Shown here: positions 1 to 50,671 of the stretch, piece by piece
Layout of the letters: every line of letters begins with the position of its first letter
Numbering within the stretch: the first letter of the stretch is position 1
Source: Basidiobolus meristosporus CBS 931.73
Lineage: Eukaryota; Basidiobolomycota; Basidiobolomycetes; Basidiobolales; Basidiobolaceae
Direction: 5' to 3'
NCBI GenBank assembly: GCA_002104905.1
Contig: MCFE01000640.1
Coordinates: 1-50,671 of the forward strand
Length of the DNA: 50,671 nt
Made by a program: the position numbers and the translations under genes
Notes under the pieces: generated by a model
Told to the model about the DNA's origin: nothing
The model's database searches: none
Seen by the model: the letters and a program-made list of their open reading frames with translations, nothing else

Positions 1-9
1 ATCTAGATT

Positions 10-753
10 TAAAATCAAGATTCATCGGTATTTTTGGGGTTCTCTAGCTAGTGTTTATCGCAGACCATGTGCAACAATGTTATATATCATTTATACTTTA
101 TAAGCGACAGTGTTACCTGCAATTGTTGATTGAATATCATTACCGCTTTAAGTCTCCAACGGTATCCACTCTCATTCCATTGTTACAGACTGCTTAGCCA
201 CAACAGCCATAGAATGTACATGCTACAGTAAACGTAATTATCAACATTGTCTATGCATCTCGAGGTCCTGATTTACTTTCCCGTTAGAGACCAAAGATGC
301 CTTATTGGTGTAGAACTACCCCTACACAATAGCATATCTGAAGAGCAACCCGGTTTATGGATTTTGATTTTGTGTATTAATACCACATTAACTCTGTACC
401 ACTATGCCATAATGCTGCAGCTTTGTGGAACTGGTTTACATTACCCAGGTAGCCTTCTGAGCTGGTTTACATTACCCGGGTAACTTTCTTCTCTTGCACA
501 ACCATTTGTAGAGCTAGCCACAGCGACTATTGACAAAAGTATGTGCAACAATGGGGAAATGACGCCTATATATTGAGCTCACCTTGCTGCTAGACATCAT
601 TCACACACTAAGCTCTCAATCAAAACAATGATGAAGAAACTTGCAGTCTCCTTGATGGTCGCCTTCCATGTGGCCAGCTCCAGTTCCAGCTCCGTAGATG
701 CTCTCTCGTGCCAAGCCCAAGGGAACTCAAGAGGCTCCTTGTGCGTTTCCGGT
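10..753 (+). repeat. Tandem duplication, copy 1
   Basis: This stretch and 1367-2014 are diverged direct copies, recognisable throughout despite indels. Both contain the same AT-rich upstream block, the same block around 247/1569, the same TATA region and the start of the same small secreted-peptide gene. Copy 1 may extend left beyond the window. Confidence 0.85.
567..574 (+). promoter_or_regulatory. TATA box of the small secreted peptide gene
   Basis: TATATATT lies 54 bp before the ATG and is followed by GAGC. The same word recurs at 1843 and 19412, both times 50-60 bp before a start codon, which supports a real core promoter. Confidence 0.65.
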
Positions 754-831
754 AGCTGCCCACCGGTTGGAGATCCGTGTTCTGGGATACTGGATGCAAG
801 TCTGGCCAAAGATGCTGTATCTGATAGTTAA
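628..831 (+). CDS. Small secreted cysteine-containing peptide (67 aa), unknown function
   Basis: The product starts MMKKLAVSLMVAFHVASS, a typical signal peptide (two Lys, hydrophobic core, small residues), with likely cleavage near Ala-Leu-Ser around residues 22-26. The mature part is only about 40 residues and has four cysteines (CQAQ, LCV, SCPP, DPC), enough for two disulfides. A TATA box sits 54 bp upstream, and a second, truncated copy follows about 1.28 kb downstream with the signal peptide largely conserved. I do not recognise the family. Small secreted Cys-containing peptides in fungi include effectors and wall-associated peptides, but nothing here assigns a role. An antisense frame over the same DNA is probably spurious. 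Confidence 0.6.
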   Translation: MMKKLAVSLMVAFHVASSSSSSVDALSCQAQGNSRGSLCVSGSCPPVGDPCSGILDASLAKDAVSDS

Positions 832-1366
832 TAAATCCAATATGTTCAATGTTGAATTTACACACAATAATGCAAATGCTAGAAACAGGACAGAGTATTC
901 GGAGATTGACGCTTAAGAAGCAAGCAGCAACTATATAGCCAAAGTGTAGCAAAATATGTTTGCCTCCTCTTTATGTGAGAGAGTGTTTTGCACAGAGGAA
1001 GGATAAGTAACAGTGTACATGATGTCCTATATTGCGCATGCGTCAAGAGGACTTGCTTACTTTACATATTACAACTTTCCTTGCCTGCCATTATGGAGGC
1101 CAGTTGTGTTGACACTCTCTACTTGCGCCCTTCAGGCATAAGTCAAAGTTTGATATCCCGGAACACCAAAGATGTTGTATCTACGTAATAAATTATCTAA
1201 TGAATTATCGGCTAAGTCGTCGTAAAGAATACATCATATTCCAATTCCCAAGTGGGACAGCAATCTCATATTTATATTTACTTGTAGCAAAATCAATGCA
1301 GGTCGTTACAAACACTAAAGTTATATCAAATACTTACGTGTTATTGCAAATAGCAGCATCTGGGCT
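832..1366. other. Intergenic spacer between the two duplicated copies
   Basis: No convincing gene. Around 1165-1190 a short stretch resembles the 3' end of the upstream peptide gene (CCAAAGATGTTGTATCT against CCAAAGATGCTGTATCT), perhaps a relic of the duplication. Confidence 0.5.
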
Positions 1367-2014
1367 TAAAAATCAAGATTCATTTATACTTTATAAGCGA
1401 CAGTGTTACCTAGGACTTTGCGTATCTCGATTGAATATCATTACCGCTTTAAGTCTCAAATGGTAGATTTGACTGTAATCAATGTGTCCACACTCATTCC
1501 ATTGTCACAGACTGCTTAGCCACAACAGTCATGGAATGTACATGTTACAGTAAACGTAATTATCGAGATTGTCTATGCATCTTGAGGTCTTGATTTACTT
1601 TCCAGTTAGAGGCCAAAGATGCTTTATTGGTGTAGGACTACCACTACACAATAGCATGTCTGATGAGCAACCCGGTTCATGGATTGCCAATTTGTTTTTG
1701 TGTATTAACATCATCTCAATGCTGCAGCTCTGTGTAACTGGTATACATTACCCAGGTAGCCTTCTTCTCTTGTACAACCATTCCTAGAGCTAGCCACAGC
1801 AACTATTGACAAAAGTATGTGCAACAATGTGGAAATGACGCCTATATATTGAGCCAACCCCGCTGCTAGACATCATTCACACACTAAGCTCTCAATCAAA
1901 ACAATGATGAAGAAGTTTGCAGTCTCCCTGATGGTTGCCTTCCTTGTGGCCAGCTCCAGTTCCGGCTCCATAGATGCTCTCTTGTGCCAAGCCCAAGGGA
2001 ACTCAAGAGGCTCC
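1367..2014 (+). repeat. Tandem duplication, copy 2
   Basis: Second copy of the unit at 10-753. Homology ends abruptly inside the peptide gene at about 2014, just after the codons for Arg-Gly-Ser. Everything beyond is unrelated to copy 1, so the duplication or a later rearrangement cut the gene there. Confidence 0.85.
1843..1850 (+). promoter_or_regulatory. TATA box of the truncated peptide copy
   Basis: TATATATTGAGCC, 54 bp before the residual ATG at 1904, in the same position as in copy 1. Confidence 0.55.
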
Positions 2015-2038
2015 TACACATCATTTACAACAGTATAA
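1904..2038 (+). pseudogene. 3'-truncated copy of the small secreted peptide gene
   Basis: The reading frame opens MMKKFAVSLMVAFLVASS and matches the intact copy at 628 through its first 37 codons. It then runs into unrelated sequence and stops after seven foreign codons. Only one cysteine of the mature peptide survives, so a functional disulfide-bonded product is unlikely. The TATA region and 5' leader are kept, so it may still be transcribed. The alternative is a short secreted variant of 44 residues. Confidence 0.6.
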
Positions 2039-2976
2039 ATAAAAGTGCTACTCTGTCAAAAACCTCTGGTGGATGCTGGACAATAAGTATAAATACACTA
2101 GTAGATGTATGTGACTATTTATTCCCATAAGATCAGGGCCTGGGATCCCATTATAATCACTAATTAGTCTTAGTGCTTCTGTTTGATGCTTCCTATTCTG
2201 TTTATAGAATCATCAGCCTAGACTAGTGCTTCCAACAGTAATACTTGTGTGTGAATTTCATGATAGCATATTACCAAATCTTGTGAGAGGTTATTCACCC
2301 TATTCACCTTATTCACCCTATTAGGATCACTTAACCTACAGGCAAGCTCCCAAATACATAAACTGCCAATAGACAGTAATATAAGGGTAAAACAAATTTA
2401 GCAAAATACCTATATGGCTGCAGGAGGACTCAAAATAACAGTTCTAGATAATCTATTTTTCCTGCTTAGAAACATGTTGATTTCTTCAGCACCTACATAG
2501 ATCAGCGCAATAGCTGTTGCAGATTCAAAGTGGCGTCTGGCTGATAGATGCTTAATGGTCTCAAGGTTATTTAGGATATACGCTGAGTTCTAGGTTGTTT
2601 GGTAACAGAAATTAGACAAAGCCTTTTCTAAAGGAAGCCAACGCTACTAAGGCAAAAGCAAAGACCTTGGGGGTGCCATATCATATTGACCGCAACAGAA
2701 AAGGATTGTCTTCAGAAGTGCGGAGTGTGCGACACGATACTGATTGCTGGAACGGATGCCTGTACATGGCAGTTGTACACATGTATCTGATCAAAACACT
2801 TGAACAATCAAAGTAGCAGCTCACACATATGTTAGATGCTCACAGTGCAATGAGCATAATACAGCTGGGTCAAAGGAACGCGGATTTGAACTCATTTATT
2901 TCACAATGCTTCAGCTAAATATCCATAACAGCAACATCTCCAAGAGTCCACCGGCTAAGTAGGTACCAACCAAACC
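2039..2976. other. Gene-poor stretch
   Basis: No supported gene on either strand. A short tandem run of TTATTCACC-like 9-mers lies at about 2290-2325. The rest is low-complexity AT-rich intergenic sequence. Confidence 0.5.
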
Positions 2977-3195
2977 CTACGAGATTACCCATGTCTGGCT
3001 ATCCACGCAGGCGGTCCCCTTTCTTCCTTCGAGGATCTGCTTGAAGGACAGCTCGCCAGTTCCGGGTCCTCTCCAAGTCCAGCGAATCCCTTTGACTGTG
3101 ACTGAGGCGTAGTTCCCGTTGTTAGCTCTCTTGGCTCTGGCAATTTCTTCTCTGACATTGGCAGAATACAAACGGGCTTCTTGATCGGATACCAT
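2977..3195 (-). CDS. Small hypothetical protein (72 aa)
   Basis: The preferred start is the ATG at 3195 (MVSDQEARLY). It is the first ATG after a TATA box (GATATAAA on the minus strand, 3251-3258) at a spacing like that of neighbouring genes; a longer upstream frame would begin at a codon too close to the TATA box. The protein is soluble and has a Trp-rich middle (KGIRWTWRGPGTGELSF) and one cysteine. It has no signal peptide or membrane segment. I do not recognise a family. Support is promoter position plus a balanced composition, so this is a moderate-confidence gene. Confidence 0.4.
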   Translation of the reverse strand: MVSDQEARLYSANVREEIARAKRANNGNYASVTVKGIRWTWRGPGTGELSFKQILEGRKGTACVDSQTWVIS

Positions 3196-3250
3196 GGCTG
3201 AGAAAGTGGAGTGCAATAAGTCTTGAGACTGACAAGCCCACACCTGCTGC

Positions 3251-3258
3251 TTTATATC
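3251..3258 (-). promoter_or_regulatory. TATA box of the small hypothetical gene
   Basis: Minus-strand GATATAAA, about 56 bp before the ATG at 3195. Confidence 0.45.
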
Positions 3259-3486
3259 ACCTTATCCAGGTGGTGGCTTAGTGTTGGCTGCTTCATGTGC
3301 CCTTTTCTACTAAGTATAGCGGCTTCCCACCTAAAGTGCTGAGTCTTAGGCCAAGCTTGGAGAAATAATCCAGAAATCATGAATGGTTACAGTTGAGGCC
3401 AAATCTGCAACATTACCTGAGGAAACCAGTACTAGCTAAACACATCCATGAATATTTCCTTCTTGCCAGCACCGTCTCTATGCTCC

Positions 3487-4075
3487 ATGCCGGTCATTGC
3501 TGACAAGGATTTGCACCAATCAGCAATGAGTCTGTTCTTGAAATAACAGGTTATATAATCAACCTGCCCAAAAGAATGACTGTGGTAGTTGGTGGCTGAG
3601 CTCTTAATCCAACGCTGTACTCCATCTGTGGCAGGGTAAAGTTTGCAATAGATAAGTGCATGTGTCTTGCAAGAAAGCATTGCCATCCAAGCTATTGATT
3701 GTGGCAGCATAGACAAAGCGTAACACAAATAAAGTGAACAGTCACATTTGGCTTGTTTCTTGACAAATAACTAATTGAAAACGCATGTACTACAACAAGA
3801 AATTCCAAGGCAGCCTCAACTATCCCAAGCACTATCCACTCAATATCCCCAACTCTTGGCAAAAAACTAACCAATTTATTCTTGCCTGTACTGTGCTGTA
3901 CACCCCATGACAGTCGTATTGTTCACCAATCAGCAACAACCCTAGGTTCTTGTAATAACTGGTTAATTTAATAAGCCTGCCCCAAAGCTTGACTGTGGTT
4001 GCTGCTCTCCAGTTGCGGCAGGGTCAGATCAGCAATATATTTAATCATGTGTACAGCAAGAAAACAGCACTACCA
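3487..4075. repeat. Pair of diverged direct repeats (3487-3686 and 3905-4075)
   Basis: The two blocks share the ordered words CACCAATCAGCAA, TTCTTGAAATAACAGGTTA/TTCTTGTAATAACTGGTTA, CCTGCCC, TGACTGTGGT, GGCAGGGT and CAAGAAA in the same order and spacing. They look like an old local duplication or two old copies of a short element. Small frames within them are not convincing genes. Confidence 0.65.
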
Positions 4076-4235
4076 AAGGACAATACCTTCCAGGCAATGA
4101 CAGGACTATTGTAAGAGACACTTGACTTAAAGATGGAATAAAGATACCAAAAGTGCATGTTAAGCTCACAGTACTACACTGATACAAAAGAGTACCGAAC
4201 CCCATTGAAATTGACCACAATGACCTTGGACTTTC

Positions 4236-4706
4236 TTGACGGTAACCCTCAAGCTCATTAGTAAAAAATTACCAAAGTCCTTACTAACACAGATAGTCAG
4301 AAATGCTGGCTATCTCTCAATTTCAGAACAAAGAAACTACCTCAAGGACCTAGGTATTCATATGCCTAAGAGTATTAACATTCAATACATTGCCAGGGAT
4401 CTCTTGGAAGTTATTCTTGACAAAGATATTGTTGAATATTTTACAGAGGAAGTCAAAAATATGCTGGATTGGGAGCTCTCAGAGCATATACTCAGACATC
4501 ATTTAGACATTCCACTCTTTGTACCATTCTCTCTGGAAAAAGAACTCCTCTAAAGGTTTACCAGCTTGTTGAAAAACTCTCCTTCCCTTCAAGTCACAAA
4601 CTTCCTCAAGAAATACTACAGTGAACAAGCAGTTTTGCTACATTCTCCTTTAGACTTTGATATTGAGGATATTTGGGATACAGCAAAGTCCAAGTTTATC
4701 TTGTAG
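4236..4706 (+). pseudogene. Unrecognised reading frame with one internal stop, next to a LINE
   Basis: A 105-codon frame rich in Leu, Ile, Lys and Glu ends at a TAA (4551-4553). The same frame stays open for another 50 codons to a TAG at 4704-4706 (ending ...WDTAKSKFIL), so the TAA is probably a mutation inside a longer gene. It is followed after about 55 bp by the AATAAAG motif that also follows the reverse transcriptase at 6180. It may be part of the same non-LTR element or an unrelated disrupted gene. No domain was recognised. Confidence 0.4.
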
Positions 4707-4760
4707 GCTTACTGCATCTCAAATATTCATATTCAAACTTGGCTACTCTTTTTATTATTT

Positions 4761-6225
4761 AAATAAAGATTTCACCCTGTGGTGATTATCATCCCCCTAA
4801 CCCTCTCTGCTGTCCACCTGCAGAAAGGTGTTTGAGCTCCTGCTTGCTCAGGAGCTCTACTCTGACTTCCTCAAGTTTCACCCTGCACAGTTTGGCTTTG
4901 TTCCTGGCCTCTCCTTGGAATATGCAGTCATACTTAGCCAAGATCACACTCTCCAGTGCAAGTATCCCTCTGTTCTGTTTGATATTACTAAGGCCTTTGA
5001 TTCAATTGACAGAACACTGCTTTGGTCCAAGTTGCAATGCTTCTCCAGTGCCTCTCTCACCCTCCTTGTCAGGTCTCTGTTTCTGGATCCACAAGCAAGA
5101 ATTCTGCCCCCAAGTGAGCAATCACCAGTGTTATCAGTTCCTAATGGAGTGGTTCAAGGCTCTGTGCTTGGACCTATACTCTTTGCCATCTTCCTGAATG
5201 ACTTCCCAGGACTCTTAGCTGCTGGCCTGGTTACTCTCTTTGCTGATGACATCAAAATATCCTCCTCCAATGTGCAACAAGACTCCCAGACCATTCATCA
5301 GTATCTGCAGAAGAATAATATCCAGCTTTCCATTGCAACAACAGTACCTTTGGGCTCTCCCATCAACTTGGAGAACTCCACTCTACCTGCCCAGGTTTCT
5401 GCTACATATCTTGGCTTTCCTTTCCTTCCTACTGGGCTAGACTCTGGTGCACACCAGAAGAAGAGAATTATCCTGGCAAGACAGGCACTCCACAAGCTAC
5501 TGGCTGTTACTCCTCCTACAACTTCAGCTCCCAGCTGCCTCCTTCTACTCAAGCAGTTTGTCTTCCCTGTCCTGGAATTTAGCTTACCACTTCTCTTTCT
5601 TACTTCTAGAGACTGCACTAAGCTTGACAAGTTGGCAGTATGGTGCATTACCTCCTTGGTGCCTCATTTGCCTGAATGCCCCTACAGACATGCTATTCTT
5701 GGTGCTTTTGGGTTTATGCCCTATAAGATCAGACTTCTCTACCTCAGAACCAGATTATATCTCAGACTTCACCACTGCAACAACCCACTGATTAAGGCCT
5801 GGAAGAGAACACACCACACTACACCTGGCTCCTGCTGGAGAACTATACTTAGAAATCCTGAAGTCAAGAAGTTTGCTCATTATATTCTGCAGTCAGAAAA
5901 ACCCAAGCTGGCCTACCTGAAGTACTTGACAGATCTTTGGCAGCAATATCTGCAGCAGCACACACCCTTTATGATGAATATCAATCCTTATCATATTCCC
6001 CTCATCAATGTTGTTCACAAGTCTTTCTTACCTCTCTTGCTACCCCCCTTCCCTCTGAACAGTATCTTGAGCACTGAAGAACTATCATCACTTCTTATTA
6101 ATATACATACAAACTCCCCTCAGCTGCACACTCTTGCATCAAAGCTACAACAGTAGCACTGGCTTCTTTGTTTCAACTGAAATAAAGTTTTCACCTGTTG
6201 GTTACTGTCTCCCCCCTAACCAATA
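4761..6225. repeat. Short direct repeat flanking the LINE RT frame
   Basis: About 45 bp at 4761-4805 recur at 6180-6225: AAATAAAG(A/T)TTTCACC, then TG..G.TTA, then TCCCCCCTAACC. It begins with a polyadenylation-like AATAAA. The right copy could be the start of a second, decayed RT unit, or both could be 3' ends of tandem elements. Confidence 0.6.
4828..6156 (+). pseudogene. Non-LTR retrotransposon (LINE-type) reverse transcriptase, 5'-truncated
   Basis: An open frame of 442 codons encodes the RT core in order: FDITKAFDSIDRTLLW (first catalytic Asp), QGSVLGPILFAIFLNDFP, then LFADDIKI (catalytic FADD). It ends with a Leu-rich C-terminal region. There is no endonuclease domain in front and no ATG start. 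In the same frame immediately upstream, a stretch resembling the usual LLS..KVFE entry of LINE RTs is interrupted by stops. This is a 5'-truncated, non-autonomous copy whose catalytic residues happen to survive. The low GC-skewed coding resembles the LTR elements further right rather than host genes. Confidence 0.8.
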
Positions 6226-6529
6226 CACTGTATTTCTTGAAATATTAACATGCCAGTTTGGTAGACACTTCTTTGAAACCAACTGGAGTAGTTACTGGGA
6301 GCAACTTTTTGAAGGCATGGCCTTCTTTTCCATAGAAATACTCTGAGACCTTGCTAGGCTTGACAAGTTTACTGCTTGCTTCATATCTCCATGGGTCCAC
6401 ATATTCCTCAGACTCCTTACAGACAAGCACATCTGGGTGCCATTGGCTTTCTTGCCTACAAAAGCAGAGTGGTTTAACTTCAACTCCAACTGTGTCAAAG
6501 CCCTCATTTTAAGCAGTGGCTAAGCTTTT

Positions 6530-6876
6530 TGTAAGAATCTTGGAGATATTGGAAGTGATTGGGAGAACAAGTAGATTATGTGGTTTTCACTTCATGATTT
6601 ATTGAATGTAAAAGTAGTACTTATACTTTTACATGGTCTTGGCATAAAAAACATGTAGAATAGGTATAGTAAAGTCCCAAGAGCATGTGTGCAAAGTTTG
6701 GGGCTGTTTGGACAGCTTTGAGAATTTTTCATGCCCTGGGTAACTGATATCTTGGTGAAAATGTCCTAAGTAAATCCTGATAAGGAATTTGTTCAGTATT
6801 CTCTGGGATTTGAAGGTGATGATTGAAGTGACCAAGTTAAGTGAATATTTAGGTGGAATTACAAATTTTTACAACA
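6530..6876 (-). mobile_element. Solo LTR of the Copia family in this window
   Basis: About 347 bp match, with substitutions and small indels, the two LTRs of the Copia element at 29863-30207 and 41340-41684 (shared words: GAAGTGATTGGGAGAACAAG, TTTACATGGTCTTGGCATA, TGCAAAGTTTGGGGCTGTTT). Minus-strand ends are TGTTG...TTACA. AAGCT occurs within 4 bp of the left end and directly after the right end, a possible target duplication. No internal region is present, as expected after LTR-LTR recombination. Confidence 0.85.
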
Positions 6877-7851
6877 AAGCTTTCATTACACTGGCTCACT
6901 GTCCTGCTGAATAATACCTCTTGATGACTCCCAGATATAGCAGCTTGCCCACCATGTTCAAGATTGTAAAAACTCAGTACTTACATATGCCCCATATATC
7001 TCCCCTTTATGGACAAGCTAACTCAGCTACCATACACAAATATACTTTCCTCTTATGCAAACTTGCCTAGCCTATTGTAATTGTTGATGGGGCACTACCT
7101 CCTGTAGCCATCCTTTCAGTCCTAATTAACTCTAGTTTAGCTCCTCTTGAGCATAGTGGCCTTTTTTATAAGCTTTGGTCACTTAGCCACAAGATCTTAA
7201 TTTTGTGATGGCTTCTTGTAAATGTATTCTGGGAAAATAAGAAGGCCCCTGCAAGTTCATGGGGACTTTCAAGGGATCAGATAGCTGCAGCTCCTGATGC
7301 TAAGACTCTTTGGGTAGATCAAGACACAGCAGATGGTTCTCTCAGAAGGAACAGGAAGGACACTGAGAGATAAAAAGCTATGAAAGTTGATGCTATAGTG
7401 AAAACATGTTGAAGGGCTTATGAGGGGATAGTTTTTTGCATTACGAGTTCTGGTAATGCAGGGCAGGCTTGCAAAAGGGGTGCCCACGATGCATCAAGTA
7501 AATCTGCGTGTTATCACGAATGGTGACTAATTGGCAGTGTGCAGTTTTCATAGTGTTTGATCAGTCAGTGTTCCGGTTGATAGGAGTGCCAAGTTGTGAT
7601 GTGCATCATTGTTACAAGAATACTGAAGGGCCCGAAGTTCCTGATATGCAATAACAGTCCAGTAGAGCACAGAAGCTGGTCTATTTTGAATCAAATCTCT
7701 AAGCAAATGGCACAATCATAGGTAGACCCGCTATGCTATCCGCAATCCACAGTCCTATAGTGTATGGTTCATTATTTTATTCATTGTAGCCATGTCAGCG
7801 TTGACAAATCAACAAAAAGCAATCCCCAGTATTTCTTTTGATGTGACTATT
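6877..7851. other. Intergenic stretch after the solo LTR
   Basis: No supported gene; the short frames here lack homology and promoter context. The last 100 bp before 7852 would be the 3' flank of the LPMO gene. Confidence 0.5.
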
Positions 7852-8694
7852 CTAGCAAGCACCCAATTTTACCCAAGCATCTACAGTTCCTGGAGCTTGG
7901 TCCTGTGTCCACCACTTGGCCTCCCACAAATACCCGTCATAAGTTACCTGCGCTGATCCCGTGTAAGCGGTGGATGGATCCCAGCTGGCGACTCCAGCAC
8001 AGATGCCGGTATCTGGTGTGGATGTAGGGCTCGCAACAGCAGTCGATGAGCTGGTAGTTGTAGGGGAGGTTTTCTCCGGTCGAATGGTGACCGTTGGACG
8101 AGCTTCAAATAGATCTTTACCATCATATTGACCTGGGTGGGGGAACTCTGGAATGGTTGGGTATCCTGGTAGATTGGCCACCAAAAGCTTGGGTCCACTG
8201 ATGTAACCATCATCAGAGCCCTTGATTTCGATATCAGCACAGTTCATGTAATATTCTCTATAGCCCACTTTGTTGATCCAGGCCCATGCGAACACCACAT
8301 TTGAACTGCTCGCCGCGCTGCTGGGGATAGGCACTGTGTAATCCAGGCTAGCAATGAGGCAGTCATCGTAGACGGTCTTTAACACGGCAAATGTGTCTCC
8401 CCCGTCATAGGATACTGCGAATTGGCAATGGCCTCCGCTGTGAGTGGCTATGCCGTTCAGTTTGACCTGGATTGAACCACCAGCGTCAACAGTCTGAACG
8501 ACCTTACCCTGTTCGTAGCCCTTGCATGGGTACACCCCTAATGGCTCAACCATGTTATAATCAGGAGTACCGGTAAAGGTGGGATTATATTTTGAATGAC
8601 GTGGTGGCGGTTGAATCATTTCCATGTGTGCAGTTACCATGGTGACCAAGCACATGAGGGTAGCACTCGACTGGAAGACCTTGGAGAAGTACAT
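7852..8694 (-). CDS. AA11-family chitin-active lytic polysaccharide monooxygenase with CBM5/12 domain
   Basis: A secreted copper enzyme expected to cleave crystalline chitin oxidatively. Signal peptide residues 1-22 end TA|H, so the mature protein starts with His23 (HMEMIQPPPR), the N-terminal copper ligand of the histidine brace. His85 lies in ATHSGGHCQF, the second brace ligand context of AA11. NKVGYREYYMNCADIEI matches the conserved NxVGxREMYMNCA block. A Ser/Thr/Pro linker (about 205-231) joins a C-terminal CBM5/12 chitin-binding module (about 232-280: SWDPSTAYTG, then the aromatic EAKWWTQDQ, ending Cys). At 280 aa the length suits catalytic domain plus CBM. A TATA box lies 54 bp upstream. 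It shares the region with two chitin deacetylases, consistent with chitin remodelling, but they are not one operon. Confidence 0.88.
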   Translation of the reverse strand: MYFSKVFQSSATLMCLVTMVTAHMEMIQPPPRHSKYNPTFTGTPDYNMVEPLGVYPCKGYEQGKVVQTVDAGGSIQVKLNGIATHSGGHCQFAVSYDGGDTFAVLKTVYDDCLIASLDYTVPIPSSAASSSNVVFAWAWINKVGYREYYMNCADIEIKGSDDGYISGPKLLVANLPGYPTIPEFPHPGQYDGKDLFEARPTVTIRPEKTSPTTTSSSTAVASPTSTPDTGICAGVASWDPSTAYTGSAQVTYDGYLWEAKWWTQDQAPGTVDAWVKLGAC

Positions 8695-8747
8695 GTCAAT
8701 TCAAGAGAATGGTTGGAAGTATACGGTGGTATTTCCTGATATTTGTG

Positions 8748-8756
8748 CTTATATAG
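8748..8756 (-). promoter_or_regulatory. TATA box of the LPMO gene
   Basis: Minus-strand CTATATAAG, 54 bp before the ATG. Confidence 0.65.
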
Positions 8757-9696
8757 CGACTTTATGTGGCTACTCGCATCCACCGTGGTTGAATATTTCA
8801 TCAAGTCCCAACCTGCGGGCATGACTGACCAGAACTAGAATCGATTTGTACTATATTGGTAACAGATGGAGTTTCTGCCCCTCCTACCTGACCATATGCC
8901 GCTATCCAGACCACTACCCATGATATTTCACAACCCGCAACATTTGCCATTGATTGGAAATAGGCGCATTGCTATCCACCCCTGCAATTTCCTAATATCG
9001 AGTACTCCAACCCCGTTGGCAAATTTTTGTCTGGCCATTGACTGTGTCACCACCTTAACTGGGTAAAATTAATTCATCAAGTGGCATTATTAACCTCGGG
9101 TTACACTTATTAACACTACCCATTGGTTAGTTTGGATGTTCATATTAATGGCTCTATGCTAGAGATGCGCTTCTAGGCCACTGTAGTCAAGTCAAACCTG
9201 CACCCGATGCCATCTTTACGTCACGAAAAAATCTTCCCTTTGGCCATTTTATCATGCACAGTGTGAACGCCACCTAGAACCAAGGCGACAAAGTAAGGCT
9301 CTGAGATTCTGCAGAAATGGCACCAACACGTAGCTGTGCAAGAGAAATGCATACATGCTTCAAGGTTACACGCTGTAACTAGGTACAGCTGCCAACCGAC
9401 CCAAGTTTGCTAGGATATGGCATTGACTAACGATTAAATGGTATTATACAGCGATTACTCTTCAGTAAGCTAATCTCAGACCTCGTATGAGCCGGAGTAT
9501 CTACCTGAAATGGTAGCAAGAAAATGGGAACATCTGTATATAAACCACCGCTCTATTCTGGAAGAGACTGCACCAATAGTTCTCACAAAAAGGTTTATTT
9601 ACCATCGAAGATAATATTCATAGTGGGGTATCATGGAATGCTTATTTGAATAATAGTATACAGAGTGGTCACTGGGCCTTCTATTTTTCTTTGGAA
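8757..9696. other. Intergenic region between LPMO promoter and permease 3' end
   Basis: No supported gene on either strand. It would hold the LPMO upstream regulatory region (right of 8757) and the 3' untranslated region of the permease (left of 9697). Confidence 0.5.
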
Positions 9697-11451
9697 TTAT
9701 ACGGGAGCTTGGCAACCGAATGGTGAAGCCGCTCCTTGCCGGCTAAATCCTTGAATGATCCCTTGCACACTGGAGTATATACCAAGTCCAGCAGTTACAA
9801 GAGCAGCCAAGAAGAAGAGGAAGTTGAATAGTTTGATGTACCATTGAGGCAATAGGCCGCGACGCCAGCGTGAGAGATCACGCCATGTATCCACTCGATG
9901 AGTGGCCCCGGTGGCTACGTCGAAAGGTTTATCGCCCTTGGTGGCGTCAACTTGTATTTGGAAACCGAGCATAAGGATCGGTGGGAACGTGTAGGTGAAC
10001 TGGAGGATACAGACCGCCGCCACCAGACCAGACACATTACTAAATTGAGGGATGGAACTTGCAATCACATATGCCACGACCCAATAGGCGACAACCAAGA
10101 CAGTCCATAACATTCTTCCAGCGCGAGAACTCATCTCGGGGCCTTTCAGCAAGTCCAACACAACATTCTGATAGATGACTTTGATTCCGATGTTTCCGTA
10201 CAACCCGGCAGCAATCAGGGCCGACACCAAGGAGAGGATGTTGGTGGCCGTTTGCCAGGCGTAGCTGGAGATCCCTTGGTTTCCTGGGTTGATGGTGAAC
10301 TGACCCTGGAAGTGGTAGACGAAGACCCCGAAGAACATGTAACAGGAGAAAATGAGCACTTGGGCGCAGGCCATTCCCTTCCAGAAGTCCATGGGGCGTC
10401 TCATCTCAGACATGAACTCAATGAACATCATTGCTCCGCCATAAGAGTACACGATCTGCATGATGCCGACAATCTGCGAGTTCAACGACCCGTGGATGAA
10501 CGCGTGGGTGATGACTGTGGTTCCCGAAACTCCATTTTGCTGATGGGCCACCGCATAGTTGGGTAGGGTGTGGGCAATCACCCCCATGGTCAACGCAATG
10601 ACCAGGAGGTTCAGCCAGACCGCGAAGTTCGCCAACCATCCGAGGTTTTTCAGCGAGCGGATCTGCCCGATGAACATCCCGGCGAACGCCCAAATCAAGG
10701 TCAGGACGCTGAAGCAAACTCGGTACTGGGAAATTTGGGCCAAACCCTGGCCGTTGCCCAAAATGATCACCGATACGTTGAACAGCAATTGGATGGTTTG
10801 TAAGATGTTCACCACGTGTTGGGCCCACTTGCCGAAGACCCGAAAGCTAAGCTCGCTGTAGGTCCGCACCGGATACTGCTCCGAATCCAGCTTCATGAAC
10901 ATCGTCCAAAGCTGCCATCCTGTATATGCGGCGGCCAACCCCATGAAGAAGAACATCAGAACGCCCGGAGCGTAGCCCAGCTGGGAAAAGGCCCACGGAG
11001 CAGAACTTGGACCAAGGATGTCGGTGGTGATCAGATAAAACACCGCCTGCCAAGAGGCAGATCGCAGTGCACGCTGTGCCTGAAGCTTGTCTGCGTCCAA
11101 GTCCCAGCCAAGAATCTGGGGTGCACTTGTGGCAGGGTCTGGGTTCGTTTCCATGTCTTGATCGGTTTTTAGGTGCGAGGCACCTCCACTTTTGGCGCCA
11201 TTTCGGTCTCTCCATCTGTCGTTCTCCCGTTTGACTGTCGCCCAATGAAGGTATGCCTCAAGTGGGACTTCGTCTTTGCAACTGTAGGGAGACATTCCAA
11301 GGCCTCTCTCCACGGGTGTTAGGGAGTTTTTGGCCGACTTTTCCTCCTGGCCATGGGCGGACTCGTGATGTGGGCGATGATGCAAAGATTCATGATGCAG
11401 GCGAGGATCGCTTCCCTCTAAAGCTAGGGCGACGGGTGCTGTGTATGCCAT
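9697..11451 (-). CDS. Amino-acid permease, AAAP / Aa_trans family (584 aa)
   Basis: A membrane transporter of the amino acid/auxin permease family; fungal relatives are proton-coupled neutral or aromatic amino-acid permeases. The hydrophilic N-terminus (about 1-140, His- and Asp/Glu-rich) precedes roughly eleven hydrophobic segments. Family signatures include TDILGPSSAPWAFSQLGYAP (TM1), RVFGKWAQHVVNILQTIQLL, GNGQGLAQI and MQIVYSYGGAMMFIEFMSEM. The frame is open further upstream to 11625, but I chose the ATG at 11451 (MAYTAPVALAL). It is the first ATG downstream of a TATA box at 11481-11488, and the longer form would start upstream of that box. Substrate is not determinable from sequence. No break is seen. 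Confidence 0.87.
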   Translation of the reverse strand: MAYTAPVALALEGSDPRLHHESLHHRPHHESAHGQEEKSAKNSLTPVERGLGMSPYSCKDEVPLEAYLHWATVKRENDRWRDRNGAKSGGASHLKTDQDMETNPDPATSAPQILGWDLDADKLQAQRALRSASWQAVFYLITTDILGPSSAPWAFSQLGYAPGVLMFFFMGLAAAYTGWQLWTMFMKLDSEQYPVRTYSELSFRVFGKWAQHVVNILQTIQLLFNVSVIILGNGQGLAQISQYRVCFSVLTLIWAFAGMFIGQIRSLKNLGWLANFAVWLNLLVIALTMGVIAHTLPNYAVAHQQNGVSGTTVITHAFIHGSLNSQIVGIMQIVYSYGGAMMFIEFMSEMRRPMDFWKGMACAQVLIFSCYMFFGVFVYHFQGQFTINPGNQGISSYAWQTATNILSLVSALIAAGLYGNIGIKVIYQNVVLDLLKGPEMSSRAGRMLWTVLVVAYWVVAYVIASSIPQFSNVSGLVAAVCILQFTYTFPPILMLGFQIQVDATKGDKPFDVATGATHRVDTWRDLSRWRRGLLPQWYIKLFNFLFFLAALVTAGLGIYSSVQGIIQGFSRQGAASPFGCQAPV

Positions 11452-11480
11452 TGTTGGGGAAACTCTTGAAACAGCGTGGC

Positions 11481-11488
11481 TTTTATAG
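11481..11488 (-). promoter_or_regulatory. TATA box of the permease gene
   Basis: Minus-strand CTATAAAA only 30 bp before the preferred ATG, implying a very short 5' UTR and deciding the start at 11451. Confidence 0.65.
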
Positions 11489-12705
11489 TTCCTACTCTCG
11501 GTCTGGAACTCCAAACCTGGAATCATTTGACAGAAATGGCGATCGAAGCAACTGACCGCAGAGAAGAACCTTCCTACAAATCGGTTTCCATGACTCACCT
11601 GACCTGCCATAAATGGTAAGCCCAATAGGACAGCACATGATGTACCAACACCTAGTACAAATCAAGGTGATCTGGGTGACAAATGGGAATGATCGTGAAC
11701 TTTGTGGTCCATTGGGTTGTGCTGCTTTATGGAACTGAATATCAGAAACTCTCGGGTTCAGATATTCCTTGATTTATCCATGTCTTAGGCGTCTGCTAGT
11801 CTTTCCAGAACACCATTTTACTCGTTGGTAACTACGTTGAGTGGGCCCACCTCACCCAATTTCGCTCCAGAAGCAATACTAGTCTCGCTGATCATGCAAG
11901 GTCTGTGCTAGTCATACAAGGAGTTGTGCCTAACCACGAGTAACTAGCTTTGAATGTTGAGAATCTCCATCGAATATGACTCAACATCACAATCACGCCA
12001 TTCTAACTCGGAATCCAATCAAAGCCAACCTTTATGATGACTGATATCCCAAACATTCCCAAGTCCTCTATCTAATATAATATTCAGCTACCTCATAAGG
12101 AATGCCCTTGTCTCGTTATGCCCCTGCTTGCTACCATGAAACCTTAGATATGCGGTAGCTAGCTGCCATCGCTCCTAAACTCAGATTCTGATACCTCCCC
12201 TGTTCGTCATTACTGGATGCCACAGGTTTTCAACGATAATCCATAGATAGCATTTAGTTGGTTGAACTACCAGAGCATCACCGGACAACATAAGGGATTA
12301 ATGCACTGTGGGAACGAAACGGGTCTCTGCACTCCCCAAATCAGTGGAGCTCGAAAGTTATCACTCGCGATAAGATTTCGCTTATCCGCTCATGTGACCC
12401 ATTACCAAATACTGTTGGTCACCCGTCGAATTTCTGGAAATAGTAATGAATAGAAAGTACTGCACTGCCCCGTGTTGTTGCCTATGCGCCACGCTTTGAA
12501 TAGCCGACCCCACGATACAACAGCATTCATTGGAAACACCTTCACATTTCCCAATTCGCCCACTCCCACGGAAATCCCGCATGTCACAATGGATTTTAAG
12601 AAGGCCCCTCAAGTCACACAGGAATCCGAGTGACTGGTAAGGAAAGGTATTAAATCCTTTATTCCCTCAAAAGAATGTTCGGATGAGGACAAATGAATGA
12701 TGCTG

Positions 12706-12773
12706 ATGGTAATGGTAATGGTAATGATATCGGTATCGGTATCGGTATTGATGTTGGTATTGGTATTGGTATA
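12706..12773. repeat. Hexanucleotide microsatellite (GGTAAT/GGTATC/GGTATT)
   Basis: About eleven 6-bp units of GGTAAT, GGTATC and GGTATT type lie just downstream of the frameshifted deacetylase. The equivalent place in copy B lacks the array. Confidence 0.85.
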
Positions 12774-12839
12774 GTGGTAATATGGGTCACAGCTATGGGT
12801 AACATCGAACTATGTATTAAAATCGACGGTAACCGGTCT

Positions 12840-13987
12840 TTAAGCAAAAATTAGATACGCGTTGATCGCTCCAATCACAATGGTCCAAAATGAGGGATCG
12901 AATGCTAGGGTGGATGAGCTTTGGCCAGGAATACCTCGCTTCTTCAACGACACTGGTGTGCTGGAGTCCGGGTCAGCACTACCGGACTCAGAGTCCGTGT
13001 CTGCGTCAGTGTCAGTAGTATCATCGGTGCTTTCTCCATCGTTGTTGTCATCAGGACTGGGAGTGCTTGTGTTGGGGTTAGGAGTGAGAGTGCTGGTGCC
13101 CGAGGGCATGGCCGTGTTCTGGTAAGGTGCCAGGTTGGCACATTCGTAAGCAAGGACAAAGTGGAAGCTGTATTGATCCAAGAGCTGGGCAATGGCCGGC
13201 GTTTGTTTAACCGTATCGATGTATAGGTCATGCTGCAGGGAGATGAACCCCGGTCGTTGTGAGCATTCAGTTCCGTCCCGTTGATAATCGCCGACTTGAA
13301 TGAGTCCAGAATCAGGCTGGCGCTTTCATTCTTGTCCGATATATCCCAGTCCAGAGTGTCCATGTTCCACAAAAGGGTGTGATATCCCATGGCCTTGAAG
13401 ATCGCTTTGACACGATCATCAGCCTCGCCATAGGGTGGGCGGATGTATGCCGGCACTGCCCCAGTGATGTTGAGAAGCGCGTTCTCAGTGGCCTTGACCT
13501 CGGCCACAATCTGCTCAGTGGACAGGGACATCAAATGAGGATGAGACCATGTGTGCGAGGCGATCTGGTGCCCCTCGTCGTAGGCCCTTTTGACCACATC
13601 CGGATACTGAACTGCATTCGAGCCGATTATTTGGAAGGTGGCTTTCACGTTGGCCGAGGCAAGGATGTCCAGCAATTCCGAAGTGTATTGGGATGGTCCA
13701 TCGTCAAACGTCAATGCCCACTGACCGGTCTGGCAACCATAGATATCATCAGCCAACGGACAGTTGCCACAGGTTTCCCAACAGTTCTCACAGTCACCAG
13801 GCCCACACTGAGAATCCGGACAGGTTCCTGAGCCTACTGGTCTGGGGGCGGTGTCCGGAACACTGGAAAGGTCGTACTGGCTAACCCATGCTGGGTCGAT
13901 GGTGGCAAGAGCGGAAGGCCCGGCATCTTGTGCACTTGCCAAGCCGAAAAGGAACAAGGCTGTGAACGAGGCGGACTGAATATGCAT
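12840..13987 (-). pseudogene. Chitin deacetylase copy A, disrupted by a 1-bp deletion
   Basis: Almost identical to the intact copy at 15382-16554: signal peptide MHIQSASFTALFLFGLASAQ, Cys-rich N-terminal segment, then NodB motifs TFDDGP, HTWSHP, RPPYG and DTLDWD. Near 13251 one base is missing compared with copy B (CCCCGGTCG against CCCCAGGTCA). The frame therefore leaves the family sequence just before the last motif (LQHD), and the remaining original frame continues to the stop at 12840, including the hydrophobic tail. The shifted frame ends at 12944. Loss of the last motif and of the membrane-anchor signal should inactivate it. A sequencing error at this single base is possible. Confidence 0.8.
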
Positions 13988-14075
13988 TAGAATGGGAGTG
14001 GGAATGGGAATGGAATGGAAATAGGAATGTGACTGATAACGAGATGGCTATTTGGATGGAATGGCCTTGCCAGCT

Positions 14076-14085
14076 ACTTATACTA
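14076..14085 (-). promoter_or_regulatory. TATA-like element of deacetylase copy A
   Basis: Minus-strand TAGTATAAGT about 90 bp before the ATG; the intervening leader is a run of CCATTC/CCCATT hexamers. Copy B has the same arrangement at 16644-16653. Confidence 0.5.
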
Positions 14086-14179
14086 CTCCGCTTACCGTGT
14101 AGGGCTTGGGGCATTCCCACTCGTAAGTGGATGTCACAGTCGTTGGCCGGAACGACAGCAATCAAGTGATGACTCAGGT

Positions 14180-15381
14180 ATTTTTGGCATCACTTTATTT
14201 ATGGCAAGCACTTAGCCTAAGGAAGCCATAACGTTCCACCACATATATCGTTTGCAGATGTCTATGGTTTTGATTCAGGAGGGGAATATCAGCATCTGGA
14301 TTTATTCCCTTTTATGGTATCCTAGGGGGCCAAACCGCCTCCTAATGAAAAATCAACGTGCAGTACAGGCTTGTACGAAGGCAGTTGGTTAGGACTCCAT
14401 AAAGTGGGAGATTCGATCAGATTCATTGATTGTATATCAGCCATGTGTCAATCCATAATAGATCGACAAAATGGAGCCTTGTGGCTTATGATCAAGTCGG
14501 TGCTTTGGTGAGTAGCACTTACCCCGGTATCTAAAATTGTTGCCAGCTGTACTTTCCTCAGAGGGGTTTTTTAGCTGTGGGGTGGCATTTCAAACCTTAT
14601 ATATACAGGGTTTTAGCCGACTTATGAATCGGAATGAGGGGTTCTGTAGTGCTTATCATTACCCAGAACAAATTACGATGATCTTTGTGATATATAGGAA
14701 TGATCATGCACTTGGTTGACCATTGGGCCGCATGCTTAATGGAAACGATCAACAGAAACTCTTGCAGTGAGATATTCCTGGAGTAATTATGTCTAAAGCA
14801 TGTCTGGAGGGCTTTCCAGAACATCGACCCACATGCTCATAATCATCGCTGTCATACGACTCTTATTGTGGTGTACCACTTTTCTCCTAAATAGCTTGAA
14901 TGCGCAATCCGTTCCGGCAGTGGCAATAGCTTTACTGATCGTTTGGGGCTTCCGCTGGTCATATTCTGAGCAATTATCTCTTATGTGACATTGAGAATCG
15001 CCTTCGAGTATAGAGACAAGTGGCCGTTGTATGCTACAAACCTAGTTTTACGCATATCGAACTAGGAATGCGACTTGACCAACAGACACCATTGACGTAA
15101 TATATGATGAATAAAGGGAACCACGTAATCCTATGTTGTTGATTGTTAACTATACTGAGGATCATGGTACCAACCAGTATTGTGCTTTCCTACGGAGATA
15201 TTGAAGGCACATCAAGTCACAAAGGAATCCAGGTGACTGATAAGGGGAAGTTAAGTAGATGAAACTTTATTCTCCCAAAATAATGATTGGATCATGACAG
15301 ACGATAGATGGGAACCAAAATGGTGAAATGCTAACATAGAGCATAATTATGGGTAACCTCGATATCGGATGGTAACGAGCC
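14180..15381. other. Intergenic region between the two deacetylase copies
   Basis: No supported gene. It holds the upstream region of copy A (to about 14560) and the left, more diverged flank of duplication copy B (from about 14660). Confidence 0.55.
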
Positions 15382-16554
15382 CTAAGCAAACATCAGGTAT
15401 CCGTTGATCACCCCAATCACAATGGTCCAAAACGAGGGATCGAATGTCAGGGTGGATGAGCTTTGACCAGGAATACCTCGCTTCTTCAACAACACTGGTA
15501 TGCCAGAGTCAGGTTCAGTACTATCGGACTCCGTGTCTGTGTCTGTGTCTGCGTCAGTGTCAGTGTCAGTGTCAGTGTCAGTAGTATCATCGGTGCTGTC
15601 TCCATCGTTGTTGTCATCAGGACTGGGAGTGCTTGCGCTGGGGTTAGGAGTGAGAGTGCTGGTGCCCGAGGGCATGGCCGTGTTCTGGTAAGGTGCCAGG
15701 TTGGCACATTCGTAAGCAAGGACAAAGTGGAAGCTGTATTGATCCAAGAGCTGGGCAATGGCCGGTGTTTGTCTGACAGTGTCGATGTATAGGTCATGCT
15801 GCAGAGAGATGAACCCCAGGTCATTGTGAGCATTCAGCTCCGTCCCGCTGACAATCGCCGACTTGAATGAGTCCAGAATCAGGCTGGCGCTTTCGTTCTT
15901 GTCCGATATATCCCAGTCCAGAGTGTCCATGTTCCACAAAAGGGTGTGATATCCCATGGCCTTGAAGATCGCTTTGACACGATCATCAGCCTCGCCATAG
16001 GGTGGGCGGATGTATGCCGGCACTGCCCCAGTGATGTTGAGAAGCGCGTTCTCAGTGGCCTTGACCTCGGCCACAATCTGCTCAGTGGACAGGGACATCA
16101 AATGAGGATGAGACCATGTGTGCGAGGCGATCTGGTGCCCCTCGTCGTAGGCCCTTTTGACCACATCCGGATACTGAACTGCATTCGAGCCGATTATTTG
16201 GAAGGTGGCTTTCACGTTGGCCGAGGCAAGGATGTCCAGCAATTCCGAAGTGTATTGGGATGGTCCATCGTCAAACGTCAATGCCCACTGACCGGTCTGG
16301 CAACCATAGATATCATCAGCCAACGGACAGTTGCCACAGGTTTCCCAACAGTTCTCACAGTCACCAGGCCCACATTGAGAATTCGGACAGGTGCCTGAGC
16401 CTACTGGTCTGGGGGCGGTGTCCGGAACACTGGAAAGGTCGTACTGGCTAACCCATGCTGGGTCGATGGTGGCAAGAGCGGAAGGCCCGGCATCTTGTGC
16501 ACTTGCCAAGCCGAAAAGGAACATGGCTGTGAACGAGGCGGACTGAATATGCAT
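15382..16554 (-). CDS. Chitin deacetylase (polysaccharide deacetylase / CE4), secreted and probably GPI-anchored
   Basis: Predicted to remove acetyl groups from chitin, giving chitosan in the wall. Signal peptide 1-19; Cys-rich stretch about 56-85 (seven or eight Cys). The NodB/CE4 catalytic domain has motif 1 TFDDGP (93-98, metal Asp pair), motif 2 HTWSHP (145-150, metal His), motif 3 RPPYG (183-187), motif 4 DTLDWD (210-215) and motif 5 LQHD (251-254). A Ser/Thr/Asp-rich spacer contains a Thr-Asp dipeptide run (about 325-341) that is longer than in copy A. The tail ends in small residues followed by about 20 hydrophobic ones, typical of a GPI signal. At 390 aa it is family-typical. The duplicate at 12840-13987 is frameshifted, so this is the likely working copy. 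Confidence 0.9.
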   Translation of the reverse strand: MHIQSASFTAMFLFGLASAQDAGPSALATIDPAWVSQYDLSSVPDTAPRPVGSGTCPNSQCGPGDCENCWETCGNCPLADDIYGCQTGQWALTFDDGPSQYTSELLDILASANVKATFQIIGSNAVQYPDVVKRAYDEGHQIASHTWSHPHLMSLSTEQIVAEVKATENALLNITGAVPAYIRPPYGEADDRVKAIFKAMGYHTLLWNMDTLDWDISDKNESASLILDSFKSAIVSGTELNAHNDLGFISLQHDLYIDTVRQTPAIAQLLDQYSFHFVLAYECANLAPYQNTAMPSGTSTLTPNPSASTPSPDDNNDGDSTDDTTDTDTDTDTDADTDTDTESDSTEPDSGIPVLLKKRGIPGQSSSTLTFDPSFWTIVIGVINGYLMFA

Positions 16555-16643
16555 TAGAATGGGAGTGGGAATGGGAATGGGAATGGAAATAGGAATGTGA
16601 CTGATAACGAGATGGCTATTTGGATGGAATGGCCTTGCCAGCT

Positions 16644-16653
16644 ACTTATACTA
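16644..16653 (-). promoter_or_regulatory. TATA-like element of deacetylase copy B
   Basis: Minus-strand TAGTATAAGT, 90 bp before the ATG, with a CCATTC-type hexamer leader as in copy A. Confidence 0.5.
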
Positions 16654-16739
16654 CTCGGCTTACCGTGTAGGGCTTGGGGCATTCCCACTCGTAAGTGGAT
16701 GTCACAGTCGTTGGCCGGAACAACAGCAATCAAGTGATG

Positions 16740-17321
16740 ACTCAGGTATTTTTGGCATCACTTTATTTATGGCAAGCACTTAGCCTAAGGAAGCCATAAC
16801 GTTCCACCACATATATCGTTTGCAGATGTCTATGGTTTCGATTCGGAGGGGAATATCAGCATCTGGATTAATTCCCTTTTATGGATTTCAGGAGAGATGC
16901 ACCAAGGTCATAGCTTGTTTTGGGCAAACTATTCCCCAGTGTGTAGTATCGGTTTGTATATGGTCAGTTGATTAAAACTCTGTGTAAAGTGAGAGACAAA
17001 ATCAGTTTCATTGATTGTATCTCAGCCAAGTATCGACCCATAATGAATCTCCAAAACAAAGCCTTATTGCAGATAACCGGAACACCGCTGGATGACAAGC
17101 AACTCACCCTAAATATGTGTGCATCACTATTCTTAGTCATTTTGCTAAAAATAACTGGCGAAAACTGCTTAAAGTTAACCATCTTTTGGCCTATTCCTTG
17201 GCCGCTCAAGGTTAAAGTAAGAATACCCCCAGAATCAATATGGATCTAACTTATTTATGTATATAATATGTACATCGAAATTGACAGTATATACAGCATT
17301 GCGTATGGTGTACATAGAGAA
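16740..17321. other. Intergenic region between deacetylase B promoter and arrestin 3' end
   Basis: No supported gene. It contains the upstream region of deacetylase copy B and the diverged right edge of the duplication. Confidence 0.5.
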
Positions 17322-18323
17322 CTAATTGGAAGGAAGGTAATATGATGGAGGAGTATCGGAAGCTGATGGTAAAGTACAGTAAGAGGGGGGTAACTCTGCC
17401 AGTGTGTACATAGGGAGTTGATCCAACTCTGACTGGCCAATTGAGGCAACTATCTCGAGTGGAATGGTCAGTGTAGTGGAATCTTTCTGGCCGTTTTCTA
17501 ACTCCCAGTCGAAGCGCACTACCAGGTTGTGCATAACCTCCACAAGCGGGTTGATACAATGAAGGATAGCACTCTCTGGTATGGCCATGAGTAATGTCTT
17601 TGAGTGGTTGTTAGAGTTGAGTGGGGTGGAGGTGAAGCTAAGACGCTTCATATACTCCGCGACCGATACCCGCCTTTGGTCACTCCTGGATGGGATGTGG
17701 AAGTGTACATATTGTTTGAGTGTACAGGCAACATTGGTCACCTTCACCTCTGGATCGAGTGCCTCTCCTGATACCAGAACATCGAATTTCTCACCTGGAG
17801 TGTATTTTGTGGTTGGCAACATAACTTTGCAGGAGATCTTATTGGGGAGGCTCTGCTCGGTGGTGTTTTCGTCAGGAACCTCGTCCAATGTGTCGATGTT
17901 TCGCTGCACATGAATCGGGACTTTGGACTTCAATCCGGATCCGAGGAACGTGGTTTCAGCGATCGCTTTCAGAGTATACCGGATCTTTCCAAACTCCCCT
18001 CGGAATGATTCGGGGAGATCGTTCGGAACCAGAATCTCGAAGGGGAAGATGTGTCTGCCAGATAATGGGACCGCTTTCTGATGTTCGAATAGAGTGACCG
18101 AGAGGTCGATAATATTGCGACGAGTCTTTTTGATGCAACCGGGGAATTGCATCGACAACTTGCCATCAAAATTCAGGTACAACCGTTTGACCTTCAATAT
18201 GGTGCTGGAGTCGAAGGTGACTGTCCCGCGCAAGCTCATTCTCTGCTCCTCCAAGCCTAGATACGGGCTCGTATAGAGGGAGTCACTCTGCAATGTGATG
18301 CTGACTGATGATGATGAGAACAT
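17322..18323 (-). CDS. Alpha-arrestin-like adaptor (333 aa), paralogue 1
   Basis: Cytosolic adaptor of the arrestin-related family, which in fungi links membrane cargo to Nedd4/Rsp5-type ubiquitin ligases for endocytosis. The N-domain beta-sandwich (about 1-155) includes FPFEILVPNDLPESF and KIRYTLKAIAETTF. The C-domain (about 165-300) includes TPGEKFDVLVSGEALDPEVK. The tail has two PPxY-type ligands (ELPPSYC and PPSYYLP) expected to bind WW domains. It is compact compared with most yeast ARTs. The divergent paralogue at 19471 shares the opening MFSSSS and most of the core. A TATA box lies about 41 bp upstream. The cargo is unknown. Confidence 0.83.
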   Translation of the reverse strand: MFSSSSVSITLQSDSLYTSPYLGLEEQRMSLRGTVTFDSSTILKVKRLYLNFDGKLSMQFPGCIKKTRRNIIDLSVTLFEHQKAVPLSGRHIFPFEILVPNDLPESFRGEFGKIRYTLKAIAETTFLGSGLKSKVPIHVQRNIDTLDEVPDENTTEQSLPNKISCKVMLPTTKYTPGEKFDVLVSGEALDPEVKVTNVACTLKQYVHFHIPSRSDQRRVSVAEYMKRLSFTSTPLNSNNHSKTLLMAIPESAILHCINPLVEVMHNLVVRFDWELENGQKDSTTLTIPLEIVASIGQSELDQLPMYTLAELPPSYCTLPSASDTPPSYYLPSN

Positions 18324-18363
18324 CTTACCGAATGGTACGGCGTCTTAACCGCAAGGAGCCCCC

Positions 18364-18371
18364 TATTTATA
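18364..18371 (-). promoter_or_regulatory. TATA box of arrestin paralogue 1
   Basis: Minus-strand TATAAATA, about 41 bp before the ATG. Confidence 0.65.
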
Positions 18372-19411
18372 TGTGACTGGCAGCATAAGCACCACCCACA
18401 GATAGCTAGATTGTTATCAGACAATTAAAAAAATCAATAAAGAGGAAAATCAACATTGACTAATCAGCATTTATTGAGATAGAAAATTGCTCATTGTAGC
18501 TCATTAGCTTATTAGCCCATTTGCCGCAAGCTTGTTAATCGATCCGCATATCTAGCGAACCCACTAAGTAGGAGAGTTGACACCTATCTGGTTTCACAAT
18601 GGAAGCTTGGATTGATTAGTGCAGATGTATATATAGATGCAATCAGAGAGGTAACCAGAGAGGCAACCATTGTAATTCAGAAATTCCCAATTCTGCAATT
18701 TGGGGGGCATCATAGGAACGGTTGATTACCTTACCATATCAGGCCAATGAGGCTATCAAGTTAATAATTATCGAATGACCAAATCTACAATCCATGCTTG
18801 CTGATAACGGGATGCGTAGTTAACCATTGTTGTTATCTCAGGGACCGTGTAACTGCGTAATTAATCATTGTTGTTATCGTGTTACTGTGTATTTAATCGT
18901 GGTTGCGCTACAGATCGCTATCGTGCTTCGCCATAACAAGAAAGTGTATGATCACAACAATTGGCGCAAGGGCCAGATCATCATGATAAGTGGGCATGGA
19001 CGAGTGTCCGATCCAACCCTAAACCACGTTTTTTGCTAATCCGCAAAAATGATGATTTCACTGCTATATTTGGCAAGTATGCTATCTTTCCTATCTTCTG
19101 GATAACGGGAGCACCAAAGAGAGTAGCAAATCTTTTTTCCGGCAGTAGCAATAATTATCATTGCCATTTGGGGCCAATTCTAGCACCATTCGGTATCAAG
19201 ATGAAGTCATATCGATACTATGTGTACATGTTTCCAAAAATGCCAGGGAGTGTGTTTTCAAAAATCCGTTGAGTAATGTGCGTTATCGAGGGAACACCGT
19301 TTACTCTATGCTATCAGCTGCCTTCACAACAATCATTGATCCGGCAAAAGGCTATCGATATCATAGATATAGCTGATCTCTGATTCTGACTGCTTTATCG
19401 GAAAGCGAGAC
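18372..19411. other. Shared intergenic region of the divergent arrestin pair
   Basis: About 1.04 kb with no convincing gene, bounded by two outward-facing TATA boxes. A short direct repeat (TTAATCATTGTTGTTATC and variants) lies at about 18818-18900. It could hold shared regulatory sites. Confidence 0.55.
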
Positions 19412-19419
19412 TATATATT
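19412..19419 (+). promoter_or_regulatory. TATA box of arrestin paralogue 2
   Basis: TATATATT followed by GAGG, 52 bp before the ATG, the same word as upstream of the small secreted peptide gene. Confidence 0.65.
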
Positions 19420-19470
19420 GAGGCGGATCAGGGGTTAGTATCCCCCATCGACAGCATATCACAAACCATC

Positions 19471-20472
19471 ATGTTCTCATCATCTTCACTTGACATTTAC
19501 CTTCAGAGCGACACGCTTTACTCAAACCCCTACCACCATGAAGATGCCTCTCCACTGAGTCTTCGTGGCAGTGTGGTTTTGAACACAAACTCGGCAGTCA
19601 AGATCAAGCAGATCTATCTACAATTCAGCGGTAAGCTCTCCATGATGTTTCCCGCTGCGATCAAGAAAACCCGTCGCAACCTTATTCAGCAGACGGTCGT
19701 ACTGTTCGGCGATCAAGAAAAAATGACCCCGATCAGCGGACGTCATACATTCCCCTTCGAGATCCTGCTTCCCAATGACCTGCCCGAATCATTCCAGCAG
19801 GGTTTCGGGAAGATCAAGTACACACTGAAGGCGGTCGCCGAAACCTCCTTCATCAGCTCCGATCTCAAGTCCGAGGTCCCAGTGTATGTCCACCGCAATG
19901 GTGCCGCACTGGAAGAGCCTACCGAGGAGTATTCCTTGGAAAAGAGCCTTGCCAGCAAGCTCTCCTGCAAAATTTCATTGCCCACCGTCAACTACACTCC
20001 TGGTGAGAAGTTCGATGTGCAAGTGTCTGCCACTGCCCTGGATTCGGATCTAAGGGTGACAAACGTGAACTGCTCCCTTAAGGAATTCGCCCATTTCCGC
20101 GTCCCCTCCAAGAGCGACCATACTCGAGTGCTGGTAGCCGAGTATGTTAATCGACTCGGCTTTGCTTCTACGCACTTCAATGCCGACGAGCAGACAAAAA
20201 CCATCGTCATGAAGACCCCGGAAGACGCGAGCCTTAGCTGCGCCAATCATCTTGTTGATATCACCCATGAGTTGCTTATCCGAGTATACTTCGAACAGGC
20301 AGCTGGCGGAATCGACTATTTCACAATCCATGTTCCCATTGATGTTGTTTCCCAGACCATAACGTCAGAACTTGACCAACTGCCCGTGTACCGTCCAGTC
20401 GAACTCCCACCAACCTACAAGAGTTGCGTGGAAGAGATCGCCCTGCCTCCAGCTTACTGCTCTGTGGCCTAA
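19471..20472 (+). CDS. Alpha-arrestin-like adaptor (333 aa), paralogue 2
   Basis: Same length and domain order as the divergent neighbour. The N-domain has FPFEILLPNDLPESF and KIKYTLKAVAETSF. The C-domain has YTPGEKFDVQVSATALDSDL and FAHFRVPSKSDHTRV. The tail carries two PPxY motifs (ELPPTYK and ALPPAYC). The motif core is conserved between paralogues while linkers differ, suggesting an old head-to-head duplication under selection. Expected role: recruiting a Nedd4-type ubiquitin ligase to a membrane protein. Substrate and stimulus are unknown. Confidence 0.83.
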   Translation: MFSSSSLDIYLQSDTLYSNPYHHEDASPLSLRGSVVLNTNSAVKIKQIYLQFSGKLSMMFPAAIKKTRRNLIQQTVVLFGDQEKMTPISGRHTFPFEILLPNDLPESFQQGFGKIKYTLKAVAETSFISSDLKSEVPVYVHRNGAALEEPTEEYSLEKSLASKLSCKISLPTVNYTPGEKFDVQVSATALDSDLRVTNVNCSLKEFAHFRVPSKSDHTRVLVAEYVNRLGFASTHFNADEQTKTIVMKTPEDASLSCANHLVDITHELLIRVYFEQAAGGIDYFTIHVPIDVVSQTITSELDQLPVYRPVELPPTYKSCVEEIALPPAYCSVA

Positions 20473-20986
20473 CTGTACATCTAGAATAGACTCATGTTAA
20501 TATTGTAAACAACATCCTGTAATTTAATTAACGTAACATAAAATAAATAGAATCATCCAAAGCTAATCTTGTGCGATTAAGTGCTGCTTAACACAACCAG
20601 GGGTTTAATCAACATTGCGGAGGACCCAGCATGATGGATGTTTAGTGATTAACATTAGTTGCGTTTGTTTGTTGATCATTCCTGCAGAAACAGGCGGCAG
20701 TTGAAAAAGAAAACAAAGAAAAAATTTTATCGCGGGGTTTTTTTTCTGGACGATACTGATGATGATGAGCTCGAGTCCCTGGGGAATCTAGTAGAAAGTA
20801 ACAGAAGGAAATCCTTTTTTTCGTTTTTTTTCGGTTGATTTCGGTGGCCCCGAACCGTATCTCTCGAATTCGACACCCCCTCTAGCTGACCCCCGGTTTG
20901 CTTGGGTGATTACAATTCAACTGTGATTTTTGTTTAGTGTTCCTATCGCTCTTCTTTAGTAAAATAAAGCAATAGAATAACTGACA
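20473..20986. other. Intergenic region, CCT5 upstream
   Basis: No gene. It contains poly-T tracts (around 20815-20830) and no obvious TATA box close to the CCT5 start, fitting a TATA-less housekeeping promoter. Confidence 0.5.
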
Positions 20987-22971
20987 ATGAGCGCTGTTTA
21001 CGCAACTGACGAGTACGGTCGCCCCTTCATCATCGTTAGGGAGCAACAAAAGAAGAGCAGACTCTCTGGTATCGAGGCACAGAAGGTGAGTATTGCTCTT
21101 GATCTGCCCTGGCTCGCAACACCCCGGGCACAGAAAGACTTCCCCTCGAAACGACCGGCCCGTGTTAATCGACCGCTTTTATCTCCCCTACTGTAGTCGC
21201 ACATCTTGGCCGCCAAAACTGTTGCCAACATCATCAAATCCTCCTTGGGTCCCAGAGGTAGTATAGTCAGCATTTACTCACCTTTCACACATATCCCATG
21301 GTCATTTCTCATCTGTTACTCCATTCCCATCTACCCGTCCCCACCTTCCCTTCATATGTTAAACCTTCTCTTGTTTAGGTCTTGATAAGATCTTGATTTC
21401 CCCTGACGGCGATATCACCGTCACCAACGATGGTGCCACCATCTTGGGCCAGATGGAGGTTGAACACCAAATTGCCAAACTCTTGGTACAGCTGTCCAAG
21501 TCCCAAGATGACGAGATCGGTGATGGTACCACTGGCGTAGTCGGTAGGTTATCCACGGCACCAGACGTTGTATGTCTCTCCTGAGGAGAAGTAACCAATT
21601 TCGTACGATTGTAGTTCTTGCCGGCGCTTTGTTGGAGCAGACCGAGGACCTTTTGAACCGCGGTATCCACCCCATCAGAATCTCCGACGGTTTCGAGAGA
21701 GCCTGCCAGGTTGCTATCTCCCACTTGGAAAACGTGTCCGACGTGGTCGAGTTCAGCAAAGACAACACCGAGAACTTGTTCAAGACCGCCATGACCAGTT
21801 TGGGCAGCAAGATGTAAGTGCCTCCACCACCCGCCTCTCTCGTGGCGTTGTTTGATTCTGACATTGCCCTTCCAGCGTATCCAAGTGCCATTCCCAATTC
21901 GCTCAGATCGCCGTCGATGCCGTCTTGGCCGTGGCTGATCTCGAACGCCGAGATGTCGACTTCGAGTTGATCAAGGTCGACGGTAAGGTTGGTGGCTCCA
22001 TGAGCGACACCGTTCTCGTCAAGGGTGTCGTCGTGGACAAGGAGATCTCCCATCCTCAGATGCCCCGTGACATCAAGGATGCCAAGATCGCCATCCTCAC
22101 ATGCCCCTTCGAGCCCCCCAAGCCCAAGACCAAGCACAAGCTTGACATCACCAGTGTCGAGGAGTACAAGAAGTTGCAGGAGTACGAGCGGGACCAGTTC
22201 GAAGGAATGATCAAGAAGGTCAAGGACTCCGGAGCCAACCTCGTCGTTTGCCAATGGGGCTTCGATGACGAGGCCAACCATCTCCTCTTGCAAAACAAAC
22301 TCCCTGCCGTGCGCTGGGTTGGTGGCCCCGAGCTCGAGTTGATCGCCATTGCCACCAACGGTAGAATCGTGCCTCGCTTTGAAGACCTTGCTCCCGAGAA
22401 GCTTGGTACTGCTGGCCACGTTCATGAGCTCTCGTTCGGTACTACCAAGGATCGCATGCTTGTCATCGAGGAATGCGCCAACTCCCGTGCCGTCACCGTG
22501 TTTGTGCGTGGTGGCAACAAGATGATCATCGACGAAGCCAAGCGTTCCCTTCACGATGCCATCTGCGTTGTCCGTAACTTGGTGCGCGACAACCGTGTGG
22601 TCTACGGTGGTGGTGCCGCCGAGGTGGCCTGCTCATTGGCCGTCTCCAAGGCAGCCGACGAGATCTCCTCCATCGAGCAATACGCCATGCGCGCCTTCGC
22701 CGCCGCCCTCGATTCCGTGCCACTGACCTTGGCCGAGAACAGCGGTCTCTCCCCCATCGAGACTTTGGCCGATGTCAAGTCTCGCCAAGTCACAGAGGAC
22801 AACTTCCGTCTTGGTGTGGATTGCATGTTGAAGGGCAGCAACGACATGCGTGAACAACACGTCTTCGACCCACTCATCTCCAAACGCCAACAATTCCTCC
22901 TTGCCACCCAGCTGGTCAAGATGATCCTCAAGATCGACGATGTCATCACCACCGCCCCCGACCAACAGTAG
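20987..22971 (+). CDS. CCT5: T-complex protein 1 subunit epsilon (CCT5), five exons
   Basis: Subunit of the cytosolic TRiC/CCT chaperonin that folds actin, tubulin and other proteins using ATP. Exons: 20987-21085, 21197-21257, 21379-21543, 21615-21813, 21876-22971. The four introns are 62-121 bp, all GT-AG. The spliced length is 1,620 nt, 539 aa plus stop, the usual size. Signatures: [20 protein letters not shown] (assembled across intron 2), [16 protein letters not shown] (nucleotide loop with catalytic Asp), [20 protein letters not shown], and GGGAAEV near the C-terminus. Epsilon identity rests on the N-terminus ([16 protein letters not shown]) and the IDDVITTA ending. GC-rich, ordinary host codon use; no defect seen. 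Confidence 0.96.
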
Positions 22972-23206
22972 GCTCGCCTGGGTGGGAAAGCAGGTCCACT
23001 TGATCTCTCAACACACACTCTCTACCCTCCCCATTTCGTTGTTCCCCAACCACGAAACATCCACTCCCCGACTTGATAAAGATGTCATGTAATGCTTTAT
23101 TTTCCCTCTTTCATATGTCTTAATATATTTGATGTAAACTGTTGCAATCACCAATCGAGGTTCTTGTGTGGTGAGGTCTGTGGGAAGGGGGTGAACAGAG
23201 GTGGGT

Positions 23207-23254
23207 TGGGATTGGACTGGGACTGGGACTGGGATTGGCATTGGCATCGGCATC
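23207..23254. repeat. Short minisatellite of GGGACT/GGGATT/GGCATT hexamers
   Basis: About eight imperfect 6-bp units between CCT5 and the GFA-domain gene. Confidence 0.75.
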
Positions 23255-23385
23255 ATAGCATTCATCGAGCACAATAAACCCGTTTGTTTCCGCAGAGCGT
23301 GGATTTCCCACTCTACCGGAGTGTGTTACGTGTTCGGTCCAGGGTCACGTTACATTTTCCTACCACCGCTCGCCCACCGAGGCGG

Positions 23386-23393
23386 TATAAAAG
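23386..23393 (+). promoter_or_regulatory. TATA box of the GFA-domain gene
   Basis: TATAAAAG ends only 15 bp before the first ATG (23409) and 24 bp before a second in-frame ATG (23418), unusually close. Confidence 0.6.
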
Positions 23394-23408
23394 CTCGTCG
23401 AGCGCCCC

Positions 23409-23816
23409 ATGTCCACCATGTCCAAGCTTGTTGAAAAGAAAGGGAGTTGCCATTGCGGAAGGGTCCGATTCACGGTGGACCTCCCGACGGAGGTGACCGT
23501 GGTCGACTGCAATTGCTCCATCTGCCAAAGGAAGGGTGGCCCCCACCTGATCGTCAGCCAGAGCAGGTTCCGCCTGGACCCCGAGAGCGACCAGTTCCTC
23601 ACCAAGTATCAGTTCGGCACCAAGACCGCCCAGCACTTTTTCTGCAACGTGTGCGGCGTGCATCCGTTCAGCATCCCTCGGAGCAACCCGGACGGCTGGG
23701 ATCTGCACGTCGGCTGTCTGGAGGACGTGGGCGATATCCAGATCACCGTCGAGCCTTTCGACGGCCAAAACTGGGAGCAACAGCGCTCCCTTGCCCACCT
23801 GTCGAGCGAATCCTGA
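23409..23816 (+). CDS. GFA / CENP-V-fold zinc protein (135 aa)
   Basis: Small single-domain member of the family named after glutathione-dependent formaldehyde-activating enzyme and centromere protein V, a zinc-binding fold. Zinc ligands: GSCHCGRVRF (Cys pair), CNCSICQRKG (three Cys) and FFCNVCGVHPF (Cys pair), in canonical spacing. The length is typical of stand-alone members, whose biochemical roles are mostly unproven, so I do not assign a reaction. The start could be 23409 or the in-frame ATG nine bases later, which sits better relative to the TATA box; they differ by three residues. Its 3' end converges on the gamma-glutamyl phosphate reductase gene, with 143 bp between stops. Confidence 0.87.
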   Translation: MSTMSKLVEKKGSCHCGRVRFTVDLPTEVTVVDCNCSICQRKGGPHLIVSQSRFRLDPESDQFLTKYQFGTKTAQHFFCNVCGVHPFSIPRSNPDGWDLHVGCLEDVGDIQITVEPFDGQNWEQQRSLAHLSSES

Positions 23817-23959
23817 GCATCAGAAATAAACTGAACGTTCGTCGAGCATTTATTATACATGTTCTGGTTTCCCATTTCGGTGGTACAAAATCTACGGGCT
23901 AAGGGTCGGTCAAGGTTATGGTGAGGGTGGTTGGGGGTGGAAATGGGTGGGCGGCCGGT

Positions 23960-25342
23960 TTAGCGGACAAACTTGTTCTTGACGCTGTCCAAAGGAATCT
24001 GCTCGTGGAGATAGTGCTTGTCGTTCTCACCGACCCCGTAGGAGCCTGCGGTTTGGCCGTTTCCGTACAATCTGTACTTATAGATCATCAATCCCTCCAA
24101 ACCAACGGGTCCACGGGCGTGTGTCTTGTTGGTGGATACGCCTATCTCCGCACCAAATCCGTATCTGAATCCGTCAGCGAAGCGGGTGGAGGCGTTCCAG
24201 TAGGCGCCAGCGGCATCCACCTTGGTCATGAACAATTCGGCAGTCGGGGCGTCTTCGGTGATGATGCATTCGGTGTGCTTCGAGCCGTGGGTGTAGATGT
24301 GGTCGATCGCCTCGTCCACCGACTTGACCACCTTCACCGCCATGGTGAGGTCCAAGAACTCGGTGTCGTAATCCTCCTCCACGGCGGGGATCACCTTACC
24401 ACCTTCCACCTGCTTGAGCACTTGGTAGGATTTTTCGTCAGCATGGAGCTCAACTCCCTTGGCGAAAAGTCCCTTGGCAATGGCTGGGAGGTGGCTCTCC
24501 ACCACATCCTCATGGACCAACAAAGTCTCCGCCGAGTTACAGGCCGCTGGGTAGTTGGTCTTGGAGTCAACCACCAGATCGACCACCTTGTTGAGGTCGG
24601 CTTGCTTGTCGACATACACCGAACATAAACCATCGGCGTGTCCCAAAACCGGGATGCGTGTGGAGTCCTGGATGTAGCGAACCAAGGAGCCGGATCCACG
24701 AGGGATGACGATGTCGATGTATTTATCTTGGTCCAAGAGGGAGGCGATCTCTTCGCGAGAGGACACCAATTGAACTGCACTAGGAGGAATGGACAGTTCC
24801 GCGGGGAGGGACTCCAACGCAGCTCTTAAGGCCTTGTACAGGGCGGTCATGGTATGAATGGCCTCTTTGCCACCCTTGAGGATAACGGCGTTACCGGACT
24901 TGAGGGCCAGCGCGGAGATGTTCACGATCACCTCAGGACGGGCCTCGAAGATAACCAACATCACACCAACGGGGACGGCGACACGATACAGATCCAGGCC
25001 GTTGTCCAGACGGGTGGCAAGAGAAACCTGTCCAGAAGGATCGGGAAGGGAGTCCACCTCGGCAACCCCCTTCAACATGGTGTCGAACTTGGAGCCGTTG
25101 GGGCCCTCGATATCCAAACGCTTGAAGAGGGAGGCGGAAAGCTTCCCGGCTGCCACTTCCTTCTCGGCGTTGGCCCTGTCCAGGGCGTTCGCCTTAAGGA
25201 TGTCTTCCTTGGCGTTCTTGATGTACTCTTGGATGCGGCTTAAAGCGGCGGACTTGTGGGCAGCAGTGATGCCTTGTAGGGATTTCGAAGCCTCACGGGC
25301 TTGCTTGGCGATCTCTACTGCGGTGAGGTTTTGGCTACTCAT
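23960..25342 (-). CDS. PRO2: Gamma-glutamyl phosphate reductase (460 aa)
   Basis: Second enzyme of proline synthesis: NADPH-dependent reduction of gamma-glutamyl phosphate to glutamate semialdehyde in the cytosol. An aldehyde-dehydrogenase-fold protein with family blocks VAVPVGVMLVIFEARPEV, LKSGNAVILKGGKEA, IPRGSGSLVRYIQ, the catalytic cysteine in NYPAACNSAETLLVH, and RFADGFRYGFGAEIGVSTNK. The frame is open upstream to 25429, but the first ATG is at 25342 (MSSQNLTAVEI), downstream of a TATA box at 25444-25451, and it gives the normal length. No introns; GC-rich host codon use. It is a stand-alone reductase without the kinase domain of plant/animal P5CS, as in fungi. Confidence 0.95.
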   Translation of the reverse strand: MSSQNLTAVEIAKQAREASKSLQGITAAHKSAALSRIQEYIKNAKEDILKANALDRANAEKEVAAGKLSASLFKRLDIEGPNGSKFDTMLKGVAEVDSLPDPSGQVSLATRLDNGLDLYRVAVPVGVMLVIFEARPEVIVNISALALKSGNAVILKGGKEAIHTMTALYKALRAALESLPAELSIPPSAVQLVSSREEIASLLDQDKYIDIVIPRGSGSLVRYIQDSTRIPVLGHADGLCSVYVDKQADLNKVVDLVVDSKTNYPAACNSAETLLVHEDVVESHLPAIAKGLFAKGVELHADEKSYQVLKQVEGGKVIPAVEEDYDTEFLDLTMAVKVVKSVDEAIDHIYTHGSKHTECIITEDAPTAELFMTKVDAAGAYWNASTRFADGFRYGFGAEIGVSTNKTHARGPVGLEGLMIYKYRLYGNGQTAGSYGVGENDKHYLHEQIPLDSVKNKFVR

Positions 25343-25443
25343 TTTTCGAGGGGTAAGGAAGATTATGCGCTGTTCTATGTTACAAAGGAACGTACGAAGT
25401 TCTGCTTTGTGATGACGAGGATCTGTCACGGGGGAGACGGGAG

Positions 25444-25451
25444 TATTTATA
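25444..25451 (-). promoter_or_regulatory. TATA box of the gamma-glutamyl phosphate reductase gene
   Basis: Minus-strand CTATAAAT, about 100 bp before the ATG. Confidence 0.6.
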
Positions 25452-25452
25452 G

Positions 25453-26117
25453 GGGGGCAGGGTTTTTTTGGCTCCTGCCCTCATTCAATGGTGATCCCCA
25501 ACCCTAACCCTACCGAATCGCTAGCCTTGGCGCATTTGGTAACCGTGATGACAACAAACTGGTCATCCGATTTCCAATTTAAGAAAGCCCATGAAGACAT
25601 CTTCCAGAGATCCATCGTCATCATGACCTTTCAATCTGTTGATGAGATACCATTCGATTCCGTTCGTATCCCCCGAGCATGCGACCTTCATCAGCCAGTG
25701 TGCAGAGGAGTGGTTACAACACCTGGGGTCAGGGTAAGGGGCCAGGAATTCATTGGACCATGATCCATGTCGGCCGGTTTGATCTGAACCCTCGCAACCC
25801 TAATCCTAATCCCGGATCAGATTCAACTCGAATATCGTTCCTAGTGCCACGCCATGCCAACCCGCACACCACTGATCACCTCACCATCACACTATTCTCC
25901 ATGGCTTTGGCATCACCACACCTGTCCACTGCTCAATCGTCATCAGGACATCTGGTTTGTTTCTGGTGCGATTCTGGCCTCACTGGACTGTCCCCCCACC
26001 ACACAGCCAATCCCGCTAACACAACATCGACCGAGCCGCTTTGACCAACCTGTATCACTTCAGGTACCTCCGCATCAACCGGGTAGCCGGTGGCTTAGGT
26101 TCGATCGAGCCTCGAGG
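25453..26117. other. Intergenic region between reductase and DM9 gene promoters
   Basis: No supported gene. It has short CCCTAA-like runs (CCCAACCCTAACCCTACC at about 25497 and CCTAATCCTAATCC at about 25798). These are too short and irregular to call an interstitial telomere array. Confidence 0.5.
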
Positions 26118-26125
26118 ATAAATAG
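26118..26125 (+). promoter_or_regulatory. TATA-like box of the DM9 gene
   Basis: ATAAATAG, 64 bp before the ATG. Confidence 0.55.
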
Positions 26126-26188
26126 TAGAGAAGCGAAGTAACGGCCAACCACATCCCACTTTCGCAGCAGACCCTTCAGATCAAGAAA

Positions 26189-27079
26189 ATGCCCATTTCC
26201 ACCGCCGACTTCGAGAGCCCCGCCTACCGTTGGGTCCCGGTCAAGAACGGGGAGATCCCAACGGGTCAGGCGCTGAATGTCTCCGAGACTTACTACGTCG
26301 GCCGTACGAACCACCCGGACAATGGGGAGCTGGTCTACGGCACCGCCGCCTCCGACACCAAGAAGTTGTGGTACCCATGGGGTGGTGTCGAACATACCGC
26401 CACTAATTACGAGACGCTGGTACTCTCGGAAGGAAGCGAAGCCGTCTGGATCCCCACCCAAGCCCCCCAGGTGCCCGCCGGAGCGGTCGGGGATGATGGT
26501 ACCTACGTCGGCAGAGCCAATGTGGGTGGTAGACTGATCCCAGGGAAGTACATTCCCTACAAGTGGGGAGGGAAGTTCTTCGTCGCCCTACACGGCAAGG
26601 AGCATGAGTTGACCGATGGATTTGAGGTGCTGGTGGTCAAAGCCAAACCCTACACCTGGATCCCAGTGGAGAACGGGGAGATCCCAACCGGGGCCGCCCT
26701 GAACGTCTCCGAAACCTACTACGTGGGACGTACCCGTCATCCTGGGAACGATGAACTGGTCTACGGGACCGCCGCTTCGGATACCAAGAAGCTGTGGTAC
26801 CCTTGGGGACAGCAGGAACACGCCGTCAGCAACTACGAGGTCCTCTCCATCGGTCAGGGCTACGAGGCCCGCTGGGTCGCGGTGCGCGCGCCCGAGCTCC
26901 CCGAAGGGGCGCTCGGCGAAGAGGATATCTATGTCGGTCGCACCCACATCGGTGGTAGATTGATCCCTGGGAAGTACATCCCCCACCAATGGGGAGGGAA
27001 GTTCTTCGTCGCCCTACACGGCGAGGAGCACGAGTTAACCGATGGCTTCGAGGTGTTGGTGATCGAGTCCGTCTATTAA
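26189..27079 (+). CDS. DM9-repeat protein, four modules in two tandem halves (296 aa)
   Basis: DM9 (DUF3421-type) modules are beta-rich and carbohydrate-binding in characterised animal lectins; roles in fungi are largely unknown. Residues about 14-150 and 158-295 are tandem copies, each of two modules. Each half has a Trp entry ([12 protein letters not shown] / [12 protein letters not shown]), [20 protein letters not shown] and [20 protein letters not shown], and ends near [14 protein letters not shown] identity between halves is high even at third positions in the GKYIP-to-DGFEV block, so the internal duplication is fairly recent or homogenised. No signal peptide, no transmembrane segment, few or no cysteines: probably a cytosolic sugar-binding protein. 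Fold assignment confident, function not. Confidence 0.82.
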
Positions 27080-27829
27080 ACCTCGCACGGGGACCCCTTA
27101 TACCATCCATAACCCATTGGTTCCCTGTCCACATTAGTCTCCCCCTGCCCCATGTCATGTCCCCGGCCAGCCAGGCTATGGGAGTCCCCCTTCCCCCAGC
27201 AAGTAAAGATTGAACCGTAATATAATGTTACTGCAAATGGGAATAACATTATTATTTCCAGATCAAATACTATGAATAATATTGCTACTAAGAAGTAATG
27301 GATTGAGAATTTTTCTCCGGCATCCCCCCCCTCCAAAGATCAGATCCGGTAATAAAATCGTTCTCGAGGATTTTCATCATCCAGCCCCTCGTTAATCCCC
27401 TCGAGTGACGCCCCATGGAACCTTGAACTCCTATGGTGTTACTTGATTACATGGTACATGCACTGTAAACTGCAAGACTGATCCTTACCCAGAATATGGG
27501 CCGTCATCGAGCCTCATCCGAGGTGACGTCATCCGCCCATGGGAGTTCGAAATGGCAGCGGTGCAGTCGCCAGGTACCCCAATTCCTTGGGCATTGCTAC
27601 CGGAACCCTTCGCTCGCCTCCACGTCAGGTCCGAGGGCCCCCACGAACATCCACCTTGACGGTCACCGGCACACCATACTTGACGCGGTGGCATAGGGCG
27701 TGACATCACCCCAACGGGAATCCTGATGGTCTAGGTACCGCAACCATCCATCGGGATCGGCCAGACCGGTTTTCTCACGCATGCATATGGCATTCAACCG
27801 CAATAGACTTACTAGAGGTGGTTACATGG
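27080..27829. other. Intergenic region before the retrotransposon block
   Basis: No supported gene. A perfect 8-bp ATF/CREB-type palindrome TGACGTCA lies at 27524-27531 without an adjacent gene. From about 27800 the sequence shifts to retrotransposon composition. Confidence 0.5.
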
Positions 27830-28200
27830 ATCCTCCAGCTGATTACTGTCGTAAACATCGTAAATACACCCAAACATCCACCTAACCCGGCCACTTAGAT
27901 CATTGCCTACAGATCCTGGAGAATTCAGACCAGATCCCTTGTTGGGACCCGCTTGGACTATTTTCACCGAAATATCAGGTATACAGTACACAGTACATGA
28001 AAATTCCCGAAGTTGGCCAAACCGTGCCAAACTTTGCACACATGCTCTTGGGACCTTCCTGAGCATGTTCTACGGGGGTTTTTTTTGGTCAAGACCATGT
28101 AGAAGTATAAATACCACTTTTCCACTCAGTAAATCATCAAGTGAAAACCTTGTGATCCACTTGTTCCCCCAATCACTTCCAATATCTCCAGACTCTTACA
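27830..28200 (+). mobile_element. Copia-family LTR (plus orientation), left edge degenerate
   Basis: Matches the family LTR from about 27850 (words ATCATTGCCTACAGATCCT, CACACATGCTCTTGGGACCTTCC, TCAAGACCATGTAGAAGTATAA) to the end ACTCTTACA at 28200. It is followed after seven bases by a gag ATG, the same short leader seen after the LTR at 29278. Confidence 0.8.
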
Positions 28201-28207
28201 ATAGGCC

Positions 28208-28800
28208 ATGCGCCTCAATAGGTCCCTCTCTGAGTTGCTTACCACCGCTATTATTGGAATTTTCCCCTCTGCTGAAAAGGTGGATGGATTTAACTACCAT
28301 GTCTGGAAGGTGAAGATGAGCATGCTGCCACAGGAAAGAGGTCCTTGGGATATTCTTGTGGGAAAAGAATGTCCTCCTAATGGTGTAGGCGAAGAAGTCT
28401 TAAGGCACCAGAAGAAAGAACAAAGCACCTTTGACTGCATGTATCTCAATGTCAATCACACATTGCTAGTTCAACGCTCAAAAGCAAAAAGGGCCAAGAA
28501 TGCTTGGAGGGCATCAGAACACTGCTTACCATCATACTCAGCTGCAAAGAAGATGTGTCTTTGACAAAAGGTCTTTACCGCAGAGATGCTTCCAGGAGAA
28601 GAATTGAATAGCCTAATTTGAAGAGGTACCCTGTTGGTTGACAAGATGGGATCAGTTTGTGTACAAACCAATGCCACAGATGTCATAGTTGGAAAGAAGA
28701 TCTTATGCAAATGACAACATTTGAAATGTTGCCAGAAGCAACAAAACACTATATTAAAAGCATTTTTGAGTTGACATGCATTCCCATTGCAATCCTCCAG
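28208..28800 (+). pseudogene. Copia gag fragment
   Basis: The ATG lies 8 bp after the LTR. The 118-codon frame has the Copia gag N-terminal pattern (AEKVDGFNYHVWKVKMSML), then is interrupted by a stop at 28562-28564. Beyond it, frameshifted homology continues (KVFTAEMLPGEELNSLI and TLLVDKM, matching MMPGEEIKNLI and TLLEDEM of the minus-strand element) to about 28670. No protease or pol follows. A 3'-truncated dead copy. Confidence 0.8.
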
Positions 28801-29213
28801 TTCTAAGAAATTGTGAACAGACATATCAAATTTTACCTATTTATACAAAAACTACCATCACAAGACTCAAATCCCAGGACCTAGAGGTCTAGATGCTGTT
28901 AGGAGACTATGCAAAGACTAGTACAAAAGGTTTGCACCATATATTCCTTAAAAAGCTTGGGCAAAGGTTTTCATCCCAGTGGCACCTAGGCTGGTTTTGA
29001 CTATTTCACTGCCATTTTTCTCACTTTCAGATTCTGGACACTCATTTGTCCCCCACATATGTGTACATAGATGGGCTGTTGCTTTTTTTCATATTTCTTA
29101 CTTACTTACTTGACCAGTGCCCTTACTTTTCATCCATTCAAATTGGTATAATTCCATTGAGTCTTCCAATGTAACTCAACTGCTGTACTGACATTTGCAA
29201 GTCTATACTCAAT
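28801..29213. other. Unassigned sequence between Copia fragments
   Basis: No recognised gene or repeat. AT-rich, probably degenerate transposon sequence. Confidence 0.4.
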
Positions 29214-29862
29214 ACCTGTTGCAAGCACCTTGGAGATGTTGGAAGTGATTAGGAGGACAAATAGATTATATGGTTTCTGTTGAAAAGTGTTTAATCCCAC
29301 TCAAATATACACCTAACTTGGTCAATCAGATCATTGCCTACAGATCTTAGAGAATACTCACCAAATTCCTTCTCAGATTTACTCAGAATATCTTAACCAA
29401 TTATCAAGTACCCAGAACATGGAAGTACTCAAGGTTACCCAAAAAGCCCTAACTTTGCACACATGTTCTTTGGATCTTTTTAAGCATATTTTATGTGTTT
29501 GTTAAGCCAAGACCATGTAAAAGTATAACCACCACTTTTTCATTCAATAAATCACTAAGTGAAAGCCACATCATCTGCTTGTTCTCCCAATCACTTTCAA
29601 TATCTTCTAGACTCTGACAACAGGTCATGGGCCCCAAGCTGTCACTCTCTGCAATGTCCACTACTGCTATTACTGGAATTTTTCCCCCTGCTGAAAAGTT
29701 GAATGGATCTAACTGTTATAATTATTTACTTGTCACCTAAATATTGATACCAACATAGTCACCAAGATCTTGTTCTGTGATTAGCATCTCATCCTGACCA
29801 AAGTACTTGTTGGGATTTACTTGGAAAAAATTTATCAAATTATCAGGTACCCATATGACTGC
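29214..29862. mobile_element. Cluster of nested Copia fragments
   Basis: In order: a minus-strand LTR end (29214-29277); a nearly complete plus-strand LTR (29278-29619, TGTTG...TGACA); a plus-strand gag start from the ATG at 29627 to about 29725, with EKLNGSN as in other family gags; and a further partial plus-strand LTR (about 29725-29860). The next, minus-strand Copia LTR begins at 29863, so later copies landed in earlier ones. Confidence 0.75.
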
Positions 29863-30382
29863 TGTAAGAGTCTTTGAGATAGTGGAAGTGATTGGGAGAA
29901 CAAGTGGATTAAGTGGTTTTCACTCAATGATTTATTGAATGTAAAGTAGTATTAATACTTTTACATGGTCTTGGCATAGCAAACATAAAAAATCCGTTTA
30001 GGATGGTCCCAAGATCATATGTGCAAAGTTTGGGGCTGTTTGGACAACTTTGAGAACTTTTGTGCTCAGGGTACCTAATATTTTGGTGGAAATATTTAAA
30101 GTAAATCCCAACAAGGATTTTGGTCAATATTCTCTAGGATTTGAAGGCAATGATCTAAGCATATAGTTCAGGTGAGGATATAGGTGGAACTACAAATATT
30201 AATAACACTGCCATTCAAATAAGTGTTCATACTAACTAGTCCTAATTCTGACCAAAGAAATTCAAACTTGTCTCTAGCCAATGCCTTTGTGAATATATCT
30301 GCAATCATTTCATCAGTAGGACAGTAAGCTAAGTTAACCAAGTTATTCTCTGTAACTTCACTTATGAAATGGTGTCTAATAT

Positions 30383-32834
30383 CTATGTGCTTAGTTCTAG
30401 CATGAAAAGTTGGATTTTACCTAATTGTATACATCCTTGATTATCCTGAAATAAAGCAATAGGCATTGTTTGACATTTGCCTAAATCTTTAAAAAGCTTC
30501 CTTAGCCACATTGCCTCTTTTGTAGCTTTACAGGCTGTCATGCAGTCTATCTCTGTGGTATAAAGTGCAAAGGTTGGTTGGGTTCTTGAGTTCCATGAAA
30601 TTGCTCCTTTACAGTAAAGAAAGGTGTATCCTGTGGTGGATCTTCTGTGTTTCAAATTTTGTCCCCAAACAGCATCAGAGTATTCCACAAGATCCTGTTC
30701 TGAATCTTCATAAGTTTAACTTAAGTAGATATCAGCAGTTCCTTTTAGGTATCTAAAAATCCACTCAACTCCTGCAATATGATCAGATCCATAGTTCTGA
30801 TTACACTGGCTGACAACTCCCACTGGATATTAGATATCTGGACATGTTCTAAGCATGATATACATCAGACTGCCAACCATAGATTTATAATGAAAGCAGG
30901 GCTTCCAGATGGCACCAGGCACTCTTGATTGGTTGAGTTTTAACCAAGTTAAGGTTTGACTCCATTGGGGTAGCTGCTGGTTTACAGTTGTTGATTTGGT
31001 ACTTCCTTAGTATATCTTGAATATACTTGGACTGGCTTAGGGCTATAGTCTGGGTACTTCTGTCTATGAAGAACTTTATCCCTAAGTAGTAACTGAGCTC
31101 TCCTAGATCAGACATCTTGAACTCCTTAGATGGGCTGGATTTAGTCTCTTTCAATGTTTCTAGGTTATTGGTGACTATAAAAAAAGCATCCACATATATA
31201 GCTAATAGAACTGGATCTGCTCTATCTGGCTCAGGGTAGATACTCTACTCAGCATTACTTCTTTTGAAACTCAAAGATTCCAAATAAGAATCTATTTTGT
31301 AATTCCAGGGTCTTGGTGATTGTTTGAGTCCATTTAGTGACTTTTTAAGCTTGCAGACCAAATGGGGGTTGTCTTGGTCAGCGAACCTGTCTGGCTGGTC
31401 CATATATATGTCCTCATCAAGTTCTCCATTCAAAAATGCAGTTTTTACATTATTCAATGTACAAAAACTTATATTTGGCTGCAATAGCCAATATCAATTT
31501 TATGGAATTAAGCTTGGCTACTGGTGCAAAGGTCTCAGTGTAGTCAAGTCCTTTTGTTTGAGGGTATTCTTTGGCCACAAGTCTTGCTTTGTATCTTTCA
31601 ATTGTACCATCAGCCTTGTATTTTGTCTGAAACACCCACCTGCATTCAATCAATTTTTGGTTGATTGGTAGTTTGACCAAGTCCCAAGTTTGATTTTCTA
31701 CTAGGGCCTGATGTTCCTCAGTCACTGTAGATCTCCAAAACTTTGTCTGAGAGCTGTTGAAGGCCTCTTCTACAGTCTGGGGCTCATTAATATGGACTGA
31801 ATAAGCATAGGCTAAGTTTGTACCCTCATTAATACAGTAATTTGGGCTATTTCTTGTCTGGTTCAATTTCTGGGCAATTGATGCTGGAATGAGAACTTCT
31901 GGGATATTCCTGGGCAGCAATTCAGGCTGAACCATGGTTGTAGAGTCCTCTGGAGGGAAAAAACTTTCATTTTTGGCTCTGATTCAATCCTGACAATTGG
32001 TATACTTGAGATTGTATATTTGTCACCATCTGATGACATTGTTTGAGAAACTTGAGTTTTCATCAAACAGCACATCCCTGGACATGATCAGCTTCTTTGC
32101 TTTGGTATTGCAGAGTCTGTATGAATTACTCTCATTGCAGTAGCCCAATAATATAAATTTTGCACTTTTTGGCTCATATTTTGACTGATTTCTGGGCAGT
32201 TTCTTGGCATATGCTGTACACCCCAATATTCTTAGATATTCTGCACTTGGTATGTATCCATACCATGCCTTGAATGGAGTAGAATAACAGAGTATTCTGG
32301 TATAACTCCTATTTTTAAGGTATACAGCTATAGCAACTAATACCACCCAAAAACTGTAGGATACTTTTTGATCATGGATCATTGATCTTGCCATATCAAC
32401 TATTGATCTGTTTGCACATTTTGCTACCCCATTCTGCAGTGGGGAGTATGCTACAGTAGTCTCTTGCTTTATCCCATCAATTTTGCAGAAGTAGAAGATA
32501 GGTATGAGGTATATTTTCCACCATTGTCCAAGCAGATTTTCTTAATTTTTTAACCAGTCTCTCTCTCCACCATGGCTTTAAGCTCCCTGAGCTTAGACAG
32601 AGCTTCTTTCTTTCTCTCTATGAAGTAGACCCACAGGTATCTTGTATAATCATCAATTACAGTGATTAAATACTACATCCCACTTAATGATAAATTTTGC
32701 ATAGGTCAACACACATCTGGGTGAGTTAAATCTAATCTTTTCTTAGTATTAGTTAACCCAGAGCTCTTGAATAGTTGTCTGGCTTGTATCCTATATATGT
32801 AGGCCTCACAATGCTCCAAACTAGCTGGGGGATA
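30383..32834 (-). pseudogene. Copia pol remnant: integrase, reverse transcriptase, RNase H
   Basis: Minus-strand order: end of the zinc-binding segment (SLEHCEAYIY), integrase core (ITVIDDYTRYLWVYF, then LDNGGKYTSYLF where GGEY is canonical), integrase C-terminal part (about 32394-32023: LRILGCTAYAKKLPRNQSKY), RT (31935-30885: CRWVFQTKYKADGTIERYKARLVAKEYPQTKG; KTAFLNGELDEDIYMDQP; active site YVDA instead of YVDD) and RNase H (30688-30383: YSDAVWGQNLKHRRSTTGY). At least five stops or shifts interrupt it. The Asp-to-Ala change in YVDD alone would kill RT activity. Confidence 0.87.
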
Positions 32835-32835
32835 A

Positions 32836-33612
32836 AATTTACTCTGGAAATATGAAATTAATTGTAATATCGTTTGGTTAATTCTGTATTTGGCTGTTAT
32901 TTTGATAAATGCACTTTGTTGGATAATTAATCATAAACTTAAATGTTGCAAATCTTTGCAAGTTTTGTTAAATCCATGTTGGTATGATGGAAGTTACAAA
33001 TATGGACTAATTTTTATGTTATTATTGGTGTATATATTTTGTTGTGGTTATCAAAAGGAATTGGGTTTTATATGGTTTATTTTTTATTATATGCATTTTG
33101 CATGTAGTTTAGTAGCTATATACGCAATGTTTTTTTGCAAATTTATTACTTTAAATAAGTATAATTTGCCTATATTAAATAGTATTAACTGGGATATTAA
33201 AATCTCTTATTCTGATGAGGTCAAATTTGGTAGCACTAATATTAAAAACATAGAACGCCTTAGACTTTATGTGGACGCTTATTTATCTGGAAAATATGAT
33301 TATCCAGACAAATATAAACAACAATTTAGACAAAAGTTTAATAATTTAAAACATAAGTTCGATCAAGAATACAACCAGAATGCTGGGCATGAAATAAATT
33401 ACGTATTAAAGCAACAATTGGAACAAAATTTACAAAATGTAAATCAGGAATACAAAAAGTTTGAACGTAATTTAACAACTATAGAACAGTAACACAAACA
33501 AGAAATTCTTGAACAGGAATCCAAACTTTTTAATTTTAAATACATCAAACGTTTATCTGATAACAAACTCAAAGAATTTAAAAATATATTTATGTCTGCA
33601 ATTATATTTTAG
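32836..33612 (+). pseudogene. Membrane/coiled-coil protein, tandem paralogue A (5'-truncated, one internal stop)
   Basis: The frame is open from the insertion's left edge (no ATG; the start is lost, or lay in an upstream exon) to a TAG at 33610-33612, broken only by a TAA at 33490-33492. Two or three hydrophobic segments (LILYLAVILINALCWII; LIFMLLLVYIFCCGY; FIWFIFYYMHFACSLVAIYA) surround a VLLNPCWYDG motif. A soluble part with INWDIKISYSDE and a Lys/Gln/Glu-rich predicted coiled coil (about 33300-33540) follows. Codons after the stop (KYIKRLSDNKLKEFKNIF) match the C-terminus of paralogue B, proving that the TAA interrupts a once longer gene. Family unknown. Confidence 0.6.
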
Positions 33613-33656
33613 ATATTATAGATGTGATAAAATTATTGTTTTTTGTCAAAATTTAC

Positions 33657-35196
33657 ATCTTGATGTTTAAAAAAGTTAATTCGGAAAAAGTTTTAATTTT
33701 GATTTTTAATATTTAAATTTGGTTTTTGATATTTGATTTTTAAATTTTAAATTTGGTTTTTGATATTTGATTTTTAAATTTTAAATTTGGTTTTTGATAT
33801 TTAATAATTAAACTTGATATTTGAAAAATGTTTTTTAAAAAAGTTTAAATCTTAATGCAAAAAATTATTTCGGGTTTAATGCCAAAAAATGTACAAATAA
33901 TATAGCAAGAAATTATTAATTCCATTTACGCAAATAAATCAAATACAATTAACTTATTGATGTCAACATTTATGTTATAATATTAATAATACAAAAAAAC
34001 CCTTTCTCAATGTGAGAATTAAGTTACAAAATTGGACAATTGTGTTGAAGATATATTTATATATTGTATATACCACTTTTATACAATCAAATATTTTACT
34101 CAGGCGGATCTGCTAAACACACATATATTGCATGTTTTGTAATTATTGCGTTTTTGATTTTAATAAATGCAACATGTTGGATTATTAATTTTAAAATTAA
34201 ACGCAGAAAGTATTTGCAGGTTTGGTTGAATCCAAGTTGGTATGATAGCAATAAAAAATATGCAATAATAGTGTGTTTGTTACTATTACCAATAATATGG
34301 CGTTTTTTTTGAACAGAATTAAAGAAAAACAAGACTATTATTTGTTATTTGCACTTTGCAATGATATTACTAACTATTATAACCAATCTTGATTTTAGTA
34401 AACCAGAAAGGTGTAATTTATATGTTTTAAATAACATTAAATGGGATATTAAATTATTGCTTAGGGATGGATTTTATTATAACAACAGTAATATATTTAA
34501 TATAATAAATCTCAAAGATTACGTAGGAACTCTTTTATTAATCAATGAATTAAATAATAAATACACCGATAATTTTATACAAAATTTAAAAATTAATTTT
34601 GACCCACAATTAAAAGAGAAATTGGATACGTTGGAGTATGATTTAATTTGGGCTAAACAAGAATCAAAAAGGGTGTTGCAAAAATATGAAGAAGATTTAA
34701 AATACAGATTAAAACTTAAAATGGACAAACAAAGATCAAGGCAAAGATTAGATAGGATACAACAAGAGTTGAAAGGATTGGTCTGGAATTTTAACAAAAA
34801 TATGGAACAAAAACCTGAACAAAAAATTTTACAGCAGTTTGGAAACTTAAGATGCAAATTAGATAGATTAAAAGAAATATTAGAAAAGAAATCCAAGTGT
34901 TTTGAGATTAGATATATAAAACATTTCTCTAACGATGAACTAAAGGAGTTCAAAAATATATTTTTAGATGATGAAACATTAGATGAAGTTAAAATAGGAT
35001 GCAATTAAACAAATATTTTGCATTAAAAAAATTGGGATGAATAAAAATAAATTTTTGGTAAATAAGTTATTATGTTTGAATTAAAAAGATTTTTTGTATG
35101 ATTAAGTTTTGGGTTTAGAGTATTTGTTTAAGTTTTTTGGGATGACAAAGTTGAGATCTTGATGTTTAAAAAAGTTAATTCGGAAAAAGTTTTAAT
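33657..35196. repeat. Identical 41-bp spacer repeats after paralogues A and B, plus AT-rich tandem units
   Basis: The 41 bases at 33657-33697 recur exactly at 35156-35196 (beginning ATCTTGATGTTTAAAAAAGT). Between 33700 and 33810, TTTGGTTTTTGATATTTGAT-type units repeat about three times, and related units follow the second copy. Each paralogue is therefore followed by the same kind of spacer, as if gene plus 3' spacer were duplicated together. Confidence 0.85.
34049..35008 (+). pseudogene. Membrane/coiled-coil protein, tandem paralogue B (one internal stop)
   Basis: Same layout as paralogue A: hydrophobic segment (YIACFVIIAFLILINATCWII), VWLNPSWYDS motif, second segment (YAIIVCLLLLPIIW), third (ICYLHFAMILLTII), the NNIKWDIKLLL block, and a long charged coiled coil ending FEIRYIKHFSNDELKEFKNI. 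One TGA at 34310-34312 interrupts an otherwise continuous frame of about 320 codons. No ATG precedes the first hydrophobic segment. A good splice acceptor (TATTTTACTCAG, about 34085-34096) suggests an upstream exon. Unknown family; a membrane-anchored protein with a cytosolic coiled coil is all that can be inferred. Confidence 0.6.
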
Positions 35197-35373
35197 CTTG
35201 ATGCTTAAATTAAGTTTTTGATTTTTGATTTTTAATATTTAATATTAAAATTTGGTTTTTGGAAAATGTTTTTTAAAAAGGTTTGAGTCGGGTTAAGAAT
35301 ATTGTTTGATTGTTGTATATAATAACATACAATTTTTACGAAACTTAAAAAAAAATTTCTTGCATTCTTACAG

Positions 35374-35762
35374 ACGTTGAAGTTGCAGAAGTAAATACAG
35401 ATCTTACTTTGAATGCGTTAACGTTTTTGAACAAAGATCTTTTTAATATGATATCTTTGTCTACTAATAGTGTTGTTACAAATGGATCATGCCAAGGATA
35501 TAATTATTTTGGTTATTTAAACTACAACAATAATACAAATATAAATATTTTGCAAAACAAGACTTTTGAAGCAATTAATTTGTGTTCAACAAATGGTTCT
35601 ATGTATTGTTCTGCCCAATGTAGTTATATCAACTTTATAAATACAAAAATGTATACAAATATTACAACTCTGGGTAGGAATTGTGTATTTCCAATTGGGT
35701 CAAGCAGTTCTAAAATAACTATAAACGGGTTGTTTATAATGTTAATTGGCATTATGATTTAA
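35374..35762 (+). CDS. Small Cys-containing, C-terminally membrane-anchored reading frame C
   Basis: An Asn/Cys/Tyr-rich frame with several N-glycosylation-type sequons (NNT, NKT, NIT), about six cysteines (GSCQGY, LCSTNG, MYCSAQC, GRNCVF) and a hydrophobic C-terminus (ITINGLFIMLIGIMI) suggesting a tail or GPI-like anchor. No ATG lies near its beginning. The frame opens just after a consensus splice acceptor (ATTCTTACAG, ending 35373), so it may be the last exon of a spliced gene, or start at an internal ATG at about 35448. No stop interrupts it. The family is not recognised; a surface protein is a guess. Confidence 0.4.
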
Positions 35763-35864
35763 AACTGGTTAAAAAAAAATAAACAAAATATACATTAGAA
35801 TAAAAACATAGATTAAAAAAATCTGGACTAAAAGTCTGGAGAAAACTTTTTTATTTGTCAAAGT

Positions 35865-36310
35865 TTAGTCAAAAAAGTTTTGCGTGATGACAAAGTTTAG
35901 ATCTTGAAAAGAGTTTGGCGGGAAGACTAAACTAAAATCTTGAAAAAGTTTAGTCGAAAAAAGGTTGCGTGATGACAAATTTTTTTAAAAAGAGTTTTGC
36001 GTGATGACAAAGTTTAGATCTTAAAAAAAGTTTGGCAGGAAGACTAAACTAAAATCTTGAAAAAAGTTTGGTCAAGAAAGTTTTGCGGGATGACAAAGTT
36101 TAGATCTTGAAAAAGGTTTGGGTCAAGAGAGTTTGGGAGTAGAAAGATTAAGTTTGGTCAAGAAAGTTTTGCGGGATGACAAAGTTTAGATTTTGAAAAA
36201 AGTTTGGTCGAGAAAGTTTTTTAGGATGACAAAGTTTTAATCTTGATGTTTAAAAAAGTTTTTTAAAAAGTTTTCATGATGATAAAGTTTGGATCTTGAA
36301 AAAGATGTTA
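35865..36310. repeat. Array of imperfect GATGACAAAGTTTAGATCTTGAAAAA repeats
   Basis: At least six imperfect copies of a unit containing TTTGCG(T/G)GATGACAAAGTTTA, interspersed with AGTTTGG(T/C)CA.GAAAGTTTTG, fill the spacer between frame C and the MutS 3' end. Two related copies also occur at about 33640 and 35140, linking the spacers of the whole insertion. Confidence 0.8.
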
Positions 36311-38129
36311 ATTGGAGTTTGACGGTTAGACTTTGGGAAATGTTGTTAGAGAAAGATTAGGGTTTATAAAAAAAGTTTTATTAAGGGGTGGGAGTTAGGT
36401 TTGAAAGGAGTTTTAAAAAGGGATAATCATTGGGTTAGAATGGTTATTGTTCAAAATTTAAGATAAGATCTTTGGTGGTGCTAGCATAGCCGTTAATCTG
36501 GAGTTTATTTTGGTGGGTTTTAACGTGACAGTTTTTGCAAAGAGCAACGAGATTAGATTTAGAATTTTTGTGGCAATGGTCGATCATACCATTGTTTTCA
36601 GAAGTGTGTTGATGTTGGATATGGTGGACATTGATAGGGAGGTCGGTGGTTTGGGTAGGGACGTAGTTGCAGATTTGACATTTGTAAACAAGTTTATCTT
36701 TGTTGTAACGGCTATATTTGGAGTATTGGTTTAGAAGACCATTGGCAATAGTGGGACAAGTTTTATCTTCACGGGACAAAATGTTGGCACGGATTTGGAA
36801 AGCTTTTTGGAGGAAGTTAGAGTCCATGTTAAGGAATTCGCAGACTTTGAGGCCATAAATGGAGTCACAGGGGCCTTCTTTAATTTTGCGTTCAAAGATA
36901 ATAACATTTTTAGAATTAATATGTTCAAAATTAACAGAAAGATGAAAAACTTTAACGTTGGGAATATCTTTGATAAATTTGTAGATGTTGTGTAAATGGG
37001 TGGTGAACATAAAGCTGATATTTTGTTTGGCAAGAGTCATGACGCTGGAGGCAAAGATGGCAGATCCAGAGATATGTTCTGTGCCGTGGATAATTTTGTC
37101 GGCAAGAACTAAAGTGTAGGGGTCGGCACATTTGAGGATATTTCTAAGGTCAGACATTTTGGCAACAAAGAAGGATTGGCCTTTGAGAATATTATCTTTG
37201 CTAAGGATGCAAGTCATGAGAGATTTGTAGGGAGAGAATTTGAAAGAAGAAGCGGGGACAAAGGAGCCCATTTGGGCAAGGATGATGGAGAGGCCACAGG
37301 CTTTGAGGAGGCTGGTTTTGCCACAGGAGTTCATGGAGTATAAGATGATACCGTCATGGTTGTTGGTACCAATGGTGATATTGTTAGGGACATATTCTAG
37401 ATTAGTTTGGAGGCGTTCAATGAGGGGGTGATGGAGATCAGTGGCTTTAAAATAACTTTTGTTGGAGAGTTTGACAACAGGGCGGCAGAAGTTGTAGAGG
37501 CAACTAATTTTGTAGTTAGATTTAATAACGTCAAATTCGGCAACAAAGAGTTTGATGCAACAAAAGATATTTTTGTAAGAAGATAAGTGTTTGAGGCTGC
37601 TAAGGAAGAGAGATTTAAGTTGTTTGTTAATTTGGTCATCTAGGGAGAGAATATGATTGCTAATGTGGGTTAGGCTGTTGGAGGAGATTTTGGTGTTTAA
37701 TTTGTCAGATTTAAAGGTAATGTAATTGTTAGAGATGAAAGATTTGGTTAAGGAAGATTTAAGTTTGGTGGCAAAAGAATTGGTGACAGAAAGATAGTAT
37801 CCAGAGCGGGGAGAATAGTCGACTTTAATGGGGATAAGTTTTTTGTTGACATATTTGCGTGAGGTAGAAGAAAGATAAGAGAGGGCGTGAGAAGAGAGAG
37901 CAAAGGCAATATCTTCTAATTTGTCAAGTTCAGAAGTTTGAGAGTTGGAGAGGGAGTCAAGATTGGGGAAGATACCTTTGCAAAAGATGGAGGGATCAAG
38001 GGTGCCAGTGGTGGGGATATTATCAATAACAAAGATACAAGAGATGTCGTTAACAAATTTGTTAAGAAGGGAAATTTTGTGTTGAGACAAGAGGATATGT
38101 TGTAAAGAAGATTTGGGAGGTAAAGTTTG

Positions 38130-38400
38130 TGGGTTAGGAAGATCATCAGATGAAGAGGAGTGTCTATTGGGAGGCTCATCGGATGAAAAGGAGTGTCTAT
38201 TGGGAGGCTCATCGGATGAAAAGGAGTGTCTATTGGGAGGCTCATTGGATGAAAAGGAACGTCTATTGGGAGGATCATCAAATGAAGAGGAGCGTATATT
38301 GGGAGGCTCATTGGATGAAGAGGAGCGTATATTGAGAGGCTCATTGGATGAAGAGGAGGGTATATTGGGAGGATCATCAAGTGAAAGAGTTTGTAGGTTG
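38130..38400 (-). repeat. 33-bp tandem repeat inside the MutS gene
   Basis: Seven to eight 33-bp units encode 11-residue repeats of the form PPN-(I/R)-(R/H)-S-(F/S)-SS-(N/D)-E. Being a multiple of three, the array keeps the frame. It interrupts the lever region between ILDLCNLLIPAF and LQHILLSQHKI. Confidence 0.9.
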
Positions 38401-39300
38401 GGAAGATCATGAGAGGAAGAAGTAGTATTAGGGGAGGAGAAGGCAGGAATAAGAAGATTGCAAAGATCAAGGATAGCTTTGTAAGAGGTATAGAGTTGAG
38501 AAAGTTTGGGTAAAGTTAGAACTTCTAATAAAAGTTGGCGATGAAGTTGTTCAAGCTTGGCAATATTAGTTAAGAGACGATCGAAAGTTTTTACGGAAGG
38601 TTTGAAGAGAGAACCAAAGTTGTCAAGTTGGCAATAACGATGTTTTAATTTGTGGGGATTGGTGACAGGAGAGAGGAGACGCTTTTTAAGGAGTTGTTTA
38701 CCCATTTTAGTAGAACAGAGATTGATAATGTCAAGTAAACATTGGGTTTGATTAGATTTGTGGGAAGACTTGGATTTGGGGAAGTGGATAAGATCAAGTA
38801 GGTCTATAGTATTGGTGGCAAGGAGAAGATGGTTGGAGGATAAAAAGATTTCAGGAGGGGAAAGTTTGCGGACAAGCACAGGATTGTGGAGGTAAAGGAA
38901 TTCTATAAGAAGGACGTAACTAATAAGAGCGAGGGGTTTGCGTTCAAGATCTAAAAATTCTATGTTGGAGAGCATGGTTTTGTGGGGGAAGATGTTGCCT
39001 AATAGTTTGTTCTGGTAGTTGAGTTGAAGAGCTTTAGGAGTGGCATCTATGTAATGGAAGAGGATATTGTTGGAGTAGAGTTCTAAGTAAGATACAAGGT
39101 TGAGGGATTTAATAAAGTCTAAATATTTGGAGGGAGAGCAGAAGACAACTTCACAAGGGTGGTATTGTTTGAGGAAGGAGAGGATATGATCAAAAGAGAG
39201 ACAATGATCTTTGGGGGTAGAGTTAGATTTGTAAACGGTATTTTTACCGGTAATAACATCAATGGCACTAATACCAATGTTAAAAGAGATATTATTGGAT

Positions 39301-39375
39301 TCAGAAATTAATTTTTTATTGGTGTCAGAAATTAATTTTTTATTGGTGTCAGAAGTTAATTTTTTATTGGTGTCA
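39301..39375 (-). repeat. 24-bp tandem repeat (three copies) inside the MutS gene
   Basis: Three copies of a 24-bp unit encode the octapeptide SDTNKKLI or variants, in frame, between the connector-type region and FNIGISAIDVITGK. Confidence 0.9.
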
Positions 39376-40011
39376 AAGAATAAGAGAACAAGATAATTGC
39401 GAGAGACAAGAGATTTGTCAACGTCAACATAGGTGGAGGGGCTAATAATATTGGTAACTTTGCGGGTGATATTGGGAGGGGAACCTTTTTGGTCAATAAT
39501 AACAAGGGTGTAGTTATGCTTGAGTAATAAAGGGATGTATTTTTTAAGTGCGACACAGGGGAAGCCGACGAGTAGGGGGTTGGAGCGGTTGTTGTAAGAG
39601 AGTTTTTAATTTTTTTTAGTTAGGATGATATTATGGAGCTCGGAGATATTGGCTGGGTTACCAAGTTTTTTGGTATTGTTGTCAACACCGTAAATTTTGT
39701 AGAAGCTACCGACTTGCATAAGAACAATGAGTTGTTGACCATATTGGTGTTGGTAGAGAGTTAAAAAATTAAAGTATTTGTTGACAACGGATTCTTTACT
39801 CATGTTCAATATATGAAGGGGTGGATGAGGGTGTAACCAATTTAATTGGATGGAGATGAGAATGGGATGGACATGGATAGTTTAGTGGGATATTTTTTAA
39901 AAGGCAGGGGGGAGGGTTCAACAATCAAAGAAGAGATATACATGGGGCGTAAAGAGAGGATAGAAATAAAAGTTGTTAGTAGAATATATCTTCAAGTATA
40001 AATTTGGCACT

Positions 40012-41333
40012 ACAGTAGTAAACTTTGCACAAGTAATGAAAATTGATATACACATATCTCCTATGCCAAAGCCTTGGTGCTTCTTCCTTCAAGTTACTTA
40101 TATTGGCTTCCAGATATGATGGAACTTAAGTCAACTTATACAGATTCTGATCTCCAATACCCAAAGCAATATGGGCACCATTTTGATCAGTGATCCTGCA
40201 TCCAGAATTGTCAAAGCTGAAGCTGAGTCCTTCTACAGTGGCCTTGCTTACAGATAGTTGGTTCTTGGCTATTTCTGGCACATAGAGTACTAATTTGGAA
40301 GTCAGTGTATGGCTTACTTCACTGCTTCTGAGGTTTACTTGGATAGTTCCTTCTCCCACTGCATCAAGTGTTCTATTGTGACCTATGAAAACCTTCTTAA
40401 TTGAAATCTCTTAGTATTGGGTAAGACGCTCTTTTTGGTGAGTAAAGTGTTGAGATGCTCCAGAGTCAATGTACAACATCTGAGATTTCTTGTTTGTGGT
40501 CATATATGGTGTAGATATGAGTAGTCTATCTTCAGTTGTTGCAGCATTTCCATATTCAGGCTTCCTTTGCTGATTATCTCTCTTTTTGAGACACCAGTCA
40601 GATTTGTGTCCATTCCTTTTGCAGTAGTTGCAAAACAGGTTGCTGTTGCCTTTGTAAGGTCTTGGGTACCTCCTTTGTTGGTTACCGTAACTTATTAAGG
40701 CATTTTCTTCTTCCTTCTTATTGGCACTTGATTTTCTTGATTCTTCAGCCAGGAGCCTTCCATATATATAATTTAAGGTCAAATCTTCAGCTCTGAACTC
40801 TAGGGCTGATATAAGGCGCTGAAACTTGTCTGTCAGGCTATTCAGGATGGTAACTATCTCATCCTCATCAGTAGTTGGTATGCCCATAGATTCCATCTCA
40901 TCCTCCAGCAGGGTACTTCTGTTAATAAGATTCTTGATTTCTTCTCCTGGCATCATCCTTGTAGTAAAGAACTTTTGTCTTGGATACATTTTCTTGCCAG
41001 CCAAACATGAAGGTAGGTGCTTTCTAATGCCTTCCAGGCATTCTTTGCTGTTCTTGCTCTTGAGCATTAAATTAGTTATTTGTCTTTACCATTATGGCAA
41101 ATGCAGATAAAGACACTTTGCTCTTTCTTCTGGTACTTCAAGGCTTCCTCTCCCACATTTTTAGGAGAGCATTCTTCTCCCATGACAATATCCTAAAGGC
41201 TTCTTTCTTGTAGCAGCATCTTCATCTCAACCTTCCACACTTGACAGTTGGATCTATCCAACTTTTCAGCAGAGGGAAAATACTAGTAATAGCAGTAGTA
41301 GACATTGCAGAGAGTGACAGCTTGGGCCTCATA
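40012..41333 (-). pseudogene. Copia gag, zinc knuckle and protease remnant
   Basis: Gag begins at the ATG at 41333, only 7 bp inside the 5' LTR, and is frameshifted early. The long frame 41067-40411 then gives FFTTRMMPGEEIKNLINRSTL, a CCHC knuckle (FCNYCKRNGHKSDWCLKK) and the protease active site LYIDSGASQHFT. The next frame (40359-40126) continues the protease, followed after a stop by the GAG-pre-integrase LWHRR..INF motif, which ends at the AT-rich insertion. Confidence 0.85.
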
Positions 41334-41684
41334 GAGTATTGTAAGAGTCTAGGAGATATTAGAAGTGATTGTCAAGACAAGTAGATTATGTGGTTTTCAC
41401 CTAATGATACATTGAAAGCAAAAGTAGTATTTGTACTTTAACATGATCTTGGCATAAAGAACATGTAGAATAGATTTAGGAAGGTCCTAAGAGCATGTGT
41501 ACAAAGCTTGGGGTGGTTTGAACAACTCTGAGAATATTCAGGTTCTGGGTATCTGGTATTTTGATGAAAACATTCTGAGTAAATACCAGCCAGGAATTTG
41601 AGCAGTATTCTCTAGGACCTGAAGGCAATGATCCAAGTGACTAAGTTAGGTGAATATTTAAGTGGAATTCAAATTTTGACAACA

Positions 41685-41945
41685 GATGGATCTAACTACC
41701 ATGACTGAAAGGTAAAGATAACAATGCTGACATAGGAAAGAGGTCCTTGAGATATTTTGTGGGAAAGGAATGCACTGCTAATGGTGTAGGAGAGGAAGTC
41801 TCAAGGTATCACAGAAGGAACAAAGCACTTTTGACAGCATATATCTTAATGTCAAATGTATATGGCTACTTCAGTGTTCAAAAGCAAAAATGGCCAAAAT
41901 GCCTGGAGGGCAATGGAACACACCTTACCATTGCCCTATGAAAAA
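41685..41945 (+). pseudogene. Plus-strand Copia gag fragment
   Basis: Starts GATGGATCTAACTACCATGA and shows the same block as 28260-28560 (GGAAAGAGGTCCTTG, GGTGTAGGAGA.GAAGTCT, AAGCAAAAATGGCCAA), with frameshifts. It is directly adjacent to the 5' LTR of the minus-strand Copia and is likely the older element it inserted into; its left half may be the gag start at 29627. Confidence 0.7.
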
Positions 41946-42692
41946 TAACTTGGTCCTGCAGGTGAATCTGATCCAGATCTGCCATCAGGATCCCATTTGG
42001 ACTCTGTCATAATGCCAGCAGCTTGGAATTAGTGACCCTCTTAACAATCTTTTGATGGAATCACAACAGCATATAGCTAATTTTACTGTTAAATAAATGT
42101 ATAAAACTTGACAGGGTTTGATTGGTGCTCTGGCAATAATTGCATGGTATTGTTGTGGTTGTAGTGTGTGGTACCACCATCTTAAATGGATTTATCTGGC
42201 CTGTACATCCAACTTTTTTATATGGCAAATAACTTGACGGTGTTTTAAAGGCCTCATTGCAAGTCTCTAATGGCATTATGACAGCACTATGGCAGCCTAT
42301 ACCTTGTTATATATAGTGCTACCATACCAATTTACCAAATGGTACTTTGTTTTTCTACCTCCCCTTGTACAATTCATATATTCCACTGTAGAATCACCCC
42401 TGTTATTTACTCACACACTACTACCTTGGGTATTCCATCTATAGTTCAAATAAAAAAGAACTATGGCCTCCTGCTTACTAATCTCTGCAGACATGCACAC
42501 CTGCTACAATTGGCATACTTCTATCACCTCAACTTTACAGCTTTTTAGTGTGATACTTGCAAAGTAGCCATATACCTTGTACTACTGGTAACATACACAT
42601 ATTGCAAACATATGCTTAGTTGCCACCACTAGTGTTGTGAATACCTCCTGAGTATCCACAGAGTACCTTTTGGTATTTAGCCAATATATTCC
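41946..42692. other. Unassigned sequence between Copia and Gypsy elements
   Basis: No supported gene. Two stretches share TATGGCAAATAACTTGACGG / TGAAAAATAACTTGG. Probably degenerate transposon sequence. ATTCC at 42688-42692 is the left target duplication of the Gypsy element. Confidence 0.45.
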
Positions 42693-43211
42693 TATCATGA
42701 TCACATGACAACCATGAACACCTGTGCCAAGTTTCAGCTCCCTAGCTCAATTTCTAAGAGATTCCTTCTGGAACCTTCTACCACCTTCCAGAAAGTTCCT
42801 GACCATTCCAAATCATTGTTAAACAATGGAACATTCCATGGAAGCTTTCCATTGTATTTTTCATAGTACAGTACCATATATGGAAATACCAGGTCACATG
42901 ACTTAGTCGCATGATCAGGTGACCCAATCCATCTCCCATCCCGTCTCAGTGCCGTGTCATCTATGTCAATATCCCCAGCACCATTGCTGTGCCTCACTCC
43001 ACAACCCCATTAGTATTAGCTGATATCTCTTGGCATCAGTATAGCCAAAAGTATATATAGTCCTATCCCCCCTTAAGTATTCCTCAGTCTGATAAACACA
43101 GGTCTTGAATAAACAGCCTTGCCTTGAATCCTGCCTTGCCTTGATGGTCCACACCTAAGTCCTTTCCTGCCATGCCTAGCTTTTCCTCCTGCCTTGTGTC
43201 TATTCATAACA
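42693..43211 (+). repeat. Gypsy 5' LTR
   Basis: Direct partner of 49964-50483 with a TATA-like TATATATAG at about 43051. First bases TATC instead of TGTC. Confidence 0.9.
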
Positions 43212-43325
43212 GTTTTATCAGACTCTCCTGACTTACCTGTGAATCCCTGCCTTCTGCCCAAAGTTTGAAGAAAACTTGTAAAAGGAATACTCACTGTAAG
43301 TATCACCCATCATCTTTCCCTAGTC

Positions 43326-43853
43326 TTGTCCTATAAAGGCAAAGATGCTTTATCTTTGTAAAACTATTGGTCAAAGCTGCATTCACTTTATTACCCTGCT
43401 GGTGGAGTTTACAGTTGTTACAGTATTGGAAGCTTTAGTACAATACTCTATCAAAGGATGTCAAAACCAGTACCTTCTGAAGTGACGCTGTGGTGGTGTA
43501 TAAGTCCAGAGGGCAAAATACGGCCAACACTTCTCAAGTGTGAATGTGTGTGGGGTGTTCACTGGGTGTGATAACCTCTGGCAAAAGCTTGCTAGGAATA
43601 CTGGGTCTTTTGTCTAATCTAATGTGATGGGGGATAAAGCCTCAAGCTTGTCAAGGGAAAACTATTGAACTACAATCCCCAACTTAGTTGGTGTCTTAAC
43701 AAAAGTTTATAATGGCTTTGATGTCCTTTGAGATGACAATGTACTAAAGCTTCCAAAGTCAAAATAACTGTAAACTCCACCAACAGGGACTTGATAAGAA
43801 TGCAGCTTTGACCAATAGTTACAAAGACTGAAAAGTATCTTTGCCTGTACAAG
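43326..43853. repeat. Inverted repeat of Gypsy leader sequence (43326-43474 and 43709-43853)
   Basis: Arm 1 (plus) and arm 2 (reverse complement) share ACTATTGGTCAAAGCTGCATTC, TGGTGGAGTTTACAGTT and GGAAGCTTTAGTAC in order. Continuing arm 2 on the minus strand gives AAGTTGGGGATTGTAG, which matches the leader just before gag (about 45396). Arm 2 is therefore an inverted leader fragment inside the nested insertion. Confidence 0.85.
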
Positions 43854-45379
43854 AACAAACTTGGGAAAACAAACAAATATAATAAAATATACCTACTCTG
43901 AGTATTCCTCACAAGTAGTGCCTCCAAGGTCAGTTGGCTGTCAGCACGGTTTCCTGGGCGTTGTGGTGGTGTAGAGGTACTCCTGGGAGAAGCTACACAA
44001 CTCAAGGTGTGTGAGGTGTTTGATGGGTGCAATAACCTCTGTGTCTAAACTGCTGGTGTCTTTGTCAATATGTCACTATGGTAAAAGCTCCTGCTTCTCT
44101 AGCTTCCTAGGTGCTCCAAGTGTCTCCAAAGGCCTCTGTGTGTCTTGTGCACTACCCTGAAAAGCTCCTTGATGGCAGGTCTGAGATGTACTGTTGAAGG
44201 CAGGTGCAGTGATCAACTGCTAATCAATAAGGTAGAAGTGTTACTGATAGAAGGGATGATTTATTGATGAGGGATTGCTTTCCCTTAAATACTTTTCCTG
44301 ATTGCCAAGTGATTACTAATGTAAAGGTTCTAGAAGATTCTAGGTATCAGTGGAATTCTTGATGACATCACAATGAGCTAAAAATATGCCGAGAATGTCC
44401 TGGAAGGTTCTAAAAGGCACAGCACATTCAACCAATCAGGAATCAGTTGTCTGAAACCTATGCAACATAGAAATACCATACATGGTATTGAAATGGTAGG
44501 GATGGTAACACAGACTTAGGTCATGTGTCACAGGTACTGACGCGGGTACTTGCCTTATATAGATACATCTACTGATTACAAAGCTGAATAACATCTGGGA
44601 TAACTAATGCTAATAACTAATCAGGGTAAACATCATATGGGGATAATACAGATAATATGGGCAAAAGAAGAATGGGATAATACTGATAAGATAAAATATG
44701 GATAAGTATATCATAATGACTATATGAGTAAACTTGTCTGTGGGAGGTTTGTTTACCCTACCACAGCGTGTCGTCAGGTCTGAGTCAGAAAATAGTGGTA
44801 ATAGGTAGCGGTGATCTCACTAATCAATAAGTCGGAATATTGGAAGAGGGATCATTTATTTTAAGGGATAGCCTCCCTTATATACTTTTTTGCTGCTTGA
44901 ATTCTTGCTAGAAAATACTTTCCGGAAGTTTCCAGAAGGTAGTAGACAACCAATCATGTCTTTGTGTACTAAAAATAGCGCAAATTCTTGGCGGATTGTT
45001 CCATGAGACATAGTAGCACCTAGCCAATCAGGTAGTGGTAATATGAAACCTCTGTGTCATGTGGTTGCCTCTTATGGTAGTGAGATGGGGGGGGGGTTAT
45101 GAAACCAAGATGGTCACGTGACATGGGCACTGTTGGGGTACTTGCCTTATAAGCTAACTATCTTATCTTGGCATCTTGGCAAGGAATAAGAATAGCTTGT
45201 GCAATGGGTTAATAGTGACAAATAGTTTGTCAGGTTGCATAGTAATAATCACATAGACAAAAATAGGAAATATTGCAAATTTGGGATGATAATAATATAG
45301 GCGGGGTAATCCTTTTTAGGGAAGTGAACGCATAAGAATGAGCACATCTGCCTGTGGGTGTCACTGTGACCCCACTACA
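43490..45379. mobile_element. Nested LTR-type mosaic inserted in the Gypsy leader
   Basis: Flanked by ACGCT at 43485-43489 and 45380-45384. Removing it reunites the leader as judged from the inverted leader copy. It contains two GTGGTGGTGTA ends (43490, about 43967), the inverted leader fragment, and two diverged roughly 580-bp direct copies (about 44190-44768 and 44800-45379; shared words CTAATCAATAAG, CATTTATT/GATTTATT, GGGTACTTGCCTTATA), each ending CCCACTACA or CCCTACCACA. No coding frame. Probably solo LTRs of another family plus rearranged pieces. Confidence 0.65.
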
Positions 45380-45511
45380 ACGCTAACTTATTTAAGTTGG
45401 GGATTGTGGCTCAATAGCTGTATTCTTACATACTAGTGGCTTTACAAACCCACAATCTAGTTTAGTATATTCCAGTATTCCTTGCAAGTTCATCCTCCTT
45501 CCTCTGCTACC

Positions 45512-46444
45512 ATGTCCAACCTAGAGCTGAACTTTGCCCAGCTCATGGCTGCCTTTACCCAACTGCATCAAGACCATGCAGGCCTCAGAAACACTCTTGC
45601 TCAGTTCCAGAACCAAAGTGTCCAGCAAACTAGCCATGTCCCAGTCTACCAAGAACCCAAGTATACTCCTGCTACCAAGTTCAATGGCTCTCAGAATGAA
45701 TTCCGTGGCTTCATCAACATGGTGAAGAACAATCTTGCCCTCCAGCCCAACCAGTACCCCACTGACCAGGCCAAAGTTGGTTTCATCTCCAACCTGCTTA
45801 CTGGTACAGCTCTCAAGTGGTTCTCCCCATTAGTGGAGACCAACTCTCCCCTCTTCAGAGACTACCAAGCTTTTCTCACCGAAATGGAGCTAACATTTGG
45901 TGACCTTGACCAAGCCAGAACTGCTGCCAACAAGATCAAGACCCTCAAGCAAGGGAACAAACCAGCATCAGTCTATGCCTCAGAATTCCGACAACTCTCC
46001 AGTGACCTCAGCTCCTGGGGTCAAGCAGCCTTGATTAGCCAATTCCAAGATGGCCTCAATGATGAAGTTTGTGATCTACTACTCACACTCCCAGATCCAG
46101 ATACATTGGTTGAAGCTATGCACCAAGCAATCCGGTGTGATAACAGACTATTCCAGAAGAAGCAAAAGAACCGTCAAAGACACATTCCTGTTGCAGTCCC
46201 AGCCCCTCCTGCTCCCCAAGTCACTCCAGAAGATCCTATGCAGATTGATAGTGCCAAATACAAGAAACAATCATAGAGTGAAAAGTCCAGACGTCAACAA
46301 GCCAACCTCTGTCTATACTGTGGCCAACCAGGTCACTTTGCCAAGTCCTGCCCCAACAAGAAGTCCAGCTTCAAGCTGATGCAGTCCTCCAGCAACCAAC
46401 CTGATTCAGATCTGTTGGGAAACTCCAATGTCCAGTTGCACTGA
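45512..46444 (+). pseudogene. Chromovirus gag with internal TAG
   Basis: The ATG at 45512 follows a pyrimidine-rich context (CTACCATGTCC). The retrotransposon gag domain (KFNGSQNEFRGFINMVKN...LTGTALKWFSPLV...FLTEMELTFGD) runs to a TAG at 46274-46276. The same frame continues with a CCHC knuckle ([14 protein letters not shown]) to a TGA at 46442-46444. The TAG probably replaced a sense codon, as the knuckle belongs to gag. Pol follows in another frame, implying frameshifting in the intact element. Confidence 0.9.
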
Positions 46445-46449
46445 CAGGC

Positions 46450-49400
46450 TTGCAACTGGACCCACCCATGGAAATCCAGCATATCCAAGAATCTTCCTTT
46501 GCCACAAAATCTATCCAGTCCTTGAGAATGCCTGTCAAAATCCAGATCCCTGACTCCAGTCCTGTCCCAGTTCTAGCCCTGATTGATTCCGGTGCTTCAT
46601 CCTGTTTCATTGACCAAGCCTTTGTCCAGAAGCACTCTATTCCTGTTACCTTGAAATCCTGTCCAGTCCAAGTAGAAGTTATTGATGGAAGATCACTCTC
46701 CTCTGGTGCCATTACCCATGAAACATGCTTACTTCAGCTGTCCAGTACTGCTCACCAAGAAAGAATTGCCTTCAACATCATCAACTCACCACACTATCCT
46801 ATTGTGCTTGGAAGCTCATGGCTGAGCTACCACAATCCAAGTATTGATTGGAAATCCAAAATCCTGTCATTCACCAGATCCCACCAAGTCAACTCCATGA
46901 AATCTCCAGACCCTGATAACCGTGAAAAGACTGTTGCCAACAGTTCAACAGCCCAAGATACCTTGCCAGCTGAAGGAGCCCCCTCAGCAAACATACCAGC
47001 CAAGTACCAAGAGTTTACCCATGTGTTTGACAAGAAGAAAGCAGAACTCCTCCCTGACCATTGGCCTTATGACTGCCCTATTGACCTTGAAGATGGAAAA
47101 GTCCCTCTATTTAGCCCAATATATAACCTCTCCCAGCCAGAGCCAAAAGAACTCCATGGTTATATTGAAGAAAACCTCCAGACGGGTTTTATTCAGCACT
47201 CCAATCACCTGCTGGAGCCCCAATCCTCTTTGTCAAGAAGAAGGATGGCACACTCAGAATGTGTGTGGACTACCGTGCTTTGAATAAGATCACATTCAAG
47301 AACCGCTACCCCCTGCCCCTGATCAACACACTGTTGGATCAGCTCTCTGCTGCCCAAGTCTTCACCAAGATTGACTTGAGAGGAGCCTACAATCTTGTCA
47401 GAATCAAGCCCGGTGTTGAATGGAAAACTGCCTTTTGCACAAGATATGGTCACTTTGAGTACAAAGTAATGCCATTTGGCCTCACCAATGCCCCTGCTGT
47501 GTTTCAACACCTCATGAATGACATATTCCGTGAATACCTTGACCAGTTTGTGGTAATCTACCTTGATGATATTCTCATATACTCCAAGAGCCAAGATGAA
47601 CATGATGAACATGTCAAGAAAGTATTGAGAAAACTAGACTCTGCCAGTCTCTATCCCAAGCTAGAGAAGTGTGAATTTGACCAGAGAGAAGTGGAATTTC
47701 TTGGTTACCTCATCAGCCCTGAGGGAACAAGAATGGACCCAAAGAAAGTTGACTCAGTCCAATCCTGGAAAACTCCAAGCTCAGTCAAGGAAGTACATCC
47801 TTCCTGGGATTTGCCAACTTCTATTGCAGGTTCATAGCCAACTACTCCAAGATAGTCACCCCTCTGACAAAGCTTACCCAGAAGAACACACCTTTGGCCT
47901 GGAATGAGGAGCAATCCAGCTCATTCAACCAACTCAAGAAATCTTTCCTGAAGGCCCCCCTGCTTGCCCACCCTGACCTTGAGAAGCAATTCATAGTGGA
48001 GACTGATGCTTCTGATTTTGCCCTTGGTGCCATACTCTCCCAGGATGATGAGGACAATGTGTTGCACCCCATTGCATTCTACTCTTGGAAGTTTTCCCCT
48101 GCAGAGATCAACTATGATATCTACGATAAGGAGTTACTTGCCATCATTGTAGCCTTTGAGCAATGGAGACACTACCAGGATGGTGCAAAACACAAAATCA
48201 AAGTCTTCTGTGACCATAAGAACCTTGAGTACTTTGCAACTTCCAAAGTACTAAACCGGAGACAAGCCAGATGGTCACTCCTCCTGTCCAGCTTTGACTT
48301 TACTATCACCTATAGACCTGGTGCAAAGCAAGGAAAGCCTAATGCCCTGTCCAGAAAAAAGGAATATGTCCTGGAAGAGGGAGATGATGCCTGTTGGCAA
48401 ATGAAACACCCATTGCTGAGCAAGAAACATTTTGAGATTCTTGCCACCCAGTCCTCAAGTCTTGTCATCCCTTCATTCCTAGTAAGGATATCAGAATCCC
48501 AAGCCTCTGATATGACTTCCAGCACTGTCAAGAAATATCTGGAATCCCCAGTTGGGCCCCCTCCCAAGTTCCCAAACATCCAGAACCTGCATTTGGTAAA
48601 CAACCTCATCTACCACAAGCAGCAGCTTTATGTCCCAGACCTTGCCACCCAGCTAGACATCATTAAGTCTTGGCATGATTTAATGGCTGCAGGCCACTTT
48701 GGTACTGTCAAAACCTTGAATGATATCAAAAGAGATTTCTGGTGGCCTAGAATGATAACTCTTATCAAAGAATACATTCTGACTTGTGATATTTGCAACC
48801 ATGCAAAACCAGCTAGACACCAGCCCTATGGACTTCTTCAGCCCTTGCCTATCCCAGAACACCAATGGAGATCTATATCTATGGACTTCATTACTGACCT
48901 CCCTGAGTCATGTGGCTTCAATGCTATACTTGTAGTGGCTGACCGGCTGACCAAGATGGCTCACTTTATCCCTTGCTGTAAGAACACTGATGCAAAAGAA
49001 ACTGCTGTTTTAGTCCTGAAGAATATTTTCCGCCTTCATGGTATCCGCAGTGATATTGTGTCAGATTGAGGCCCACAGTTTGTGTCCAAGTTTTGGAAAC
49101 ACTTCATGCAATACCTTGGTGTTCAAGTCAAGCTCTCTACTGCCTTCCATCCACAGTCTGATGGCCAGACTGAAAGAATCAACCAGATTCTAGAGCAATA
49201 CCTCCGGTGCCATATCAATTACCAGCAAGACAATTGGGTTGATCTACTCCCTGTTACTGAGTTTGCCTACAACAACTCAAGCCATAGTGCAATCAGTTTT
49301 ACACCATTCTATGCAAACTATGGATTCCACCCTCAGTTTGATATCCAGATTCCAACAAACCCAATGAGCCCACATGCGGCTGAACATGCCCATGCAATCC

Positions 49401-49963
49401 AGGACATCCAGAACACCCTCAAGGAAGAGCTATCCTTAGCTCAGGAAAGCTACAAGAAATTTGCCAATCTAAAATGGCATCCCAGCCCTGATCTTAATGA
49501 AGGAGATTCTGTATGGTTGCTCAGAAGAAACATCAGCACCAACTGCCCTGATGACAAGTTGGATTTCAAGAAACTTGGTCCCTTCAAGATCAAGAAGAAG
49601 CTTAGCCCTATAGTATATCAGCTACAGTTACCAGCAAGTATGAAAATCCATGATACTTTCCATGTGTCCCTCCTGGAGCCGTATTGTAGGAACACATTGC
49701 CAAACTGGCAAGAAGCAAAGCCCCAAGCCATCCAGGTTGACCAACATTAAGAATTTGAAGTTAAAAAGATTCTAGACTCCAAGTATATCCAGTCAAAGCT
49801 GTACTACTTAGTAGACTGGATTGGTTATGATCCAAGTGACCAAACATGGGAACCAGCTACCCATCTCACTGATTGTCAACATCTAGTTACCCAGTTCCAC
49901 CAACAATATCCTGCAAAACCTGCCCCGAAGGAAAACAGAGCTTCGCCTGGAAGAGGAGAATAG
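46450..49963 (+). pseudogene. Chromovirus pol: protease, RT, RNase H, integrase, chromodomain
   Basis: Protease LALIDSGASSCFIDQAF; RT with [33 protein letters not shown] and active site [11 protein letters not shown]; RNase H VETDASDFALGAILSQ; integrase zinc finger (HDLMAAGHFG...CDICNHAK), ISMDFITDLPES, GPQFVSKFWK and QSDGQTERINQ; C-terminal chromodomain (YYLVDWIGYDPSDQTWEPATHL). Frameshifts near 47210 and 47805, a TGA at 49067-49069 (before GPQF) and a TAA at 49748-49750 (before the chromodomain) break it. Final stop TAG at 49961-49963 abuts the 3' LTR. Confidence 0.92.
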
Positions 49964-50483
49964 TGTCATGATCACATGACAACCATGAACACCCGTGCCA
50001 AGTTTCAGCTCCCTAGCTCAATTTCTAAGAGAATTCCTTCTGGAACCTTCTACCACCTTCCAGAAAGTTCCTGACTATTCCAAATCATTGTTATACAATG
50101 GAGCATTCTATGGAAGCTTTCCATTGTACTTTTCATAGTCAGTACCATATATGGAAATACCAGGTCACATGACTTAGTCACATGATCAGGTGACCCAATT
50201 CATCTCCCCATCCTGTCTCAGTGCCGTGTCATCTATGTCAATATCCCCAGCACCATTGCTGTGCCTCACCCCACAACCCCATTAGTATTAGCTGATATCT
50301 CTTGGCATCAGTATAACCATAAGTATATATAGTCCTATCCCCCCTTAAGTATTCCTCAGTCTGATAAACACAGGTCTTGAATAAACTGCCTTGCCTTGAA
50401 TCCTGCTTTGCCTTGATAGTCCACACCTAAGTCCTTTCCTGCCGTGCCTAGCTTTTCCTCCTGCCTTGTGTCTATTCATAACA
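49964..50483 (+). repeat. Gypsy 3' LTR
   Basis: TGTCATGATCAC to TTCATAACA, nearly identical to the 5' LTR, followed by the target duplication ATTCC (50484-50488). The remaining 183 bp to the window end show no recognised feature. Confidence 0.92.
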
Positions 50484-50671
50484 ATTCCTTCTCCCTGCTG
50501 GATTCTAGTCCCCCTTATAGGTGCATTCTGGCTCTTGTTTGTGTGAATTTCATATTGAATAGTGTAGAAGTTGGCTTGTGACCAAGAGAAGCCTGGCATA
50601 ATTTGGTAGAGCATTCCTATTAAAAATTAGATGCTTGTTGCACCCAACTCAACTTTGCATTACTTATCAAA

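Follow-up and report, generated by a model that had tools for sequence, protein, structure and literature searches.

Structure of the insert and its Copia target

Within the window, i.e. the whole analysed stretch of 50,671 nucleotides from Basidiobolus meristosporus CBS 931.73, the pol gene of an old Copia retrotransposon is interrupted by an insert of 7,159 bp (Table 1). The initial annotation had described an AT-rich block lying cleanly inside Copia pol, and this was confirmed by the composition edges, by AAATTT at both sides and by the reading frame that is restored on joining. The gag, Pol_BBD, SH3 and RVT_2 pieces of the retrotransposon are enclosed by direct repeats, for which the figures refer to a 247-nt ungapped match alone, as the exact LTR ends were not fixed by gapped alignment. 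On the minus strand, the Copia frame reads ...YCSA-KF up to the right edge of the insert and resumes with YPPASLEHCEA at the left edge. The joined flank peptide matched the Pfam family gag_pre-integrase with 21.7 bits over profile positions 20-64, spanning the junction, compared with 18.5 bits for one half and no match for the other; all of these scores are below the Pfam cut-off of 28.4. The AAATTT repeat is exactly 6 bp long since the next base differs between the two sides. AAATTT is a frequent word in the insert (20 occurrences, 22.6 expected), and the repeat is persuasive only in that its copies coincide with the two composition edges and that the Copia frame is restored. Chaperonin, arrestin-domain proteins and polysaccharide deacetylases are encoded by eukaryote-type genes around the insert.

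Table 1. Features of the insert and of the interrupted Copia element (positions in the window).
Feature	Position	Strand	Basis or description
Foreign insert	32841..39999		composition and Copia frame; 7,159 bp without repeats
AAATTT, 6-bp direct repeat, left copy	32835..32840		sequence
AAATTT, 6-bp direct repeat, right copy	40000..40005		sequence
Host Copia left LTR (part recognised)	29943..30189		direct repeat, 247 nt, 76% to 41421-41667
Host Copia right LTR (part recognised)	41421..41667		direct repeat partner of 29943-30189
Copia reverse transcriptase pieces, two frames	30891-31244, 31456-31983	-	RVT_2 2e-18, 8.1e-22
Copia SH3-like pol piece	32029..32541	-	SH3_retrovirus 2.2e-20
Copia gag piece	40414..41085	-	Retrotran_gag_2 2.5e-16
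ORF1 (seemingly truncated)	32839..33489	+	hydrophobic towards the N-terminus, charged and coil-like thereafter; 97% to P0018 (K493DRAFT_308697)
AT-rich intergenic repeat, related to 35143-35277	33644..33839	+	repeat comparison
ORF2	34064..35008	+	diverged ORF1 copy, in-frame stop 34310-34312
ORF3	35349..35762	+	137 codons; hydrophobic C-terminus, rich in asparagine, with several cysteines
Direct-repeat block, 39-nt unit, several copies	35856..36304	+	repeat analysis; G-rich against C
mutS7-HNH-like pseudogene	36444..39803	-	stop at codon 66 (39606-39608), frame otherwise open
33-bp tandem repeat, about 7 copies, within mutS	38143..38378	-	missing from annotated sister protein

The GC content was 17-26% in 500-bp windows of 33001-36000, unlike the gene-rich part of the window with 50%. 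A strong positive GC skew of 0.44-0.64 extends over 36001-40000 and stops at 40000. One strand is G-rich throughout the insert, coding or not: the skew lay between 0.10 and 0.67 in each of the eight blocks measured. At the termini, neither inverted nor direct repeats exceeded those of shuffled ends; end to end, the best inverted repeat score was 16 for 200 bp and 22 for 600 bp, with shuffled means of 17.1 and 22.0, respectively. Blastn of the insert against the remaining window gave no further copies, and an Rfam scan of 28000-42000 gave no RNA family. The Mimivirus-type early promoter word AAAATTGA occurred 0 times in the insert compared with 2.45 expected occurrences.

Coding content of the insert

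ORF1 has its sole database match in P0018, a protein of B. meristosporus CBS 931.73. It looks truncated by the left edge of the insert because its first part lacks an in-frame ATG, and this edge therefore resembles a break rather than the end of an element. The portion of ORF2 past its stop is 34% identical to ORF1. Neither ORF2 nor ORF3 gave anything above noise against Pfam and PHROGs, the two databases tried for both, and a structure prediction of ORF3 without alignment was uninformative (pLDDT 29.9). Among the five ORFs of the insert, nothing but MutS domains scored above the Pfam cut-offs; thus, capsid, PolB, A32, VLTF3, D5 or other hallmark genes of the Nucleocytoviricota were not found in them. 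An integrase, recombinase, transposase or polymerase was not recognised either (Pfam on five ORFs; PHROGs), in agreement with the initial annotation as regards the integrase.

The mutS frame matched MutS domain III with 47.4 bits (cut-off 34.1), domain IV with 24.7 bits (cut-off 22) and domain V with 120.2 bits (cut-off 30.2) in Pfam. Domain II had no match in the window frame scanned. For domain I, PF01624 is precomputed for P0001, a MutS of the same strain with which the N-terminal part of the window frame aligns. The C-terminal HNH domain scored 12.2 bits, below the Pfam cut-off of 21.4; P0001 matched PHROG HNH families down to 7.8e-6, and the residues HH...N...H and CxxC...CxxCH (four Cys) are all present in both proteins. 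The MutS with C-terminal HNH read from the letters at the outset was thus recovered, with the HNH score below its cut-off. A profile of the clade described below matched MutS, MSH and MutS2 structures among PDB sequences (37 distinct sequences), which speaks for the MutS fold only. MutS7 is described as consisting of domains I, III, V and HNH (PMC3166940), and domain IV is reported for two octocoral mtMutS (PMC8438181). Overall, the predicted protein is supported as MutS7-HNH-like, MutS8 not being separated by its own definition.

The sister copy

P0001 (K493DRAFT_362925) is 94% identical to the window MutS. The two align except for an 8-residue repeat difference and a stretch left out by the gene model of P0001. 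As P0001 and P0018 are both recorded on a contig of 33,329 bp, the sister MutS and the sister ORF1 probably lie together on this second B. meristosporus contig. The identities of 94% and 97% to proteins of CBS 931.73, together with the eukaryote-type neighbour genes, agree with the fungal genome assumed initially. Across 23 relatives, 124 residues are invariant; 15 of these are lost in the window copy and 8 in P0001, five of the latter within its gene-model gap and three being conservative and common to the window copy. In a tree of 32 rows, in which the window row was flagged for unusual letter make-up, the branch of P0001 had zero length and that of the window copy 0.064. We infer that the sister copy is nearer to the donor than the window copy.

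Relatives of the MutS

In the same tree, the window MutS and P0001 nest in a clade of relatives comprising 20 of the 32 rows (support 100/100), and in a larger tree the clade containing them held 41 of 67 rows (SH-aLRT 100). The other lineages in the trees were L001/L004, plus L002/L003 in the larger tree, with no named giant-virus or MSH rows. The clade (P0002-P0100) consists of database proteins without organism label or genomic context, recorded on contigs of up to 137 kb. Protein-pattern scans of IMG/VR, with few patterns each, gave no contig with a close relative of the clade and four distant loci (L001-L004), two of which look phage-like; L002 holds two RPB2-like genes. An IMG/VR scan with 24 bases from the intergenic repeat gave no close relative. 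Patterns of the clade, again few, matched 145 stretches in 84,980 prokaryote species, none of which was confirmed. With so few patterns per scan, and with records close to the window perhaps missing from the data, these misses carry little weight. Two phage families of PHROGs matched the MutS part of P0001 with 8.7e-55 and 4.9e-22. Neither the 17 relatives listed nor the best 120 of 2,068 include a further named fungus, most of these rows being unlabelled.

According to the sources consulted in part, MutS7 occurs in all Mimiviridae fully sequenced as of 2018 (PMC6163669), MutS7 and/or MutS8 in HcDNAV and all Megaviridae then known (PMC3749498), and MutS7 also in octocoral mitochondria and epsilonproteobacteria (PMC8438181). 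MutS7-like proteins, a DNA-repair type best known from giant viruses, are not confined to eukaryotic viruses.

Decay and relative age

The window mutS contains one stop codon and its conserved motif glutamates are gone; judged by its sequence, this copy is dead. Compared with P0001, 43 of the 64 amino-acid differences can be ascribed to CpG losses on the window side and 0 to the reverse, a classification that presumes one base change per codon, as P0001 was compared as protein and not as DNA. Among the differences of the C-to-T/G-to-A type, 43 of 50 were at CpG, a position that chance would give to 22% of the eligible sites (p 4e-22). The Copia halves with their neighbours had CpG observed/expected ratios of 0.025 (28400-32835) and 0.115 (40007-45500). 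For the two halves of the insert the ratios were 0.71 and 0.59, and for the gene-rich part 0.78. Given that Copia is nearly without CpG while the insert keeps 0.6-0.7, the insert is younger than the CpG loss of Copia. Methylation is the presumable cause of the CpG decay.

Origin of the insert

The best explanation of the insert is that part of a large DNA virus encoding MutS7, or of a virus-derived element, was captured in the Basidiobolus nucleus and is decaying there; we assign this reading a probability of about 0.66. DNA of such a virus or element would have entered the nucleus, and a fragment would have been joined into a chromosomal break within a Copia copy already depleted of CpG. Probably, the two strands were cut 6 bases apart, and filling in the gaps would have left AAATTT at both sides. 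Host cytosine methylation would have silenced the insert, and CpG deamination would then have eroded it. A better-kept counterpart, comprising at least MutS and ORF1, exists elsewhere in B. meristosporus, probably on one other contig. Judged by the family resemblance of MutS7 alone, a viral origin seems likeliest; 'virus' denotes family resemblance only, because the closest relatives carry no organism label or genomic context. Of the endogenised large-DNA-virus fragment proposed in the initial annotation, the fungal host, the clean integration and the MutS with HNH have stood, but no hallmark gene was found and one gene family only points to a virus. More tentatively, and with considerable doubt, B. 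meristosporus may carry or may recently have carried a replicating large DNA virus of the P0002-P0100 clade. The 33-kb contig would then be either a piece of this extrachromosomal virus or a provirus free of methylation, and in the window the host would have captured and methylated a fragment of the same lineage.

Alternatively, the insert could have been copied by break repair or segmental duplication from a locus long resident and perhaps domesticated in Basidiobolus, represented by the 33-kb contig, and the acquisition of MutS7 would be an older, separate event. A second MutS and ORF1 do exist, both recorded on that contig, and P0001 keeps the invariant residues save the conservative changes and those in the gap, which fits selection in the fungus. 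We regard this origin as unlikely, since the GC content at 33001-36000 is unlike that of the gene-rich part and, as a weak point, the relatives listed, mostly unlabelled, include no further named fungus. The exact 6-bp direct repeats, the second copy of MutS and ORF1 and the uniformly G-rich strand would also suit a plasmid or transposon that moved by itself, either integrating with a 6-bp target duplication or, as a circle, recombining through a crossover at AAATTT. Such an element is quite improbable, given ends that do not differ from shuffled ones, the lack of a recognised integrase, recombinase, transposase or polymerase, and an ORF1 seemingly truncated at the left edge. Polinton/Maverick elements make a 6-bp target duplication and have terminal inverted repeats, an rve integrase, a protein-primed polymerase and a capsid gene; the insert shares the 6-bp duplication, but none of the other features was recognised in it, and a Polinton-like route is not supported.

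The misjoining of a free viral or plasmid molecule into Copia during assembly, which the initial annotation had itself considered, is highly improbable because of the one-sided CpG decay of the window copy: the CpG losses against the sister, with their context control, fit long nuclear residence, and the Copia frame and the 6-bp repeat are exact. Mitochondrial DNA or a mitochondrial plasmid of the octocoral kind would be AT-rich like the insert, and octocoral mitochondria are reported to carry MutS7 (PMC8438181, PMC3166940). Its probability is nevertheless vanishingly small, as the standard code leaves the frames uninterrupted save for single stops, and no mitochondrial gene (Pfam, five ORFs) or RNA family (Rfam, 28000-42000) was detected.

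Comparison with known systems

Rhizophagus irregularis is described as carrying a 1.5-Mb endogenous giant-virus region that is related to Asfarviridae, holds five marker genes and was judged recent by the authors from its low repeat/transposon density (PMC10640383). In both cases, large-DNA-virus sequence, here viral by family resemblance, lies in a chromosome of an early-diverging fungus. In contrast to that region with its five markers, the Basidiobolus insert comprises 7 kb with MutS7 only and lies within a retrotransposon; the word MutS is missing from the main text of that paper as consulted (PMC10640383). As in the MutS7 described for Mimiviridae, MutS is combined with C-terminal HNH residues, a likeness by description, with no named mimivirus sequence aligned (PMC6163669). 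The Basidiobolus MutS differs in belonging to the clade P0002-P0100, and its window copy is a pseudogene with an 11-residue tandem-repeat stretch. Octocorals are likewise eukaryotes reported to have gained a MutS7-HNH gene, mtMutS, whose donor was probably a giant virus (PMC3166940, PMC8438181); it is mitochondrial and intact, whereas the window copy is nuclear and broken. The insert suggests that, in addition to the octocoral mitochondrion, a nucleus of a eukaryote has received a MutS7-HNH gene.

Literature searches linking Basidiobolus with giant viruses, Nucleocytoviricota or NCLDV gave no result, nor did those on Mycodnoviridae. According to the abstract of the Rhizophagus study, no dsDNA virus of fungi was known at the time of writing (PMC10640383); endogenous pieces speak for the existence of such viruses. 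The insert hints that large DNA viruses reached the Basidiobolus lineage. Being young and having a better-kept sister copy, it names a fungus and a contig in which to look for a live or recent virus; if the replicating virus were real, the sequence would point the way to a living dsDNA virus that infects a fungus. With near-expected CpG on arrival inside a CpG-stripped retrotransposon, the insert may also serve as a natural clock of decay in an early-diverging fungus.

Insertion site and strand composition

Within Copia, the insert spans 7,159 bp and is bordered by AAATTT on both sides. Its GC content was 17-26% in 33001-36000, and the GC skew reached 0.44-0.64 over 36001-40000. The minus-strand Copia frame gives LWHRRYVYINFHYLCKVYYCSA-KF where it meets the right edge, and continues with YPPASLEHCEAYIY beyond the left edge. 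When the flanks were joined with one AAATTT, gag_pre-integrase was matched across the junction (profile positions 20-64) with 21.7 bits, compared to 18.5 bits for one separate half and no match for the other, all scores lying below the Pfam cut-off of 28.4 bits. The AAATTT repeat alone proves little because the hexamer is common in such DNA (20 copies inside the insert, 22.6 expected). As it sits at both edges and removal of the block restores the Copia frame, an exact insertion is indicated, in agreement with the initial annotation. The likening of the 6-bp duplication to those of Polintons found no support, since no integrase was recognised and no terminal repeats at the insert ends exceeded shuffled controls.

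Positions of features in the window
Feature	Position	Strand	Remark
GC-rich, gene-rich middle	8-28 kb
Amino-acid transporter gene	within 8-28 kb
Polysaccharide deacetylase genes (n=2)	within 8-28 kb: 12947-14047, 15385-16641	-	tandem
Arrestin-domain protein genes (n=2)	within 8-28 kb
TCP-1 chaperonin piece	within 8-28 kb
Aldehyde dehydrogenase gene	within 8-28 kb
DM9-repeat protein gene	within 8-28 kb
Copia gag, Pol_BBD, SH3, RVT_2 pieces	right of gene-rich middle	-
Outer direct repeats	28283-28497, 41685-41897		86% / 81% alike over 72 / 85 nt
Copia-flanking direct repeats	29943-30189, 41421-41667		76% alike
AAATTT, left and right	32835-32840, 40000-40005
Insert	32841-39999
33-bp tandem repeat	38143-38378		~7 copies
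Second retroelement	from 46.4 kb		aspartyl protease, RNase H, integrase zinc-binding domains

A single gene is present in two diverged copies, ORF1 and ORF2 (34% identity, taking ORF2 beyond its in-frame stop), and related AT-rich repeats follow each of them. ORF3 is a short frame. None of the three matched Pfam or PHROG above noise. ORF1 was the one searched against the large protein set (45 candidates scored among 5.8 billion proteins), and its single match at E 0.001 or better was P0018 of B. meristosporus (97% over 56%). The first part of ORF1 holds no in-frame ATG, and judging from the sequence the left insert edge seems to cut it. The plus strand was G-rich in 8/8 insert blocks (skew 0.10 to 0.67), whether or not they encode protein, with genes in both directions and G at only 2% of third codon positions of MutS; this may mirror replication of the donor.

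MutS and its relatives

In the insert frame, MutS domains III, IV and V scored over the Pfam cut-off and HNH under it; both the window copy and P0001, the sister MutS of B. meristosporus CBS 931.73, retain HH, N and H of the HNH domain together with four cysteines. P0001 was the best match (94% identity, 59% of query); it has MutS domain I and matches PHROG HNH families. Within the window MutS, the 33-bp tandem repeat encodes an 11-residue serine/proline-rich repeat.

Domain V plus HNH of P0001 retrieved 2,068 proteins at 1e-10 or better; the best 120 of these read as mostly metagenomic from their sources and supplied the tree rows, picked for length and spread. The window copy and P0001 fell inside a clade of 41/67 rows (SH-aLRT 100) and of 20/32 rows (100/100), near the relatives P0030, P0097 and P0102 with weaker support (92; 94/93). 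Both trees flag rows with odd letter make-up, among them the window row in the 32-row tree, and the 67-row tree comes with a caution that long branches join one another in parts other than this clade. Pattern scans of IMG/VR and of 84,980 prokaryote species yielded no clade member. A wider alignment gave four distant IMG/VR loci, two phage-like and two giant-virus-like as read from their ORFs. Phages also hold relatives, since the MutS part of P0001 matches two PHROG families.

L001 and L004, whose AT-rich contigs read as those of bacterial phages, probably carry phage-borne MutS7; L004 has a helicase with RecG-type end and L001 an SMC-like protein just under the Pfam cut-off. The giant-virus-like L002 carries two different RPB2-like genes (4490-8293 and 15555-19436) within 15 kb.

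Sister copies and CpG decay

P0001 and P0018 are both listed on a contig of 33,329 bases, and the equal figures suggest that they share one contig. P0001, an annotated protein and not DNA, lacks ~200 middle residues encoded by the window copy, and a short stretch at the rejoin reads like another window frame. The gene model probably places an intron here to bridge a 1-base difference, and we therefore make no claim of an intact sister mutS. The P0018 gene may be broken too because its start falls at an internal methionine of ORF1.

CpG observed/expected was 0.025 in 28400-32835 (4 CG in 4.4 kb), 0.115 in 40007-45500, each holding one Copia half with neighbours, and 0.10 in the next retroelement, compared to 0.78 in the gene-rich part. 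The insert halves reached 0.71 and 0.59. As CpG is kept in the insert and nearly gone in the Copia stretches, the insert is younger than the surrounding CpG loss. All repeat-rich parts (1-8000, 28400-32835, 40007-50671) lay at 0.03-0.25; such loss confined to repeats is expected from their cytosine methylation.

The window copy and P0001 differ in 64 amino acids over 913 aligned positions, ~5 of them along the uneven margin of the segment absent from P0001. CpG losses on the window side account for 43/64, with 0 of the reverse kind, and the remainder comprises 7 further C-to-T or G-to-A changes, 3 transitions in the opposite direction and 11 transversions; these classes presume one base change per codon because P0001 DNA was unseen. 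CpG-loss context made up 300/1,390 eligible sites (22%) versus 43/50 changes (p 4e-22), and the reverse kind was open at 75/789 eligible sites with 0 changes. With the 43 losses added back, the ancestral CpG level of the aligned stretch comes to 0.94, which is a minimum because a protein comparison misses silent changes. Branch lengths were zero for P0001 and 0.064-0.071 for the window copy in the two trees. An early codon of the window copy is now a stop, and this copy has lost the glutamate of the Phe-X-Glu motif and that of Walker B.

Origin and mode of insertion

A virus is the preferred donor, as suggested by the resemblance of one gene: MutS7 is reported in every mimivirid fully sequenced as of 2018 (PMC6163669), while all Megaviridae as well as HcDNAV are reported to have MutS7 and/or MutS8 (PMC3749498). 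From the initial proposal of a large-virus fragment, the likeness of MutS to the giant-virus MutS7 family stands, whereas no viral hallmark gene was recognised in the insert. If of viral origin, as is likely, the insert would join a known kind, endogenous giant-virus DNA in an early-diverging fungus, already described in Rhizophagus (PMC10640383); the openly accessible literature searched held no publication linking Basidiobolus with giant viruses, Nucleocytoviricota or NCLDV.

Most likely, Copia suffered a staggered break that took up a fragment of donor DNA, and filling-in of the ends would have left the 6-bp repeat; host cytosine methylation would then have silenced and eroded the insert. 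Capture without an enzyme of its own is favoured over a self-integrating element, itself possible, because ORF1 is seemingly truncated and no integrase was recognised. It is also possible that the insert is a copy of a resident locus. An assembly chimera with a free molecule is disfavoured by the CpG-type decay, the lost motif glutamates and the early stop, since a molecule free until sequencing should not show such decay.

Other features of the window

The window resembles chromosomal DNA of a fungus. The two polysaccharide deacetylase genes have closely similar starts and probably arose by duplication. The outer direct repeats, lying outside the Copia terminal repeats, perhaps derive from an older nested retroelement.
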